Positions 1 to 64,000 of a DNA stretch of 64,000 nucleotides are shown piece after piece; position 1 is the stretch's first letter; every line of letters starts with the position of its first letter. Both the position numbers and the translations under genes were made by a program. The notes below the pieces were generated by a model that was not told where the DNA came from, made no database searches, and saw only the letters and a list, made by a program, of their open reading frames with translations. Origin of the DNA: a virus; IMG/VR virus record IMGVR_UViG_3300033146_001643, positions 1-64,000 of that record; one strand, written 5' to 3'.

Positions 1-1
1 A

Positions 2-76
2 ATATTACAAGCAGATGTACAAGTGTTATTGCAAATGCCAAAAGATATAACTGCTAATGATGAAGCTGATGCTTAA
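2..76 (+). CDS. C-terminal end of an upstream gene (partial)
   Basis: Reading from base 2 gives 24 codons ending DITANDEADA and a TAA stop at 74-76. The gene enters from outside the window, so its function cannot be read. It overlaps the next gene by 20 bases, as is common in this cluster. Its place just before the connector genes suggests a capsid-module gene. Confidence 0.6.
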   Translation: MLQADVQVLLQMPKDITANDEADA

Positions 77-590
77 TAGATACGCAAGCGGCGAATTAAG
101 AAGTTACTTCTATAAAAAATACGGTAGGGTTGTAGAGCCAGCTATGTACATGAGAATATTAAAAGCTGTTAATAAAGCTATAGTGGAACATGTATTAGCT
201 GGCTATATTTATATGATGCCAGTTGGTTTAGGTAGACTTTACATATCGAAGAGAATCCCAAAAGTTACAACTAAGACTATTAATGGGAAGTTAGTACCAA
301 TAGGTAGATACGTAGACTTTGGCGAGACTAATAAGTTACGTAAAAAAATACAACCTACATGGACTAACAACGATTGGAAAAAACTAGCTAAAGAAGATAG
401 ACCTGTAGTTATGTATGATAATAGTCATTCTGATGGTTATAGGTATATAATAACCTGGTCTAAAAAAGTAATAGCTGTGCGTAATTCTAAATTTTATGCA
501 TTTAGACCGGTACGAGCATTTAAACGAGAACTGGCGTATAGAATAAAAACACAAGTAATTCCAAAATATTATGAAACAAAGTTCAATTGA
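57..590 (+). CDS. HU/IHF-fold-like head-tail connector protein
   Basis: 177 aa. Residues about 35-72 (AVNKAIVEHVLAGYIYMM followed by PVGLGRLYI) match the helix-helix-strand plan of HU/IHF proteins, where a long helix and a GxGxF/L turn lead into the first beta strands. crAss-like phages carry such 'IHF-like' genes in the structural cluster next to adaptor and tail genes, and there they are thought to be virion ring or connector proteins rather than nucleoid proteins. The rest of the protein is basic. The start at 57 overlaps the upstream gene; ATG at 60 or 69 is possible. It overlaps the next gene by 20 bases. The HU-like reading rests on pattern only. Confidence 0.5.
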   Translation: MMKLMLNRYASGELRSYFYKKYGRVVEPAMYMRILKAVNKAIVEHVLAGYIYMMPVGLGRLYISKRIPKVTTKTINGKLVPIGRYVDFGETNKLRKKIQPTWTNNDWKKLAKEDRPVVMYDNSHSDGYRYIITWSKKVIAVRNSKFYAFRPVRAFKRELAYRIKTQVIPKYYETKFN

Positions 591-1254
591 TTTTCTTATA
601 GAGAAAGTTAAAAAAAACCTACCTGACCAATTACAAATAAATAGAGATGATGTTGTAGAGTGGGTTTGGGAATCTATAAATTTAATAGGTATATCTTATG
701 GATTTGCTAATACTACTGAATATATAAATATAGCTAATTATGTAGGGATAATACCTGCTTGGGTATCTAAAATTGATAGTGTAGTATTATTAAGTACTAC
801 TGCTACATTGGTAGAAATCATAAAAAACAAAGAAGACTACACAAAAGGGGTTAAATTATCACTAGTTGATAATAATGGGAAGCCTGTTAGTATGACTACA
901 ACAGAGAATCAATATACTGTAACTGGTAGAATGATTAAAACTAATGTTAAGACAGGTGTAGTTAAAGCTGAATGTTTGTCTATACCGCTTAGTCCTGAAG
1001 GTGAGCCTACTATACCAGAAGAAATACATTATATTAATGCTGTAATGTGGTATATAACATATAAATACTTATGGCGAGCAACCTTAAATAACCCACAAAT
1101 GTACGCACAAATTGCTCAAAAAGCTGAACAAGAATGGTATTTTTATAACAAAGCTGCTAAATCAAATGCTTTAATACAAACTGAAGATGGGCTACGTAAA
1201 TTAGTAACTAACTACCTGCGTTTATTACCTAACTTAAATGATATAATAAAATGA
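571..1254 (+). CDS. Head-tail adaptor (tail tubular-like) protein
   Basis: 227 aa. Helical N-terminus (SSIDFLIEKVKKNLPD), a beta-rich middle, and a helical C-terminal half with the aromatic run VMWYITYKYLWR and a second helix AEQEWYFYNKAAK. This helix-beta-helix plan and its place directly before the large tail protein match the 'tail tubular' adaptor of crAss-like phages, related in layout to P22 gp4 and T7 gp11, which joins the portal to the tail. Stop and next start share ATGA (1251-1254), which suggests coupled translation. Assigned from position and shape; no catalytic motif is expected. Confidence 0.5.
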   Translation: MKQSSIDFLIEKVKKNLPDQLQINRDDVVEWVWESINLIGISYGFANTTEYINIANYVGIIPAWVSKIDSVVLLSTTATLVEIIKNKEDYTKGVKLSLVDNNGKPVSMTTTENQYTVTGRMIKTNVKTGVVKAECLSIPLSPEGEPTIPEEIHYINAVMWYITYKYLWRATLNNPQMYAQIAQKAEQEWYFYNKAAKSNALIQTEDGLRKLVTNYLRLLPNLNDIIK

Positions 1255-4200
1255 TAGAGCAAGCAACTAATGGATACATAGAGGGAATTGATAGAGATAA
1301 ATCCCCACAATTACCAAATAACTCAACTATGTGGAATAATGAAAATTTTAGAGTTATTACACAAGAGGGTGATAGTACCACAGCTTTATCTAATGTAAAA
1401 GGTAATGCTAGAATATTAGCTACAGACAATACTGTTTTAAAAGTAGAAGATGACGAACATATAATAGGACATGGTGTTATACAAAATGACATAGTTTTAT
1501 TTACTGTGTCTAATGAGTTAGCTTCTAATAAATTACCTAAAGAAGCTAATATCTATTTATACAAATGGCAAGATTCTACTGGAAAATTTGTTCCTAGAAT
1601 ATTACTTTATAATGATGCTGTTAATAGCACAGTAGCAGGATTTAATTTACAAAATGCAATTACTGTAATAACAAGACATGAAACTAATTTTGTGCGTAAA
1701 GTTTACTGGACTGATAATACAAATATAATTAGATATGTAAATATCGCTCCAGATATAGATGACGATGGTGAGGCTAAAGATGGATATTTAGTAACAGACT
1801 ACACTAAGGTACAAAACATGGATATAGAGGATTTTAACATATTACAAAATATGGATATGATAACCCCTGAATTTGATGGTTATGCTAGTGGAGAATTATA
1901 TTCTGGTATGATACAATTTAACTATAGATTTTATAATGTATTTGGTACTGAAAGTATGTTTAATAATGCCAGTGAGCTAATTCCTATCACAGCTGATAGT
2001 CTTATGAGTAATACTCAAAAGATTAAAGGTTCAATGCCAGATACAAATTGTAAAAAATCTGTTAAGGGTAAACTATTATTATCTGGTAATAATTTAAACT
2101 TTGATAGAGTAGAAATTGTATCGTTACATTATGGGGGTATAAATGGAAAACCTACAATAAATGTTATAGATATAATCAAAATAGATAATACTAATGGAGC
2201 ATACACCATACATTTTGAAGATATAGGATTAAATTATATAAATAGTTTAGATTTATCTGAATATAGGGAAATAAAGGCTGATTATGTATGTAAAACCTTA
2301 GAATCTAAAGATGATAGATTATTTATTGGTAATATAACAGAGCAATATTTTGACTTAGATTATGATGCTAGGGCTTATAGATATTCTGACGCAAATAATA
2401 CTAAAGCAGTTGTATATATGGAAAATGGCACAGCGGTAACAGATGATAGGTATGAAATAGATGATAGTGGTAATTGGTCTAAAATAGTTAGCGGAGTTGT
2501 AGTTGATACAGGAACTAATTGGGAATTACCAGAAGATGCTAACGCTATTAATAGGTATAATGACCTTAATAATGATACAGCCGGCTTATACGATTTTACT
2601 AATAGTGCTGGCTCTACTTCTCCTGGAGCTACTGGTGCAAATGTTACGTGTTGGATACAATCTACTGATGTACAAGTAATAGATGAAGCATCTGAGGACG
2701 GTACATTTTATATAGAAGATAATTACGGTTATAGAGATTGGTATTATGGTAAACAACGTGGGTATGCTAGAGGAGAAATATACAGATTTGGCGTTGTCTT
2801 TTATGATACTAAAGGTAGGCAAAGTTTTGTTAAATGGATAGCTGATTTACGTATGCCTAACTCGATAGAAGCTGTACCATTTAATTTATCCAGTAAGGTA
2901 AATGCATTTAATTTGATACCTAAATTCTTTATTTCAAACATACCGCTAGATAAGTACGGCAATGCTTGCTCATACCAAATAGTTAGGGTTAAGCGAGAGC
3001 TGTACGATAGAACTGTTATACTTACTGCTGGTGTACAAAATACTGGTAAATATTCGACTACTAATGATTATCTAAGTAGGAGAAATCAATATGATACAAG
3101 TATCCCTGCTGGTGCATCTCCGATGCTATATGAATTATTATCACCAGAATTAGAAATACAAAATATAGATTTACATGATACTTATTTAGAAGTATATTCT
3201 AAATATAAAGACCCAATAAAGACTACACTAACTAGTAGAAATGCTGGTACTTTCCCAGAATTATTAGTAAGTTGTAAGTATAAAGCACTATTAGCTGGGA
3301 GTTATAAAAAAACTAATATATTATCTAGTACTATTATTAATACTATTCCACATAAACATAATTCAACGCCAGCATCTTCTGGAGGGCTACCAAAAACTAC
3401 ATTAGCTATTAATACGTATTCAGCTACTACTGTGGGTAACACCGCAAGTAATTCTGGTAGGAGTGCGATGCTCCCATTTACATTAATAGAAGTAGAGGAC
3501 ACTCTTGGTATCATAACATTAAGTTATGCTAAAGTCAGAAGAGCTATATTTGGGTATGGCGGTAATTCATACACAGATAGAACTAATAATACTTATATTA
3601 TAGCTGGTGATATAAATGGACAAAAAGCTATTTATGGAGATACAGTAATAAACTACTTTGATAGAATTAGAAATACTGTAACAGCTAATTTTGATAGTAG
3701 TGGTGAACTTGGTCATGTAGCTAATATTGATAAAGCACCAGGTAACGAGAATGAAGGTACTACTAACGTATCATATTTTCCAATAGAGACTTCTATTATA
3801 TTACCATTACTAGCTGATGATGCTCCGCATAAAATGTATAATAATACGTGGACATATCTTTTACGTAATAAAGATAATAGAAAAGTATTTAGTTGTGGTG
3901 ATGATGGTGGAGTTATTACTTTAGATTACCCTGATTTATATAAGTATAATATGGTATATAGTATGGAACATATTGATAAGATATTTTTTCCAAAACCATT
4001 TGACTGGCAAAAAATAACTAAGTATGATGTACGTATACGCTGGAGTGATACTAAATTTAATGGCGAAGAACGAGATTCATGGCTTAAATTCAGAGCTAAT
4101 AATATGCAAGACGTAGATACAGCTTACGGAAGTTTAAATCAACTGGTTAATTTTAAAAATAATATATATGCGTTCCAAGAAAATGGTTTTTGTTTATTAC

Positions 4201-5129
4201 CGATTAATGAAAGAGCATTAACATCTGGTACATCTGGTAGTGTTACTACATTAGGCGAAGGAGCTGTGCTACCTAAACACATGAATTATGCTGTTGGCAG
4301 TACTAATGTTGGATTACAACATACTAATCATGTTGTTCAGTCTCTACAAGCTTTATATTGGTTAGATACAAATAAGCGTAAAGCTTATAGATTTTCAGGT
4401 AGATTGGATAGTTTAGGCGACATAAAAGGATTATCTGCTTATTTTAGAGACACATTAGAATATAATACTACTTTTACAGGGATTTATAACAATCAATATG
4501 CGGAAGTAATGTTTACTTTCAATAATACGACATTAGTGTTTAATGAGATATTAGATAAATTTCAGGGCTGGTTTACACTTAATGCAGCTAGATATATAAA
4601 AACTCCTATATTACTATTATCTACTAAGGATAGTATTGAGTTGTGGCAGCATGACGTTGGGGATAGAGTTGCTTGGTATGGTGATTTATATGTTAGTATA
4701 GTAGAATTAATAGTTAATCCTAATGGTAGTATAACTAAAGAATTTAATAACATATTATATATGTCAGAAGTGTTTGATAAAAATACTAGTATAGATAGAG
4801 CTGACAAAACATTAAATCATATACAAGCTAGCAATGATTATATAGTATCAGATAATATAACATTACTACCATATAAACCTAATGATATATTATATACAGG
4901 GGGGTTAGAAATACCAATTACAGCCCCTAGTACTGTTAAAAATATTAGGCGTAGAGAACGTATGTGGCACACTACTATACCTAGAGTCAATAGTAACAAT
5001 ATTAATTTAGATAATTATAGAATGCGTGATGCGTTTGTTAAATTAAAACTTACTTATGATAATATAAGCCAAGATAGGTTTCTATTATATAATATAAATA
5101 CACTATATAGAATAGCTGATAAAACATAA
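1251..5129 (+). CDS. Large tail/muzzle protein (P22 gp10-like stabilization protein)
   Basis: 1,292 aa, mostly short beta strands rich in Asn, Thr, Tyr and Asp with few Lys/Arg blocks, and no signal peptide or membrane segment. In crAss-like phages the gene following the adaptor codes for the large tail-hub or 'muzzle' protein that closes the short tail and resembles P22 gp10 in role. Length, composition and position fit. The middle part (about residues 880-1160, with SLQALYWLDTNKRKAYRF) has the repeated YWLD/AYRF strand pattern of propeller-like tail proteins. It is followed after one base by the next gene. No enzymatic motif was recognised. Confidence 0.6.
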   Translation: MIEQATNGYIEGIDRDKSPQLPNNSTMWNNENFRVITQEGDSTTALSNVKGNARILATDNTVLKVEDDEHIIGHGVIQNDIVLFTVSNELASNKLPKEANIYLYKWQDSTGKFVPRILLYNDAVNSTVAGFNLQNAITVITRHETNFVRKVYWTDNTNIIRYVNIAPDIDDDGEAKDGYLVTDYTKVQNMDIEDFNILQNMDMITPEFDGYASGELYSGMIQFNYRFYNVFGTESMFNNASELIPITADSLMSNTQKIKGSMPDTNCKKSVKGKLLLSGNNLNFDRVEIVSLHYGGINGKPTINVIDIIKIDNTNGAYTIHFEDIGLNYINSLDLSEYREIKADYVCKTLESKDDRLFIGNITEQYFDLDYDARAYRYSDANNTKAVVYMENGTAVTDDRYEIDDSGNWSKIVSGVVVDTGTNWELPEDANAINRYNDLNNDTAGLYDFTNSAGSTSPGATGANVTCWIQSTDVQVIDEASEDGTFYIEDNYGYRDWYYGKQRGYARGEIYRFGVVFYDTKGRQSFVKWIADLRMPNSIEAVPFNLSSKVNAFNLIPKFFISNIPLDKYGNACSYQIVRVKRELYDRTVILTAGVQNTGKYSTTNDYLSRRNQYDTSIPAGASPMLYELLSPELEIQNIDLHDTYLEVYSKYKDPIKTTLTSRNAGTFPELLVSCKYKALLAGSYKKTNILSSTIINTIPHKHNSTPASSGGLPKTTLAINTYSATTVGNTASNSGRSAMLPFTLIEVEDTLGIITLSYAKVRRAIFGYGGNSYTDRTNNTYIIAGDINGQKAIYGDTVINYFDRIRNTVTANFDSSGELGHVANIDKAPGNENEGTTNVSYFPIETSIILPLLADDAPHKMYNNTWTYLLRNKDNRKVFSCGDDGGVITLDYPDLYKYNMVYSMEHIDKIFFPKPFDWQKITKYDVRIRWSDTKFNGEERDSWLKFRANNMQDVDTAYGSLNQLVNFKNNIYAFQENGFCLLPINERALTSGTSGSVTTLGEGAVLPKHMNYAVGSTNVGLQHTNHVVQSLQALYWLDTNKRKAYRFSGRLDSLGDIKGLSAYFRDTLEYNTTFTGIYNNQYAEVMFTFNNTTLVFNEILDKFQGWFTLNAARYIKTPILLLSTKDSIELWQHDVGDRVAWYGDLYVSIVELIVNPNGSITKEFNNILYMSEVFDKNTSIDRADKTLNHIQASNDYIVSDNITLLPYKPNDILYTGGLEIPITAPSTVKNIRRRERMWHTTIPRVNSNNINLDNYRMRDAFVKLKLTYDNISQDRFLLYNINTLYRIADKT

Positions 5130-5130
5130 T

Positions 5131-6417
5131 ATGAAAAAACGTAAAATAGGTATGGGGGGCACAATTGGTAGCATAGCTGGTGGTGTTCTAGGGCAGGCTT
5201 TAATCCCAATTCCTGGAGTAGGGGCAACAATAGGTAAAACTGTTGGTGGTATGGCTGGGAATGCTATAGATAGCGGTATAGAGCAGAAAAAGGCTAATGC
5301 TGAACAAGCACAACAAATTGCTTTGCAACAAGCTCAAATGCACTTACAACAACAACAAGTAAATAATACTACTAGTAATCAATATGCTGGTGGTGGTAAT
5401 ATAAATAACAATAATGATAATAACATGGCAATAAACAGATATGAAGGTGGAGGCACACTAGCCGATTATTACCAAAGTAATAACAAACCATTTGAATCAG
5501 TACAGCAACGTAGAGAAAATGCTGTTAATAATTTAGGATTTACACCAGAACAAGCACAACAAATAGGTTCACCAGAGGGAAACGCAGCTTATTTACAAGC
5601 ACTACAAGGAACAAATAATAATAGGAATGCAGCGCAGACAACAATAAGAAATACTACTAATGCCAATACAACTTTATCTAATCCTAATAATACAGCTGGG
5701 CAAACAGAATTTTCAGGGGATACAGAGGCACAAGCTAATAGTAATTATATGGGTAATGGACAACGAGGAGACGGTTCAGCTAGTGAGGGTAATTGGCAAT
5801 ATGGTAATACTAATATTGGTAGTAATGGAACAACTGGGTTAGACGCTATTAATAATTCTAATGCTGATAGAAATAATCCAAATTCACAAACTACCATGCG
5901 TAGAACTATAATTATGCCTAATGGCAGAGAGCGAGAAGCTTTTTATGATGCAAATACTAACGAATTGTTTACTAAAAATAGAAGAGGACAATTTACTCCA
6001 GTAGGTGCAAATAATGCTATATTTGCTAGCAGAGACGAAAATAATATTAATGGGTCTGTTTCATCGGCAGATGAAGTAAAAGCTAGAATAGAATTAGCAA
6101 CATTGCCAGAAGCTAATAGTGCTAATAGAATTACAAGTGCAGACAACAAGTATGAATTAATAAAAATGGCTGATGATAGAGGTGGAATAACATATCTAAC
6201 TAGAAAAGTTGGTAATACTGGTAGGTGGAGAAATGTTAGGGATAGTAACATATTAGATGAATATATATCTATAACAGGTAGAGAACCTGATATTGATACT
6301 AAAATGCAAGCTATATTTGATAACCCAGAAACATTCACAACTGGTGGTGGTACACAATCAAGTTATGCTGATGATAGAAGAAGAACTCCGGCAAATACAA
6401 CTAATTCACAACGATAA
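5131..6417 (+). CDS. Glycine-zipper, Gln/Asn-rich virion (cargo/ejection) protein
   Basis: 428 aa. Residues 9-45 contain repeated small-residue spacings (GGTIGSIAGGVLGQ, then GVGATIGKTVGGMAGNA), a glycine zipper of the type found in membrane-inserting phage ejection proteins. This is followed by a helix rich in Gln and Ala (about 50-80) and long Asn/Gly/Thr-rich linkers. Such proteins sit between tail and polymerase genes in crAss-like phages and are packaged as internal proteins. A role in crossing host membranes on infection is inferred from the zipper only. It overlaps the next gene by one base (TAATG). Confidence 0.45.
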   Translation: MKKRKIGMGGTIGSIAGGVLGQALIPIPGVGATIGKTVGGMAGNAIDSGIEQKKANAEQAQQIALQQAQMHLQQQQVNNTTSNQYAGGGNINNNNDNNMAINRYEGGGTLADYYQSNNKPFESVQQRRENAVNNLGFTPEQAQQIGSPEGNAAYLQALQGTNNNRNAAQTTIRNTTNANTTLSNPNNTAGQTEFSGDTEAQANSNYMGNGQRGDGSASEGNWQYGNTNIGSNGTTGLDAINNSNADRNNPNSQTTMRRTIIMPNGREREAFYDANTNELFTKNRRGQFTPVGANNAIFASRDENNINGSVSSADEVKARIELATLPEANSANRITSADNKYELIKMADDRGGITYLTRKVGNTGRWRNVRDSNILDEYISITGREPDIDTKMQAIFDNPETFTTGGGTQSSYADDRRRTPANTTNSQR

Positions 6418-8027
6418 TGGCTGATATATTAGGAACAAAATTTACAGAGTACTCTGGAGCTACACACGAAAAAGGTGGTGTAACTTTAGGAGACACTAAT
6501 AATGAAGTAGAGGGTGGGGAGACTAGATACAATGATTTTGTATTTAGTGATAGAATACTCGTTCCAGAAACTAGAAAGACTTTTGCTGAAATAAGTAAAG
6601 CTATTAAAAAGAAATACTCTAACAGACCAAATGATACTATAGCATTAAGAAGTTTAGAGAAAGAATTAAAAGTTTTAGCTAAAACACAAGAGGCACTAAA
6701 ACAAGATATAGCTCCTAAACCGAGTCAAGATGAAATACGAGCACAACAAGCACAACAAGCTCAAATGCAGAGTAATCAACCACAACAACCACAACAACCA
6801 CAACAACAAGAGCAACAACCGTTTGTGCAGAAACAACAAATGCAACAACCCCAAGTAAGACAACCAATACAACAAGCTTTTGGTGGAGTCATTAATAAAC
6901 TAGGTGGCGGAACAACTAATCCTGATGGTATAGATGGTACTGAAGTTAGTAATAAAAATGCTAATGGTAATTATATAGTAATATTAAATGATGCTGGTAA
7001 ATATGAATTTACAGATGATAGTGGAATTGTTAGACAATTAACCCCTAATCAAGTTACAGCATATACATCTAATGGAGTTGATTTAACTGAAACTGGTCTA
7101 CCACCTATTGCGGATACTAGGTATAATACACAATGGCAACAATCATTTGGTGCTGATGGACAAACTGGGCAAGTAAATACAGCTATTGGTGGACAAGGAG
7201 TGGAGCGTGTTGACGCTAATACTGGGGAGATTACCACAGCTGAAACTTATGGTAATATACAACAACCTACAACTTCTACACGTGGAATAACTGATACTAA
7301 TTTATCTACTCCATCAACCCCTAATATTCAAAGACAGCCGCGGGTATTATTAGATACCCCGCAAGCTGACCCTGTATCTCCTGGTGGCAAAGAACAAGAA
7401 ACAGGTAAATTTGGTACTACTCTTGGTGGTTATATAACTAAAGGGCAGGTTGCTAATCTTGGTGGTTTATATGATATATACAGAGGGTTAAGAGGCGGTA
7501 GTCCTGAATATTATGATAGAATTAAAGCAGCTAAGTTAGAACAATTAGACCCGACTAGAAATATACAACAACAACAAGAAGTTGGCAATGCTACATATAA
7601 TAGGATTAGACAAGTCGGCGGACAAGGATTAGGGCAATTTTTAAATAATACAACACAGGCAGGTACAGCTACAGAAGCTAATATAGCTAATGTACAATCA
7701 CAGTATGATAATGCTAATGTTGGAATCCGCAATCAAGAAGCTATGAATAGACAACAAGTACAAGGACAAAATATAGGATTAGATATTCAACAAAATGATA
7801 TTAACGCTAGAGAAAGAGATGAAGCAAGTAATACATTACAAAGAGGATTAACGGCTACTGGGGAACAATTAGGGGTGTCAATGAAAGACGCTGCTACACG
7901 TAAACAAGAAGATTGGGTTTTAAATAATTTAATTAAGACGGGTGATTATGCCTATGTAAGAGATGCTAACGGTAATTTAGTATTAACTAAAACATCAGGT
8001 AATACTGCTACTACAACTACACCGTAA
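6417..8027 (+). CDS. Internal virion protein with conserved GGETRYNDFVFSD N-terminus
   Basis: 536 aa. The N-terminus (HEKGGVTLGDTNNEVEGGE, then TRYNDFVFSDRI) is a motif I associate with crAss-like and other Bacteroidota-phage virion proteins of unknown fold. Residues about 100-155 are a Gln/Pro tract (QPQQPQQPQQQEQQPF), and the C-terminal half is Gln-rich and helical, so much of the chain is probably flexible. Being last before a hairpin terminator, it closes the tail-plus-cargo transcription unit that begins upstream. Molecular role unknown; most likely packaged with the polymerase. Confidence 0.45.
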   Translation: MADILGTKFTEYSGATHEKGGVTLGDTNNEVEGGETRYNDFVFSDRILVPETRKTFAEISKAIKKKYSNRPNDTIALRSLEKELKVLAKTQEALKQDIAPKPSQDEIRAQQAQQAQMQSNQPQQPQQPQQQEQQPFVQKQQMQQPQVRQPIQQAFGGVINKLGGGTTNPDGIDGTEVSNKNANGNYIVILNDAGKYEFTDDSGIVRQLTPNQVTAYTSNGVDLTETGLPPIADTRYNTQWQQSFGADGQTGQVNTAIGGQGVERVDANTGEITTAETYGNIQQPTTSTRGITDTNLSTPSTPNIQRQPRVLLDTPQADPVSPGGKEQETGKFGTTLGGYITKGQVANLGGLYDIYRGLRGGSPEYYDRIKAAKLEQLDPTRNIQQQQEVGNATYNRIRQVGGQGLGQFLNNTTQAGTATEANIANVQSQYDNANVGIRNQEAMNRQQVQGQNIGLDIQQNDINARERDEASNTLQRGLTATGEQLGVSMKDAATRKQEDWVLNNLIKTGDYAYVRDANGNLVLTKTSGNTATTTTP

Positions 8028-8052
8028 TAGCTTAGAATAACAAGTATGAATT

Positions 8053-8110
8053 AATAGTGCTTGTAGTAGATAGTTTCGTGGTTTGCTATCTTGCTACTTG
8101 CACTATTTTT
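8053..8110 (+). terminator. Rho-independent-type terminator after the cargo pair
   Basis: The arm AATAGTGC (8053-8060) pairs with GCACTATT (8100-8107). The interior also pairs in part (GTAG with CTAC, GATAG with CTATC), and a T5 run follows at 8106-8110. It lies in the only sizeable gap (128 bases) of the left rightward arm and splits tail genes from the polymerase set. The rest of the gap holds TATATTTA at about 8118, one base from the host -7 box, but no -33 element. Confidence 0.6.
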
Positions 8111-8155
8111 ATTATACTATATTTACACCAATAATAACTAAAAAAATATAAGTAT

Positions 8156-10897
8156 ATGGCACGATATTATCAAAGTTGGCGTTCACAGCCACAATCACAA
8201 TTTGTAGAAAGACCTTTGGCACTCATGCAACAACGATTAGATGAGAGACAACAAGAGAGAGATTACCTAAATTCACAACTACAAGGAGATATGCAAGGTT
8301 CATTTATGCCTGGAGCTACAGCAGATGAACAAATGTTTAATGATATGCAAAATGGATTTAATACTGACATGGGGACAGCTAGGGAGATGTTACAAAATAC
8401 AGATGATTTAGATGCGGTTAGTAATTATATCAGTGGTGTTAGAAATAGATATGGCTTTAGTGGTGGAACAGGTGCAGGAATTACATCTAATAATACCAGT
8501 GGCTCTCCTGGAACTAGCCGAAGTTCCACGTCTACTTCTGGTGGAGATAATTTAGGTACAGGTAGATATGAATACGGTACTAGGCAAGATGCAGCAATAG
8601 CTAATAGAGCAGCTTATTGGGAGCAAAGTGAAGCTATAGACAAACTTATGGAGGACGGTGATATGAATGAGGCTGATAAATGGTATTTTTTAGATAAAAC
8701 TGTTAGTGATTACAATGAACGTATGCAAAATAATCAAAGTGGTAGAGGTGAATATGTAAACTTTGATAGGGAATTACGCGTTAATGAAGATGAATATATA
8801 GATGATTTATCTAAAGGGTGGAACTCTGACGGTGGGTTTAGTCAAAACAGTAATGGTGATTTTATTGATGTTGTTACTAATGAAGTAATCCCTGAATCTG
8901 ATGTACATGATTGGGGTGTTAGTCAAATAATGAATAATGATGCTATAATTAATGGTTGGAGGCGAGATTTTGCTTATGGGCAGCATAATGGAACTATTAA
9001 TAATACTGCATTAACAACTAATGCTTTAGCTAGAAGTTATAATTCTGATATAGCTGAAGCTAAAGCACAAGCAGCAGCCCATGGACAACAATATACAGCT
9101 CCAACATTTGAGGAATATAAAGCTCAGAAATTAGCTACTATGGACGAAAATTCATTATCTAATATACAATTTAATGAATATATTAATACACAAGCTGATA
9201 GAGCTGCTACTGATTTAGCTACTAAACTAGGATTCCATAAATCTAAGGTTGTTAAATATAGAGACCCTGCTGCGGAATTACGTTATACGAACGCTGCGGC
9301 TGAATTTGAGTATAATCTTCAAAATAAGACTACTGTGTCTTATGTACCAAGTGGTACTTCTAATGGTGCTACTGCCTTAGAAGTATTAGACGCAGCTTCT
9401 ACAGATGCTAATATTGCAACAACTAAAGCACCTGAATTACAACAGAATTATGATAATGCTTTTAATGCTTTTGCTGGGGCTGTTTTTACAAATACTGGCA
9501 AGTCGCAACAATTAGTATCTGCATTTAATACTGATACTGGCGGTAATGTTCTTAATTGGTTATCTAATGTTAATAGTGTTATGTATGGAGATAAATTAAC
9601 TGATGAATCCAGTAGATTGCTAGTATCTAATCCTATTACAGGTAATGTAGCTTTGGGGGATAATGCTAGAAATGAATATGAGAGGTTAAATAGTACTAAT
9701 TTATCTGATACAGAGTGGAATCAAGTACGTAGAACATTAAATGAGAGTATTGCTAGTATAAATGAAAGTCAATCAGCTGTTAGGACTAATAATGTACTAT
9801 TAGCTGCTGCTAATAATACACAAAATGTTATTCGGGGAAATGCTATTGATGAGCTTGGCGGCGATGAATTTTTACAAGCTGGGTATCACCAATATTTAGT
9901 TCAAACTGGAAATGAAGATGATTTATCATTTGAAGATTTTTCTAAAGCATACTATAGTAATAATGCTAGTAGTGGGTTATTAGCAGAAGTACAAACTGCG
10001 TTTGTTGCTGCTGGTACGGCTAATAGAGATAATAGGTATGCTACTGAATTAACTAATGTATTTACTGAAATGAATAAAATAGTTAATAACCAAATAACTA
10101 ATTCAAATTATGATGCTGGGGTGGTAAGCTTTAGTGTTGATTATGATAAAGCTGGCACAGCATATAACGCATACAGCGATAGATTAATACAAACTATGAA
10201 TAATGAGGGTGTACTTAGTTCATTAGTACTAACTGACGGCACATTTGCAGCACAAGCATTATTTGAAGGACGCGGTTCTTTTGATACTGACAAACCTTAT
10301 AGTATAGTAGATATGTCAGAGCAGCGAGATAATAGGGGCGGGGTCTCAACTGTATTAACATTTAAACAAGGCGATGAAACTAAAACAATTACATATTATA
10401 ATAATGTTAATTCTGAAATAATAGGTAATGGGCATACAAATTTACAGACTGATGCTGCTGATGCTTGTATTGAAACAATTAGTGTTAATAGAGGTAGTGC
10501 TAATGCTTCAATGCCTTATCAAAGTACAACTGGTTGGAGTCAGCAAGATAATGTTTTAGCTACACAACTCGGAAGTAATAATACGCAAACTGTTGAAAGT
10601 TCTGCTATGATAGATGGAGTATTACGTGGAAGTGATGGTGAATATACTGATGTTAATTCTCCAGTAAGCGGTAATAATTATAGAGTAACTAATACAGGTA
10701 ATAATACTGTTAGAATTGATTTAGTATTACCTAATGGAGATACTATGCCTGTAACTACTAACCCTATTGCTAATCAAACAGGAGTGTTTGAGACTATAGG
10801 GAAACAAGAATATGTAACAATCGCAACTGGTAATTTTGCTAAAAATAATGCTTATACTAATACTAATATAAACGAACAGTTAAATCCTGCTAATTAA
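8156..10897 (+). CDS. Large virion cargo protein upstream of the RNA polymerase
   Basis: 913 aa, no recognised catalytic motif. The N-terminus has a Gln-rich stretch (QSWRSQPQSQFVERPLALMQ), followed by a Ser/Gly/Thr linker near residues 100-140 and then mainly helical sequence rich in Asn, Asp, Ala. It sits six bases before the giant polymerase gene, in the position of the packaged cargo proteins of crAss-like phages that travel with the virion RNA polymerase. It starts after a terminator, so it and the two giant genes probably form one transcript. Function is inferred from position only. Confidence 0.5.
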   Translation: MARYYQSWRSQPQSQFVERPLALMQQRLDERQQERDYLNSQLQGDMQGSFMPGATADEQMFNDMQNGFNTDMGTAREMLQNTDDLDAVSNYISGVRNRYGFSGGTGAGITSNNTSGSPGTSRSSTSTSGGDNLGTGRYEYGTRQDAAIANRAAYWEQSEAIDKLMEDGDMNEADKWYFLDKTVSDYNERMQNNQSGRGEYVNFDRELRVNEDEYIDDLSKGWNSDGGFSQNSNGDFIDVVTNEVIPESDVHDWGVSQIMNNDAIINGWRRDFAYGQHNGTINNTALTTNALARSYNSDIAEAKAQAAAHGQQYTAPTFEEYKAQKLATMDENSLSNIQFNEYINTQADRAATDLATKLGFHKSKVVKYRDPAAELRYTNAAAEFEYNLQNKTTVSYVPSGTSNGATALEVLDAASTDANIATTKAPELQQNYDNAFNAFAGAVFTNTGKSQQLVSAFNTDTGGNVLNWLSNVNSVMYGDKLTDESSRLLVSNPITGNVALGDNARNEYERLNSTNLSDTEWNQVRRTLNESIASINESQSAVRTNNVLLAAANNTQNVIRGNAIDELGGDEFLQAGYHQYLVQTGNEDDLSFEDFSKAYYSNNASSGLLAEVQTAFVAAGTANRDNRYATELTNVFTEMNKIVNNQITNSNYDAGVVSFSVDYDKAGTAYNAYSDRLIQTMNNEGVLSSLVLTDGTFAAQALFEGRGSFDTDKPYSIVDMSEQRDNRGGVSTVLTFKQGDETKTITYYNNVNSEIIGNGHTNLQTDAADACIETISVNRGSANASMPYQSTTGWSQQDNVLATQLGSNNTQTVESSAMIDGVLRGSDGEYTDVNSPVSGNNYRVTNTGNNTVRIDLVLPNGDTMPVTTNPIANQTGVFETIGKQEYVTIATGNFAKNNAYTNTNINEQLNPAN

Positions 10898-10903
10898 TAT
10901 ATT

Positions 10904-13900
10904 ATGCCTGAAGATAAAATTAAATTAACCCCAATAACTATTAACGAGAACAGTGTTGCTAATACAAATAGTAATACTATTCCACCAATAGTGCCTAATA
11001 ATAATTTAGGCTTAAATAGTGATGACCCAATGGTTACTGCTAATCAAGCGTTACAAGAGCAAAATACGCAAATAGTTGATTTTAACGCACCAGCTGTATT
11101 GCGAGGTGTTAACACTAGATTAAATTATAATATAGAAGATTATGCTAAATATACTAATGGACATTTAGATGTTCCATGGACTAATGATATTGAAAGTTTG
11201 AACACAATGCGAGCCACTAATCAATCATTATTAGAAAAAGGGTGGAGAACTGTTAACCCATTAGCTAGGATAGCTAGTGTTGGTTTGGGGTTAATTAAAG
11301 ATATTGGTTATATAGCAGAATTACCTGAAGTAGTTATAGGGAAATCTGATTTTAACAATGGTTTAATAGAATGGGCTACTAAAACTAAAAATGATATTAT
11401 TCCTAGAGCATATAGAACTAATCCAGGTAAGACATTTGATTTTGGAGACCCTACGTGGTACTTAAATAATGGAGCTGATTTATGGGATAGTATAAGTGAA
11501 TTTCTCTTACTTGGTTATGGTATTGGTAAAGTAGCATCTTGGACAAGTAAAGGTTTAATTTCTATAGCTAAAACAGGTAAAGCATTAGAGACTGGGATTA
11601 ATTTAACTACTAAAACATTATCTGCGGCTAGTTTAACCTATTTTGAATCTGCTTATGGAGCTACAGATGCGTATCAACGTATCAACACCAGTTTATTATC
11701 ACAAATTAATCCATCTACTGGAAAAATGTTTACTCCAAAAGAAGCACATGAATACGCTAGTGGCGGAGCTTATACTGCATTTGGTACTAATATGGTCGTA
11801 GGCACAATATTAAATATGCCTACAATGGAATTAATTATGCCTGCTAAACGTACTGTAGTTAAAGGAGCTAGTACATTAGCAGGGTTAGAGGGCGAGACTA
11901 TTGCAGAACAACTTACTAGACTACAATCATTGGATTTATCTAATGATATTATTAAAAAGGCTATGACCGAGTATAGTGCAGGAAAAATATTATTAGAAGG
12001 AAATAATGAGGGAATTGAAGAAATATTAAATAATTGGGCAGTACAAGTTGGAGTTGATATGGGGGAAGCTAATGCACAGGGGGATAATCAACATTGGTAT
12101 GAAGCATTTGCTAGAATTGATACTTTAATGAGTCAAGCTATGAGCCCAGAAGGAGTATTAGCTTATACATTAGGGGCTATAGGTGGTATAGGACAAACTA
12201 TGGGAATGAAAGTATTACCTAGTTCTTTAGGGTATGAAAGAGATAAGGGTGGGAATATACAATATACTGAAAGTGGGCAACCAATAAATAAAACTGCTAC
12301 AATACTTGGGCAAGAACGTAATTGGGGATTTAATTTAGCTAATCAAAAAATTGAAGAAAACTTTGATGTGTATAATGTTCAACGAATGAATATTATAAAA
12401 GATTTAGAATTTATAACTGACACTAATAAAAGAATTACTAAACTAGAGAATAGTAATAATTCAGAAGATATTGCTGAAGCCGAAAGATTACGAAATGATT
12501 TATTTGCATTAAGTTCTTATCATTCTGTATTTAATCAACAAGGTGAAAATCTGATTAACACAATGAATACAGTGGCAGCTGCCGATAATACCGTTGTAGA
12601 TAAAGACGGTAAAACTGAAGCTATGCGATTAGGTATTACAAATAAACCAGACTCCGCTGTATATAAAAGCGACCATAAAGAAAAGGCTTTAGAATTAATA
12701 CCTGTAATACAAAAAGTAAATGCTGTGAATAAACGGATAATGCAAAAATATAATACAGAACAAGATATGTATTATGGTATTCCTGGATTAGTTGCAGATG
12801 TAGCTATACAAGCAACAATGGCTGAAGAAGCTTTAAATAATAAACTTACAGATAATGCTGTTAAATATGCAAATTTAACTGCATTTGGTAAATTACAATT
12901 GCAACAACAAGTGTTATCTACTATACTAGCGGATAAAAAGTCTTTTGCTTCATATATAGAGAATATAAAAAAAGAAGTGCTTAGGAACAGACCCGCATTT
13001 ATAACTGATAATAAAGTAGAACAAATAACTAGGTATAAAAAAGTACTTAAAAATAAATTAAAAGCAATAGAATCGCAATTAAAGACATTTGAAAATGCAG
13101 ATAATAAAATAGTTTTAAATAATACTACTACTGAAAACGCATTAACCGATATAGATAATATTACTGATTTATTAGTAGAAGAGGAGTTACTTAAAATGAA
13201 TAGTTTTGTTAATAACGCTTCTTATAAATATATAATTAAACGAAGTACTTTATCTAAGGTAAAAGAACAAAAAAATAAATTATATGAAGCTACAAAATTA
13301 GCACAAAAAAAAGCTAGGGATAAAAAAGTAAAAGCTGTTAAGACTAGAATGGCTAAAGATATTAAGAATACTATAACAAGAAATAAGAAAAAAGATATTA
13401 AGAAAGCACAAGAGGTTAATACTACAGATAACACAACTATTAAAAATACTAAAGACGTTGAAATTAAAAATACTACATCTAAAGATAATAATACAATCAT
13501 TTCTGGTGAAGTGATAGTAAAACAAGTACGAGCACAAGAAGTGGTAGACGCCCTAAAAGCTATATTAGTATTATTAGATGATACAGAAGCTGTGCAAAAA
13601 ATAGTACAACAATTAGACGATTTTAACGCTAAAAATCAATACAAGGAACAATTATCTACACTAATTGCTATAACTAAACAATTAGTAATTGAATATAATG
13701 GTGATAGTTTAATAACTGATATTATCAATAAACAATTAGCTGAAGTTATTGTTTTAGAAAATATCAGGAACGCGAATAATACGCAAACAAAAGTTAGCAA
13801 TAAAATAGATAATTTAACTAATGAGCAGTTATCTACAGAGAAAGAAATTGATATAATAAAGTCTAGTAAAGTGGCTAAACCAATTCTTATTACGCCACAA

Positions 13901-16900
13901 AATACCGAAGAATTGGTGGGTATAATAGATATTCTAAAAACTATAATATTATTATTACCTGAAAATAAAGATACAAAAATAGTATCTAATAAATTAGATA
14001 CTTTAAATACAGAAACCTTAGATAGTACTGATATAGATAACTTATTAGCTCTAACAAATAATATAATAAATAGTTCAAAAATAGATGTAGATATAAAATT
14101 AACAATACAAAATTTATATAGTAACGCTATTATAAATAATAAAACTAGGTTAGCTAATAATGAAATAACTAATGCTGCTAATGATTTATTAAACACTTTT
14201 GAAGCTATAACTTCAGATACTACAGCTAGTGATGCAATTAAAGCTTCTAAACGTGGAGCTGCCTTTTTAAATTTAATTGCTCTAGCTGCTAAAGATGTTA
14301 AATCAATAGGGTTAGATATGTATAGAGATACATATAAAAGAGTACTAGTTGCTAATAATTGGAAAGAAAATGATATTAAACGTATTCACGAAATGTTTAG
14401 TACGCTTATACCATTTGCTGAGACATCTGTTGGACATGCCCCAAGTACTTATGATATAGCGTGGCAATTTAAAAATACCGTTAATTATAAAGGCGATATT
14501 ATTGATATGGCAGTACAGACAGGTAATACTGGTAAACCTTATGGATTTAGTGAAAATTCAAGTATAGAGCAACAAACTGAACAAGTAGCTATCACAGCTA
14601 AAAATTATAAAAAAGTAAATAATCCTTCAGAAAGTATTGCCAATAAAGAACAGGAAGGTGTATTGGATAAATCTACTGGTAAATATATTAATGTAGATAA
14701 TGTTACTACGTTCAGTGTAGCAGATAATATAAATATTGGTGATGAAATAATATTTAAGGTTGATACTCATTATGACGGATATATAATTACAGATATAGGG
14801 GAACGTGTCATTTGGGAAGATTATAGTAAAAATCTGGGTAAAACTTCTTCTGAATATATTAACAATGTACCAATAAAAATAACTACTAAAGATGGTAAAC
14901 TATTAGGGTATCTACATACTATTAATTGGTTATCCGAAAGTAATAATAATGTACAAGATAATATTGATATAGCAGCACACAGTACGAATCTGAATCAAAT
15001 ACGTAGAACTATTATAAATAGTGATACTCCCATTATAAGTACTGTAACTGTTAAAAAAGCTGGTTCTATTAATACAACTTATGATAATAGTAAAAATTTA
15101 GTATCAGTACAAATGCCTAATTTAAAAAATGGGGCTATAGTAGTATTTAGAAATGGTAAGTTTGAACAAGTTAAGAACAAATCTGTAGCTGTTGATAATT
15201 TACATTGGTTTAATGATTTTATATTTAGTGGCATGCCAGCTGTACTCACCACAATGAGTAATGGTGAAACTTATGCTGTACCAGTAACTAGTACTAAATT
15301 AGGAGATAAAGTAAATAGTGAGTTATTAAATGGTATAATTAATTTAATACAACTATACGCTTCTCCAAAAACAGAAGAAAATAAAATAAGTAGGAACAAT
15401 ATTGCAAAAGAATTTGGTTTTGATTCTTTATCAGCTACTACTTTATATACTATAATTTCTAAATTAGTTTATTTAGAGGGATTTACAGATGAAACTATAA
15501 TGGATTTAGCTGCTAATCAAGATAGTAAAGTACGAGACTTATTTAATATTAATAAAAAGACTGGAACTATAAGATTTGCTACTACAGCTACTAATGATAA
15601 GATTACACCTTATACTATATATGAGTTACATCAAAATGGGAATATTTTTATTAAAAAGCCTAATAAGGATAAACAAATTTTAGATAAGCAACAACTTACG
15701 AATAGTTTAGATGATATACTTGTTAAATTATCAAGTATTCTAAAAAATAAAGTAGTTAATACTGACTTGGAGATGTTAAATAACTCTGAAGTATTTATGA
15801 TACCATATACTGATGATGACGGTATAAAAGTTGTTAAATTTGAATCGTATGAAGAGTTTATTAAAACTAAACTCCTTACCAATATAGTAGAAAAAAGACA
15901 ATCTATTGGTGGTAAAATTAAAATAATTCATTCAGTACAATCTACCGTAGAATTTGACTCTACATTCGCTAATACTACTAGGCAAGAAGATTCAGATATA
16001 GCTACTAATATTAAAGATAGTATTATAGAAAAAGAAACTTCTCCCTTAGATGATTTATTTGGTAAGCAAGAATCAATGGAAGAATACACAGCTAAACAAC
16101 TAAGTAAGCCTAAATTGACAATAACTTCTGAACAGCAAGAACAGCTTAAAAATCTTGGCTATACACAAGAAGAAATTAATAAAATTAACCCTGCTGTTGT
16201 TACTTCAATATTAACTTATAAAATTAAACCAGCAGTAGAAGTTACTATATCTACTGAAGAAAAAAATATTAAATTAAAAGCTGCAAGGGAAGCTAGATTA
16301 CTTAAAAGAAAGTCTAAGAAAAAAACTACTAAAAAGATTATCAATAGTTTTGAAGCCATAACATCTAATAATAATACATTTTCTGCACTAAGCAGCACTG
16401 ATAATATTACTAATATATTAGATGCTGCATTAAAAGAATCATTAATACCTGGATTATCTAGTTATGAACAACATACTGTATTAATGAATACAATTAATAT
16501 TATTAAAGACCATATTGACGGAGACTGGACTAAGGAATCTATATCTCAAACTATAGAAGCGATATTTAATCATTATGTTGATATAAGTATAGCTTTAGAT
16601 ATAGTTAAAGATGAACAAGAATTAGACGTAATTGAAGATATAAGTGAGGAGTCTGAAGCTATACAAAATTTAATTGATACATTTAGAAAATTATCTTTAC
16701 CAAGAATACTTAGTATGAAATCAATATATGATGTTATTTCTGATGATGCTAATTATAATAAATTAGTTGATATAGTATTAAAAGATTTACAAACACATGG
16801 AATACAACTAACACAACAAGTAGATGCAATTGATGAAACAACTGATTCTGAAATGGAAAATGATAACGAAACTAGTGATATTACTATTAGAAATAAATGG

Positions 16901-19900
16901 AATATAGAAAATGCTAGCGTAAATACATTTGATAGAACGTCAAGTGAATTTAAAGCTATAATTAGAACTATTCCGCAAATGGATTTTGTGCATAATACTG
17001 ATGGCACAATCAAATTTGAAAATGGTGAACCTGTTATGCAAAAAATACTTAATGTAATGGGGACAACTGAATTTGTAGAACCAGAAAGAATACAACAAGA
17101 ACTATTTTTATTATTACAAAAATTTAGTCATTTATCAACTGGTGAAAAATATAATGCTTATATTAAAACACTATTATCAACTGACCATAACACAGCTCAT
17201 CTAGTCGTACTTGGAAAAATGTTTCAAGAAGCATCTGACAAGATAAAAGCTGAATTAATAAATACAATTAGTACCCAAAAAACTAATGCTGCTATAGTAA
17301 TATGGAAAAAGAATTTAGGTGTTGATAATAATGTGCATTATGGTATGTATGTTAAAAATAGTTCTAAACCACATGAGCTGGATAAACTTAGGAGTATTTG
17401 GAATAGTCATCAGACACAGCAAATAACTAATAAACTTATTGAGAACAACGCTAAGGGTTTACCAATAGTAAAAGCAACGAGAGTCGCTTATTGGCAAAAG
17501 TATTATATGTCGATGCTTACTGATATAAAAGTTAAGAATTTACTAATACACGCTGAAAATAAAAATAATAAAAATAATAAAACAAAGCGTAAATTACTAG
17601 AATTACCAAATATGCCTGATAATTTAGTACTTAAACTATTTAATGAGATAGGGATAAATTTAACTCAAGAACAATTAAATGAATTAAAACATATAGAGAC
17701 TAATGAATTATTAAAATCATTTTTCAACCATAAAAATATGCCTAGCGTATTTAGAATAACTAGATATCCTGATTTATTTATACCCAATGGACTTATTGAT
17801 ACTATGATTAAAGACATGGGAAATCCATTAATAGATGAGTTATTATTTGAAAATAACCCATTAACTAGTATTAACTCAAAAGTGCTAGATGCTATAGCTA
17901 ATGTACAATTAAGTATAGAAGGTGGGTATGGTACAACTACATTCACTAGAGGTAACGGAACTATGCAGCAAACATATAGCCAAAATACAGCTTTATCGCA
18001 TAAAATGAATAGACTATTGGATATAAAAGAATTACCTAATGGTGGACAAGAGATGTCAAGTGAATTTAATATGCACGCAAATAGTAATATACAATATAGT
18101 GGTAGAGATAATAATGGGGAACATAAATCTAAATGGTTAGATGATATTGAAAATGGTAAGGCAGGGCAATTCCAAGTTGGGGTTGTAGATAGCTTAAAAC
18201 AGGGGGGTGTTGATAAATCTGCTGTTTTACGAACAAAAGCTACTAGAAATGAATTATTAGTTGATGAATTAGCTAGATTTACTAATTCTGGTAATAAAAC
18301 AGCACAATTTTTAATATTAGCTTTTTCTGATAAAAGTACAGCAGCAACAATAACTGCACCTAAAATAGTTACAGATATAAGTTTTTCTAATAATAAACCT
18401 AAATTTAGACAACTACAACGTAATCAAATTTGGCAATATATATTATTACCTGAAGTAGATAGAATAAATAATCATGCAAAACGAATTATTGATGGCACTA
18501 TTACTAGGAATACTTCTGGAAATCAATATTATGAAGGTGGTCTTTTATTTCAATTAACTCCATACTTGAATACACATGAATTGATGCTAGGTGATAAGGC
18601 TATGAGAAACGAAGATGGTACAATTGATGTTACTCCAGAAACTAAGCAGTTATTAATAGATGTTGTAGAAAAAGAAATATTAGCTAGTGCAGAAGAAACT
18701 AAGGCTGACATGTTATCAGCAGGTATGTTTAGAACTAGAACAGTAAAAAATAAAAATGATAATTCAGAGACTACTATTGATGAATTACATTTTGTAGATA
18801 AACAATATTTAAGAACACTAGATAATACATTAACTACTAAACAAAAATTACAATATATAGCAATAGATTTTGCTTTTAATAAAGCTATTGCTACGACGGA
18901 GTTTACTAAATTATTTGGTGGAGATATGGCTAATGTATATAAGAATAAAGGAATATCTAAAAATAAACAATTAAATACATTTATCAAAAATAATAAATTT
19001 AATTATGTACAATATTTAAACGCTAATAAAAATATACTGCAACAACAAATAGCTAAACAATGGGGAGAATATATTAAGAGAATGGCTAAAGATATAGCTC
19101 CTGGTATAGATGGGTATTGGGTTGATAGTGAGGGGAGAAATCATAATATATTTAATCAAGCATATATTAATGACTTATCCCTAGATTTAAGTGGGTATAC
19201 TGGTGTGGAAGGAGGCGATGCTCAACAATATTCTACATTAAAAGAATTTGTTATTGTACAACATGGGTATGGAAAAATATCTGATGACACTTATTCAGAA
19301 CTAATGGCTCAAATTGAAGAAGTCGAACTTATAAATAAAGAAATTATTGATAAAAATAAAGATAAGCCATTGAGTGAAATACTACCATTATTAGAACATG
19401 TGGATTTAACTAATGATTATTTAACAGAATTAGAAGAAGCTGTTAGAATATCACCATTAAAACCTGTATACGTAGGAGATGTAATTAACGAAGAACAAGG
19501 TAGAATTGATAAAAAATATATTAAAGTAGCAGTATTCCCACTTATAGGGAACGCCACTACTGGTACAGAGATTGATTATTTAAGAAGAAGAATGGAGTAT
19601 GAAGAAATAATTACTGGTAAGCCAGTTAATATAACATATACATCAGGTGTTAAAATTGGATTAAATAATGTAAGTACTGTATGGAAACCTAATACTACTA
19701 CTAATGCTACACATGCTGTAGCTAATAAACACGGCATAGAAAATATGCAATTTGAACAATTGCATAGAGACGGGTATAGAATACAACAAGAAGAACCAAC
19801 ACATGTTCATACAGAAACTGTAACAGTTACACAAGCTAACAAATTGTTATGGAGTGGTATTATGCGTATATTAGATAATACTGGTGTACTTTCTGGGTTT

Positions 19901-22900
19901 AAACATAATGGTAGTGATATGAACGTTGAGGAGTTAAAAGAGCAATTTCACACAATTAAAAAACAATTATCAAATAATGGCGTAGACCAGTTAAACAGGC
20001 GATTAGGATTGAACACTGACGGTACGTTTAAAGATTTAACTAAATTAGTAGCATTAATTAAAGATGAGATGTATACAAGAAATTACCCAGAATCTGATAT
20101 AGCTAGTATGGAAATGACGTCTATTGATGGACAACAACAAATTAAATTACCAATAGCTTTTCAAGGTAATGGACAACGCATAGAAGCATTAATTAATTCA
20201 ATAATAACTAAAGAGACTATTAAAACTAAAATGCCTGGCAGGTCTTATGTTCAAGTATCTGGACATGGTATTGGGTCAGTCAAATCATTAAGCAATACAC
20301 AAAAATCTGATATAGTTTTTACTGAATTATATACAGATAACCATTTAAAATTTGTAACTAATGAAAATGGTGTTGTTACCTATGCTCAATGTTTAGTGCC
20401 GTTTAATATAACAGCTCCAAATGGAGAATTATACAAAATAGAAGATTTTTTAATTACTAAAGATGGTAAACAATTATTAGATACAACTAGACTACCTAAA
20501 GATATATTAAAACTAATAGGGTTACGTATTCCTAATCAAGGGCATAGTTCAATGTTATTACTTGAAATAGCTGGATTTTTACCAAGTTATATGCATGATA
20601 ATATAATAGTACCCCCAGAAATAACTGCTCAAATGGGGGCTGACTTTGATTTTGACCATTTATATACATATAGTTTTAATACAGAACAAAGATTAACTGC
20701 TGAAGCATTTAATACTTATAAAGAACAATTTGATAATTTAATTGATACTAGGGGTATAATAAAATATATGAATCAACAAGTAGCTGAAAAATATGTAGGC
20801 TTACAAAATAAATTACAAACAGCTACAGAAGATGATAAGAAAATTATCAGTAAAGAAATTAAAAAGTTACAATTAAAAGCTAAAAAGAAATTATATATAG
20901 AGTTTTTAAATAATGGAAATAATGTTGTTATTGCTAAAATTAATAGTGCTGTAACAGATTATTCTATAGCTTCTAAAGAGGAGTTACAGAATGCTTATGT
21001 AGAAACATTCCATACTGTACTTAGTCATACTGCTGTGGCTAAAAAAATGACTACCCCATTAGATTTGCCTTATTTAGCTAGTGAGGCTGATAAAATAGAT
21101 AAAATTATAAATAGTATAGGGGAAAATAATTTCAACCCATTATCAACACGATTCTCTACTGATATGTATTTAGCTAATCAAGCTGGTAAATTAGGTGTAG
21201 CTATACAAAGTATAGCGTCAACATTTTTAGCTTTAATAGAAGATAAGTCTTTAAAATTAACTAACTCGGTAAATAGAAATAAAATTGACCTTAACATAAA
21301 AATTAGTACTGATAATGGAGTAATTAAATTAAATAAACTTGGTCTAGGTAATTATACCAACACTAAAGGTGATAATATATCAAATGCTGACATATTGTTA
21401 ATGTTACAAAACGAAGCTGTAGATAATGCAAAAAATCTTAACCTAGCATCTTTGTTTTATAATAAAGATACAGCTAGTATTTATAATGTATTAGCTATGT
21501 TGATTAGTAACAATAAAGAAACTTTACCATTAGAATTTCTAGTTAGATTTATAAACCAGGAAGCTATTAAAAGTTATATTAATAAATTACAGGAAACTAG
21601 TAGCACTATAGCAGAATTTACACCTAATGCTAAACAAAAAATATTTGATGATTTACTAAAAGAATATATTAATAAAGGGGCTAATAAAACAGAAATTAAT
21701 AATTATGTGGGAACAATATCTAATGGAAATTATACTTATACATATACAGAGTCAGACTTATTAAAAGCATTAAAAAGTAAAAAGCGGGATTCTAATTATT
21801 ATCAATTACAAGCAGAAACATTAATATTTGTAAAAACATTAATGGATAACGTTATACAACCAGTTCAAAATGTAATATCAGCTACTAATGGCATAGACAC
21901 AGTTGGATTAGGAAAAGATATATTTACTACTATAGCTAAACAACAAGCAGTACAAACATATTTATTAGAAAATAGTGTAGTACTTGGAGCTGGGTCTATA
22001 ATATATGATACTGATAACAATTATACGGAAATTGGTACTATGTACAATAATAGTGTAAACTTATCATTAAAAATATTAAGTACTACAACTAATAATGACG
22101 GAACTTCTATTTTACCTTACACGTCTAAGTACGCAGAAAAAATATTTATGAATTATGCTGATATATTAGGTAAAGACATACTATCTGTACAAGATTATAA
22201 AGATATATGGCGTGCTACTAAACAGCTTATAGTTAGTAAAATTATATATAATACTACTAATGCAGATAGTTTAGCAAACTTACGTAAAAGTTTATTTTTT
22301 GGAGATACTTCATTAGGAGTACAGCTTAAAAACGTAGAAAATGAGCCGTGGTTTAAAGAAAATAGATTCTTACTAAATGGTATAAATAGATTAATTGTTA
22401 AAGATGATAATGTTATAAAATATAATAAAGAAACGTCTAAATATGAAGCATTAAACAATACAACTCCTATATTAGTTAAATATGAAATGGGGGTTAAGAA
22501 AGATACAGATGACTATAGAAATATAGAAGCTATATTAGAGTTATTATATACATCTATTAGTGAATATGAAACTATAAAAGATAATATATTAGATACAGAT
22601 ATACATAAAGCTATTATTACTAAATATGAATTTGCTCAAAGTTTAGTTAACTATACTATATTAGAAGGAGGTATACAAAATGCTCAAAACTGGGTTAAGT
22701 ATTTACCAATATCATATTTAGAAGCTATAGGATTTAATAAATCAATTAGAGATATAAACTTTAATTCTATTGATGTATATGATACAATTAGTAGCCCAGA
22801 AGTAATTATACGACAATATCTACAACATAACCCTAAAAAGGCTAAAACTTTTAATCCACAATATGTTAAAAGCACTACTAAAAATAATAATATAATCACA

Positions 22901-24562
22901 TTACCATCTGCGTATGAAAAAAATTCTCCATATAGCGATATTATAAAAATAGAGATTATAGCTGGTGAAGAATATAAATCTTATCCACAATATATTAAAT
23001 ATTATGATGTAGCAACACATAAATATTATTTGTATGAAAACACAGATAAAAATAAAAATGAAACTGATATAATATTTAGAAGATTGCCACTACTAGGAAC
23101 TGATAAGTTAGGATTTAATGAATATGATGGAACAATACAGTATGCTCAAAGTAATTTAACAGATAAACAAATCTATACAGAACAAGAATTAATTGAATTA
23201 AACAAAGTTACCGAGATAGCAACTATTCCTAATATGTTATCTAATATATATGATGATACAATATTAACAACTCCTACTAGTGAAAGTATTTGGAATAGAG
23301 TAGAGGAGTTAGCTAATAACAATACTATGTTTAGTGTAGCAGCTAAAATATTGTTGGCGAATAAAGATTTAGCTAAAGAATTTGAAGTAACTATTAATAA
23401 TTCAGGTGCACGTGGTATGACTAGAGTACATAATAATACAAAAGATTTAAAAACAATAGATATATCACCTAGACTATTTGAAACTACTAAAACTAGTGGT
23501 AATGTAGAAGCACAACAAACTGAATTAAATGAGATAGTTTTACATGAAATGTTACATGGAGTATTATCTAAAATTATAAATAATGCTATGAATGGTGTTG
23601 GCAATAATAATACCATTAAAGCAGTACAAGAATTAGATAACTTACGAAAAAGTATAATAAAAAATAACCAAGTTGAATTTAATGCTTATATGGATACTAG
23701 GGGTGTATCAAGTACAGCTGAAAATATAGCTAAATTTGAAGGATTAACTAATATACATGAATTTTTTAGTTATGCTTTTACTAATAGCAGTTTTCAAAAC
23801 TTTTTAAATACACAGGCTAGAACAGATAATGGTAAGGGTACTTTATTAAATCAATTATTAGAGTTATTAAGCGTTATTTTAGATACTACTATATTAGAGA
23901 ATATTGCAGAAGATAAAGCTTTATATCAAGTATTAAGTATGGGAGTAACTGCTTTTACTAAAATCATACCGCCTAATACTCTGATAAATAATAATTCAAA
24001 TAATAATTATTCAGCTATAACATCAAAATCTTTAAATCAAGCTTATATAGATAATAAGTTAATTAATAAAGATAATACGTATAAACGTTATAGTATAACA
24101 GATAATAACTATAAAAAAATATTAAAACAAGTAGCTAATATAAATAAACAAAAATTACCATATAAAGCTAAAATAATAAAAATAGTTGGAGAACGTGGAG
24201 ATAATAGACCTATGGCGGCAATTGATAAATATTATAAATATTCTGTAGAACAACAATTATATAATAACTCTTTTGTAGAACCTATAAAACCGTTATCTTT
24301 GCAGGATATACAAAATAAATATGAATTAACTACTAAAACTGGTATTATGAAAGCAGTAATACCAACAAATAGTAATTATGAAAGATTACTACAAACAACA
24401 ATAAAAATAAATAATGATATAGCAGTTAATCATATAGCAAATGTTATTAAAACCAAAATTAACAATAAAACAATGTATACAATAGAGTTATTAAATACAT
24501 CAACTCCTGTTGATATATTATATGCTAAAGCTACTAATAACACTAATAAAATAGACTGTTAA
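10904..24562 (+). CDS. Giant virion RNA polymerase polyprotein with C-terminal zincin motif
   Basis: 4,552 aa in one uninterrupted frame. Residues 3247-3251 read D-F-D-F-D, preceded by IVPPEITAQMGA and by RIPNQGHSSMLLLEIAGFLP. This is the signature region of crAss-phage virion RNA polymerases (phi14:2 gp66 type), which share a two-barrel catalytic core with QDE-1 and YonO; the three Asp bind the catalytic metal. The N-terminal ~450 residues are Gly/Ala-rich with possible membrane-active helices. About 480-1900 is Lys/Asn-rich and includes coiled-coil stretches. Near the C-terminus, LHEMLH (H4214-E4215-H4218) is a HExxH zinc-protease motif, followed by NIHEFFSYAFTN, whose Glu could be the third ligand. 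Expected role: enters the cell with the DNA and transcribes early genes. The protease may process the chain. The polymerase call is strong; protease activity and processing are inference. Confidence 0.85.
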   Translation: MPEDKIKLTPITINENSVANTNSNTIPPIVPNNNLGLNSDDPMVTANQALQEQNTQIVDFNAPAVLRGVNTRLNYNIEDYAKYTNGHLDVPWTNDIESLNTMRATNQSLLEKGWRTVNPLARIASVGLGLIKDIGYIAELPEVVIGKSDFNNGLIEWATKTKNDIIPRAYRTNPGKTFDFGDPTWYLNNGADLWDSISEFLLLGYGIGKVASWTSKGLISIAKTGKALETGINLTTKTLSAASLTYFESAYGATDAYQRINTSLLSQINPSTGKMFTPKEAHEYASGGAYTAFGTNMVVGTILNMPTMELIMPAKRTVVKGASTLAGLEGETIAEQLTRLQSLDLSNDIIKKAMTEYSAGKILLEGNNEGIEEILNNWAVQVGVDMGEANAQGDNQHWYEAFARIDTLMSQAMSPEGVLAYTLGAIGGIGQTMGMKVLPSSLGYERDKGGNIQYTESGQPINKTATILGQERNWGFNLANQKIEENFDVYNVQRMNIIKDLEFITDTNKRITKLENSNNSEDIAEAERLRNDLFALSSYHSVFNQQGENLINTMNTVAAADNTVVDKDGKTEAMRLGITNKPDSAVYKSDHKEKALELIPVIQKVNAVNKRIMQKYNTEQDMYYGIPGLVADVAIQATMAEEALNNKLTDNAVKYANLTAFGKLQLQQQVLSTILADKKSFASYIENIKKEVLRNRPAFITDNKVEQITRYKKVLKNKLKAIESQLKTFENADNKIVLNNTTTENALTDIDNITDLLVEEELLKMNSFVNNASYKYIIKRSTLSKVKEQKNKLYEATKLAQKKARDKKVKAVKTRMAKDIKNTITRNKKKDIKKAQEVNTTDNTTIKNTKDVEIKNTTSKDNNTIISGEVIVKQVRAQEVVDALKAILVLLDDTEAVQKIVQQLDDFNAKNQYKEQLSTLIAITKQLVIEYNGDSLITDIINKQLAEVIVLENIRNANNTQTKVSNKIDNLTNEQLSTEKEIDIIKSSKVAKPILITPQNTEELVGIIDILKTIILLLPENKDTKIVSNKLDTLNTETLDSTDIDNLLALTNNIINSSKIDVDIKLTIQNLYSNAIINNKTRLANNEITNAANDLLNTFEAITSDTTASDAIKASKRGAAFLNLIALAAKDVKSIGLDMYRDTYKRVLVANNWKENDIKRIHEMFSTLIPFAETSVGHAPSTYDIAWQFKNTVNYKGDIIDMAVQTGNTGKPYGFSENSSIEQQTEQVAITAKNYKKVNNPSESIANKEQEGVLDKSTGKYINVDNVTTFSVADNINIGDEIIFKVDTHYDGYIITDIGERVIWEDYSKNLGKTSSEYINNVPIKITTKDGKLLGYLHTINWLSESNNNVQDNIDIAAHSTNLNQIRRTIINSDTPIISTVTVKKAGSINTTYDNSKNLVSVQMPNLKNGAIVVFRNGKFEQVKNKSVAVDNLHWFNDFIFSGMPAVLTTMSNGETYAVPVTSTKLGDKVNSELLNGIINLIQLYASPKTEENKISRNNIAKEFGFDSLSATTLYTIISKLVYLEGFTDETIMDLAANQDSKVRDLFNINKKTGTIRFATTATNDKITPYTIYELHQNGNIFIKKPNKDKQILDKQQLTNSLDDILVKLSSILKNKVVNTDLEMLNNSEVFMIPYTDDDGIKVVKFESYEEFIKTKLLTNIVEKRQSIGGKIKIIHSVQSTVEFDSTFANTTRQEDSDIATNIKDSIIEKETSPLDDLFGKQESMEEYTAKQLSKPKLTITSEQQEQLKNLGYTQEEINKINPAVVTSILTYKIKPAVEVTISTEEKNIKLKAAREARLLKRKSKKKTTKKIINSFEAITSNNNTFSALSSTDNITNILDAALKESLIPGLSSYEQHTVLMNTINIIKDHIDGDWTKESISQTIEAIFNHYVDISIALDIVKDEQELDVIEDISEESEAIQNLIDTFRKLSLPRILSMKSIYDVISDDANYNKLVDIVLKDLQTHGIQLTQQVDAIDETTDSEMENDNETSDITIRNKWNIENASVNTFDRTSSEFKAIIRTIPQMDFVHNTDGTIKFENGEPVMQKILNVMGTTEFVEPERIQQELFLLLQKFSHLSTGEKYNAYIKTLLSTDHNTAHLVVLGKMFQEASDKIKAELINTISTQKTNAAIVIWKKNLGVDNNVHYGMYVKNSSKPHELDKLRSIWNSHQTQQITNKLIENNAKGLPIVKATRVAYWQKYYMSMLTDIKVKNLLIHAENKNNKNNKTKRKLLELPNMPDNLVLKLFNEIGINLTQEQLNELKHIETNELLKSFFNHKNMPSVFRITRYPDLFIPNGLIDTMIKDMGNPLIDELLFENNPLTSINSKVLDAIANVQLSIEGGYGTTTFTRGNGTMQQTYSQNTALSHKMNRLLDIKELPNGGQEMSSEFNMHANSNIQYSGRDNNGEHKSKWLDDIENGKAGQFQVGVVDSLKQGGVDKSAVLRTKATRNELLVDELARFTNSGNKTAQFLILAFSDKSTAATITAPKIVTDISFSNNKPKFRQLQRNQIWQYILLPEVDRINNHAKRIIDGTITRNTSGNQYYEGGLLFQLTPYLNTHELMLGDKAMRNEDGTIDVTPETKQLLIDVVEKEILASAEETKADMLSAGMFRTRTVKNKNDNSETTIDELHFVDKQYLRTLDNTLTTKQKLQYIAIDFAFNKAIATTEFTKLFGGDMANVYKNKGISKNKQLNTFIKNNKFNYVQYLNANKNILQQQIAKQWGEYIKRMAKDIAPGIDGYWVDSEGRNHNIFNQAYINDLSLDLSGYTGVEGGDAQQYSTLKEFVIVQHGYGKISDDTYSELMAQIEEVELINKEIIDKNKDKPLSEILPLLEHVDLTNDYLTELEEAVRISPLKPVYVGDVINEEQGRIDKKYIKVAVFPLIGNATTGTEIDYLRRRMEYEEIITGKPVNITYTSGVKIGLNNVSTVWKPNTTTNATHAVANKHGIENMQFEQLHRDGYRIQQEEPTHVHTETVTVTQANKLLWSGIMRILDNTGVLSGFKHNGSDMNVEELKEQFHTIKKQLSNNGVDQLNRRLGLNTDGTFKDLTKLVALIKDEMYTRNYPESDIASMEMTSIDGQQQIKLPIAFQGNGQRIEALINSIITKETIKTKMPGRSYVQVSGHGIGSVKSLSNTQKSDIVFTELYTDNHLKFVTNENGVVTYAQCLVPFNITAPNGELYKIEDFLITKDGKQLLDTTRLPKDILKLIGLRIPNQGHSSMLLLEIAGFLPSYMHDNIIVPPEITAQMGADFDFDHLYTYSFNTEQRLTAEAFNTYKEQFDNLIDTRGIIKYMNQQVAEKYVGLQNKLQTATEDDKKIISKEIKKLQLKAKKKLYIEFLNNGNNVVIAKINSAVTDYSIASKEELQNAYVETFHTVLSHTAVAKKMTTPLDLPYLASEADKIDKIINSIGENNFNPLSTRFSTDMYLANQAGKLGVAIQSIASTFLALIEDKSLKLTNSVNRNKIDLNIKISTDNGVIKLNKLGLGNYTNTKGDNISNADILLMLQNEAVDNAKNLNLASLFYNKDTASIYNVLAMLISNNKETLPLEFLVRFINQEAIKSYINKLQETSSTIAEFTPNAKQKIFDDLLKEYINKGANKTEINNYVGTISNGNYTYTYTESDLLKALKSKKRDSNYYQLQAETLIFVKTLMDNVIQPVQNVISATNGIDTVGLGKDIFTTIAKQQAVQTYLLENSVVLGAGSIIYDTDNNYTEIGTMYNNSVNLSLKILSTTTNNDGTSILPYTSKYAEKIFMNYADILGKDILSVQDYKDIWRATKQLIVSKIIYNTTNADSLANLRKSLFFGDTSLGVQLKNVENEPWFKENRFLLNGINRLIVKDDNVIKYNKETSKYEALNNTTPILVKYEMGVKKDTDDYRNIEAILELLYTSISEYETIKDNILDTDIHKAIITKYEFAQSLVNYTILEGGIQNAQNWVKYLPISYLEAIGFNKSIRDINFNSIDVYDTISSPEVIIRQYLQHNPKKAKTFNPQYVKSTTKNNNIITLPSAYEKNSPYSDIIKIEIIAGEEYKSYPQYIKYYDVATHKYYLYENTDKNKNETDIIFRRLPLLGTDKLGFNEYDGTIQYAQSNLTDKQIYTEQELIELNKVTEIATIPNMLSNIYDDTILTTPTSESIWNRVEELANNNTMFSVAAKILLANKDLAKEFEVTINNSGARGMTRVHNNTKDLKTIDISPRLFETTKTSGNVEAQQTELNEIVLHEMLHGVLSKIINNAMNGVGNNNTIKAVQELDNLRKSIIKNNQVEFNAYMDTRGVSSTAENIAKFEGLTNIHEFFSYAFTNSSFQNFLNTQARTDNGKGTLLNQLLELLSVILDTTILENIAEDKALYQVLSMGVTAFTKIIPPNTLINNNSNNNYSAITSKSLNQAYIDNKLINKDNTYKRYSITDNNYKKILKQVANINKQKLPYKAKIIKIVGERGDNRPMAAIDKYYKYSVEQQLYNNSFVEPIKPLSLQDIQNKYELTTKTGIMKAVIPTNSNYERLLQTTIKINNDIAVNHIANVIKTKINNKTMYTIELLNTSTPVDILYAKATNNTNKIDC

Positions 24563-24586
24563 TATAAACATATAAATAATAAATAA

Positions 24587-27500
24587 ATGAGTTGCCCTAA
24601 TAAAAATAATCCAGCCTGGAAGCTTCTAGTTATGAAACTAGGAGCTGACAATGCTATGCGAATATTTAAAGAGAATAATGATAATATACCACCAACAGAG
24701 ATAATTAATCAGTTGTCAATTATGTATAATAATACACAAACTAAAGTATCTATATCCAATCAAAAGATACCACAGGTATTATTAGATGAAATAAATACTA
24801 AGTATAACCTTGCTGATAGTAAAGGGAGATTACGTAAATTTAATAATGTTGAGGCTATGTTAGATAACCTCAATAGATTGCCAGGTTTTACTTTTATAGA
24901 AGTTAATAATAATGATGGAACTTCATCTATACAAGCATTTCAACAAGTTGTTAGTAATACAGATAATGATGCGGAATTTGCAGCTATAAGCAGTGAAAAG
25001 CAAAAAGATAAGCTTAAAACAAGGTATATTACATTACGTAATATAGAAGAGCTAGTTTTACCAGAAGATATTAAATTGGGGGTATTAAAATTGATTGAAC
25101 AACGAGACTTGATTAGGTCAACAATGAATAGAGACAAGTCAAAAACCGCCGCTATACAACTTGAAATTGACGATATTAATCATGTAATTACAGAAATAAT
25201 TATAAGTAAGAAATCATTAGAGCTTGTAGATATAATGGAACATAGGATTAATAGTGCTACTGCTAGGTTGAAAACTTCGGGGAATTTAACCCCAACTGGG
25301 TTAAGAATACTGTATTCTGAAATATTAGTTTGGACTGATTTAATTAATAAATGGCAAGACCCAGCTAATTCTCATTTAGAGGCTCATAATAACCCAATTG
25401 TACAACAAAGAATAGCTGGGCTATATGGTTCTTTATCAATAATACAAGCGGATTTTTTACATCTACAACAACAGCTTTATAAAAACGAAATGAATAAGTT
25501 ATTGCCACGTGAGCTTAAAGATGAAGACTTAACAAGAAGTAGGGAAATAACTAAAGCCAGGAGAATGACTACTGATTTATCTGAAGTACGAGATAGACTA
25601 GTACAATCTATAGATAAACTATTAAAAGGAGCGGATAGAAGTAGTATGAATGATTACAATAAACAAGCTAAGACTTTAGAAAATAAACTAGCGTATTTTA
25701 GAAAAAATGGACTACAATTAGATAGTAAAGAATTTAGAGATGTATTATTGCAAAAAGATAAAGATGGTGAATTAACTGGTGAGTTGGTAGATGAGCGTAG
25801 TGCTTTGTTTGAAGATATGGAGAAGAAAAATATAGCTGACAAAATATCACTTAGGTATATGGAGTCTATAAAAGGAATGTTTAGAAAAGTAAAAAGTATA
25901 AAATCATGGGAGTCTTCTGTATATATAACAGTTGATTTAGCGATGTTGCAAAATAATAAAAAGGTTGAGTTAAATAGATTAGTCGACTTAGTTGGCGAAG
26001 TTAGAGCTAAAACACTAATAGTCGATGCTGAACTTAAATATGAAGAATATAAAGCTGCTTTAGCCCACATGAAAATTATATTGGAAGAGCGTATAAAATA
26101 TGATAATGATTATAATGAGGCAGATGCTACAATAGAAAAATTTATAGGTGAACAGTCAGAAAAAAATGCTCTTATAGATGAAAAAGTTTCAAATGCGATT
26201 AGAAAATGGGAAGATAGGAATAACCCATTAAATTATACTAAATATATAACTGATACAACGCCTACCACTTATGCTATGGAGACTAATTATGTAGCTAAAA
26301 CATTAAATAGGTCTGCGTATAATGGTAAAGTGTTCAATGAGCAATTTAAAGTTATTGAGGATAATGATTTAATGTATGAATTTTATATATGGTATGTAGA
26401 ACAATTGCAAATACAAAAAGCTAAATTACCGCAAGATGTACTAGATAATATGAGCTATACATTTTTACCTGAAGTGTACAAAGAAATGACTGAAAAATTA
26501 TCTTCTGGGAAAAATGGATTAGCCAGTGTGCCTGGAAGAATATTCGAGATGTTAAAGTCTGGGGAAATAGCTGACTCATTTTTACAGAGTATAGCTGTTG
26601 ACAATAAGGTAGATAATGATAATTTATACGATAGTGCAGGAAATAAAAAGCGTGCTATACTAGTTAAATACACTAATAATAGTATAGAAATACATAAAAA
26701 AACATTAGATAACTTAGTTGTTAATAAAAGTGTATTGGAGGCTAAGCAAGCTAGTGCTTTAAAAATAATAGCTAATAATCCATCAGGCACAAAGACATAT
26801 ATAGATGCATATACTTATTTAAAAAAATCTAAAAAAGAATTAGTTAAAATTGAGAAACAAGTTGAGATAACAACTAAAAAATTAGCTACTATTAGGCGTG
26901 ATAGAAGTACTGATTTAGTGGGTGTATTAAAAGCTTTTACATTAATGGCTACGTATCATCAGCATAAAGCTATAGTAGAAGACCATGTATTAGCGGGGAG
27001 GCGGATATTAGAAAATATAGCTATGGTAGAAACCAAAGATGGCTCATTTGTAAATAAGTCAGAAGGGGCTGTGCAATTAAAAGCTGCAACTGATTATGCT
27101 ATAAATGCTGTATTATACGAAGAACAGCGTATAGATAGGCAACCAAGTGATAATGCTATATATATTAATAAAGATACTAGACAACAAAAGAAAAAAATAG
27201 ATAATGAAATGAAAGCTTTGGATAAAGAGTTTGCTAATGGCGATATAACAACCGAGGAATATAATATTGCTATAAAACATAAAGAACAAGAATTGGGGGA
27301 ATTAACTGGTAAAGCTGTAAGTTGGAGTAAAGTATTTGATAAATTCTTAACATATACACAATTAAAAGGACTTGGTTACAATGTACAATCAGCAGCTATC
27401 AATTTAATATATGGGTTGATTTCTAATCAAATGTATGCAGCGTCCTCGGAAGATATAGATAATAAATCATTAGTAGAAGCTTTTAAGATTATGAAGGGTA

Positions 27501-28609
27501 GTATGATACAAAAAACATCTGGGATAGCTGTGGGTGAAGCTCGTAAAGTAGAAGCATTAATAGATAAATTTAATGTACTATTTGAAGTAAGTGAAGCTGC
27601 TTATGGAACTAAGAACACTTTATCCGACAAAATAAAGAAATTGGGAATATTATTGCCGTATGAGGGGCAAAAACGTGGGGAATATATTATACAAGGAATG
27701 TTATTAGTAGCTATGTTAAAGAGCAAAACGATACAAATTAATGGTAAAAATATAGCATTATACGAAGTATTTAAAGAGAATGGTGAATGGGATACTGAGA
27801 AATACGGAGAAGAACAAGAAGAATGGAGTACAGATGTTACTGGTTTAAGTAATAATAGTTATACTAAATTTAGGGATAGGATTATACAAACTATAAAACG
27901 TGTTCATGGTAATTATGACCCTACATCAATGGTAGAGGGAAAAGCTACTAGTATAGGTAGAATGTTATTCCAGTTTAAATCTTGGATTCCAGCAGGTATA
28001 ACTACTAGATTTGAGCGTAAACGGTATGACCAGTATTTAGACAGAGATGTTAAAGGCAGATATAGAAGTATTAAAGATATAGGCTATGGCACAGGTTTAA
28101 AGATAATGGCTAATCCATCTTATATACTCGGATTAAAGAAAATACAACTTGATTCTTTAGGGAGATTAGCAACTGCCGAGGATTTAACTAATATGAAGTA
28201 TAATCTACAAGAGATGCGTTGGGTATTATTATCTGTAATAACTAGTCTTACCTTAGCTATGTTAGGAGCTTTTGCGAGTAATGATGACGAGGAAGAAAAA
28301 TTGATTACCTTATTAATTAATAATGCAACTAGGTTACAGGGAGATATGACATTTTATTTAAACCCTATGACTCCAATAGATTTAGTTAAGAGCCCAGTAG
28401 CAGTATTAAAATCATTTACAGATATAGTTAAATTAGTAGATGCTTCTACTAAAATTATATATAAAGATGACCCTTATTACAATACAGAATATTACTTACG
28501 TAAAGTAGCTAAGATAATACCATTTTTTAGTAACGTTGACCAACTATATGGTGCTACACAACGTACTTATGATAAGCACCCAATAATTGATGCGTTGATT
28601 AAGAAGTAG
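24587..28609 (+). CDS. Large polymerase-associated virion protein with a C-terminal membrane segment
   Basis: 1,340 aa. It starts SCPNKNNPAWKLLVMKLG, a CPN-x-P-W opening common at the N-terminus of very large crAss-like and other Bacteroidota-phage virion proteins. Long charged helices fill residues 150-950. The segment SWIPAGITTRFERKRYDQYL (from about residue 1132) is also typical of this family. One clear hydrophobic segment, WVLLSVITSLTLAMLGAFA (about 1211-1229), is followed by acidic DDEEE. It lies directly after the polymerase gene and is probably co-packaged, perhaps anchoring the complex or forming a channel during DNA entry. That role is inferred. It ends with TAG just before the bidirectional terminator. 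Confidence 0.55.
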   Translation: MSCPNKNNPAWKLLVMKLGADNAMRIFKENNDNIPPTEIINQLSIMYNNTQTKVSISNQKIPQVLLDEINTKYNLADSKGRLRKFNNVEAMLDNLNRLPGFTFIEVNNNDGTSSIQAFQQVVSNTDNDAEFAAISSEKQKDKLKTRYITLRNIEELVLPEDIKLGVLKLIEQRDLIRSTMNRDKSKTAAIQLEIDDINHVITEIIISKKSLELVDIMEHRINSATARLKTSGNLTPTGLRILYSEILVWTDLINKWQDPANSHLEAHNNPIVQQRIAGLYGSLSIIQADFLHLQQQLYKNEMNKLLPRELKDEDLTRSREITKARRMTTDLSEVRDRLVQSIDKLLKGADRSSMNDYNKQAKTLENKLAYFRKNGLQLDSKEFRDVLLQKDKDGELTGELVDERSALFEDMEKKNIADKISLRYMESIKGMFRKVKSIKSWESSVYITVDLAMLQNNKKVELNRLVDLVGEVRAKTLIVDAELKYEEYKAALAHMKIILEERIKYDNDYNEADATIEKFIGEQSEKNALIDEKVSNAIRKWEDRNNPLNYTKYITDTTPTTYAMETNYVAKTLNRSAYNGKVFNEQFKVIEDNDLMYEFYIWYVEQLQIQKAKLPQDVLDNMSYTFLPEVYKEMTEKLSSGKNGLASVPGRIFEMLKSGEIADSFLQSIAVDNKVDNDNLYDSAGNKKRAILVKYTNNSIEIHKKTLDNLVVNKSVLEAKQASALKIIANNPSGTKTYIDAYTYLKKSKKELVKIEKQVEITTKKLATIRRDRSTDLVGVLKAFTLMATYHQHKAIVEDHVLAGRRILENIAMVETKDGSFVNKSEGAVQLKAATDYAINAVLYEEQRIDRQPSDNAIYINKDTRQQKKKIDNEMKALDKEFANGDITTEEYNIAIKHKEQELGELTGKAVSWSKVFDKFLTYTQLKGLGYNVQSAAINLIYGLISNQMYAASSEDIDNKSLVEAFKIMKGSMIQKTSGIAVGEARKVEALIDKFNVLFEVSEAAYGTKNTLSDKIKKLGILLPYEGQKRGEYIIQGMLLVAMLKSKTIQINGKNIALYEVFKENGEWDTEKYGEEQEEWSTDVTGLSNNSYTKFRDRIIQTIKRVHGNYDPTSMVEGKATSIGRMLFQFKSWIPAGITTRFERKRYDQYLDRDVKGRYRSIKDIGYGTGLKIMANPSYILGLKKIQLDSLGRLATAEDLTNMKYNLQEMRWVLLSVITSLTLAMLGAFASNDDEEEKLITLLINNATRLQGDMTFYLNPMTPIDLVKSPVAVLKSFTDIVKLVDASTKIIYKDDPYYNTEYYLRKVAKIIPFFSNVDQLYGATQRTYDKHPIIDALIKK

Positions 28610-28630
28610 CCAATTATAAATTTTTTAAAA

Positions 28631-28668
28631 AGAGCATACCATTTGAATGATATGCTCTTATTTATTTA
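28631..28668. terminator. Bidirectional terminator between convergent arms
   Basis: AGAGCATA (28631-28638) pairs with TATGCTCT (28651-28658), with two further inner pairs. T-rich tails lie on both sides: TTATTTATTT on the + strand and TTTTTAAAAAATTT on the - strand. It sits between a rightward stop (28609) and a leftward stop (28666), so one hairpin can end both transcripts. Confidence 0.75.
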
Positions 28669-29124
28669 AAGTTCAATAAAATCAGTCTCTTTGGATTCTA
28701 ATTGTCCTAATCTATGTAAAGTTCTTAATATCTTGTTTAAGTCTGTATTATTATTATTACTTAATTTATTAGCTAATTTATCCAGTAAACTGGTTGTAGG
28801 ATTTAATGCCTGTTGTATTGAAATATTTTTCGGGTAATACTTGATAATAGCAGTTTTAGCTCTATTACTAAATTTTGAATAAAGCCCTAATGTAAATAAC
28901 GTGTAATCTACTATATATTTATCTGCGATTTGTATTTTTATATACTCTATCCCTGATTTATCTATAACAATACTAATATTTGGTAAATCTAATAATGTTG
29001 GTTGTATGTTTTTTATATATACGTATGCTTTTGTATCCTCTTTTCGTATTTTTCCTACATGTGGAAATTTATTTTCTGATATAGGCAACAATAATGGTAT
29101 TAAGTATTTAGTAGTTCTATTCAT
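28666..29124 (-). CDS. Unknown protein at the end of the leftward arm
   Basis: 152 aa. No family recognised. Mixed alpha/beta with a short Asn run (NNNNTDLNKI) near residue 125 and a helical C-terminus. It is the last gene of the leftward arm, two bases after the stop of the putative nuclease-like gene, so it is probably co-transcribed with it. No signal peptide or membrane segment. Confidence 0.5.
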   Translation of the reverse strand: MNRTTKYLIPLLLPISENKFPHVGKIRKEDTKAYVYIKNIQPTLLDLPNISIVIDKSGIEYIKIQIADKYIVDYTLFTLGLYSKFSNRAKTAIIKYYPKNISIQQALNPTTSLLDKLANKLSNNNNTDLNKILRTLHRLGQLESKETDFIEL

Positions 29125-29126
29125 TT

Positions 29127-29864
29127 TTACATTCTATATTTAATCGCTGCTGCATTTATATAATCAGTATGCAATTTAATAGATAAATATCTTTTATAAA
29201 ATCTTTGTAGTCCTTCTACTTCACCATAAGAGATTACATATTCAGTTAACACATTTAATACACTGTCAGTAAAGTTAGTATATTTAATGCTTATGTTACT
29301 AGTTATTTTACTATAACCAGTTACTTTGTTTTTGTCTAGTAGTAAAGCTGTTAAATTATTTTCAGCTTGCTGTTTATCAATATATTTAATATCTAATAGG
29401 TTTACAAATGATGTAGGTGTACAATGTACACCATTAAGTTGTTTGAGCTTATTATTATTGTGCAATAATAATGGACAGTTTTTATGTAAAGCCATTGTAC
29501 TAGTTATACCTAAGGATACAAAATGTTTATCTATATTAGTAGTATAGAAACGTTTATATAGTGTATACATAGCATTTTCCACGTCATTTACTTCTACCGC
29601 TCCCCAATGTACCTTTGTATTATTTTTTAAATACCCACCTTTTAATAATATAGATTTTATAAATTCTAAATGTGGCAATGTTATTTGGCTGTATATAACT
29701 GCTGGTTTATTAGATAATAGTATATAGTAACTATTTGTTTTTATATACTGTAATATTTTATGCACATACTTATTACACATTGTAGTAATATGTGATTTTT
29801 CCATAGTATTTGCTTTAACAGCTAGCATTGTAAGTAGTAAATCACCGTCTATTATTGCTAACAT
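29127..29864 (-). CDS. Unknown protein, possible PIN/FEN-like fold
   Basis: 245 aa. It opens MLAIIDGDLLLTMLAVKA, which resembles the first strand and acidic pair (DGD) of PIN-domain 5'-3' exonucleases. VEVNDVENAMYTLYKRF could supply a second acidic patch. The later FEN motifs (a GDxxDN loop) are not visible, so either the protein is a very divergent nuclease or the likeness is accidental. It overlaps the upstream gene by seven bases. crAss-like replication arms often hold such a nuclease, which gives only weak support. Confidence 0.35.
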   Translation of the reverse strand: MLAIIDGDLLLTMLAVKANTMEKSHITTMCNKYVHKILQYIKTNSYYILLSNKPAVIYSQITLPHLEFIKSILLKGGYLKNNTKVHWGAVEVNDVENAMYTLYKRFYTTNIDKHFVSLGITSTMALHKNCPLLLHNNNKLKQLNGVHCTPTSFVNLLDIKYIDKQQAENNLTALLLDKNKVTGYSKITSNISIKYTNFTDSVLNVLTEYVISYGEVEGLQRFYKRYLSIKLHTDYINAAAIKYRM

Positions 29865-30211
29865 CTGATATAATGTATTGCTTCTTTATCTTCTAATCTT
29901 ACAATATTATTTAATGTAACTATATTAATGTTAATATAGTTATTGTCTAGTGGTTTTTCTAAATCTATTGCCCCTATATGACTAGTAACACTTAAATCTA
30001 ATAATCTAACAATTCTTGTTGTAAAATGCCCATTAGCTTTAATAAAAGTAACTCGTACTATTTCATTACTCTTTAATACTTTTCTTAGTACAGTAGTAAA
30101 CACTCGTTTATTTACATATTTCGGGGTACATTTATTGAATTTTTTTAAAATTGTAGCTATTGGTAAATTCTTTAATCTTTTATATAATTGACCATCAATA
30201 TATCTATACAT
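29858..30211 (-). CDS. Small unknown protein, probable SH3-like beta domain
   Basis: 117 aa. Basic N-terminal half (LKKFNKCTPKYVNKRVFTTV), then alternating beta strands ending IVTLNNIVRLEDKE. The end resembles VRPVNLNNIIEYTF in the 166-aa protein encoded at 33377-33877, suggesting that both carry a small SH3-like domain that could bind nucleic acid. Function unknown. It lies 15 bases downstream of the ribonucleotide reductase gene. Confidence 0.45.
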   Translation of the reverse strand: MYRYIDGQLYKRLKNLPIATILKKFNKCTPKYVNKRVFTTVLRKVLKSNEIVRVTFIKANGHFTTRIVRLLDLSVTSHIGAIDLEKPLDNNYININIVTLNNIVRLEDKEAIHYIRC

Positions 30212-30226
30212 AATTAATCTGGTTAA

Positions 30227-32509
30227 TTATCCACATTTATCGTAATCACAGGTATCACACTTAGTACAACCATTTTGATAAACTAACGTGCCTGTTTTAC
30301 ATTGCGGACAAGTTGATATTTTTATTTTTTTTGCATATTTACTTAGTATTCTAACTATTACAGCGGTAAATGTTGTAATAGGCAGCCTTACTTTCCGTAA
30401 ATCTGCTATAATATCTTCGATGTTAGTACGTTGTCGTAATAACCTACTTATTAATCTAGTTAATGATTCTTCTTCTCCAACCGTGTATTGTGCAGCTAAA
30501 TCTTTTATTGTTATATCTTTAGATTTAAACATATACGTTGGTTTATCTTTATTTTTAATCTTTATAATTTCCCCTGACTTAACATGTATTGTAGTATATG
30601 TATCTTTATAAGCAAATATTTCATAAGGTTGTGCATCGTATAATCCTATAAATACAGTCCAATAAGCTCCACCTATTTTAACATTATGTACATCACATGG
30701 AAGTTTATTCGGGCGTTCTATAATAATATCGTTATTACTTTTACTTACATCATATATACCATCTCTTGAGCCATCTACATATATAGTAACGCCTTTCAAT
30801 CCTTTTTTATAAGCAGTTATATAGATATTTTCTACAACTTTTGTTGTTGTTCCTCTCGGCAAATTAATTGTGCTACTAATAGCTGAATCTACATATTTTT
30901 GAGCAATTGCTTGGGTAGCTATTCGTTTTTCCCAAGGTATTTCTAAAGCAGTTTTTCCCGCAAATGGGCTAACAGCTATTATTTCAGGTGTTATACTATC
31001 CATTATATTACAGGTATCTGCCCATAATAAAAATGTTGGGTGCACGTTATTAACTATCCGCCATTTATCCCCTACAGCATCTATATAATCACACGACTTA
31101 TTATCTAATACTTTTATTCGTCTTTTTCCTATTATATTATATACAGGCTCAATAGCAGGGCTTACTCCTAAGACTAAAGCACTAGTCCCTGTAGGAGCAA
31201 TTGTGCTATTTGCTATATTACGTAATTTAATTTTACTTTCACTTGTTGCCTGACAATGCCCTCTAGTATTAACTAATTGTACGTTCATTTTTGCTTCTGC
31301 GGTATTTTTTGTTGCCATGATGTTTTCAATAAATACCATATCGTCTAATGGCTCACCTAGCATTATAATTGCATCTTGTACCCCCAATACACCAATCCCC
31401 ATTCTACGAGATTTAACTAATTCATTACGTATTTTACTCCATAACGTAAATTCGGTAACTATTGTATGTTCTTCTGTTTTTTGTATTAGATTTATTATAT
31501 TATCAATTTTATCAAGTTCTATGTTTACTAATGTATCTCCTATATTGTAAATATTTTTACATACCTGTATAAAACGTTGGTGATTAAATTTAGCTTTTGA
31601 TGTGAATGGGTCATTTACAAAAGCTGCTATGTTTATATGCAATAATCCACAACTAGCGTATCCAGGTAATGGTTGTTCTCCACAAGGATTTGTACTAATT
31701 TCTTTGTACTCAAGACCATATTTTTGTGTACCATTTTCTAAAATAGTATCCCAAAACAAAACACCTGGCTCTGCACTAGCAGTTGCATTTTTAATAATTT
31801 TATCCCAAAGTTCTTTAGCTTTTATAATTTTAGTTATTTTTGGTTTAGCGGCATCTATTGGAAATTGTTGTTTAAATGAGTCGTTAGTAATAACAGCTTG
31901 CATAAACTCATTTGTTAGCTTTATAGATATATTAGCACCAGTTATTTTAGTTGTATCTAATTTTGCATTAATAAAGTCTATAGCATCAGGGTGTCGTACA
32001 TCTAATGTAAGCATTAAAGCTCCCCGCCTCCCATCTTGAGCAACTTCTCTAGTTGCATTTGAATATCTTTCCATAAACGGAACAATCCCTGTAGACTTTA
32101 ACGCACTATTATTAACTGGGCTTCCTTTTGGTCTAATATATGATAAATCATGTCCTACCCCACCACCACGTTTCATTAATTGCGTTTGTTCTTGTTCTAT
32201 CATATATATCCCACCGTAAGAATCTGGTGTCATATAATCCCCTATCACGTAACAATTTCTAGTACTTATAGGTTTATTAGTACCAACTCCTACCATAGCT
32301 CTCCCCCCTAATATTATCTCTTTTTCCATAAACATTTTAAGTATTTCTAACGTAGGGACACCATCATCTATCCCATATTTCTTATTTGCTTTTTTAATAG
32401 CATAAGCTATCCTATTAAATGTCCCCTCAATGTTTTTATCCCCTGGTTGTAACCATTTTTGTTCAAAAATGTCTTTGCCTAGTGGATTATTCTTAAAGTA
32501 ATCGTGCAT
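30227..32509 (-). CDS. nrdJ: Class II (B12-dependent) ribonucleotide reductase
   Basis: 760 aa. It reduces ribonucleotides to deoxyribonucleotides, using adenosylcobalamin to make the thiyl radical, so it needs no radical-generating small subunit. TNPCGEQPL puts the radical cysteine at C276. C86 (RNCYVIG) and C287 (11 residues after C276, as in bacterial NrdJ) would be the redox pair. STINLPRGTT is the phosphate-binding segment. Residues about 600-700 look like the TSCPD domain (LPCDVHNVKIGGAYWTVFIG). The C-terminus is a Cys-rich ribbon (CPQCKTG ... CTKCDTC) that probably supplies electrons. Length is normal for the class. It would supply dNTPs for replication and depends on host or gut cobalamin. 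Confidence 0.92.
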   Translation of the reverse strand: MHDYFKNNPLGKDIFEQKWLQPGDKNIEGTFNRIAYAIKKANKKYGIDDGVPTLEILKMFMEKEIILGGRAMVGVGTNKPISTRNCYVIGDYMTPDSYGGIYMIEQEQTQLMKRGGGVGHDLSYIRPKGSPVNNSALKSTGIVPFMERYSNATREVAQDGRRGALMLTLDVRHPDAIDFINAKLDTTKITGANISIKLTNEFMQAVITNDSFKQQFPIDAAKPKITKIIKAKELWDKIIKNATASAEPGVLFWDTILENGTQKYGLEYKEISTNPCGEQPLPGYASCGLLHINIAAFVNDPFTSKAKFNHQRFIQVCKNIYNIGDTLVNIELDKIDNIINLIQKTEEHTIVTEFTLWSKIRNELVKSRRMGIGVLGVQDAIIMLGEPLDDMVFIENIMATKNTAEAKMNVQLVNTRGHCQATSESKIKLRNIANSTIAPTGTSALVLGVSPAIEPVYNIIGKRRIKVLDNKSCDYIDAVGDKWRIVNNVHPTFLLWADTCNIMDSITPEIIAVSPFAGKTALEIPWEKRIATQAIAQKYVDSAISSTINLPRGTTTKVVENIYITAYKKGLKGVTIYVDGSRDGIYDVSKSNNDIIIERPNKLPCDVHNVKIGGAYWTVFIGLYDAQPYEIFAYKDTYTTIHVKSGEIIKIKNKDKPTYMFKSKDITIKDLAAQYTVGEEESLTRLISRLLRQRTNIEDIIADLRKVRLPITTFTAVIVRILSKYAKKIKISTCPQCKTGTLVYQNGCTKCDTCDYDKCG

Positions 32510-32517
32510 TTATTTAT

Positions 32518-33096
32518 TTATAAATTTAATATAGTGTTTATAATTGTCAATTCCGCTCGTGTTTTATCTCTAGTGTGTAATATTATTGGTTTATATGTAT
32601 AGTCTATTGCAGTATGCTCAAATAATGTATTACTGACGCATTTTATATCTAAAATTATATAATTATTAATATCTTTAATAGAATTAATAAATTTTTTAAC
32701 TATACTATAGTTAGCATGATTTTGTAGCGTCCCTAATTTATAATCTGTTATTCCTTTTATCCTATCACTATACACAAATAATTCTATATTATTTGATATA
32801 GTTTTTAAACGAGGTAATAATGTTTTATTTATTACTTGTTTTAAATATCTACCATGTAATTTTATCATATCTATACTATCATCTACAAATACCATTATTT
32901 TTATTGGTGCATTATCTTTTATGAGTTTATTATTTTTATACTTATAGCCATTAGCTAAAATAGTACGAATAAATCTATTTATTGTAATAGCGTTCTCTAG
33001 CCCATTTCTACGCAATACTTCATTTAAAGCTGCTTTTTTATATTTAGCTCTGTTGTATAATTCTACAGCAGTGCTAATATCTACTTTCCCAAACAT
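32518..33096 (-). CDS. Small protein with helical head and degenerate VWA-like domain
   Basis: 192 aa. Residues 1-60 are helical with a helix-turn-helix look (AALNEVLRRNGLENAITINR). From residue 65, KIMVFVDDSIDMI begins a Rossmann-like alternation (IELFVYSDRI, NNYIILDIKC) that matches the first strands of a von Willebrand A domain. The metal site DxSxS is altered to D-D-S-I-D at 72-76. A canonical VWA gene lies two genes upstream, with GroES and a 166-aa protein between them. It is likely a diverged relative or partner of that protein. Function unknown. Confidence 0.4.
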   Translation of the reverse strand: MFGKVDISTAVELYNRAKYKKAALNEVLRRNGLENAITINRFIRTILANGYKYKNNKLIKDNAPIKIMVFVDDSIDMIKLHGRYLKQVINKTLLPRLKTISNNIELFVYSDRIKGITDYKLGTLQNHANYSIVKKFINSIKDINNYIILDIKCVSNTLFEHTAIDYTYKPIILHTRDKTRAELTIINTILNL

Positions 33097-33377
33097 TATT
33101 CGGGAGTTATAGCTAAAATTATATCTTCTGGTATAATAATAAATTCTTCCCCATCTATATCTATCGGAATATAGCCAGCCCCAAATACTGTATATACAAA
33201 AGAGCCCTCTGTTAATAATAGGTTCTCTACGTCTAAACTAGTGGCTAATACTTTAAATTTAAGTAATTCTGGTTTAGTTGGAGTGGTATTTTTTTGTAAA
33301 ATAATTCCGCTCTTAGTTTTCTTTTCAGCTTTTACTTCTTGAACAATTAAGTTCTTATTTATTGGTATTAAATTCAT
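33096..33377 (-). CDS. GroES-like co-chaperonin
   Basis: 93 aa, the normal GroES length. NLIPINKNLIVQEVKAEKKT followed by KSGIILQ matches the GroES opening (IxPLxDRVxVK...KTxGGI), with the mobile loop after GIILQ and the closing YIPIDIDGEEFIIIPEDIIL corresponding to the conserved end of GroES. It would cap the host GroEL to help fold phage proteins, as T4 gp31 does. No GroEL gene is in the window. It shares one base with genes on both sides, so it is part of a tightly packed operon. Confidence 0.85.
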   Translation of the reverse strand: MNLIPINKNLIVQEVKAEKKTKSGIILQKNTTPTKPELLKFKVLATSLDVENLLLTEGSFVYTVFGAGYIPIDIDGEEFIIIPEDIILAITPE

Positions 33378-33877
33378 TATATAGTATATTTTTTATTAAA
33401 TGTATATTCTATAATATTATTTAAGTTTACTGGTCGAACATCTTTTGTACCAAATTCAAGTATTTGCAAATTCCCATGTTTTCTTACATAGCCATTAGCA
33501 TTAGTTATAAATACCCCTGTCATAGTTCTTATCTCTCCGTGTTCACATGCTTCTTTAAATGCTGCGTTTGAATATTCTCCTTTTTGTGCTTTCTTGTACA
33601 CTTCTATATAATTAGGTTTTTTATAAAATGTAATTGATATTGTTCTTCCACGCATTCCAGCTAATTCTTCGTTAAATTTTTTTAATAAGGCTGTTCTCGT
33701 TCCTAGTGCTTCACTATTGTTTACTCCGACTATTACTCTACTAGCTTCAGCTATAACTTTTGAAATTACTATTTCATCATTGTTATGTGCTACTGCTGTG
33801 TATGCCTCTATACCGTTAACAGTAGTCTTCCCAGTTATTTTTAATGTTCTGGTTAACTCTATAATTTTATCTTTCAT
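33377..33877 (-). CDS. Unknown early protein with C-terminal SH3-like strand pattern
   Basis: 166 aa. No family recognised. The N-terminal half is alpha/beta (RTLKITGKTTVNGIEAYTA). The middle is basic (MRGRTISITFYKKPNYIEVY). The C-terminus reads GNLQILEFGTKDVRPVNLNN, similar in pattern to the end of the 117-aa protein at 29858-30211. It lies between GroES and the VWA gene in a run of touching genes, so these four may act together. Confidence 0.45.
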   Translation of the reverse strand: MKDKIIELTRTLKITGKTTVNGIEAYTAVAHNNDEIVISKVIAEASRVIVGVNNSEALGTRTALLKKFNEELAGMRGRTISITFYKKPNYIEVYKKAQKGEYSNAAFKEACEHGEIRTMTGVFITNANGYVRKHGNLQILEFGTKDVRPVNLNNIIEYTFNKKYTI

Positions 33878-33895
33878 TTTGTTACTATTTATTAT

Positions 33896-34810
33896 TTATA
33901 TTATAAAAAATTCTGTGTTTAATTGTTCTCCTTTAATTAACTGCTCATCTCTATATTTTATATTAGCTGTTATTTTATTTACCCAATTGGTAATATCTGT
34001 CTTTGTAAACGTACTAGAGTGTGTATTGTTAGGCATTATTCCTATAGTTGCTGCATAGTTTACACTCGTAAATGAATCGTCTTTATGGTGCAATAATACT
34101 ATAGTAATATCTGAGTTAGCTTTAACAAATTCGGCTACTTTTAATTTATTTTGTTGACTACTATTTTCTCTGCCGTCTGTTATAACTATTAAAGTGGCGT
34201 TTTTAATAGCGTTTAGTTTATTATACCCTAAAATAATAGCATCATTTAAAGCCGTTGTTCCCGATGCTTTGTGTGTATATACTGTTTCATCAATAGGGCT
34301 TACATCTCTAACACAGTAAGCATTGTAATCAAAATTTATAATCCCTAAATTGATATTAGGGTAGCTAGCTAATTGTTGTAACAAATTATTTACGGCTGTT
34401 GTTACATGTGAACTTATAGTACACATAGAAGTACTAGTATCAATTGCTAGCATATATGTATGTTCGGTTACTGACTTCCTGAAAGTTTTTTGTAATTTAG
34501 TTGGTGTTATTGTATGATAAAACATATTATTATCAAGAACGGATTTAAAAGTAACAACCTCATCTGTTATACTAATTATTGTGTATTTTATGTTTTTCTG
34601 CGTTCCGTTTTTTCTAATTATTTTATCACCAATTTCAAATTCTTGGTGTTCCTCTTTAGTATCTGTATTTTTGAGATTTGTCAAGTATTTACGTAATTGA
34701 TAAACACTGGGATTACCAGTACTTGTTTTAAAACCATATTTCTCTGCCGCCCCAATTAACGTCATTGTATGTACGTCTCTTAAAAGTTCTACTTTATTTA
34801 TATTTCTCAT
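33896..34810 (-). CDS. Three-domain protein with a canonical VWA domain
   Basis: 304 aa. Residues 1-50 look like a helix-turn-helix (TLIGAAEKYGFKTSTGNPSV). About 55-110 is a small beta domain (FEIGDKIIRKNGTQKN ...). From 118 on is a von Willebrand A domain with an intact metal-ion site: DTSTS (D124, S126, S128), GTT at 184-186, and TDGREN with D212. VWA domains bind protein partners through a Mg ion and often work with AAA ATPases or chaperones. No MoxR-type ATPase is next to it, but GroES is. The DNA-binding head suggests a regulator or assembly factor. The domain call is firm; the role is unknown. Confidence 0.75.
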   Translation of the reverse strand: MRNINKVELLRDVHTMTLIGAAEKYGFKTSTGNPSVYQLRKYLTNLKNTDTKEEHQEFEIGDKIIRKNGTQKNIKYTIISITDEVVTFKSVLDNNMFYHTITPTKLQKTFRKSVTEHTYMLAIDTSTSMCTISSHVTTAVNNLLQQLASYPNINLGIINFDYNAYCVRDVSPIDETVYTHKASGTTALNDAIILGYNKLNAIKNATLIVITDGRENSSQQNKLKVAEFVKANSDITIVLLHHKDDSFTSVNYAATIGIMPNNTHSSTFTKTDITNWVNKITANIKYRDEQLIKGEQLNTEFFII

Positions 34811-34820
34811 TTGTTTAATT

Positions 34821-35558
34821 TTAATGTATTTTTATTAATATGTTTAAATTATTATTATTTTTACAATAGTTACATACCCTACAATTTCCTCTGCATATAA
34901 CTGTATTTTTATTAGTTTTTACTGGATATTCTATAACAGGTATGAAATTATTATCCAACATAAAGTTACTACCATTAATAACTAAATTTTGCATTTTACG
35001 TACAGTGCCGAAATATAAATCTTTTCTAGCTGTATAAGTGTAAAATATAATTCTTCGAGAAGAGTATTTATTTACTCTTTTAACTATATTAATTAATTTA
35101 GTAATATCAGCCTGGTGTTTAAAATCACCAGATTCATTGAATCTAATGAATTTTACTTTTCTATTATTATGTAATAACTCTAATAAATCATCAGCAAACT
35201 TATTAGCACTGACATTGTCCCAATATTTACGCTGATTTCTACGATATAACCCAGTTCTAAACCAATATTGCGTTTCAGCTTTTTTAGCATAGCACTTATC
35301 AGATAATGCACATAATCCTAATTTATCAGCTACACATTCAAATGCAGGTGTGATATTAAATATAAAAGTATCTTTGCCTATTTTTAAATTACCATTTGCT
35401 ATTAATTGTGATAATGGTTTAATATCATCTGTTAATATAGCTTTTACATCATCTAGTACTCCTTTTATTGTACTAGTGTTAGTTTTGTTTTGGGGTTGCC
35501 TCTTGACTAAAAGCTCCAATCCACTTTTTATTATTGTAAATTTTGATTGCGGTTTCAT
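34821..35558 (-). CDS. Gp88-family phage protein with Cys-rich tail
   Basis: 245 aa. LKIGKDTFIFNITPAFEC then CALSDKCYAKKAE, and IRFNESGDF plus FYTYTARKDL, match the 'gene product 88' family of phage proteins, which share NITPxxxC, CYA and SGDF motifs. The tail CRGNCRVCNYCKN adds four clustered cysteines, with others at about residues 75-90, so a zinc or iron-sulfur site is plausible. The biochemical role of the family is not established. The start overlaps the DUF932-like gene by 80 bases in another frame, and no later ATG exists before the conserved part. Confidence 0.7.
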   Translation of the reverse strand: MKPQSKFTIIKSGLELLVKRQPQNKTNTSTIKGVLDDVKAILTDDIKPLSQLIANGNLKIGKDTFIFNITPAFECVADKLGLCALSDKCYAKKAETQYWFRTGLYRRNQRKYWDNVSANKFADDLLELLHNNRKVKFIRFNESGDFKHQADITKLINIVKRVNKYSSRRIIFYTYTARKDLYFGTVRKMQNLVINGSNFMLDNNFIPVIEYPVKTNKNTVICRGNCRVCNYCKNNNNLNILIKIH

Positions 35559-36357
35559 TTAGAGTTGTTAATAAATTTATTCTTTGTAAAGGGTGAGCTT
35601 TTTTAAATGCCTCTGTAAAGAAATTATACATGTTCCATAAATTAGTTGTATTGTTTTCACTATTATACGGATATAAATTTTGTTTACTCCTAGCATACTT
35701 AAAAGCTGAATATACTAACTGTACTGGATATAAACGTAAAGCCTCACCAAATATTTGGTCTACTTGGTCACTGGATAAATTAATATCTTTATAATTATTA
35801 ATTAATTCTAGTAAATCATTGCCACTTGTATTAATAAACTTTATAGCATCGGCTATAGCATTTTCTATATAATACTCAATTCCATCTACATGTTTTTTTC
35901 TAAAGTTATCTAACGTATTAAATAGCATACCGTTAGCACATGCTTTTAGATTATAACCAAAACCTATATTTAAAGCAACTGATTTATTAATTGAATTTAT
36001 AATAAATATTTGTTTATCAGCTATATCAGAATCATTTATTGTAATTTCTGTTAATATATATTGTATTTTACTTAGGTCTTCTACACTAATATGATAATCA
36101 TTAACTATATATTGTAAAATTTTAAATTCTACTTCCTTAGCATATTTTTTTTCTATGCCAATTGTGATATTGCATTTTTTTATTGATAAGTTATTTTCTG
36201 CTAACTCCTCCAGTAGTAATCTAGTTGGCTTATATAGTTGCACAGGTTTCCAGCTTTTAGTGTGTGTTGGTGTTGGTATTCGTTTTAATAAATTATCTAT
36301 TTTAGCACTTACTAAAGATAAATCAGTTAATTCCGTTGATATTAATTTTAATTTCAT
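35479..36357 (-). CDS. DUF932-like phage protein
   Basis: 292 aa. The segment SVALNIGFGYNLKACANGML followed by NLWNMYNFFTEAFK matches the DUF932-type phage and plasmid proteins, whose hallmarks are an 'N/G...CxNGM' core and a C-terminal [NT]LWxxYNxxTEA motif. These proteins are usually found beside replication or recombination genes; their function is unknown. It overlaps the primase gene by 35 bases upstream and the Gp88-family gene by 80 bases downstream. Confidence 0.65.
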   Translation of the reverse strand: MKLKLISTELTDLSLVSAKIDNLLKRIPTPTHTKSWKPVQLYKPTRLLLEELAENNLSIKKCNITIGIEKKYAKEVEFKILQYIVNDYHISVEDLSKIQYILTEITINDSDIADKQIFIINSINKSVALNIGFGYNLKACANGMLFNTLDNFRKKHVDGIEYYIENAIADAIKFINTSGNDLLELINNYKDINLSSDQVDQIFGEALRLYPVQLVYSAFKYARSKQNLYPYNSENNTTNLWNMYNFFTEAFKKAHPLQRINLLTTLNETAIKIYNNKKWIGAFSQEATPKQN

Positions 36358-37279
36358 TTTGTAATATATTTTTTAATTGTTTATAGTCTCTAGTCTTTTT
36401 AATTATATCTGAACAATCAGAACAATTACTTATATTTGGTAACCTTATATTAGTTATTATAGGATATTGTTCTATAATCTTACTAGCGTAATTTTGTCCA
36501 GCATTTGTTTCCTTTTCAAAATCATTATCTAGTAACAGATAAATATTGTTATACTTTGTATATAGGTATTCAATAACTTTGTTTGGCAAATATTGCCCTT
36601 CCGATTGCATACCAATTACATTTGAATAACCACATTTTTTAATCACCATAACATCTTTAACACTCTTAGTTATTATTACATAACCAATATTTTGTAAATT
36701 ATGTATGTTATGATATATCAAATTAGATACCCCAGATAAATCAGAAATAAACCTATATTCTATATTTAATGGTTGGTATATTTTAGTGTACTTAATCCCC
36801 TTACGCCACCATGTATAAGCAAAAGTAATTGAATTAGTACAGTTAATAGTATAACCATTAATAGTAAAATACGCTACTGCCTCTATATTGTTTTCAGCAG
36901 TAATATCAGCAGTAGTAAGTAAATAATCCGCCCAGTATAACCTGTGTCTTTTTTGTAATTGTTTATACGCTGCGTAAATAATATTATTACGACTTATTGG
37001 TTTTTTTGCACCTATTAATACCATAGGCTGTTTACAATCCCTAACAATATTATTAGTAGTTAATTCTAAAGTTTCTTTATACGAAATATGGTAGAGCTGT
37101 TTTAGTAAATCTATGCCATCACCATATTCTCCAGTAGCTTTATCCTTATATACAGCTTTTCTAGTTTTATTGTAGTATACACTAAATGAAGCTTTGTTTT
37201 CCTTCCTAAAAGGTGATTTTATGGTACACGGTATAGTTGATATATTCAAGTACTTTTTTAGTATTTCTTCACTAGTCAT
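36323..37279 (-). CDS. DnaG-type primase
   Basis: 318 aa from the ATG at 37279; an earlier ATG at 37294 lies inside a terminator hairpin and is unlikely. It makes RNA primers for replication. CTIKSPFRKENKASFSVYYN matches the N-terminal (C)PFHxEKTPSFSV block of DnaG primases, although the CHC2 cysteines are mostly lost. The TOPRIM domain follows (about 195-290): VIITKSVKDVMVIKKCGYS replaces the usual EGxxD by KSVKD, seen in many Bacteroidota-phage primases, and YLLLDNDFEKETNAG supplies the DxD pair. A C-terminal cysteine pair (NCSDC) is present. It lies beside SSB and DnaB genes. Confidence 0.75.
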   Translation of the reverse strand: MTSEEILKKYLNISTIPCTIKSPFRKENKASFSVYYNKTRKAVYKDKATGEYGDGIDLLKQLYHISYKETLELTTNNIVRDCKQPMVLIGAKKPISRNNIIYAAYKQLQKRHRLYWADYLLTTADITAENNIEAVAYFTINGYTINCTNSITFAYTWWRKGIKYTKIYQPLNIEYRFISDLSGVSNLIYHNIHNLQNIGYVIITKSVKDVMVIKKCGYSNVIGMQSEGQYLPNKVIEYLYTKYNNIYLLLDNDFEKETNAGQNYASKIIEQYPIITNIRLPNISNCSDCSDIIKKTRDYKQLKNILQNEIKININGIN

Positions 37280-37282
37280 AAT

Positions 37283-37314
37283 AAAAAAGCTCAACTAAAT
37301 TAATAGTTAAGCTT
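37283..37314 (-). terminator. Rho-independent terminator after the SSB-like gene
   Basis: On the - strand, AAGCTTAACTA (37314-37304) pairs with TAGTTGAGCTT (37297-37287), one G-T wobble, loop of six, followed by a run of five or six T. The primase start (37279) follows directly, so the hairpin may only attenuate, or the primase may rely on readthrough. Confidence 0.75.
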
Positions 37315-37341
37315 TGTTTTATTTAAAATAATTATTATTTA

Positions 37342-38229
37342 TTAAAAAGGTAAATCATCGACAGGTACGGCGTTTTTTGTTGTACTCCCACCAAGAAAAT
37401 CAGATACTTCTACTAATTCTAAGTTTCTACTTTTATATAAGTAAGATTCTTGTATATTAGCTTTTTCAAAATAATCAAGAGAGTTATTTATTTTATAGCT
37501 ACTTACTTTATTTAAAATAGTTTGTATAAGATATGGAGTACCATTACTTGAATCTTTTAATTTAACTCTACCAAATATAGTAACTCTTTTATTTCTTTGT
37601 GTTTCTAACACCGTTGGGTGAGCTTCTAGTTCTGTAATTAATTCCTGTAATTGTGATATATCACCAATTATTAATTTATTAATATCAACAGGATAATTTC
37701 CCCTAATGCCATAAATACCATCAATCAACGCAAATAAATCAGATTCTCCTTCTTTAGTTATTCTAATTTTAAGTTTTTTACCGTCTCTGGTTTCTTTCTT
37801 GAAGTTATCGCTAAATTCAACAGCGTCTTTTGATAATGCCCATCTAGTTTGAGCTATTCCATTTGTATATTCATATTTATCACTAGTTTTACCAGCCACT
37901 CTGTCATTACTAGTTAAATATAAACTAATAGTATATATATTATTTTTAAGTTTGTTAATTATATCTTTATTTTTTGTTGTATTCGACTCTTCTGTAACTT
38001 TAAAATAAAATTGTAATTGGAGTTGTTTATACCCTAATTTAGTTTTTGTCATATAATCTACTGCATCTTTATAATATTGTGTTTCTTCTTCTTCACCGTC
38101 TTTGTTTTTAAAAACTCTTACCCCATATTCTTTTTTCTGTTCATTTGTCATATTTATTATTGGGATAAATTCTGTGTTTATTTTTCCTGTAAAATTTAGT
38201 ATTTCTTTATTTACGCTTATATCTAACAT
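37342..38229 (-). CDS. Single-stranded DNA-binding protein (large phage type)
   Basis: 295 aa. The last residues are VPVDDLPF, the acidic D-D-x-P-F tail by which SSB proteins recruit replication partners. The rest is beta-rich with Lys-rich strands (YKQLQLQFYFKVTEESN; RVTIFGRVKLKDSSN) and a linker before the tail (FLGGSTTKNAVPV). It is longer than bacterial SSB (about 170 aa), so the core fold is not proven. Position between DnaB, a promoter-driven gene and primase supports the role of coating single-stranded DNA at the fork. Confidence 0.65.
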   Translation of the reverse strand: MLDISVNKEILNFTGKINTEFIPIINMTNEQKKEYGVRVFKNKDGEEEETQYYKDAVDYMTKTKLGYKQLQLQFYFKVTEESNTTKNKDIINKLKNNIYTISLYLTSNDRVAGKTSDKYEYTNGIAQTRWALSKDAVEFSDNFKKETRDGKKLKIRITKEGESDLFALIDGIYGIRGNYPVDINKLIIGDISQLQELITELEAHPTVLETQRNKRVTIFGRVKLKDSSNGTPYLIQTILNKVSSYKINNSLDYFEKANIQESYLYKSRNLELVEVSDFLGGSTTKNAVPVDDLPF

Positions 38230-38264
38230 ATAGTTATTATTTATTATTTATATATTGGTAGTAT

Positions 38265-38984
38265 TTATGCAAATATATCTGCGGTTGATGCAGAATTTGT
38301 ATCTGTTTCTACATTGTTTTCTGTTGCACTAGTATCTGTTGTAGTATTTTCAGCTAATTTTTCTTTTAAATAATCTGGGTATTCACCATTTAGATTTTTG
38401 TATTCTTCGTTATAATCTCTAGTTCTAGTTAATTTGTACCCACGTTCAATAGATACTTCATCATCATTTATTTGATATGTAAAATCTTCTAATTCTGTAG
38501 AAACAGCATACTCGTATTTATTAGTTATACTAAAGTCTATTAATTGTTCTCCTCTATTTATATATGCAGCTGAACTTCTATATGTTCTAATTTGCCCTTT
38601 GGTGTAAGTAGCTGTTAAAACTCTCCCATTATCTTGCGGAGATAAAAATAAATCACCATTGTTATCTTGTAAAATTATAACTTTAGTTGATTTTGTTTTT
38701 AATTCCGCTCCAGGTTCATTAGAGATAACTTCTATTAATCCTAAAGCATAAGCATTATGTATATGTAATTCTACTATTTCTGTGTCATTAACTCTAGTTG
38801 TTACTAATAATACAAGTGTATTGGTTTGTTTGTCTCCTGGATTAATTTTTACATTAGCCCCACTTCTAAAAGTCTTAGTGAATCTTTTTACTTTTTTTAA
38901 CCTTGTTCCTGTTGTTGTATCTTTTGTTAAATCCACATCAGTAAGAGATGTCGTTCCTTGAATACGTCTTAATTTTAAACTCAT
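38265..38984 (-). CDS. Unknown protein with its own promoter, between helicase and SSB
   Basis: 239 aa from ATG 38984. A longer reading from 39044 would place the start upstream of a strong promoter and adds a poorly coded leader, so I prefer 38984. The N-terminus is basic (LKLRRIQG; RLKKVKRFTKTFR), the middle is beta-rich, and the last 30 residues are a Thr/Asn/Ser-rich tail ending in DIFA. No family recognised. A strong early promoter and a place between DnaB and SSB suggest an abundant DNA-associated replication protein; this is inferred from context. Confidence 0.6.
   Translation of the reverse strand: MSLKLRRIQGTTSLTDVDLTKDTTTGTRLKKVKRFTKTFRSGANVKINPGDKQTNTLVLLVTTRVNDTEIVELHIHNAYALGLIEVISNEPGAELKTKSTKVIILQDNNGDLFLSPQDNGRVLTATYTKGQIRTYRSSAAYINRGEQLIDFSITNKYEYAVSTELEDFTYQINDDEVSIERGYKLTRTRDYNEEYKNLNGEYPDYLKEKLAENTTTDTSATENNVETDTNSASTADIFA
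38270..38277 (-). promoter_or_regulatory. Possible host-type -7 box before the SSB-like gene
   Basis: The - strand reads TATATTTG, a perfect TAnnTTTG box, 40 bases before the SSB-like ATG (38229). No TTTG lies 19-21 bases upstream, and the box falls in the last codons of the preceding gene, so chance is possible. Confidence 0.3.
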
Positions 38985-39013
38985 GTCATGGTTTATTAAA
39001 TTTATATATAGTG

Positions 39014-39045
39014 CAAATATAATACTTATGTTTTTAATGCACAAA
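39014..39045 (-). promoter_or_regulatory. Host-type (Bacteroidota sigma) promoter, complete
   Basis: On the - strand, TTTG (39045-39042), a 20-base spacer, and TATATTTG (39021-39014) match the Bacteroidota housekeeping promoter TTTG-N19-21-TAnnTTTG exactly. It lies in the last codons of the DnaB gene, 30 bases before the ATG at 38984, and should drive the 239-aa protein, SSB and possibly primase. It shows that host RNA polymerase transcribes at least part of this arm. Confidence 0.8.
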
Positions 39046-40084
39046 TATTATTGATTTTATTATAGTTAGTTTCATTAGGTAATTTTATATCAGCATATAC
39101 ACCAACTTCACCTATAAACAGGACTGGGATTAATTTATTTATATCACCATCTCTGTTTTTAGCTATCCTAAGTACCCTAAATCTATTTTTTAACGCAACG
39201 GTTGCTGTTCTACTAGGAATAATTTTATAACCTAGATAGCTACCTAAATCATGTTTATACGGATTACCAATGCTAATATAAATATCAGCATCTTGGTATG
39301 GATTTTTAGAATCTCTTAAATCTTGATGGCTTGGTAAAACACTTTGTTCTGCCGTATATGCTTTTTCTGGGTTAATTTGTTGTAATACTACAGCTATTAA
39401 TTTAGTTGGTATTCTTGATGCATATAAAAATTTACTAACCTCATCTATTGCTGATTTTAGTGTTTGCCTACCAGTAGTTGTAATAGAACCAATATGGTCT
39501 ATTATAATTTGATAAATTTTAGCCTTGTTTGTAGGAGTGTATTTAATAATATTGCCGTCAATAATAGTTACTTCCCCATTATTACGTAAGTATTTAAAAG
39601 TATTAGTTTTAATATTAGTAGTTGTTAAATACGGATAGAATGTTATTTTTTCCGCTAATAACTCTATAAAAGCGTTGCATTCTTTTGAAAATACTAAATC
39701 TTTTATTCTTAATGGTAATTTTAACCCATGTTTACTGAATAATAGATTAGTAGTTATTAATATACCCTTAGTCTTATATAACCAATAACATCTACCTTTT
39801 CCTAATATAGTTGCTGGACTTATTTCTGGTGTGTATATATCTATATGTATATCAAAATCTTTCTTCTTCAAGTACATATCTAACATATTATATATATGCT
39901 GGTCATAAACAAAACTACTTTTACCAACATTACTTAAAGCTGCATATAAGTAATAAGTACTCGGCACTATATTAAGATATTTATTTAATACAGATAGTCT
40001 GTATTCATATCCTTTATTTAACCCAAGTAATCCATCTTCTACCATTTTGTTACTTTCAGCTACCCAATTTCGTTGTTGCTCCAT
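39026..40084 (-). CDS. DnaB-family replicative helicase
   Basis: 352 aa, RecA-like core only; the N-terminal DnaB domain is absent or very short. It unwinds DNA at the fork using ATP. Walker A: LSNVGKSS (G54-K55-S56). YTPEISPATI contains the catalytic Glu that follows the second strand in DnaB. Walker B: IYQIIIDHIGSI. The segment VVLQQINPEKAYTAEQ then LPSHQDLRDSKNPYQDADIY is the DnaB H4-like DNA-binding loop and 'xxLRxSxxxxQxAD' motif. The C-terminal strand (FRVLRIAKNRDGD) has the arginine-finger KNR-x-G. It overlaps the upstream loader-like gene by 25 bases. Confidence 0.88.
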   Translation of the reverse strand: MEQQRNWVAESNKMVEDGLLGLNKGYEYRLSVLNKYLNIVPSTYYLYAALSNVGKSSFVYDQHIYNMLDMYLKKKDFDIHIDIYTPEISPATILGKGRCYWLYKTKGILITTNLLFSKHGLKLPLRIKDLVFSKECNAFIELLAEKITFYPYLTTTNIKTNTFKYLRNNGEVTIIDGNIIKYTPTNKAKIYQIIIDHIGSITTTGRQTLKSAIDEVSKFLYASRIPTKLIAVVLQQINPEKAYTAEQSVLPSHQDLRDSKNPYQDADIYISIGNPYKHDLGSYLGYKIIPSRTATVALKNRFRVLRIAKNRDGDINKLIPVLFIGEVGVYADIKLPNETNYNKINNICALKT

Positions 40085-40656
40085 AAAACTGTATCTGCTT
40101 TTATATTGCTTTCTTCTAATAATGTTAATAAAGTATTACTAGTAATTAATTCATTTGTATCTTTATCTTTTCTACTTTTATGTATAAAATTATCAGCATT
40201 CATAGCATATTTATAGTTATCTTTAGCTGCATTGGCTAAATAATTTTCAGTTACTTCTATTATTTGTTTTTTATTATAACCAGCAGCTATTACTTTGTTC
40301 ATGTGTTTTATACATGTAGCTTTACTACCCATACCTCCAGAACGTACTACTAAAAATAATCTCCTAAAGTCGTTTATCCAATCTATATCTTTTGTCAATT
40401 TTAATTGTGGCGACCTGTTTTTAGGCTTACTTTTTTGTCTAAAAGCATCAATAGTTTTTTTAGTATATTCTATATAATCATCATGTACAATATACCCTAA
40501 AGATATTAATTTGTTTATTACATCAGTTTTATTATAATCCGAGTATCCCTCTAATATAGAATCAACGTAGTCATGCTTACCTTTATACAATAAATATAAG
40601 CAGATACTCTCCCTATAAGATAAATCTGATTGTAATATATTAGTTAGTATATTCAT
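40060..40656 (-). CDS. Probable helicase loader / replication initiation protein
   Basis: 198 aa. Residues 1-70 look like a winged helix (YRESICLYLLYKGKHDYVDS ... VINKLISLGYIVHDD), then a Lys/Arg linker (FRQKSKPKNRSP) and a helical C-terminal domain (WINDFRRLFLVVRSGGMGS). Winged-helix plus helical domain, and a position overlapping the DnaB gene start, match phage replisome organisers and DnaB loaders. The exact family was not recognised. Confidence 0.5.
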   Translation of the reverse strand: MNILTNILQSDLSYRESICLYLLYKGKHDYVDSILEGYSDYNKTDVINKLISLGYIVHDDYIEYTKKTIDAFRQKSKPKNRSPQLKLTKDIDWINDFRRLFLVVRSGGMGSKATCIKHMNKVIAAGYNKKQIIEVTENYLANAAKDNYKYAMNADNFIHKSRKDKDTNELITSNTLLTLLEESNIKADTVLWSNNEIG

Positions 40657-41303
40657 TTATGTATTGCTCCATCAAAATCAATATCTATTCTCCATATTCC
40701 TGTTATTGTACTAACAACTGCCTCGTGATGATATTCTCCTGCACTATCATCACTTTCGCCAACTATACCTATATTAAGTAATTCTACTGGTATCATTAGA
40801 CCTTTTTGATAAGTAATTCCTAGAAATGTTGTATCTCTAAGTAATTCTAACGTGTAATTTTGAGTTTTAAATGTATATTTATTAATATTAAATATTTTTT
40901 TACTAATATATGGGGTTACTTCTTTTTTATTAATTAATACAAATTTACCTGTTTTTAGTTTTAGTAATATAGTATTTTCAGGTAAGTCATTGAGGTATTC
41001 AACTTCAACTCCTATTTGTTTAAATACGGTAACATCATCTACTATGAGGTTTTTTAATCTTGTATCAGATAAAGTTACCTTTTGGTATTTAGCACTTTCT
41101 TTATGTATGTACCATTCTTGTTCTAGGACTACATATTTTGTTTGGTCTAATAATCCCCAAATATCTGGCATATTATCAATATTTGTAATATTTAATAGTA
41201 TACCCCTACAAATAAATGTAGTTGTTGTTAATCTTGTTATTACGTCCCCAACTTGAATGGTTGGTGGAGTATTTGAATATATTTTTAATAGTTTATATTG
41301 CAT
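40653..41303 (-). CDS. Unknown beta-rich protein
   Basis: 216 aa, mostly beta strands with SH3-like turns (TPPTIQVGDVITRLTTTTFI; FVLINKKEVTPYI). The acidic stretch GESDDSAGEYHHE near residue 180 contains two His and several acids that might bind metal. No family recognised and no membrane segment. The stop and the next gene's start share ATGA, so it is co-translated with the loader-like gene. Start preceded by an AT-rich leader. Confidence 0.45.
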   Translation of the reverse strand: MQYKLLKIYSNTPPTIQVGDVITRLTTTTFICRGILLNITNIDNMPDIWGLLDQTKYVVLEQEWYIHKESAKYQKVTLSDTRLKNLIVDDVTVFKQIGVEVEYLNDLPENTILLKLKTGKFVLINKKEVTPYISKKIFNINKYTFKTQNYTLELLRDTTFLGITYQKGLMIPVELLNIGIVGESDDSAGEYHHEAVVSTITGIWRIDIDFDGAIHK

Positions 41304-41555
41304 TATAATTATTTTTATATATATATTTATTTTTAATTACCTTTTACGTATTAGTTTATAGTGCAGAGTTAATTGATTTGAGTGAGGTTATTATGTGCAA
41401 CGAAACTAACCGATATATATAATAGAATTAAAATTAAACAATTACAAATGAAACGAGAAATAAAACTCGTAACATTTGCTATTATTTACATGCTTGTTTA
41501 TTAATTTATTTTGTTATAATTTTAAATATTTAAAAAAATTAATAATTGTAAAAAT
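41304..41555. other. Gap of 252 bases; weak hairpin, no confident gene
   Basis: Very AT-rich. On the - strand the 165-aa gene is followed, about 80-105 bases later, by ACGAG-N8-CTCGT (41454-41471) with a T-rich flank, a weak terminator at best. On the + strand an 18-codon hydrophobic frame starts at 41448 but has no promoter. No complete host-type promoter was seen on either strand. Confidence 0.5.
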
Positions 41556-42053
41556 CTAATATGTATTTACATACCCAATTAAATTTCTATGGTTATTTAT
41601 TTCCCATATAAACTTAATTCCTAATCCAAACGTAGCATTGAATTTGTTATACACACTATATTTAATATAAGGTAACATAGTGTATGTCGCTCCAATAATA
41701 ACACTCGTATAGGTTAATTTATTTGTAACATTATAGCCTACTAAAGTTCTGGCGTAAAATAATTTTGTACTTATGCCTAACTCTGTGCCAATTACTATCC
41801 TATTAACATAATCAAAATTAATAATAGCTGCTACAGTATTAGTGTATGGGATAGCAGTTAATTTAATATAAGCTATACCTGTACTTAAATATAAATTATT
41901 TACTTTACTACCAATTACTGCATTATACGTTATATGAGTATTTATGTTATGTATGCCTATATTATAAGAGTTATCGCCACTTAAAAATATATTTTGTGTA
42001 TATGCTTGTGTTAATATCATAAGCATAATAATTACTATTATTCCTTTTTTCAT
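41556..42053 (-). CDS. Exported outer-membrane beta-barrel-like protein
   Basis: 165 aa. Signal peptide KKGIIVIIMLMILTQAYTQ with a Gln after the likely cleavage site, typical of Bacteroidota. The mature part is a series of about eight amphipathic strands alternating with short loops (LYLSTGIAYIKLTA; VIGTELGISTKLFYARTLVG; YTSVIIGATYTML; FGLGIKFIWEI), as in small eight-stranded barrels. Phage-encoded barrels of this kind can alter the host surface, for instance to block superinfection; here that is inference. It lies among replication genes and may be made early. Confidence 0.6.
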   Translation of the reverse strand: MKKGIIVIIMLMILTQAYTQNIFLSGDNSYNIGIHNINTHITYNAVIGSKVNNLYLSTGIAYIKLTAIPYTNTVAAIINFDYVNRIVIGTELGISTKLFYARTLVGYNVTNKLTYTSVIIGATYTMLPYIKYSVYNKFNATFGLGIKFIWEINNHRNLIGYVNTY

Positions 42054-42063
42054 ATTATTCAGT

Positions 42064-42357
42064 TTAGTTATTAATTAATGTTAATTCTCCGTCCCATTCT
42101 TTATCATTTAGATAAAGAATTTTATTTTTATGGTATACATGCACTCCATGTATACCATTTAAGCGTCTTTTAGTTACTGATGAATCCCACCCACATGTTT
42201 GTATTAAAGTATCCTTAGCGCAAAATTTACGTGCAATTAAGTTGTCATGTAAATACATATCTACACAACAATTTGACACTACTACACGTGTATTAGCTTT
42301 ATGATAATTTTCCGTATCGCGAAAAGCAATTGCTGCTTCAGTTGTTATTTTATTCAT
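42064..42357 (-). CDS. Conserved small phage protein (GW..T..RLN..G....NK.WYLN-KEWDG type)
   Basis: 97 aa. The C-terminal pattern CGWDSSVTKRRLNGIHGVHV and ILYLNDKEWDGEL, after VDMYLHDNLIA, is a pattern I know from many tailed phages (xLxxHGNxIA ... GW.T..T..RLN.LP ... YLNGKEWDG). The biochemical role is unknown to me. It overlaps the GHKL-like gene by eight bases and lies in an operon of small early genes. Confidence 0.55.
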   Translation of the reverse strand: MNKITTEAAIAFRDTENYHKANTRVVVSNCCVDMYLHDNLIARKFCAKDTLIQTCGWDSSVTKRRLNGIHGVHVYHKNKILYLNDKEWDGELTLINN

Positions 42358-43603
42358 TATACGTTTGTTTAGCTATATCTTTAAATATAGCATTTCTATC
42401 TTCAATAAGCATATATACAGCCCTAGCTAGTTCCCAATAATTATTTTTATTAAAAGTCTTACTTACAAATAATGTATTTTTATACTTGTCAGCAACTATT
42501 GCTACATTACTTATTTCCGCTAGTTTTACTTCAAATGTAATGTTTAAATTTAACTTAGATACAAGTTCTATTATATGATCCTCTATTGATATTTTATTAG
42601 TATCAATTATTGATTCTTTAATAATAGGGATTACTGATACAGTTTGATAATTTGTTTTTTGAGCAACTTCTAATATAAACTCGCCAATTTTAGCCCTACT
42701 ATCCCTACTTATTAATTCTTTTAAATCCTTTGATATATTTAATTTATTTTGACTATATAATTCATTAATAACAGACATTACTGTATAACTACATGAACCA
42801 TAATACCAGAAAGAGTCTTCAAATGTACCGATTGTATTATTACTAAAAAATTTAGTACTAAAGGTAATATTATTGTTATTTAAAATTCTGTTTACAATTA
42901 TATCTTTATAATCGGAATAATTTAATAATTGTCTCATCTCGTCTAATTTAGCTTCTTTCCAGTCATATAAATATAGTGCTTTAATATTATTATCTGATTT
43001 TATTAATATACCTTGTTTATATAATTTTAATGTACCAGTTATGTTTTCATAAATAGTTAAATCATTTGTTTCCAAAATTTTAGGTGTATCATAATTTAAA
43101 AAATAATTATCCCAGTTATTTATTGCAGTATTTGAATCATTATTACTATTATTTATGATAATAGTAGTAGTATTAGGTAAGTAATAATTATTTAGTGGCG
43201 GTGTAAATAAAAACTTTACATCACCACCTTCATCTAAACAATTGCTATATATTTCTCTAAAAGCATGCCATACCTCCCAATTGTGTCCTAATTGAACAGC
43301 AAAAGCAGTTTGATGTGCACTTATAAATTTATCATTTAGATACACATTTAACATTAAAATATGTTTATGCTTACTTGTTGTTGTATCTTTAATTGTTTTA
43401 GCTGTATAACAATATTTATATTGCCCCGACCATATAGTAAAATCTATATTGTGTCTGTATAATATAGCTATTGCATATTTTAATCCAGAGTCGAATTTAC
43501 CAATTTTAGTATCATCATCTCTTTTACTGCTATCCCCCATTGTAAGTAAATCCAGAGTAGTTAATAACCCTGGATTACTGAAATTTAATGCTTGAACTTT
43601 CAT
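42350..43603 (-). CDS. GHKL-type ATP-binding protein, apparently permuted
   Basis: 417 aa. TMGDSSKRDDDTKIGKFDSG then LKYAIAIL (residues 22-48) resembles the G1/G2 boxes and ATP lid of Hsp90/MutL-type ATPases (S-x-K...IGxFGxGxKxA). FREIYSNCLDEGGD (115-128) resembles the N-box (ExxxNxxDA) that binds magnesium and should come first in the standard fold. Here the order is G box then N box, suggesting a circular permutation. The second half (200-417) is of unknown fold. It is probably an ATPase of unknown role, found among replication genes of Bacteroidota phages. Confidence 0.5.
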   Translation of the reverse strand: MKVQALNFSNPGLLTTLDLLTMGDSSKRDDDTKIGKFDSGLKYAIAILYRHNIDFTIWSGQYKYCYTAKTIKDTTTSKHKHILMLNVYLNDKFISAHQTAFAVQLGHNWEVWHAFREIYSNCLDEGGDVKFLFTPPLNNYYLPNTTTIIINNSNNDSNTAINNWDNYFLNYDTPKILETNDLTIYENITGTLKLYKQGILIKSDNNIKALYLYDWKEAKLDEMRQLLNYSDYKDIIVNRILNNNNITFSTKFFSNNTIGTFEDSFWYYGSCSYTVMSVINELYSQNKLNISKDLKELISRDSRAKIGEFILEVAQKTNYQTVSVIPIIKESIIDTNKISIEDHIIELVSKLNLNITFEVKLAEISNVAIVADKYKNTLFVSKTFNKNNYWELARAVYMLIEDRNAIFKDIAKQTYNE

Positions 43604-43867
43604 CTATAAATATCGTTTAATTAAATTTTTGATACTTTTATGTTCTAGTTCATAATGAGCTAAATTTTGTTCTTGTATCAATATATCACGCCCAAGTACA
43701 ATGGCAGGGTCTAATAAAATATCTTCTATAACCCTTTTAATTTTATTTATTTCTTTTTGATTATTAAGTAATAATAAATTAAGGCTAATTCTGTCATCTT
43801 CTGCTAATCTTTGTATATTAACGTCTTTGTTGTTTTTTGATTCTGTAATTAATTCACTTCGTGTCAT
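43604..43867 (-). CDS. Small helical protein, unknown
   Basis: 87 aa, almost fully helical and highly charged (NNQKEINKIKRVIEDILLDP; QEQNLAHYELEHKSIKNLIK), likely a short coiled coil. No Cys, no membrane segment. It ends one base before the GHKL-like start and may be its partner; nothing else in the sequence points to a function. Confidence 0.45.
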   Translation of the reverse strand: MTRSELITESKNNKDVNIQRLAEDDRISLNLLLLNNQKEINKIKRVIEDILLDPAIVLGRDILIQEQNLAHYELEHKSIKNLIKRYL

Positions 43868-43886
43868 AATATTAATTTTTAATTAT

Positions 43887-44198
43887 TTATAATTCTATAT
43901 TAGTTGATTCTTTATTATTTAGATATAATTTTAAAGTATTTCTCATTATACTGTATTTTGAATACTCTGTTAATAGTTCTTGTAGGGTTTCACTTATATA
44001 TCTAGGTAATTCATCTCCCCAATCACCACTATTTGGTAAAATATCTTTATTAGGCATAGCTATTATCATACCTAATTTTAATTCAATTGTGTGTATGTAG
44101 TTAGTAATATCAGAGAGTAGTTCTAATATATCTTCTAGTGCTGGTGTTATGGAATCCGCCTCTATTGATAACTCGGTGGTAAAATATATTTTATTCAT
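43887..44198 (-). CDS. Small acidic protein, unknown
   Basis: 103 aa, acidic and helical (SITPALEDILELLSDITNYI; RYISETLQELLTEYSKYSIM). No recognised family. Its ATG lies inside the end of the small membrane-protein gene, a sign of coupled translation. Composition suggests a soluble helical bundle. Confidence 0.45.
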   Translation of the reverse strand: MNKIYFTTELSIEADSITPALEDILELLSDITNYIHTIELKLGMIIAMPNKDILPNSGDWGDELPRYISETLQELLTEYSKYSIMRNTLKLYLNNKESTNIEL

Positions 44199-44349
44199 CG
44201 CGTAAAGATTTTAATATTTCTAATAGTACGTACCAATTAAGTATTGGTATAAATGCTAATATTAAAACGTCAAATCTATCTGCTGCCATAGTAACTATTA
44301 CTGGTATTATATATAATACAATTAGTATTAATGTTGTTTGTGTGTACAT
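44191..44349 (-). CDS. 52-aa membrane protein with two hydrophobic segments
   Basis: MYTQTTLILI opens the first hydrophobic helix (about 6-22, LILIVLYIIPVIVTMAA), then DRFD, then a second (28-47, VLILAFIPILNWYVLLEIL) with a charged end (KSLRDE). The hairpin topology with a short acidic loop is that of small phage inner-membrane proteins. It starts one base after the stop of a 37-codon gene and overlaps the next start, so it belongs to the operon. Possible holin-like or exclusion role; unproven. Confidence 0.55.
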   Translation of the reverse strand: MYTQTTLILIVLYIIPVIVTMAADRFDVLILAFIPILNWYVLLEILKSLRDE

Positions 44350-44350
44350 A

Positions 44351-44464
44351 TTAATTAGTTAAATAAAATTTGAATGTATAATCATCTTTTCTAAACCCTA
44401 ATTGGTCTAGTATAGATATTTGACTTATTGTGTACTTATTTAGATTACCTATATAAATAATCAT
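44351..44464 (-). CDS. 37-aa small protein, unknown
   Basis: MIIYIGNLNKYTISQISILD then QLGFRKDDYTFKFYLTN. The mixed strand-helix-strand pattern and good codon usage argue for a real gene. Its start overlaps the preceding stop (ATGA) and its stop is followed after one base by the next ATG, so it sits exactly in frame with the chain of coupled genes. Function unknown. Confidence 0.45.
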   Translation of the reverse strand: MIIYIGNLNKYTISQISILDQLGFRKDDYTFKFYLTN

Positions 44465-44526
44465 TTTGTACAGCAAAACTGATTTCGTTTTCTTGCCCCT
44501 TTAATTAATCTAGTTAATTTAATCAT
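44461..44526 (-). CDS. 21-aa basic peptide, tentative
   Basis: MIKLTRLIKGARKRNQFCCT plus a final Lys, stop TGA. Its ATG overlaps the ligase stop (ATGA at 44526-44523) and its stop overlaps the next ATG the same way. Two perfect couplings are the main support. The peptide is very basic with a CC pair. It may equally be spacer that keeps ribosomes moving. Confidence 0.3.
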   Translation of the reverse strand: MIKLTRLIKGARKRNQFCCTK

Positions 44527-45566
44527 ACCTTATCCAATCTAAAGCCTATCATTATTGGAAATCTTGGTATATCATCATTAGTATACTCAAAAAATCGTAA
44601 TTCTGCTATTTTATTTATATATTTATTTTTATTAGTTAGTAAATCTGTTTTTTCAGCAGTAGTCATTTTTACCCCCGCTTTGAATTTTTTACCAGCAGCA
44701 GTTTCAAATACAGGTATCCCTATATTATGATTTTTATCACTAGCTATTACATCTTTTAATGGTAAAGCCTCATCTATAAACTCTTTATACTTTAATAAAG
44801 AATCACTGCGTTTATTCACCTCATAACGCTTATTACCATGTCTAATAATAATTCCCTCGTACCCAGCTTCTACAAACTCTATAAATTTAAGCATTATCTC
44901 TTCTTCACTAAATACAGTTGTCGTAGGCACTATTTCTATATTATTTTTAGTCGCTATTAACTCGAATAAGTCGTTAAATCTGTCTACAAATGGTTTATCA
45001 CTAATCATATCATATACATGATATTTAACAGTTACACTATCATTCCTGTGTTTTTTAATTAATCGCATATTCTCCTGGAACGATAGCCCATGAGCATATA
45101 ATTCCCCATCAATATATGGCAAAATTCCAGTTAATTCTGTTGCTATATGCGGTAATGTGGTTATAGGTGTATTTTTCCTAGATAACATTACTTTATTATT
45201 AGCAATACACCGCATACCATCTAATTTTGGTTGTACAAAACATGGATAATTAATTTTATGCTTATGGTCTTTAAATTGTTTAGCTAACATAGGTAAAATA
45301 ATACTTGAATCACTAGCTTCTTCTTCAGTTAAGAAATATCCCTCTTTTAGCTTTTTCGCTTTTATGCTAGCTAATTCTAATAAAGCTTGTTCACTACCAG
45401 TAGTTTCATTATTTTTCCCGATATTTTTAGGTGTACAAGTTCTAATTGTCTCCGTTAATTTACCGTGTAATATACCACTAGTCATTAATAAGTTATTAGC
45501 GTTTGTAGTTAAGATTAATGTTCTAATTTTACCTTTAGTATCTTTTTTATATAATTGTGTTCTCAT
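44523..45566 (-). CDS. ATP-dependent DNA ligase
   Basis: 347 aa. It seals nicks, for example between Okazaki fragments. Motif I is VQPKLDGMR, with K114 the adenylated lysine. YIDGELYAHG is motif III, YEGIIIRHG motif IV and LLKYKEF motif V; all are in the right order for the nucleotidyltransferase core. The C-terminal 70 residues form the OB-fold part (ELRFFEYTNDDIPRFPIMIG). The N-terminal 100 residues are a poorly conserved head that may bind DNA. It lies 27 bases after the AAA NTPase gene in the replication operon. Confidence 0.9.
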   Translation of the reverse strand: MRTQLYKKDTKGKIRTLILTTNANNLLMTSGILHGKLTETIRTCTPKNIGKNNETTGSEQALLELASIKAKKLKEGYFLTEEEASDSSIILPMLAKQFKDHKHKINYPCFVQPKLDGMRCIANNKVMLSRKNTPITTLPHIATELTGILPYIDGELYAHGLSFQENMRLIKKHRNDSVTVKYHVYDMISDKPFVDRFNDLFELIATKNNIEIVPTTTVFSEEEIMLKFIEFVEAGYEGIIIRHGNKRYEVNKRSDSLLKYKEFIDEALPLKDVIASDKNHNIGIPVFETAAGKKFKAGVKMTTAEKTDLLTNKNKYINKIAELRFFEYTNDDIPRFPIMIGFRLDKV

Positions 45567-45593
45567 AATGATTATTTGATTTACACACCGCTA

Positions 45594-46409
45594 TTACCCG
45601 AAATCCGCACCTTCTTGTAATAATACAGGTGGCTGACCAATAGCTTTAGTTTCATTTTTATAAATTTTGTCCCAGAAAAAAGAAAATCCAAGTTCTCTCG
45701 CATAAGTTGTTATTAATACCTTTTTGTTCCGTAAATGTGGTGAAGATGACCCTACTAGATGGTCTCCTCCACCTTCAAAACTTATGTATGTATTATTTTT
45801 TTCCCTATAAAGAAACCCTACTGCTTCAGCATTAGCTAGGATAATTCTACCTAGTTTACCAGATAAGTCTAATTGATGTTTATTCATTACATCATCTTCA
45901 TCTAGCGTTTTGTCTTTGGTATGTCCTATAAGTATTAGGTATTTAAAATATTTTTTAAGTTCATTTATAATATTTTTATATACCATTCTAATATAAAAAT
46001 ATCCTCCACCATTAGGTAATTCTCGAATATCGGCGTCTAAATATTCACCAGTTTGTTTATTCTTTTTATAATTTTTACCCATAGATGTAGACCTGTATTT
46101 AGTTAAAGCCAAGCTTAAACATAAATGTTCCAAATCTGTTGCTGTATCTATAATTCCAAAAGTATAAGCATAAGGTTTTTTATCCGATATAGCTTCTCTA
46201 AGTAATAATATTAATTCTTTTAAATCTTTTGGTGTATTAATTGTTACAGCTTTAGTTGCTACATATTGTTTAGAGTTATCTAAGTCAATATGTAAAGCGT
46301 CTTCTAATCCTTGTATAGCTGTAGTTTTACCTGATTTCGGCTTTCCAGTTATAACAAGAAATTTAGGATTAGCTTCTTTAATCATGTTTCGTTTTTTTGG
46401 TAATTTCAT
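45594..46409 (-). CDS. RecA/AAA-like NTPase (recombination/replication accessory)
   Basis: 271 aa. FLVITGKPKSGKTTAIQGLE contains the Walker A (G-K-P-K-S-G-K-T, 22-29). IDLDNSKQYV follows it. GIIDTATDLEHLC is the Walker B-like strand, and YKNIINELKKYFKYLILIGH gives the sensor. This layout is that of the Sak4-like and other phage RecA-core NTPases, found next to polymerase and ligase genes, which act on single-stranded DNA. The exact subfamily is not certain. It overlaps the upstream 87-aa gene by four bases (ATGA). Confidence 0.75.
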   Translation of the reverse strand: MKLPKKRNMIKEANPKFLVITGKPKSGKTTAIQGLEDALHIDLDNSKQYVATKAVTINTPKDLKELILLLREAISDKKPYAYTFGIIDTATDLEHLCLSLALTKYRSTSMGKNYKKNKQTGEYLDADIRELPNGGGYFYIRMVYKNIINELKKYFKYLILIGHTKDKTLDEDDVMNKHQLDLSGKLGRIILANAEAVGFLYREKNNTYISFEGGGDHLVGSSSPHLRNKKVLITTYARELGFSFFWDKIYKNETKAIGQPPVLLQEGADFG

Positions 46410-46669
46410 ATTATAACAATATGTTCGTTTATGTTGTTTATTTTATTAATCCCCTTTACATGAATATCAGTAAAAGCTTTATTATTTGAAATAAAGGCAT
46501 CAAATAATTTATACCTAGTGTGTAATTTTTTAATGTTCGCTATTTTAATATTTATATTATCTATAACAGCTATTCTAGGTGTGGTCATATTTAGTTTATA
46601 CACAGCTAAATTACCATGCTCTTTATGTATTTGTATTAGATTGGTTATTAAATCTTCTAATGTTCCCAT
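46406..46669 (-). CDS. Small unknown protein between polymerase and NTPase
   Basis: 87 aa, alpha/beta: LEDLITNLIQIHKEHGNLAV, then TPRIAVIDNINIKIANIKKL. The opening helix plus 'HGN..VY' strand is a pattern shared by many small phage proteins. It overlaps the polymerase end by 13 bases and the NTPase start by four, so it is translated with them. No function can be named. Confidence 0.45.
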   Translation of the reverse strand: MGTLEDLITNLIQIHKEHGNLAVYKLNMTTPRIAVIDNINIKIANIKKLHTRYKLFDAFISNNKAFTDIHVKGINKINNINEHIVII

Positions 46670-48726
46670 ATAGTTGATATTACTGGTTCTGCTGTCATAG
46701 GTATTATATCACAAAATACTTTTCCAGCTTTTTCCATTGAATATTTTATTATATCATTTACTAACTCACTATACTCTGGACTTGTTTCTATTAAAATTTC
46801 ATCATGTATTTGAGCTATTAACATCGCTTCTGTAAATAAGTTATTTTTTATTAGCTCTTTTCTTGCTATATATAAAGCTGCTTTAGTCATATCTCCAGCT
46901 GTACCCTGTGTAGGAGTATTCATTGCTAGTCGTTTATACAGCGAAAATAACTTAATAAACGCATACAGGGTATTCTTATTTACTTTATATTTAAAGGTAT
47001 TTATTTTGTTCCCTTCTAGTAAGTTATTTTTTAAATCTTTTACTAATATAGTACCTATTTTTGTCGTTAGTGTTTGTTCATATACTTTATATTTGCTGTA
47101 ATTTGGTAATTTTCTTTTTCTGTGCGTGATATTATTAATCATAATATAACCTCGCTCTATAGATATTTCAGCTATATCTCTAAAATATTTTTTTTTAACA
47201 GGGAAAGAATTAATGGCAGCATTGTATAATTTTTCAGCTTCAACTAATTTAATATCAAACGATGTAGCTATAGTTTTTGTACTACCACCATAGTCTAATT
47301 TAAAATTTAATGTTTTTGCCATACTTCGTTTTTTTTGTTTAAATTGTTCAGAGTACCCTGGATCATTTTTAGAAATAGTTTGTGGTACACCTTCTATCAA
47401 TTCAAACATAATATTAGCTAATAAAGAGTGTAAATCACCGTCCCCATGTAAAAAGAAATCTATTAATTTTGGGTCTTTACATTTATTAGCTGTGATACGT
47501 AATTCTTGTCCTGAATAATCACAATTAATTATTTTATTATTATTTGCTGGTGTAAAACATTGCCTAACTTCTTTATCTGATGGTATATTTTGAATATTTG
47601 GTTTAAAACTACTAGTTCTACCAGTGGAGACTATTTGATTAAATGACGTATATAATCTACCATTATACACATGTTTATTTATAAAAGCCTTACCGTAAGT
47701 ACCCACAGCTTTAGTATATTTTCTAAACTCTAGTAATATTTTTATTATTGGGTGTAAGTCAATATTAGCCATTAAAACGTTTTTTCCAACACTTTCTTTT
47801 TTTGTAGCTTTATCTATCAAATCTATATTTTTAATACGTCTTAAAAGAGCTAATACTTGCTTATTACTATTATAATTTATAGTTATTCCAAATAATCCTA
47901 ACTCATCATTTTTATACAATTTAGTTTTTTCAACTATTATATTTAATTTATTAAATGCTTCTAATTGTTTATTTTTAAAAACAGTCTCTAAGTTTAACCA
48001 TTTTTGTACATCTATTGGCATACCATTATACTCCATATCCCCTAATGCTAGAGATACTTGTGCTTCAAATGTGGCTAAATTAAAAATGTTATTTGTAATT
48101 GTAAACTTATTACGAAATCCATTTTTTTGTAAATCTATATCTTGTTTAATTAAAACTTCTAATGGAGCTATTATATCTTGTACACCATATAAGATATGTT
48201 GTAATTTATAAGGAGCACTTCCTATAGATAAAAACATTTTAGTAGTTTCTTTATCTAAAGCTATATTAAAATAATCATAATATACCCCAGCCATAGAAAA
48301 TTTACTAAAGCCATGTTTCTTTCTATAAATAGAATTTTTAGCCGTATCAGTTTCTCCACTATCTAGTATTTTACTATTTAGCAAAATATCCTCTGCTATA
48401 TCTAATGTAATATTATATTGTTTTAACATGTTATAATCAAATTTTAAATTAGCCCCATAAAATTTATAATTTGAAAGTAACGTTTTTAATCTTGTTATAT
48501 TATAAAGTCTAGTATCTATTACTATTTGATTATTAATGTTACCTAATTGTAACATTATTACTTTATCCTTGTGTGGAGATAAACCTGTAGTTTCTGTGTC
48601 TAATATTACTGGTGTATTTTCTAATAGTATATTTTTTATAATATCAAACACGTAAAAATTATTTACATATTTTATTGTGTATTCTTTGTTTAAAATAGTT
48701 ACTTGTTTATCAGGATATATATTCAT
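46657..48726 (-). CDS. Family A DNA polymerase with 3'-5' exonuclease
   Basis: 689 aa from ATG 48726; a longer frame back to 48810 crosses a terminator hairpin, and ATG 48750 is the other option. It is the replicative polymerase. Exonuclease motif DTETTGL is at about 43-49, with further motifs ANLKFDYNML and the catalytic YxxxD region before residue 170. Polymerase motif A is CDYSGQELR (D403), motif B RSMAKTLNFKLDYGG (R467, K471), and motif C IHDEILIE (H641-D642-E643). All catalytic residues are present. No 5'-3' exonuclease domain. It is the first gene of the core replication run (polymerase, small protein, NTPase, ligase). Confidence 0.93.
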   Translation of the reverse strand: MNIYPDKQVTILNKEYTIKYVNNFYVFDIIKNILLENTPVILDTETTGLSPHKDKVIMLQLGNINNQIVIDTRLYNITRLKTLLSNYKFYGANLKFDYNMLKQYNITLDIAEDILLNSKILDSGETDTAKNSIYRKKHGFSKFSMAGVYYDYFNIALDKETTKMFLSIGSAPYKLQHILYGVQDIIAPLEVLIKQDIDLQKNGFRNKFTITNNIFNLATFEAQVSLALGDMEYNGMPIDVQKWLNLETVFKNKQLEAFNKLNIIVEKTKLYKNDELGLFGITINYNSNKQVLALLRRIKNIDLIDKATKKESVGKNVLMANIDLHPIIKILLEFRKYTKAVGTYGKAFINKHVYNGRLYTSFNQIVSTGRTSSFKPNIQNIPSDKEVRQCFTPANNNKIINCDYSGQELRITANKCKDPKLIDFFLHGDGDLHSLLANIMFELIEGVPQTISKNDPGYSEQFKQKKRSMAKTLNFKLDYGGSTKTIATSFDIKLVEAEKLYNAAINSFPVKKKYFRDIAEISIERGYIMINNITHRKRKLPNYSKYKVYEQTLTTKIGTILVKDLKNNLLEGNKINTFKYKVNKNTLYAFIKLFSLYKRLAMNTPTQGTAGDMTKAALYIARKELIKNNLFTEAMLIAQIHDEILIETSPEYSELVNDIIKYSMEKAGKVFCDIIPMTAEPVISTIWEH

Positions 48727-48762
48727 ATCCCCTACATAACAATATATCATACCTAATTGAAT

Positions 48763-48828
48763 AAAAAACCAAAGAGTATCATTAGAAGTACATAATCTAT
48801 TTACGCACAAATAATAACACTCTTTGGT
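48763..48828 (-). terminator. Terminator with long loop before the polymerase gene
   Basis: On the - strand ACCAAAGAGT (48828-48819) pairs perfectly with ACTCTTTGGT (48777-48768), followed by T6 (48768-48763). The loop is about 41 bases, long for a simple terminator. It ends the 155-aa gene's transcript and helps fix the polymerase start downstream. Confidence 0.55.
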
Positions 48829-48834
48829 TATTAA

Positions 48835-49302
48835 TTATCTTACTTTAGTAAGTACTAATCCTGTGGTATCTTTACCAGTAAGGATTATTTTTATTAATTT
48901 TGCTTTATCCGCTGTGTCTGTTATAACTTCATCATTTAAAGTTATTTTGTACTCCTGTCCCTCGCTACTATTAATTGCAGCTAATAATAATAACAAAGCT
49001 TTATATAAATCTATTATTATAGTATCGTCAGTTATTCCTTTAAGGAGTATATTTGATACTAACGTAATTGTTTGCTCAATATTATTATTTATAAAAGCCA
49101 TTGCTGCTTCTAACAGTGAATTTTGTAGAATTATATGTTTAATTCTCGCAAAATTGTTTACACCAAATTTAAAATTTTTAGCTCTGCATGAACTTGTTGT
49201 TTCTATCAAAGCTCTAATCGTTTCTATTTGGGTACTTATAGCAACATCTGTTAATTCAGTTACTAGCGTAATAATAGTTTCATTAACTTTATTATTTTCC
49301 AT
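48835..49302 (-). CDS. Helical unknown protein
   Basis: 155 aa, mainly long helices rich in Ile, Leu, Thr and Asn (KVNETIITLVTELTDVAIST; TIIIDLYKALLLLLAAINSS) with a short beta end (EYKITLNDEVITDTADKAKL). No recognised motif. It shares one base with the upstream gene and is followed by the long-loop terminator. Probably a small early accessory protein. Confidence 0.45.
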   Translation of the reverse strand: MENNKVNETIITLVTELTDVAISTQIETIRALIETTSSCRAKNFKFGVNNFARIKHIILQNSLLEAAMAFINNNIEQTITLVSNILLKGITDDTIIIDLYKALLLLLAAINSSEGQEYKITLNDEVITDTADKAKLIKIILTGKDTTGLVLTKVR

Positions 49303-49805
49303 TATTGTACATTTAATTTTTTATATTCTTTATCTAATTCTACTATTTCTTCCCAATAAGGTTTGGAAGAATTTTTTACTATATCATAGTATTTATCCCC
49401 TTTTTTAATATTAGAACGATTTAATTTAGCATATCGTTGTGCCAAATACATTCCAGAAGTATTTGGCTTTAGTGCTGGTCGTACTTTTATAACTGGTTTA
49501 TTTAATATAGACACAGTTGGTTGTTTTATACTAGTTTCTGTTGTATCTACTGGAATTAAAAATCTAGGGGCATTACCTGATAAATTAGTACTAATTATTT
49601 GTATAGTACTTTCTATAATTTCTTTGCTAATTTTGATTTTATCTTTGCATAATTTAATATTATGTAGAATACTTCTGTATTTACTAGTATTAGTTTCATT
49701 TTTACGTTCTAGTTTTACTTTTCTACGTTGTTCTAAACGTAATTGATTAGTATAATAAACTAATTCACTAGCGTTATTTTTTATGAATACTTTTTTTAAA
49801 TCCAT
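49302..49805 (-). CDS. Basic unknown protein
   Basis: 167 aa, strongly basic in the first 80 residues (LRLEQRRKVKLERKNETNTS; NIKLCKDKIKISKEIIES), then a Pro/Val-rich stretch (PVIKVRPALKPNTSGMYLAQ). Could bind nucleic acid. No family recognised. Starts an overlapping pair with the 155-aa gene. Confidence 0.45.
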   Translation of the reverse strand: MDLKKVFIKNNASELVYYTNQLRLEQRRKVKLERKNETNTSKYRSILHNIKLCKDKIKISKEIIESTIQIISTNLSGNAPRFLIPVDTTETSIKQPTVSILNKPVIKVRPALKPNTSGMYLAQRYAKLNRSNIKKGDKYYDIVKNSSKPYWEEIVELDKEYKKLNVQ

Positions 49806-49833
49806 AATTTTTACTTTAATTATTTAATTACTC

Positions 49834-49904
49834 AAAAAATTACACACCATAGCCTTCTTCTACATAATGTAACCAGAGAGTGCCCTTTCTTCTGCTACAG
49901 TGTG
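49834..49904 (-). terminator. Terminator-like hairpin after the 49-aa gene
   Basis: On the - strand CACACTGTAGC (49904-49894) pairs with GCTATGGTGTG (49853-49843) at 9 of 11 positions, followed by TAATTTTTT. The loop holds two similar purine-rich stretches (GTAGCAGAAGAAAGG and GTAGAAGAAGG). It could be a terminator or a small structured RNA. Confidence 0.45.
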
Positions 49905-49911
49905 CTTAATA

Positions 49912-50061
49912 TTATTTAGCAGCGTTCATTTTCTCTAAAACAATATTAACCTTTACTTTATTACTAAGGCTGATTTTAGCTCTAGTAATAATATTAATGT
50001 CGTCAGATAATGCTTTAGCATAAAGTTTTGCTACTAATTGTTTTTTACTTTTTATTTTCAC
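49912..50061 (-). CDS. 49-aa basic protein, GTG start
   Basis: From GTG at 50061: MKIKSKKQLVAKLYAKALSD, then DINIITRAKISLSNKVKVNI, then VLEKMNAAK, stop TAA. Good codon usage, a clear helix-strand pattern and a terminator-like hairpin right after it support a real gene. The GTG overlaps the stop of the preceding open frame (GTGA). Function unknown. Confidence 0.45.
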   Translation of the reverse strand: MKIKSKKQLVAKLYAKALSDDINIITRAKISLSNKVKVNIVLEKMNAAK

Positions 50062-50165
50062 AGCTTATTAAAAATTTCTTTTATTAAGTATTTTGTTAAT
50101 TTTTTATAAAATGATACTATATTGCCGTCCTTATAAAAACAGTTATATACTGCCTCTAATTCTAT
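50058..50165 (-). pseudogene. Open frame interrupted at codon 3
   Basis: ATG (50174) CTG is followed at once by TAA, and then the same frame stays open for 35 codons: IELEAVYNCFYKDGNIVSFY then KKLTKYLIKEIFNKL, stop TGA overlapping the next GTG start. The amino-acid pattern looks coding. Either the gene was broken by a point mutation, or translation starts at a non-ATG codon (ATA at 50165). Confidence 0.35.
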
Positions 50166-50240
50166 TTACAGCATTAATTATATGCTATATGTTATATTAA
50201 ATACTAATCACTCAAGACGTTGTCTCCTGGGTGTAGTACT

Positions 50241-50321
50241 TCAATAAAAAGCTTTTATAATTTCTACTATTTTTTCTGTTTTTGCAATAGTTACATTATA
50301 TAGTGTTATAATTATTTCCAT
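50241..50321 (-). CDS. 26-aa small open frame, tentative
   Basis: MEIIITLYNVTIAKTEKIVE then IIKAFY, stop TGA. The ATG lies within the last codons of the 111-aa gene, so it could be coupled to it. Too short to judge; the strand-helix pattern is reasonable. Confidence 0.25.
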   Translation of the reverse strand: MEIIITLYNVTIAKTEKIVEIIKAFY

Positions 50322-50647
50322 ACTTTTATTTTTTCTTGCGGGTATAGTGTACAAATAGTTAAATAATCAGTTGCTGCTTGTAATAAATTAGCATATTCTC
50401 CCCACTTATTAGCAGGATTAAATTGTTTATAGTATTCTGGATTATTTTGTAATTTTAAAATACCTTTAGTTAAATAAGGTATTAATTCTTTGCATTTAGT
50501 AATGCCCAATTCTTCTGGTCTCCACATACACTTATACAACCCGACTTCCATAGCCATTTTATTTAAGTTATGTGTTATATTGACTTCAAATAGAGTTTCT
50601 TCTACTAATTGAAGCTTTTTTCTTGTTATTCTTATATCTAAACTCAT
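50312..50647 (-). CDS. Conserved small phage protein (ITHNLxxMAxExGLYxxxWRPEE type)
   Basis: 111 aa. ITHNLNKMAMEVGLYKCMWR followed by PEELGITKCKELIPYLTKGI, with WGEYANLLQAATDYLTICTL and a VWK end, is a pattern I recognise from many phages and prophages; its function is not known to me. All helical. It lies two bases after the Zn-ribbon gene. Confidence 0.55.
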   Translation of the reverse strand: MSLDIRITRKKLQLVEETLFEVNITHNLNKMAMEVGLYKCMWRPEELGITKCKELIPYLTKGILKLQNNPEYYKQFNPANKWGEYANLLQAATDYLTICTLYPQEKIKVWK

Positions 50648-50649
50648 AT

Positions 50650-51297
50650 TTAATAATTTAAGTCTCCAAATATATTAGTATTGCCACTAGTTTTACAAAA
50701 ATCACATATAATTATTCTTTGATTTTTAGTTATTATAACTTGTCCACAATTAGGACATGTAACTATATTATATCCTAAAGCTTGTAACTCTTTTTGTAAC
50801 AATAGTTGCTTACTTTTAGATTTATGCCTATACATAGCTTTTAAACTTGCATTAGTTGTAGTGAGAATGAAGTCTAATATAGCCCCTAGTATGTGTGAAT
50901 CATTAAGTATATTCTCTATATCCCAATCACTTGAATTTGGGGCATTTGAATAATTAGATATAAATCCGTCGCAACTAGTATAATTATTTTTTAAATAGAT
51001 ACTCCATTTATCTTTAAATTTATTCACTATATTTTTAATAGAAGTAATATTAGTATTTGTTAATATTATTTCTACGTCTATAATATCATTTCTAAAGTTA
51101 TACTCTCTAGGTGAGCTAACTTGCTCAAATATTATTTCATGTACAAATTTTCTTAATCTATTAGCTACATAATCTGTTATATGATATGCTGCTATTTCGT
51201 TATCTTCAATGAAGTTCTCTTTAATCTTTTTTTCAAAAATTGTTCCGTAGAATCCTGGAAACATTGGTAACCACGTTTGTATTTTATATGTCTTCAT
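50650..51297 (-). CDS. Unknown protein with C-terminal zinc ribbon
   Basis: 215 aa. The first 150 residues are mixed alpha/beta with an aromatic opening (KTYKIQTWLPMFPGFYGTIF). The C-terminus NIVTCPNCGQVIITKN then RIIICDFCKTSG has two CxxC knuckles 14 residues apart, a zinc ribbon. Such a tail often binds nucleic acid or a protein partner. It overlaps the upstream exported-protein gene by 14 bases. Function unknown. Confidence 0.5.
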   Translation of the reverse strand: MKTYKIQTWLPMFPGFYGTIFEKKIKENFIEDNEIAAYHITDYVANRLRKFVHEIIFEQVSSPREYNFRNDIIDVEIILTNTNITSIKNIVNKFKDKWSIYLKNNYTSCDGFISNYSNAPNSSDWDIENILNDSHILGAILDFILTTTNASLKAMYRHKSKSKQLLLQKELQALGYNIVTCPNCGQVIITKNQRIIICDFCKTSGNTNIFGDLNY

Positions 51298-51646
51298 TTA
51301 TTGTGTTATTATGTAAATATATACTAGAGTAGATTCTAAATTTACCGTCTATAAATATAATTGTTATTAGACAGTTATTAGTTGCTATATATTCTGCTGC
51401 TGTGCAGTTAGTCCCATAATAATTATCTGTATGCCATGGTGTATATAAAGTGAATTTAGTTGTATCCCGCCATTCATTAATAATCATTACAGTTGTATAA
51501 CTTTCATTAAAAACAAAAGTAGTTGTATTACATAATATTCCTAAATTACTATTTAATTTAGGGATATTCAATCCTAAATTATATTGGGCAATAACAGCCC
51601 CATGTAATAACATTATAATTATTATTATTTGTATTAACTTTTTCAT
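51284..51646 (-). CDS. Small exported protein
   Basis: 120 aa. N-terminal signal peptide KKLIQIIIIIMLLHGAVIA followed by QYNLGL, with an AIA-Q cleavage site. No lipobox cysteine. The mature part (about 100 aa) is beta-rich with two or three Cys (LCNTTTFVFNES; GTNCTAAEYIATNNC), so it may be disulfide-bonded in the periplasm. Target unknown; together with the barrel-like protein it suggests the phage alters the host envelope. Confidence 0.5.
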   Translation of the reverse strand: MKKLIQIIIIIMLLHGAVIAQYNLGLNIPKLNSNLGILCNTTTFVFNESYTTVMIINEWRDTTKFTLYTPWHTDNYYGTNCTAAEYIATNNCLITIIFIDGKFRIYSSIYLHNNTINEDI

Positions 51647-51787
51647 AGTAGTTCTATTAAAAATTTATATTTGAAATTTGTACCAGTATAACATACGATA
51701 GTTATTAATATTAATAATATTATCACCTCCAACTACTTCTTTCTCAACTAGTTATGTTGATATTCTAATAGCGGTGAACTGGTTTAG
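51647..51787. other. Non-coding stretch before the rightward promoter
   Basis: No supported gene. It contains TATATTTG on the + strand (51666-51673) without a -33 partner, and an AT-only stretch near 51714-51732. It separates the exported-protein start (51646) from the palindrome and promoter that follow. Confidence 0.5.
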
Positions 51788-51814
51788 TAATTGACATTTT
51801 GAAAATGTCAATTA
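51788..51814. repeat. 27-base perfect palindrome overlapping a promoter
   Basis: Arms TAATTGACATTTT (51788-51800) and AAAATGTCAATTA (51802-51814) around a central G. The right half of the centre contains the -33 TTTG (51798-51801) of the promoter described next. A perfect dyad placed over a -33 box is the classic arrangement of a repressor operator. Confidence 0.7.
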
Positions 51815-51829
51815 TTTTGTATACCTTTG
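51798..51829 (+). promoter_or_regulatory. Host-type promoter pointing rightward, against the surrounding genes
   Basis: TTTG (51798-51801), a 20-base spacer, then TACCTTTG (51822-51829), an exact Bacteroidota promoter. Transcription would begin near 51835 and run antisense into the Gly-Tyr-Asp repeat gene on the - strand. No + strand gene follows, so the product is probably a small or antisense RNA. Confidence 0.7.
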
Positions 51830-51834
51830 CAGAA

Positions 51835-51905
51835 TCATTGTTAATAGGAAAAGGCTTTAGTGAGCAGAGCGAGCAGTTTTAGATGTGATCACTAAGCTAC
51901 CAATT
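51835..51905 (+). ncRNA. Candidate small/antisense RNA
   Basis: Directly downstream of the rightward promoter. GCTTTAGTGA (51854-51863) pairs with TCACTAAGC (51889-51897) with one bulged T, loop of 25 bases containing GAGC repeats. There is no start codon leading to more than two codons. The 3' end is not defined; if transcription continues past 51919 it is antisense to the 3' part of the repeat gene. Confidence 0.4.
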
Positions 51906-51918
51906 AATAATACTTGCC

Positions 51919-52764
51919 CTAATCTTTATTATCAATAATATATGTTTCTAATTTTGATATAATTTCTCCACCATATTGATTTTTAGTAGCTGATATAAAT
52001 TCTGCTATGGTAAACTTATCATTTTTTAAATCAATATTGTTTTCTGCTATAAATGCATTTCTACCAATCTCACAAGAATTTGTTAATATGTGATGCCATG
52101 TATAAAGTATTTCAGCTTTATATTTATCCGTATTATTAAATTTATCCACAAATTCAATAATACGCTCTCTAACTGATAATCTATCAAAAATTTTGATATT
52201 TAAAGCTTCTATAGCTTTTTGTATAGACTCCCCATGAGCAAATAGATTATCTTGTTTAGCTATATAACATTTCGTTATTGTTAAATCATTATTTACTATA
52301 GCTCCATAAGCAATATTTTTCTTAATATTGTATATAATAGTTTTGATTTTATCTATTAAATATATTCTATTACCATCTAAATTTATAATTTTATTGCTAT
52401 TATCATAACCATAACCATTACCATAACCATAACCATCACCAGTACCATAACCAATACCATAACCATCACCAGTACCAGAACCATCACCAGTACCAGCACC
52501 ATAACCAATACCAGCACTATAACCAATACCATCACCAGTACCATAACCAATACCATCACCATCACCATCACCATAACCATCACCAGTACCATAACCATAA
52601 CCAATATCATCACCATCACCATAATCATCACCATCACCATAACCATAATCATCACCATAACCATAACCAATATTATCACCATCACCATAACCATAACCAA
52701 TATTATCATAACTATAATTATAAGTAATATTCGCTGCCCACTTATTGTAATCTATATTGTCCAT
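51919..52764 (-). CDS. Protein with Gly-Tyr-Asp repeat region and conserved C-terminal domain
   Basis: 281 aa. Residues about 20-121 are built of GYGDGD/GYGTGD-type hexads (only G, Y, D, T, S, A, I, N), very likely unstructured or able to form a low-complexity assembly. The C-terminal half is a folded domain with IYNIKKNIAYGAIVNNDLTI, DNLFAHGESIQKAIEALN, TWHHILTNSCEIGRNAFI and FISATKNQYGGEIISKLE; this combination (AHG...A.EAL, SCE.GR..F, YGG.II..L) recurs in Bacteroidota phages and prophages, often after a repeat-rich N-terminus. Function unknown. It overlaps the next upstream gene by 13 bases, and a rightward promoter points at its 3' end. Confidence 0.65.
   Translation of the reverse strand: MDNIDYNKWAANITYNYSYDNIGYGYGDGDNIGYGYGDDYGYGDGDDYGDGDDIGYGYGTGDGYGDGDGDGIGYGTGDGIGYSAGIGYGAGTGDGSGTGDGYGIGYGTGDGYGYGNGYGYDNSNKIINLDGNRIYLIDKIKTIIYNIKKNIAYGAIVNNDLTITKCYIAKQDNLFAHGESIQKAIEALNIKIFDRLSVRERIIEFVDKFNNTDKYKAEILYTWHHILTNSCEIGRNAFIAENNIDLKNDKFTIAEFISATKNQYGGEIISKLETYIIDNKD
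52403..52706. repeat. Hexanucleotide-based tandem repeat encoding the GYGDGD region
   Basis: About 300 bases of ATAACC, ATCACC and GTACCA-type six-base units on the + strand, nearly free of interruption. Because every unit is six bases, copy-number changes keep the - strand reading frame and only alter the length of the Gly-Tyr-Asp region. Confidence 0.85.
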
Positions 52765-53063
52765 ACGGGTACATTTTTTAAATTAATTATTGCTTTTTTA
52801 TTACAAGGAATTATCTGAATCAATTGTGTTATTACTATAGTTTCATGTGGTTTTGTAAATTTACATTCCTCTGGTCGAGAGACTCCAGCATTTGCTAAAT
52901 TTTCTACTGTGTATGCTCCAGCCCAATAATACAATTTTCTAGCATCTGTTAAGTTTATAGTAGTGCCAGATATTGTTTCTTCTACATTTAATAATTTACC
53001 GAAAAATACGCCAGCGTTGTTACATCTAGCGATTACATATTTATTTAATAATTTATCATACAT
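52752..53063 (-). CDS. DUF6948-like small phage protein
   Basis: 103 aa. VIARCNNAGVFFGKLLN, then ARKLYYWAGAYTVENLANAG, VSRPEECKF and the final AIINLKNVPVW match the small phage and prophage family with RCx.GVfaG.L..., a 'naRrl.YWaGA..l..lA..Gvs.P..ckf' core and a closing W. Function unknown. The two cysteines at 14 and about 67 are conserved in pattern. It is the first gene of a pair with the repeat protein. Confidence 0.6.
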   Translation of the reverse strand: MYDKLLNKYVIARCNNAGVFFGKLLNVEETISGTTINLTDARKLYYWAGAYTVENLANAGVSRPEECKFTKPHETIVITQLIQIIPCNKKAIINLKNVPVWTI

Positions 53064-53081
53064 AATTTTACTTTTTATTAG

Positions 53082-53123
53082 TTTTTATTTATTAGTTTCT
53101 ATTTATTAGTTTCTATTTATTAG
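53082..53123. repeat. Three tandem 14-base units
   Basis: TTTYTATTTATTAG is present three times in a row (53082-53095, 53096-53109, 53110-53123) with partial copies on each side. It lies just upstream of the DUF6948-like gene, in its leader, and could be an expansion of an AT-rich leader element. Confidence 0.8.
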
Positions 53124-53202
53124 TTTTTAAATTAAATAATAAAAGCGAAAAGCTAATTATAGTAGAGTTACCTAAATAATTCCAGATTATTCGGACAATC
53201 AC
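53113..53202 (-). CDS. 29-aa hydrophobic open frame, tentative
   Basis: From GTG 53202: MIVRIIWNYLGNSTIISFSL then LLFNLKTNK, stop TAG inside the 14-base repeat. A single hydrophobic stretch with basic ends would fit a membrane peptide. Support is weak because there is no overlap or promoter to confirm the start. Confidence 0.2.
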   Translation of the reverse strand: MIVRIIWNYLGNSTIISFSLLLFNLKTNK

Positions 53203-53234
53203 TTGTCTATTTCATAATGCTTAACTCGTAGTGT

Positions 53235-53315
53235 CTAAAGTAGGAATAATTTACTTATCTCAACTACAAGACTACATACATTACCATAGGGTTTACTACT
53301 AAGCACCATATTCAT
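53235..53315 (-). CDS. 26-aa open frame, tentative
   Basis: MNMVLSSKPYGNVCSLVVEI then SKLFLL, stop TAG. It follows the 35-aa gene by about 45 bases. Too short to assess; listed because the region otherwise has no content between small genes. Confidence 0.2.
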   Translation of the reverse strand: MNMVLSSKPYGNVCSLVVEISKLFLL

Positions 53316-53360
53316 AATATACTTGTTTAATAATTAACTTTTAACACGTCTGTTATTTTA

Positions 53361-53468
53361 TCACTTTATTTCAGCACCTTTATTACTAAAGATTAAAGTA
53401 TGTAATGTATTGTCTACAGTAACGGGAATTGCCTCATTTATATACACTTCTTGGATTGTTGCTTTCAT
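53361..53468 (-). CDS. 35-aa small protein, unknown
   Basis: MKATIQEVYINEAIPVTVDN then TLHTLIFSNKGAEIK, stop TGA. The sequence alternates as a small beta sheet and has balanced composition, better than expected by chance in this AT-rich DNA. It sits alone in the 830-base stretch between the DUF6948-like and lysin genes. Function unknown. Confidence 0.45.
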   Translation of the reverse strand: MKATIQEVYINEAIPVTVDNTLHTLIFSNKGAEIK

Positions 53469-53583
53469 AAGCTATCATGTTAATTCATGCTTCCTATATT
53501 ACCTAACAGGATTTTACATACTCCAAGCTACACCATTAAGGTGATAACTTATACCGAGAACTTATTACCATAATATAGTAGGT
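53469..53583. other. Spacer between small open frames
   Basis: No gene supported on either strand; only open frames of up to 15 codons. No tRNA-like fold or complete promoter was seen. Confidence 0.4.
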
Positions 53584-53835
53584 TTACTGATTTTCTCCCG
53601 CTGTGATTTGAAACATATATTCAACAACATTAACATTATATTCAATATATTTATAATTTACTATAGCTACTACTTTTAGTGGCTCAATGTATTCTTTGTC
53701 GTCTCCCTTAAATCTATTTTCAGTAATAATTATTACTGCAACTAATTTTATTTGGTCTTTTATTTTACTTATACTTATTGCTATAGCAAAGTAATTGCCA
53801 TTTACCCCTATTTGATAAATTTTGTTAATAACCTC
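53584..53835 (-). CDS. 83-codon open frame lacking a normal start
   Basis: The frame reads EVINKIYQIGVNGNYFAIAI, SISKIKDQIKLVAVIIITEN, RFKGDDKEYIEPLKVVAIVN, YKYIEYNVNVVEYMFQITAG, ENQ and ends TAA. It looks convincingly coding (beta-rich, varied, no low complexity), but the only in-frame ATG is at codon 74. Upstream the frame meets TGA two codons earlier (TGA CAC TAT GAG). An ATG in another frame (53840) overlaps and would need a -1 shift. Options are a non-ATG start, a frameshift, a sequencing error or a truncated gene. Confidence 0.45.
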   Translation of the reverse strand, partial: EVINKIYQIGVNGNYFAIAISISKIKDQIKLVAVIIITENRFKGDDKEYIEPLKVVAIVNYKYIEYNVNVVEYMFQITAGENQ

Positions 53836-53895
53836 ATAGTGTCAAGATTCATTATAAAGGATAATAGCATGATTCTATTGCCCTTTAGGTTATGA

Positions 53896-54534
53896 CTAAT
53901 TTATAATAGTTAAATATATTTGATAAAATACTTTATAGTATTCTTTATTTGTATAATAACCTACATTATATAATTCTTTAAAGAATGTGAGTGGGGAAGC
54001 TGTTGTATGTATTGTTAGATAACGGTCAGATTCCCATAACTGTAGTAAGGTTGAAATAGCATTATCCACTGTAGTATAACTTTGAAAACTACATACTACT
54101 TCATAACGTTGTCCTCCGTAATACTCCACTGTAGGTGTTCTAATACCCATTCCTTTAATACCAAATGGATTATTTCGCTGCCACAAATTATTAGCAAAAG
54201 GTGCTCCATGTGAAGTACTTGATTCTGATACGGCAATTGTAGTTATTACTGAAGCTAATTGCCTATAGTTTAAACTATAGGTGTTAGCTAAGGTTTTAAA
54301 TTCTTTATTTGCTAGCACTAATTTCCTAAATAACATACCTACTTGTTTGCGGTCTTTATATGTCCAAGTAGATGTTTTTAATATAATCGTTGTTTTAGTT
54401 GTTACTATATTATCTGTCTTTAGTATAGATAATATAGTTGACGTGTTATACTTTATAGGTGTTTTTTTAGTACTATTATTACTATGTTGGTGTAGTAATA
54501 AGGCTAACGATAACATTAGTAATGTTTTTTTCAT
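53896..54534 (-). CDS. Glucosaminidase-type (GH73-like) endolysin with signal peptide
   Basis: 212 aa. Signal peptide KKTLLMLSLALLLHQHS. The catalytic domain (about 85-210) has ITTIAVSESSTSHGAPFANN then LWQRNNPFGIKGMG, matching the AxxESxxGxS...NNxFGIKG motif of FlgJ/AtlA-like N-acetylglucosaminidases, with E at about 104 as the likely acid. SFQSYTTVDNAISTLLQLW and ELYNVGYYTNKEYYKVFYQI are the usual C-terminal motifs (F..Y.s..ai..h..., GYAtdp.Y..k). It cleaves peptidoglycan for lysis; the signal peptide means export without a holin, or use during entry. A promoter-like box lies just upstream. Confidence 0.8.
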   Translation of the reverse strand: MKKTLLMLSLALLLHQHSNNSTKKTPIKYNTSTILSILKTDNIVTTKTTIILKTSTWTYKDRKQVGMLFRKLVLANKEFKTLANTYSLNYRQLASVITTIAVSESSTSHGAPFANNLWQRNNPFGIKGMGIRTPTVEYYGGQRYEVVCSFQSYTTVDNAISTLLQLWESDRYLTIHTTASPLTFFKELYNVGYYTNKEYYKVFYQIYLTIIN

Positions 54535-54559
54535 ATAGAAAGTTTAGTTAATATTGGTG

Positions 54560-54567
54560 CAAATATA
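54560..54567 (-). promoter_or_regulatory. Host-type -7 box before the lysin gene
   Basis: The - strand reads TATATTTGCACC, an exact TAnnTTTG, 26 bases before the lysin ATG (54534). The context is the same as in the proven-looking promoter at 39014 (TATATTTGCAC), but no TTTG is seen at -33. Confidence 0.45.
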
Positions 54568-54944
54568 AGTTGTTTCGGTGGTTGTTAGTTATTGGTTGGA
54601 AAAGCTATTGTTGGTTGGTGTTTTTAAGTGGGTAATAGTTGATGGTTATGTTGCGGTAGGGGTATAGCCTCCGAATTAAGTTCCCGCCCATCACATAATA
54701 CCTATTTTAATCACCCACTTCTTACTAAGATACATTTCAAAACTAAATTTATTTATAATATATAGCTGTATTGTGTTTTTATTTTTGCGGTCTTTACAGC
54801 TTACGCTCCTCGAAGGCTAATCGGTATCACCTCGAAGGCTAATCGGTTACAAATCAGTGCTCCTCTGATAATACTGGTTTATACCTTGTATGGTATAACT
54901 ATTGTCTGAAAACACCTATAAACCATGGTGCAGCCAGAAATTTT
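54568..54944 (-). ncRNA. Heavily base-paired non-coding block (candidate structured RNA)
   Basis: 377 bases without a gene but with many perfect complementary arms: AAGTGGGT (54626-54633) with ACCCACTT (54713-54720); AGCTGTA with TACAGCT (near 54764 and 54796); ATCAG with CTGAT (near 54853 and 54865); TTATACC with GGTATAA (near 54880-54898); GGTTTATA with TATAAACC (near 54876 and 54917). It also holds two copies of an 18-base repeat. Neighbouring genes run on the - strand, and a terminator lies at the right edge, so a - strand RNA is most likely. The boundaries are estimates. Confidence 0.4.
54808..54847. repeat. Pair of 18-base direct repeats with 4-base spacer
   Basis: CCTCGAAGGCTAATCGGT occurs at 54808-54825 and 54830-54847, separated by ATCA. 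Each copy contains CCT-TCG-AGG on the - strand, able to form a tiny hairpin. The repeat is far richer in G+C than its surroundings. Possible protein-binding or RNA-binding site. Confidence 0.85.
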
Positions 54945-54981
54945 TATAAAAGACACTAGCTAGTAGTTAGTGTCTTTTATA
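54945..54981 (-). terminator. Strong terminator after the 118-aa gene
   Basis: TATAAAAGACACTA (54945-54958) pairs perfectly with TAGTGTCTTTTATA (54968-54981), loop of nine. On the - strand it follows the 118-aa gene stop by 12 bases and ends in TTTTATAAAAATTT. The symmetrical A/T flanks would also let it act on a + strand transcript. Confidence 0.75.
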
Positions 54982-54993
54982 ATTCCCTATATA

Positions 54994-55350
54994 TTACAAG
55001 AATAATAATGCATAGGAGTATTTCCCTCTTCGTGCTGTGCTACTAACTTTTAGGACTAATGTCCTCGAAGTAGTAGTTTCAATTGTCAGTCCATCTAAAT
55101 TGCCTGACAATATTATACCGTCCACGCTCATTGTAGTGTTTTCATCACCGCTAAATTGTATACGGTATTCCTTGTTAGCATTAAGTTGCAATGTTATCGT
55201 AGTAACATCGTTTCTTTTAACAATTCCAGAGAACCCTGTTAGCCAGATTCCTCTCCCTAAACTGCTAGCAACTGCATACTCGTCTAATTGTGCTGATGCA
55301 CTTAGAGTAGTAATAATTGCCACTGCTAATAAAAATATATATTTATTCAT
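54994..55350 (-). CDS. Small secreted beta-rich protein
   Basis: 118 aa. Signal peptide NKYIFLLAVAIITTLSASA followed by QLDEYA, an ASA-Q cleavage site. The mature ~97 residues are short beta strands (TTITLQLNANKEYRIQFSGD; LTIETTTSRTLVLKVSSTAR), like a small jelly-roll or Ig-like domain. No Cys. It has its own leader with a hairpin and its own terminator, so it may be strongly expressed. Function unknown; it probably acts in the periplasm or on the surface. Confidence 0.6.
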   Translation of the reverse strand: MNKYIFLLAVAIITTLSASAQLDEYAVASSLGRGIWLTGFSGIVKRNDVTTITLQLNANKEYRIQFSGDENTTMSVDGIILSGNLDGLTIETTTSRTLVLKVSSTARRGKYSYALLFL

Positions 55351-55353
55351 TTG

Positions 55354-55400
55354 CTACATCGCTAGTAATGAACTAGTTTAATCCTACGATTACGATGTAG
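55354..55400 (-). promoter_or_regulatory. Leader hairpin of the secreted-protein gene
   Basis: CTACATCG (55354-55361) pairs with CGATGTAG (55393-55400), with CTAG/CTAG pairing possible inside. On the - strand the structure ends four bases before the ATG at 55350, where it could control ribosome access. Confidence 0.5.
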
Positions 55401-55407
55401 TTGATAC

Positions 55408-55515
55408 TTATACCTGTATATTATAGACTTGTTCGTATGTTTCAGGTTGTACACGTATAAGTATTATTATAATTATACCGTCAATCTCCAGTACAGGGAT
55501 AAACAAGTTCGGCAT
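55408..55515 (-). CDS. 35-aa small protein, unknown
   Basis: MPNLFIPVLEIDGIIIIILI then RVQPETYEQVYNIQV, stop TAA. A run of Ile in the middle followed by a polar end gives one long beta strand or a short membrane segment. It lies upstream of the secreted-protein gene in the same direction. Its composition differs from the surrounding DNA, which supports coding. Confidence 0.45.
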   Translation of the reverse strand: MPNLFIPVLEIDGIIIIILIRVQPETYEQVYNIQV

Positions 55516-55586
55516 ATTTAAACTTCTGCTCTATTAATACATAGTTAATAGTAATACGCAGTTTAATATAGCGAGTGTAAAATACA

Positions 55587-55629
55587 CCCCCACTCACGTT
55601 ATTTATACTCCTGTGAGTTGGGGGGGGGG
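55587..55629 (-). terminator. GC-rich hairpin with a G10 tract after the first leftward gene
   Basis: CCCCCACTCAC (55587-55597) pairs with GTGAGTTGGGGG (55613-55624), one bulged T. The G run extends to 55629 (ten G). On the - strand it follows the 260-aa gene stop and is followed by TGTATTTTACA. Likely a strong terminator or RNA-protecting stem. The homopolymer is exceptional in this AT-rich genome. Confidence 0.55.
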
Positions 55630-55638
55630 TAGAAAAAC

Positions 55639-56421
55639 TTAACGGATAACTTCTAAGTCTTTTCCTTTTATTAATTTACCAGCAAATTTGCTGACTAATT
55701 CTTCTTGTTTAGCCCATATAGAGCTAAGTCTTTTTTCGCTGCCTCCCATAGATGACAACATTTCTTCCACGTCTTGTAGAGTTTTAAGTGCTGTAGCAGC
55801 ACTTTTCGGTAGTCTTGCAGCTGAGAAACTGCTTTCGTTATAATTCATATTTATTTGAGTGAACTCGTATACTCCAGTTTTTTCACTGGAATTATACTCT
55901 TCGCCTGCGATTCTAGCCTCAACAACTAGAGATATAGCACGTCCTTTTTCAAGTTTTATACCTCTATGTGAGATATATGATTTATTCAAAATTACAGAAA
56001 ATCCATTAGGGTAATCTGTACTTGTTTGAAGCGAGTCTCCCCAACCAAAATATTCTCTTCCATTAACTTCAATCGAGGAAATGGATTTACTATTCCCTGT
56101 AATGTTAGCTGCCCCGATAAAGTCATCTAGCATTTTATAAACATTGCCTTTGCAGGTAACGTTTATTTTTATACCAGATGTATCTCTTCCTGTTTCAGGG
56201 TCGATATATTCTGGGAGTGGGAATACGTTGGAGATAACTCCGAGTAAAACTATTGATGACGATAATTTGTCATTATTTTTTATAGAAGTTAATTCTTCTA
56301 CATATTTTGAATACTCTTCAGTATTCAAGATAGCTTTCATTGACTCTAGGTGAGTCGCTTTGTTTTCAACGCTTAAAGTATTAAAAACTTCTACTGTTAT
56401 TTTTTCTGCTAGTTCTGGCAT
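55639..56421 (-). CDS. First gene of the leftward arm, unknown function
   Basis: 260 aa, acidic, alpha/beta. N-terminal helix (PELAEKITVEVFNTLSVENK), a beta-rich middle (VFPLPEYIDPETGRDTSGIK; GFSVILNKSYISHRGIKLEK) and a helical end (SMGGSEKRLSSIWAKQEELV). No recognised family. It is set apart by its own leader hairpin, a promoter-like box, a strong hairpin behind it and slightly less AT-rich codon use than its neighbours, all of which suggest high early expression. Candidate host-takeover or DNA-associated protein; this is inference. Confidence 0.5.
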   Translation of the reverse strand: MPELAEKITVEVFNTLSVENKATHLESMKAILNTEEYSKYVEELTSIKNNDKLSSSIVLLGVISNVFPLPEYIDPETGRDTSGIKINVTCKGNVYKMLDDFIGAANITGNSKSISSIEVNGREYFGWGDSLQTSTDYPNGFSVILNKSYISHRGIKLEKGRAISLVVEARIAGEEYNSSEKTGVYEFTQINMNYNESSFSAARLPKSAATALKTLQDVEEMLSSMGGSEKRLSSIWAKQEELVSKFAGKLIKGKDLEVIR

Positions 56422-56437
56422 CTTTATTGGATTTTAT

Positions 56438-56455
56438 GGTGAGTAATAACTCACC
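56438..56455 (-). promoter_or_regulatory. 5' leader hairpin of the first leftward gene
   Basis: GGTGAGT (56438-56444) and ACTCACC (56449-56455) form a perfect 7-bp stem with an AATA/TATT loop, 17 bases before the ATG at 56421. It may protect the mRNA 5' end or act as a regulator site. Confidence 0.55.
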
Positions 56456-56490
56456 TGATTAAAAAATAGAATCGACTCTTTTTGCTACGA

Positions 56491-56498
56491 CAAATGTA
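56491..56498 (-). promoter_or_regulatory. Host-type -7 box for the first leftward gene
   Basis: The - strand reads TACATTTG, an exact TAnnTTTG, 70 bases before the ATG at 56421, so the mRNA would start just ahead of the leader hairpin. A TTTG at -33 is not present. Confidence 0.4.
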
Positions 56499-56809
56499 GC
56501 CCAGGTAGCCCTTTGCCTGTTATTTTACAATACCCAAAAGAAATATATGTAGACAACATATATTTAACATTAAACATGTAACTATTAAGTACAACTATAA
56601 ACTAACAACAAAATTGTTGTATGATTTATACTGCACCGTTTTCTCAGACAAATTAACTTGGCTAAGTAATTACACAATTTAATGGCGAGGGTACTGTATC
56701 GCAAAATTTAGTAACGGTATACCACTAGGGTACTCACACTATACACACACGCATAAAAAATAAATACTTGCTAAAATTAAAAAAAATTTTTTTATACAGT
56801 GAAAACTAT
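56499..56809. other. Divergent control region with two palindromes
   Basis: No gene on either strand. AAATATATGT (56541-56550) and ACATATATTT (56556-56565) form a 10-5-10 dyad. ACAACAA and TTGTTGT (56605-56620) form a 7-2-7 dyad. GGGTACT is repeated near 56689 and 56728. The end is an A/T tract (AAAAAAAATTTTTTT, about 56780). Early leftward and rightward packaging genes diverge from here, so these are candidate operators, phage promoters or an origin. Confidence 0.5.
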
Positions 56810-56817
56810 TATCTTTA
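56810..56817 (+). promoter_or_regulatory. Putative rightward promoter of the packaging arm
   Basis: TATCTTTA differs from TAnnTTTG at one base, lies 25 bases before the nuclease ATG (56843) and is preceded by a T7 run at the place of the -33 box. It could be a weakened host promoter or a site for the phage polymerase. Confidence 0.35.
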
Positions 56818-56842
56818 CAACAATATAAATGAACAATTAATT

Positions 56843-57598
56843 ATGCAAACACTTAAACAAGCAACTAAGACTACAACAGGCTTAGAATACAATGATAAAC
56901 TCCATAAGTACTACTATAAAGGAAAGGAGTTAATATCAGTTACTACGTTACTAAAAGAATACGTAAAAGACTTTAATCCATTGTACCCAAGTATAAATGT
57001 TGCTAAAAAGAATAAAAAATTAAATATGCCTAATATAGATGCAGCTACTATACGGAAGATGTGGAGACTGCATGCTACTAGACAACGTTGTATAGGAACA
57101 GCTACCCACACCTTTTTAGAACATTATGTATTAGATAATACTATAACACCAATTACTCCCTATGAAATAGCAGGAGTTAAAGCTATACAAGCTATAAGTA
57201 AGAATTGGGACATTCTCTCTACAGAGAAACGTGTTTATTCATTAGAATATGGTATAGCTGGGACATTAGACGTAGAAATAAGACATAAAATAACCAGGCA
57301 ACTAGGTATTGTTGATTGGAAAGTATCAACTAACTTAGATAAGGCTTATGGGAAGTTACTAAGAGAATTTAAACATTATAAAGCTAGTAAACATAACCAA
57401 TATGTGATACAACTTAATATGTATGCTGTATTAGAAAATAAAGATATACCCAGTAATAATTTATTTATAGTACAACTGAGACCCGATAGTACATTTGAGG
57501 CAAGAAAAGCATTAATAGATAATAAGTGTATACGTACTGAAGTAACTAATGTATTAAAAAACCATAAATATCAAACTTCTAAACTTTTAGATATATGA
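56843..57598 (+). CDS. PD-(D/E)XK nuclease (RecB/Cas4-like)
   Basis: 251 aa from ATG 56843; an in-frame ATG at 56768 lies upstream of the promoter-like box and gives a poorly coded leader. The core motifs are in order: RCIGTATHTFLEHYV (84-96, H89 and E93), SLEYGIAGTLDVE (D143), LGIVDWKVSTN (D158, K160) and NQYVIQLNMYAVLE. This is the metal-dependent nuclease fold of RecB and lambda-exonuclease relatives. In crAss-like phages a gene of this type accompanies replication and packaging genes and probably processes DNA ends. It is first in the packaging transcript. Confidence 0.8.
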   Translation: MQTLKQATKTTTGLEYNDKLHKYYYKGKELISVTTLLKEYVKDFNPLYPSINVAKKNKKLNMPNIDAATIRKMWRLHATRQRCIGTATHTFLEHYVLDNTITPITPYEIAGVKAIQAISKNWDILSTEKRVYSLEYGIAGTLDVEIRHKITRQLGIVDWKVSTNLDKAYGKLLREFKHYKASKHNQYVIQLNMYAVLENKDIPSNNLFIVQLRPDSTFEARKALIDNKCIRTEVTNVLKNHKYQTSKLLDI

Positions 57599-57768
57599 TA
57601 CCAATAATGGATATAGCTACTATATTAGATGATGCTGAATATATACATAGAATATATAATAAACAACTAGCAGTTATGCAAGAACCTACAGGATATTCTA
57701 TAGTAGGAATTATATATGCATCATCTATGTTACCTAGAGGTGCAAGAATTATAAAATTATTCTTATAA
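57595..57768 (+). CDS. 57-aa protein between nuclease and terminase genes
   Basis: MIPIMDIATILDDAEYIHRI, YNKQLAVMQEPTGYSIVGII, YASSMLPRGARIIKLFL. The start overlaps the nuclease stop (ATGA) and its stop overlaps the next start (TAATG), so coupled translation on both sides supports it. One helix, then a small beta part with a hydrophobic end. Function unknown. Confidence 0.55.
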   Translation: MIPIMDIATILDDAEYIHRIYNKQLAVMQEPTGYSIVGIIYASSMLPRGARIIKLFL

Positions 57769-58007
57769 TGGACTCGCAACTAATAAAAACAGTATTAGAG
57801 AAGATAGCTGTTGAAGAAGGTATAGATTATAGTATAGTCAGGAATATAATGCTAGCCGAGTTTTCAGCTGTTAGACATGAACTTACGAAAGATATTGATA
57901 TATTGGAGGATAAACAAATTCGTCTAGCTATGTTAGGAACATTTAAAATACATAAACTAGGTATAAAAAGATATTATAAACAATTAGAAAGGGAGAAAAA
58001 TGGATAA
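57768..58007 (+). CDS. Small helical protein, possibly HU/IHF-related
   Basis: 79 aa. Two helices (IKTVLEKIAVEEGIDYSIVR; AEFSAVRHELTKDIDILEDK) then IRLAMLGTFKIHKLGIKRY, which recalls the LxGxGxF strand of HU-type proteins, and a basic end (YYKQLEREKNG). It overlaps the next gene by eight bases. A DNA-binding helper for packaging is possible; this rests on pattern and position only. Confidence 0.45.
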   Translation: MDSQLIKTVLEKIAVEEGIDYSIVRNIMLAEFSAVRHELTKDIDILEDKQIRLAMLGTFKIHKLGIKRYYKQLEREKNG

Positions 58008-58590
58008 TTTATTTGAAATAAACACAAAAAATATGATGGTAACAATAGCACCACAAGCATTACTAATGAAACCATTTGAGCTTATTTGGGATAGAGATAA
58101 AACTAAAACTAAGAAAACTGCACTAAAGGAATTAACTTTTGTGTGGGGTATGGCATCTAAATCAAATAATAATATATGGAAGGAGTATAGAGATGAACAT
58201 ACTAGAGCTATATTAATAAAAGGGGATTTATTTGGCAAAACCTCTAACTGGAAGCCATCAACAGATATATTAAAAGCAATAGATTTTTATAAAAGTCGTG
58301 AACCTATGACCCCTATGGATTTTTTATTAGAAGGAGCAGAAACTGCTATGATTAATTTAGGAAAACATTTGACTAATATTGATTACGATGAACGTAATGA
58401 AAATACAGGGGCTTTATTGCAAGACCCTAAAAAAATACACTCTATAATACAAGGTATGGGGAAAACAGTTGAAGATTATGAACGACTAAAAGAAATGATA
58501 GCTAAGGGAAAAACTAAACAAACTACAGTACGTGGGGGCGGCGAAATTGGTAGCTTTGAGGGTGCTGATAGTTTAAATGAATTTATATAG
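58000..58590 (+). CDS. Candidate small terminase subunit
   Basis: 196 aa. Mostly helical with conserved-looking blocks TKTKKTALKELTFVWGMASK, NNNIWKEYRDEHTRAILIKG, and a C-terminal coiled stretch (MGKTVEDYERLKEMIAKGKT) followed by a flexible tail. It overlaps the TerL gene by 14 bases, the usual place for the protein that recognises DNA for packaging. No TerS family could be named from the sequence alone. Confidence 0.4.
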   Translation: MDNLFEINTKNMMVTIAPQALLMKPFELIWDRDKTKTKKTALKELTFVWGMASKSNNNIWKEYRDEHTRAILIKGDLFGKTSNWKPSTDILKAIDFYKSREPMTPMDFLLEGAETAMINLGKHLTNIDYDERNENTGALLQDPKKIHSIIQGMGKTVEDYERLKEMIAKGKTKQTTVRGGGEIGSFEGADSLNEFI

Positions 58591-60784
58591 TATGAACAAG
58601 AAATTAAAACAACGTTATAGTCGAATATATGGAATAGAATTAGAGTTGGTAGAAAAAGTGTATACAATAGCAAGAAAATACGATATTCACATATATGATG
58701 CCCTTACACTAATAAATCGCCACTCATACGCTATAGAAGCTAACGTAAATAAGTATACTTATGTAGAAAAGCTATCAAATTGGTATAGGGGCAAAAGATT
58801 ATTAGTTAATACTAGTGCATATATACAAGCGGCTACTAACTACTCGAAAACAGGGAAATACACAAACGCTATAAAAAATAATCACCCAAGTAGCGAATAT
58901 ATGAAATTCTGGACAGAGGAAGCTAGAAGATGCATATATGGTTATCATATAGGCACAGATTGGATACCTGGGTATTTTTACTTTTATCTCAATTATTCTC
59001 CAATAGAACTTGTAGTAGTAACTGATGATAGTGCTAAAGGTAATAAAGTAAGAGCAGAGAGGCAAACTGCTCTACCCGCGTTTTGGGACGGTGATTATTA
59101 TTATTTTCATTACTTAGAGGAATGTGAAAGAACTGGTATGTCAGCCTCGGTACTCAAAGCTAGGGGGAGAGGGTATAGCTGGAAGGGAGCTTCCATGTTA
59201 GATAGAAATTTTTATCTAATACCTAAAAGTAAATCAATAGTGTATGCTAGTAGCAAAGAATATTTATCTGGTAATGATGGGATACTCACTAAAGCTTGGT
59301 CTATAATGCACCACATAGATACTAATACTGCATGGTCTAAACGTAGGCAAGTAAAAAATACTGATACACACAAAAGAGCTAGTTTACAGAAAACTGTAAA
59401 CAATGTGAAAGTTGAGTATGGTTTTATGTCAGAAATATCTGGTGTTACTTTAGGAGACAATGTACATAAATTACGTGGTAAGAGGAGTAAATTAATACTA
59501 TTTGAAGAAGCTGGGTCATTTAAAAATCTTATAACAGCATGGATAGTATCTAAGCCGTCTATAGAACAAGATGGTGCAGTATTTGGGTTGAGAATACCAT
59601 TTGGTACTGGTGGTGAAGAAGGTAATGTATTTACTGGGTTGAAGGAACTATTTTATAAACCATTAGTACACGGCATTTGTGGAATACCAAATTTGTGGAG
59701 TAAAAATTCGACACATATTAGAGTTGGCTGGTTTGTTCCTACATATATCAATATGTACGGATATTATGACAAAGATGGTAATAGCGATATAATTAAAGCT
59801 AAAGCATTTGTAGAACAGCAAAGGCAAGAAGCTATAGAAGCTAAAATGACCCCAAGCGATTATCAAAAGATGAAAGCTGAAAACCCAATAATACCAGAAG
59901 ATGCTGTATTACGAGCAATAGCTAGCCCATTTCCAGTAGAGCTTTTAACAGACCATTTAGGTAAATTAGAAACTGACACAGCTTATAGAGGAACAACTAG
60001 TGTGGGACAATTGTTAGAAACACCAGCAGGTGATATTTATTGGAAAGAGGATTTAAAGAATACAATTTCAATAATAGGTACTGACGATATTAATGAATAT
60101 AACCGAGTAGGTGGAATAGAAATATTTAATCACCCACCAAATAAGAAACCGCCTAATTATGCTTATATAATTGGAGTAGACCCAATTGACTTTGATATGA
60201 ATGAAGTTGGTAAAAAATATTCCTTAGGGAGTACATTTGTGTTAAACACGTTTACTGAACAAATAGTAGCTGAATATACAGGTAGACCAGATAGTGCAGA
60301 TACTTATTATGAGAATGTACGTAGGCTTGGTATTTATTATAATGCTAAAATAATGTATGAAAATAATATTAAAGGTATGTTTACTTATTTTAAGAATAAA
60401 TATTGTGAGCACATGTTAGCTTCTAAACCAACTATCTTACAAGATAGTGTAACTAATATGAGTATGGGGAATAGAAAATTCGGATTTACTGCTACAAGTA
60501 ATCAACACAGCTCTATTCTTAAATATGGTAGACAAGAAATTAAAAAGTGGTTAGAAAAATATATTGATGATGAGAATAGTATTAGAATATTGCACTCTAT
60601 TAAAAGTACTGGTTTACTTAAAGAACTAATAGAATGGCACTATGATGGGAATTTTGATAGGGTAAGTGCATTAATAGCATTAATGATATATTTGCAAGAT
60701 ACAACTAGATTACGTAAAAGTATAAAAGATAGTGTTATAGATATTAAAAAACAATCATTTTGGACTAAACCTTTTGCACAATAG
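58577..60784 (+). CDS. terL: Terminase large subunit
   Basis: 735 aa. The motor and nuclease that packages DNA into the head. ATPase: Walker A LKARGRGYSWKGAS (A195-S206), Walker B KLILFEEAG (L306-E310, catalytic E311). Nuclease (RNase H fold): IIGVDPIDFD (D535), KIMYENN (E595) and GNFDRVSAL (D694) form the acidic triad. Length is normal for crAss-like TerL. The Walker A with YSWKG in place of GSGKS is a crAss-type variant. It starts inside the end of the preceding gene and is followed by a 50-base gap and the portal gene. Confidence 0.9.
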   Translation: MNLYSMNKKLKQRYSRIYGIELELVEKVYTIARKYDIHIYDALTLINRHSYAIEANVNKYTYVEKLSNWYRGKRLLVNTSAYIQAATNYSKTGKYTNAIKNNHPSSEYMKFWTEEARRCIYGYHIGTDWIPGYFYFYLNYSPIELVVVTDDSAKGNKVRAERQTALPAFWDGDYYYFHYLEECERTGMSASVLKARGRGYSWKGASMLDRNFYLIPKSKSIVYASSKEYLSGNDGILTKAWSIMHHIDTNTAWSKRRQVKNTDTHKRASLQKTVNNVKVEYGFMSEISGVTLGDNVHKLRGKRSKLILFEEAGSFKNLITAWIVSKPSIEQDGAVFGLRIPFGTGGEEGNVFTGLKELFYKPLVHGICGIPNLWSKNSTHIRVGWFVPTYINMYGYYDKDGNSDIIKAKAFVEQQRQEAIEAKMTPSDYQKMKAENPIIPEDAVLRAIASPFPVELLTDHLGKLETDTAYRGTTSVGQLLETPAGDIYWKEDLKNTISIIGTDDINEYNRVGGIEIFNHPPNKKPPNYAYIIGVDPIDFDMNEVGKKYSLGSTFVLNTFTEQIVAEYTGRPDSADTYYENVRRLGIYYNAKIMYENNIKGMFTYFKNKYCEHMLASKPTILQDSVTNMSMGNRKFGFTATSNQHSSILKYGRQEIKKWLEKYIDDENSIRILHSIKSTGLLKELIEWHYDGNFDRVSALIALMIYLQDTTRLRKSIKDSVIDIKKQSFWTKPFAQ

Positions 60785-60834
60785 CTAATTTATGCACACC
60801 TTATATATATAGTAAGATATAATATATTTGTAAT

Positions 60835-63141
60835 ATGAATAAATTTAAACATGTAGGCAGTACTAAGCTTAAAACTAAAAAAACCATAATAGATTATGTT
60901 ACTACATTAGAAACAGCAAGTACTACTGATATTTATACCAAGCGAAAAACAATTAAACAACGTAATGAAAATTACAATTTGGTTGTTGGAATCTTAGACA
61001 ATGAGGCTTTAAAGAAAGCATTTAACCCTATGAATTTAGAAGGTGAGAATATTACTATACCTACTGGAGATGAGGTTATTCCTGTTATACACCCGAGTAT
61101 TAATGCTTTGATTGGCGAAGCTTATGACAGACCTTTTGAATTTAGAGCTTATTTGACTAACCCTAGTGATATATCAACTAAAGAGGAAGAATTAAAATTA
61201 CAACTTGATAATAAATTAAAAATATTAGTTAAAAACTCCGCTGTACAGGGAGAAGCATTAAAATTAGCATTAAATAAATTAAAATATTGGGCAACGTACA
61301 CATTCCAAGATGTGAGAGAACGTACAGCTAATCATAAATTAAAAGATTTAGTATTAGACCAAGATTTAATTAAAGTATTTAAAGATGGATTTAAAGATGT
61401 TATTGCTGTTAATGAGGAGCAATACCATATTGGTTTATATAATGGTAATGTTACTATTGAGAAAATAGAACCTAATGAGTTAGATGTTTATCAATTAGGG
61501 CAGTCTAATAAAATTGAAGATGCAGGTATTCTAGTTTGGACTAGATATAGGTCTGCTAATAAAATTTTAGAGATGTATTATGATAAATTAACTAAATCTG
61601 ATATAGAGTACTTAATGGGGGATAAAACATCTTCTGATAATATTTTAGATAATTCATCTATAAAATCAGCTCCGATGGCAGCTGTTGACGAGCAAGAAAT
61701 TGCTTACTTATCTGTTGATATAGAAAATAATACTATTAATAGTGATGATAATGTTTCACACAGAGCTGATGGAACATTTAGAGTACGAACAGTTTATTTT
61801 AGAACAACTAGGTTAGTTAAAGAAGTAACTGGATTAAATGAAAAAACTGGTATAGAAGAAACAAGATTAGAAGATGAGGCATATACAATTACAACAAAAG
61901 AAAAAAGTGTTAATAGGTATATTAATGAATGGTATGAAGCTACTAGTATATCTAAAGATATATGGATTAACGTTCAACCTTGTCCAGTACAAGCAACTGA
62001 TTTGAATAATTTAAGTATGAATAAGCCTCCTATTGTCGGTACTATATATTCTTATGGTAGTAGGATAGGAAAATCTATAGTAGATATATTAAAACCAATC
62101 CAATATGAATGGACTATTTTTAGTAAAAAATTATCTTTGCTGTGGGCTAGGAACTGGGGGAAATTAGTAAAAATTGACGTTAGTAGAATACCTAAAGAGT
62201 TTTCATTGGACTTATTTATGAACTGGATTACCTCGTACGGCATTATAGTAGAAAACCCTTTTGAAGAGGGTAATAGAGGTGTAGCTGCTGGGTCTATGCG
62301 TGAAAGTGTAGGGGCAGTTGATGTAGGGTTAGGCAATGAAATTCAAGCAGCATTAGGGCATTTAATGTATCTAAAAGAACTAGCTGATGAGACTGTTGGT
62401 ATTACTAGACAGCGTAGAGGTGAATTGATGGCTTCTGATGGATTAGGTACAACACAAGAAGCTATTACTAGGAGTAATAAAATGACGGAAGAGCTATTTC
62501 AAGAGCATGATGCTGTTAGGCGTAGAGTATTAGAATTAGCGTTAGAGTATATAAAATTAGCCCTTAGAAATAAGACAGATAAAAAAGCTCAATATATATT
62601 AGATGATATGGCTACAGTTATATATGATACAGAAGGAGCAGGATTTACTGAAACTTCATTTGGTATTAGATTAACTAACAGTACTAAAAGGTTACAACTA
62701 GAAGCTATATTCCAACAATTATCACATGCAGCTATGCAAAATGGTACTATTACTATTAGTCAAATAATGGAATTATATACTACAGATAGTATGCGTGAAA
62801 AGATTAATTTGTTAAAAACAAAAGAAGAAGAAATTAGGATTCAGAAGCAAGAGGCGGAAAAAAGACAACAAGAGATGCAACAAAAAATGCAAGAAGCACA
62901 ATTAAAGGATAATGAAGCAGCTAGACAAATTAAATTAGAAGAAGCTAAGATTAAAGCTGAAGCTACTATAGAGGTGGCACGTATAAATGCAGAAGCTAGA
63001 ATAACAGATGCTAGCATAGGAGCTAATATTTCAGAAAATAAAGAAGTAAATAATAGTATGCAACAAGCACAAGTTAATATGCAAAGACAACAAGAACATG
63101 CAGATAACTTGGCTATTAAGCAACAAAAATTAGCTAAATAA
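60835..63141 (+). CDS. Portal protein
   Basis: 768 aa. It follows TerL, as portals do. The N-terminal 300 residues are alpha/beta with DEVIPVIHPSINALIGEAYD then RPFEFRAYLTNPSD, the middle contains QYEWTIFSKKLSLLWARNWG, and the long helix TVGITRQRRGELMASDGLGT matches the portal stem/crown region seen in crAss-like and P22-type portals (GI..xRxGx....a.g). The last 130 residues are a Gln/Glu/Ala coiled coil (IQKQEAEKRQQEMQQKMQEA). It forms the twelve-part DNA channel at one head vertex. TATATTTG lies four bases before the ATG, too close for a standard leader. Confidence 0.85.
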   Translation: MNKFKHVGSTKLKTKKTIIDYVTTLETASTTDIYTKRKTIKQRNENYNLVVGILDNEALKKAFNPMNLEGENITIPTGDEVIPVIHPSINALIGEAYDRPFEFRAYLTNPSDISTKEEELKLQLDNKLKILVKNSAVQGEALKLALNKLKYWATYTFQDVRERTANHKLKDLVLDQDLIKVFKDGFKDVIAVNEEQYHIGLYNGNVTIEKIEPNELDVYQLGQSNKIEDAGILVWTRYRSANKILEMYYDKLTKSDIEYLMGDKTSSDNILDNSSIKSAPMAAVDEQEIAYLSVDIENNTINSDDNVSHRADGTFRVRTVYFRTTRLVKEVTGLNEKTGIEETRLEDEAYTITTKEKSVNRYINEWYEATSISKDIWINVQPCPVQATDLNNLSMNKPPIVGTIYSYGSRIGKSIVDILKPIQYEWTIFSKKLSLLWARNWGKLVKIDVSRIPKEFSLDLFMNWITSYGIIVENPFEEGNRGVAAGSMRESVGAVDVGLGNEIQAALGHLMYLKELADETVGITRQRRGELMASDGLGTTQEAITRSNKMTEELFQEHDAVRRRVLELALEYIKLALRNKTDKKAQYILDDMATVIYDTEGAGFTETSFGIRLTNSTKRLQLEAIFQQLSHAAMQNGTITISQIMELYTTDSMREKINLLKTKEEEIRIQKQEAEKRQQEMQQKMQEAQLKDNEAARQIKLEEAKIKAEATIEVARINAEARITDASIGANISENKEVNNSMQQAQVNMQRQQEHADNLAIKQQKLAK

Positions 63142-63163
63142 TAATAATAAATAACCACAAATT

Positions 63164-64000
63164 ATGGCAGGAGAAATTTCAGTATCTATTAATGATGATA
63201 CAGGAAGTATAACTACAGAAAATGTTACTACTTCAACAACACCGCAGACAGGAGAGAATTTAGAATTAGCTAATGATAAAACTGGGGAAACAAAATCCGC
63301 CCCAGAGAAACTTGAAGTAAGTTTACCAGATAAAGAAAATGCATCTAATAATACCGGAGGCGATAACGAAATTAGTAAAAATAATTCTAATGATAATGTA
63401 GAAAAAAAAACAGACCAAGATTATGATGCAGCCGAGATATATAAGTATTTAGCAGATACTAATGTATTACCTATGATTGCTGTGGATAAAAATTTTGATT
63501 TTGAGGATTTAAGTACAGCTATTGAAACTAGAATTAATGACACAATAATTAGTAGAGAAAAACAATTTTTAGAAACTATGCCTAAAAAAGCAGCTGATTT
63601 ATTTAGTCATTTACGTGCTGGTGGTGAGGTAAGTGATTTTCAAGCTGTACATAGTAATAGTTATAGCAATATACCAAAACAATCATTAAAAGATGATACA
63701 GATTTACAAAATAGTATTATAACTGACTATTATAAAAAAACTACTAGTTGGGACGAAAAAAGTATTAAAACTGCTATAGATAGAATGAATACAGCAGGGA
63801 GTACCGAAAAGGAGTCAACTGCTATGTTAAAATTTTTACAGGATATAGAATTAGAAAATCAACGTGATTTAGCATATAATACTAAACAACAACAATTACA
63901 AATAGAGCAGCAACATAAAGAATTAATTAATAATGTTACTAATACTGTATTAAATACTAGAGACTTTTTAAATATCCCTTTAAATATGGGGACTAAAAAT
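63164..64000 (+). CDS. Scaffold-like protein after the portal (cut by window end)
   Basis: 279 codons visible, still open at the window end. The first ~85 residues are acidic and disordered (Thr/Asn/Glu/Ser-rich), then a folded helical part (AAEIYKYLADTNVLPMIAVD; ETRINDTIISREKQFLETMP), then a Gln-rich coiled coil (NTKQQQLQIEQQHKELINNV). A disordered head plus coiled coil directly after the portal fits an internal scaffold or portal-associated head protein. It starts 22 bases after the portal stop. Confidence 0.5.
   Translation, partial: MAGEISVSINDDTGSITTENVTTSTTPQTGENLELANDKTGETKSAPEKLEVSLPDKENASNNTGGDNEISKNNSNDNVEKKTDQDYDAAEIYKYLADTNVLPMIAVDKNFDFEDLSTAIETRINDTIISREKQFLETMPKKAADLFSHLRAGGEVSDFQAVHSNSYSNIPKQSLKDDTDLQNSIITDYYKKTTSWDEKSIKTAIDRMNTAGSTEKESTAMLKFLQDIELENQRDLAYNTKQQQLQIEQQHKELINNVTNTVLNTRDFLNIPLNMGTKN

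Follow-up and report, generated by a model that had tools for sequence, protein, structure and literature searches.

Can a crAss-like phage carry its virion RNA polymerase and a protease on one polypeptide, and what would such a protease be for? The question is raised by IMG/VR virus record IMGVR_UViG_3300033146_001643, of which positions 1 to 64,000 were analysed (hereafter the window). An original prediction, made from the letters alone, had described a giant chain joining an RNA polymerase to an HExxH protease motif, and had proposed that it is a self-processing polyprotein.

One uninterrupted reading frame joins a polymerase to a predicted zincin

The open reading frame occupies 10904..24562 on the + strand and encodes 4,552 amino acids from ATG to stop, with no internal stop, as originally described. 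The positions given for both motifs were also exact: DFDFD lies at residues 3247-3251 and LHEMLH at 4213-4218 (H4214, E4215, H4218), the latter being the sole HExxH among all ORFs of the window. For a chain of such composition, chance alone is expected to supply ~0.05 HExxH and ~0.94 bare DxDxD motifs, so the motifs by themselves are weak evidence. Domain identity is settled instead by homology, revealed by a polymerase profile and by a zincin HMM from which the window had been left out, and we hold the identity of both domains to be almost certain. An artefactual fusion through reading frame or assembly was rejected, because the sister of the window (L011, ~50% identical across the polymerase core) and phage Fpv3 share its chain layout. 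As judged by homology and modelling, a crAss-like phage encodes a virion RNA polymerase and a predicted metal-dependent protease domain in one chain.

The next gene (24587..28609, + strand; 1,340 aa) was identified by sequence comparison with relatives as a C module of the phi14:2 g065 C-terminal type. Positions 28666-56421 on the - strand form a replication block that includes a ribonucleotide reductase (30227-32509), a DnaG-like primase, a DnaB-like helicase, an ATP-dependent DNA ligase and a family A DNA polymerase (46657-48810). A PADLOC search returned no match.

The polymerase is of the phi14:2 gp66 type and lies between shared cargo modules

Residues 2800-4552 matched 141 phage records by tblastn, the best being Flavobacterium phage FPSV-D18 (E 7e-41) and the Fpv3/FpV4 group, followed by crAss-like phages; the match to g066 of phi14:2, the characterised virion polymerase, had an E of 3e-9. 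A profile of the core built from 43 sequences matched PDB 6vr4 (phi14:2 gp66) with E 1e-176 over the whole length of 6vr4. The core as modelled with AlphaFold2 (residues 2746-3680, 19139..21943, + strand) reached a pLDDT of 84 and a pTM of 0.84, and Foldseek returned 6vr4_A as its single significant match (E 3.4e-31, probability 1.00, query TM 0.68). The crAss-type polymerase originally placed around D3247 is therefore borne out by both profile and fold match, with the double-psi barrels inferred from the match to 6vr4 rather than from strand-by-strand tracing. The catalytic aspartates D3247, D3249 and D3251 (20642..20656, + strand) are invariant in the 43 aligned polymerases, as are K2917 of the VKIG motif (19652..19654, + strand), K2853, K2874 and R3208. 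In the polymerase tree, the window and L011 fall within a clade of 62 rows, most of which are environmental. PHROGs for terminase, portal and major head protein were also found.

The polymerase core itself is interrupted in some relatives. In bajarodcaudo virus 1 (L007:14571-15446) the ORF is broken at DxDxD, where an annotated endonuclease gene separates the two parts, and the interruption is probably a mobile intron. Four other loci (L066, L069, L075 and L076, around 9300-9810) have the core divided over two ORFs; ~480 bases separate these within the conserved region ahead of DxDxD, and the interruption may be an intron, a frameshift or a true gene split.

Upstream of the polymerase, residues 74-455 (11123..12268, + strand) form an N module of the crAss001 gp47 type. 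First hinted at by tblastn (E 3e-3), it was delimited by an iterated HMM seeded from window residues 40-460, which aligned window residues 74-455 with phi14:2 g067 44-421 (E 6.5e-65) and cr11_1 gp65 65-477; the N-terminus of cr128_1 gp51 is also homologous. What had been called a delivery part thus corresponds to a cargo module homologous to phi14:2 g067, and across the whole set this module sits near the N-terminus of either the upstream cargo protein or the fused chain. The C module after the polymerase is common to phi14:2 g065 and other relatives, and in 18 of these it follows the zincin in the same chain. From these two homologies, the window chain equates to phi14:2 g067, g066 and the zincin-bearing start of g065. 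The C module (1,340 aa in the window) is kept in nearly all relatives, and gave no convincing match in the PDB; homology to the C2 region of N4 gp50 was considered and rejected, as no profile match was obtained.

The C-terminal domain is predicted to be an intact zincin

The zincin domain spans residues 4134-4345 (23303..23938, + strand). An HMM that included neither the window nor its sister L011, Fpv3 or phi14:2 recognised it with E 1.5e-27 (for a database size of 100,000) and matched 0/200 shuffles, which dismisses a chance motif. The --max setting was used, as the default HMMER filters overlooked this domain when the complete window chain was searched. Alignment with Fpv3 and phi14:2 g065 shows LHExxH and TN(I/V)xEF to be kept.

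Conservation was counted over 71 domains located after the polymerase, one partial row lacking the HExxH columns. The general-base Glu is present in 70/70, the second His in 70/70 and the first His in 66/70. The original prediction suggested that a downstream NIHEFF could complete the zinc site, which holds for Glu4286 (23759..23761, + strand), the Glu of xEF, occupied by 66 E and 5 D in the 71 domains, and fails for the preceding His4285, whose position is variable and which was therefore discarded as third ligand. In an AlphaFold2 model of residues 4090-4420 (core pLDDT mostly 86-97), strands 71-75, 82-86 and 94-98 (model numbering) form a three-stranded sheet, followed by a long helix (112-140) bearing HExxH at 125-129 (HEMLH, 23543..23557, + strand) and by a later helix (195-204) with E197, that is E4286, the probable third zinc ligand. 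The same layout of strands, HExxH helix and later ligand helix has been described for polyvalent-protein peptidases (PMC5512222). The model supports the predicted zincin fold with H4214, H4218 and a probable third ligand.

Searches with a 52-member zincin profile matched an internal virion protein (9sfn, E 4e-18), the N4 virion RNA polymerase (E 2e-10, residues 2103-2318) and an ejection protein (8vb2, E 9e-9), while generic zincins scored far more weakly (best 9e-4); 33 of the 52 members matched PHROG 2206, 'virion RNA polymerase'. Against BFVD predicted viral structures, Foldseek gave 16 matches at E <= 1e-3, with ejection proteins reaching values down to 6e-6, and those with informative names were internal core proteins, an N4-like virion polymerase, polyvalent-type proteins and crAss phage proteins. 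Against the PDB the model had no significant match (best E 0.31), and the window domain reached the curated cut-off of none of the Pfam polyvalent or zincin families (SprT-like, 17.4 bits against 25.6).

Since a purely structural site could do without the general base that is kept in 70/70, the conservation points to a zincin that is probably an active peptidase. The first His is replaced in four relatives (L017, L029, L033 and L045, reading EELFH, EEIVH, EEIIH and KEIVH), which retain the catalytic Glu and the second His; these losses arose at least 3 times independently on the tree. As two further loci (L082 and L083) show no zincin, the domain is not strictly required.

Zincins accompany nearly all sampled crAss-like polymerases

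We compared 85 distinct polymerase-bearing blocks, drawn from scans, annotated phages and the window. Two alignment-guided scans had yielded 83 loci, with the best 80 of 522 polymerase candidates retained and the sample consequently biased toward relatives of the window; a single-sequence scan of viral contigs had found no relatives. A zincin is nearly always present, on one side of the polymerase or the other: it follows the polymerase in 67 of the 85 (HExxH intact in 63), two of which (L019 and L026) have one on both sides, and lies only before it in 14 (13 by block comparison, and ctcc615 by its annotation). One block has a bare HEFGH alone, in the next gene (L090), one ends at the contig end (L016), and the close relatives L082 and L083 have no zincin in the polymerase block. 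Zincin position clusters on the polymerase tree, with 7 changes in all on a quick tree, so that the block counts are not independent events. A distinct upstream family with the motif YHEAFH, found in cr118_1, cr50_1 and others, is only distantly similar to the downstream zincin (hhalign 74%, 59 columns).

The pairing of polymerase and zincin is widespread in crAss-like phages, and because the zincin also resembles that of the N4 polymerase, the window is no one-off. A unique fusion was ruled out by the same layout in Fpv3 gp32 and by C-terminal zincins in many blocks. Nor is a single giant chain unusual, as had been supposed: Fpv3 gp32 has 4,287 aa, and chains of 4,253, 4,946 and 4,774 aa occur in ctcc615, cr118_1 and cr50_1. 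One locus (L013:953-20107) carries polymerase, zincin and C module on one chain, which is at least 6,385 aa long and runs off the locus.

Gene boundaries move around the zincin, which is kept about equally in fused and split blocks

The order N module, polymerase, zincin, C module is constant, while the gene boundaries shift around the zincin. With R, Z and C denoting polymerase, zincin and C module and a slash denoting a gene boundary, the 57 blocks with both neighbours visible divide into RZ/C (35), RZC (18), R/ZC (3) and R/Z/C (1), and the arrangement changed at least 11 times on the tree. Because the boundaries are not conserved, annotation of crAss-like cargo should treat the N, polymerase, zincin and C parts as movable modules.

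An intact zincin is found in 15/21 fused and 41/56 split R-C blocks (p = 1.0), with tree-independent contrasts between fused and split too few for a decision. Degenerate sites occur in 3/18 fused versus 1/42 split blocks (p = 0.08), which is opposite to what a polyprotein would predict. Modules remain fused where the zincin is missing or degenerate, and the zincin is intact where they are separate genes. This similar retention fits a role independent of the R-C junction; with the catalytic Glu equally kept when the genes are separate, cis-processing of that junction, and hence a protease that separates polymerase from C module, is unsupported by the comparison.

The zincin is proposed to act on phage cargo after ejection

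Our overall explanation, to which we would give about even chances, is that the chain is packaged and ejected, and that the zincin cuts phage cargo after ejection rather than a fixed junction before packaging. The zincin would bind zinc and cut peptide bonds, would be held inactive inside the virion, and would act after the chain has been threaded into the next host and has refolded there, where it would most likely trim ejected cargo proteins, cutting its own chain or partner proteins in cis or in trans. This reading builds on the finding that almost all polymerase blocks have a zincin, placed before or after the polymerase. Action after packaging rather than in assembly seems reasonably probable, and timing after ejection is proposed by analogy with N4; a phage cargo substrate is slightly favoured over a host protein.

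In the polyprotein model of the original prediction, the zincin cuts the chain at assembly, before or during packaging, into delivery part, polymerase and protease. The zincin does sit exactly where gene boundaries come and go, and P1 DdrB, with a C-terminal peptidase of the same superfamily, is processed before packaging (PMC5512222). The model is nonetheless unlikely: the zincin is no more often kept in fused blocks, degenerate sites are if anything commoner there, and some giant polymerases are reported as full-length. N4 vRNAP is packaged full-size (PMC5512222), recombinant full-length N4 gp50 has been purified and imaged (PMC12633501), and P23-45 gp96, a giant polymerase bearing a zincin or metallopeptidase, is full-size in virions (PMC10770324). 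Among the bands listed for PhiCrAss001 virion gels are ones at 150, 270 and >300 kDa (PMC6235969), sizes that match intact gp49, gp47 and gp50 (154.5, 262.5 and 276.9 kDa; PMC10172136), to which they would correspond.

Iyer et al. 2017 considered self-processing ahead of packaging, inside the head or following injection, as well as host targeting (PMC5512222). An effector delivered together with the polymerase to cleave at least one host protein at an early stage of infection, the last of these options, would account for homologous domains in many injected phage proteins that contain no polymerase and for the indifference of the zincin to gene fusion and position, but its strict tie to the polymerase block in many phages suggests a phage-internal job, and we think a host-directed role rather improbable. 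A zincin fold that serves packaging, threading or keeping the polymerase inactive, with a mainly structural metal site, is quite improbable given the invariant general base (70/70), unnecessary for structure alone, even though the zincin-containing region of N4 vRNAP is needed for encapsidation (PMC5512222), the N4 gp50 C-terminal domain, HExxH subdomain included, inhibits transcription (PMC12633501), and the four relatives without the first His retain the fold.

The zincin is a recurring part of injected phage polymerases, its role still unexplained. Giant ejected polymerases must unfold, thread through the tail and refold. By sequence homology, related zincins lie on the C-terminal side of two polymerases, the crAss-like double-psi-barrel enzyme and the T7-like enzyme of N4-like phages. 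We tentatively raise the possibility, which we do not favour, that the same zincin was fitted C-terminally to these unrelated enzymes because a post-ejection peptidase is a general requirement of injected polymerases; if true, it may for instance clip them free of the ejection apparatus. That a conserved, predicted peptidase is shared by the two known types of giant podovirus offers a testable handle on post-ejection events, with culturable models in N4 (E. coli), phi14:2 (Cellulophaga) and Fpv3-type phages (Flavobacterium).

Comparison with known systems

The original prediction took a C-terminal processing protease on a phage RNA polymerase to be without known precedent. According to Iyer et al. 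2017, the RNA polymerases of N4-like phages invariably carry a fused zincin-like peptidase (PMC5512222), and the annotation 'RNAP associated protein fused to zincin protease' is already in use for crAss-like phages in GenBank. A limited literature search found no paper that describes a zincin on the catalytic chain of a crAss-like polymerase, or its homology to the N4 zincin.

The closest layout is that of Fpv3 gp32 (PHROG 16227), annotated only as 'virion structural protein', in which one chain carries the polymerase and then a C-terminal zincin (LHEVIH at 4065, 222 residues before the end), with the C-module gene next, as in the window; the two chains are ~24% identical, and NCBI places Fpv3, a phage of Flavobacterium, outside Crassvirales. 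Cellulophaga phage phi14:2 has the corresponding modules in unchanged order, with LHEIMH at residue 245 of g065 aligned to the window zincin, but divides them over three genes, g067-g066-g065, the zincin at the start of g065 being off the polymerase chain. In cr11_1 gp65 and ctcc615 AXF52200, which share the N module with the window and have a zincin in the polymerase block, the zincin instead precedes the polymerase and belongs to a separate cargo gene. N4 gp50 (Schitoviridae; PDB 9pnq, 9pnr) likewise runs from an N-terminal part through a polymerase to an HExxH zincin (C1, 2124-2375) homologous to the window type, followed by a large helical C2; it differs from the window in its unrelated T7-like single-subunit polymerase and in a C2 that gave no profile match to the crAss C module.
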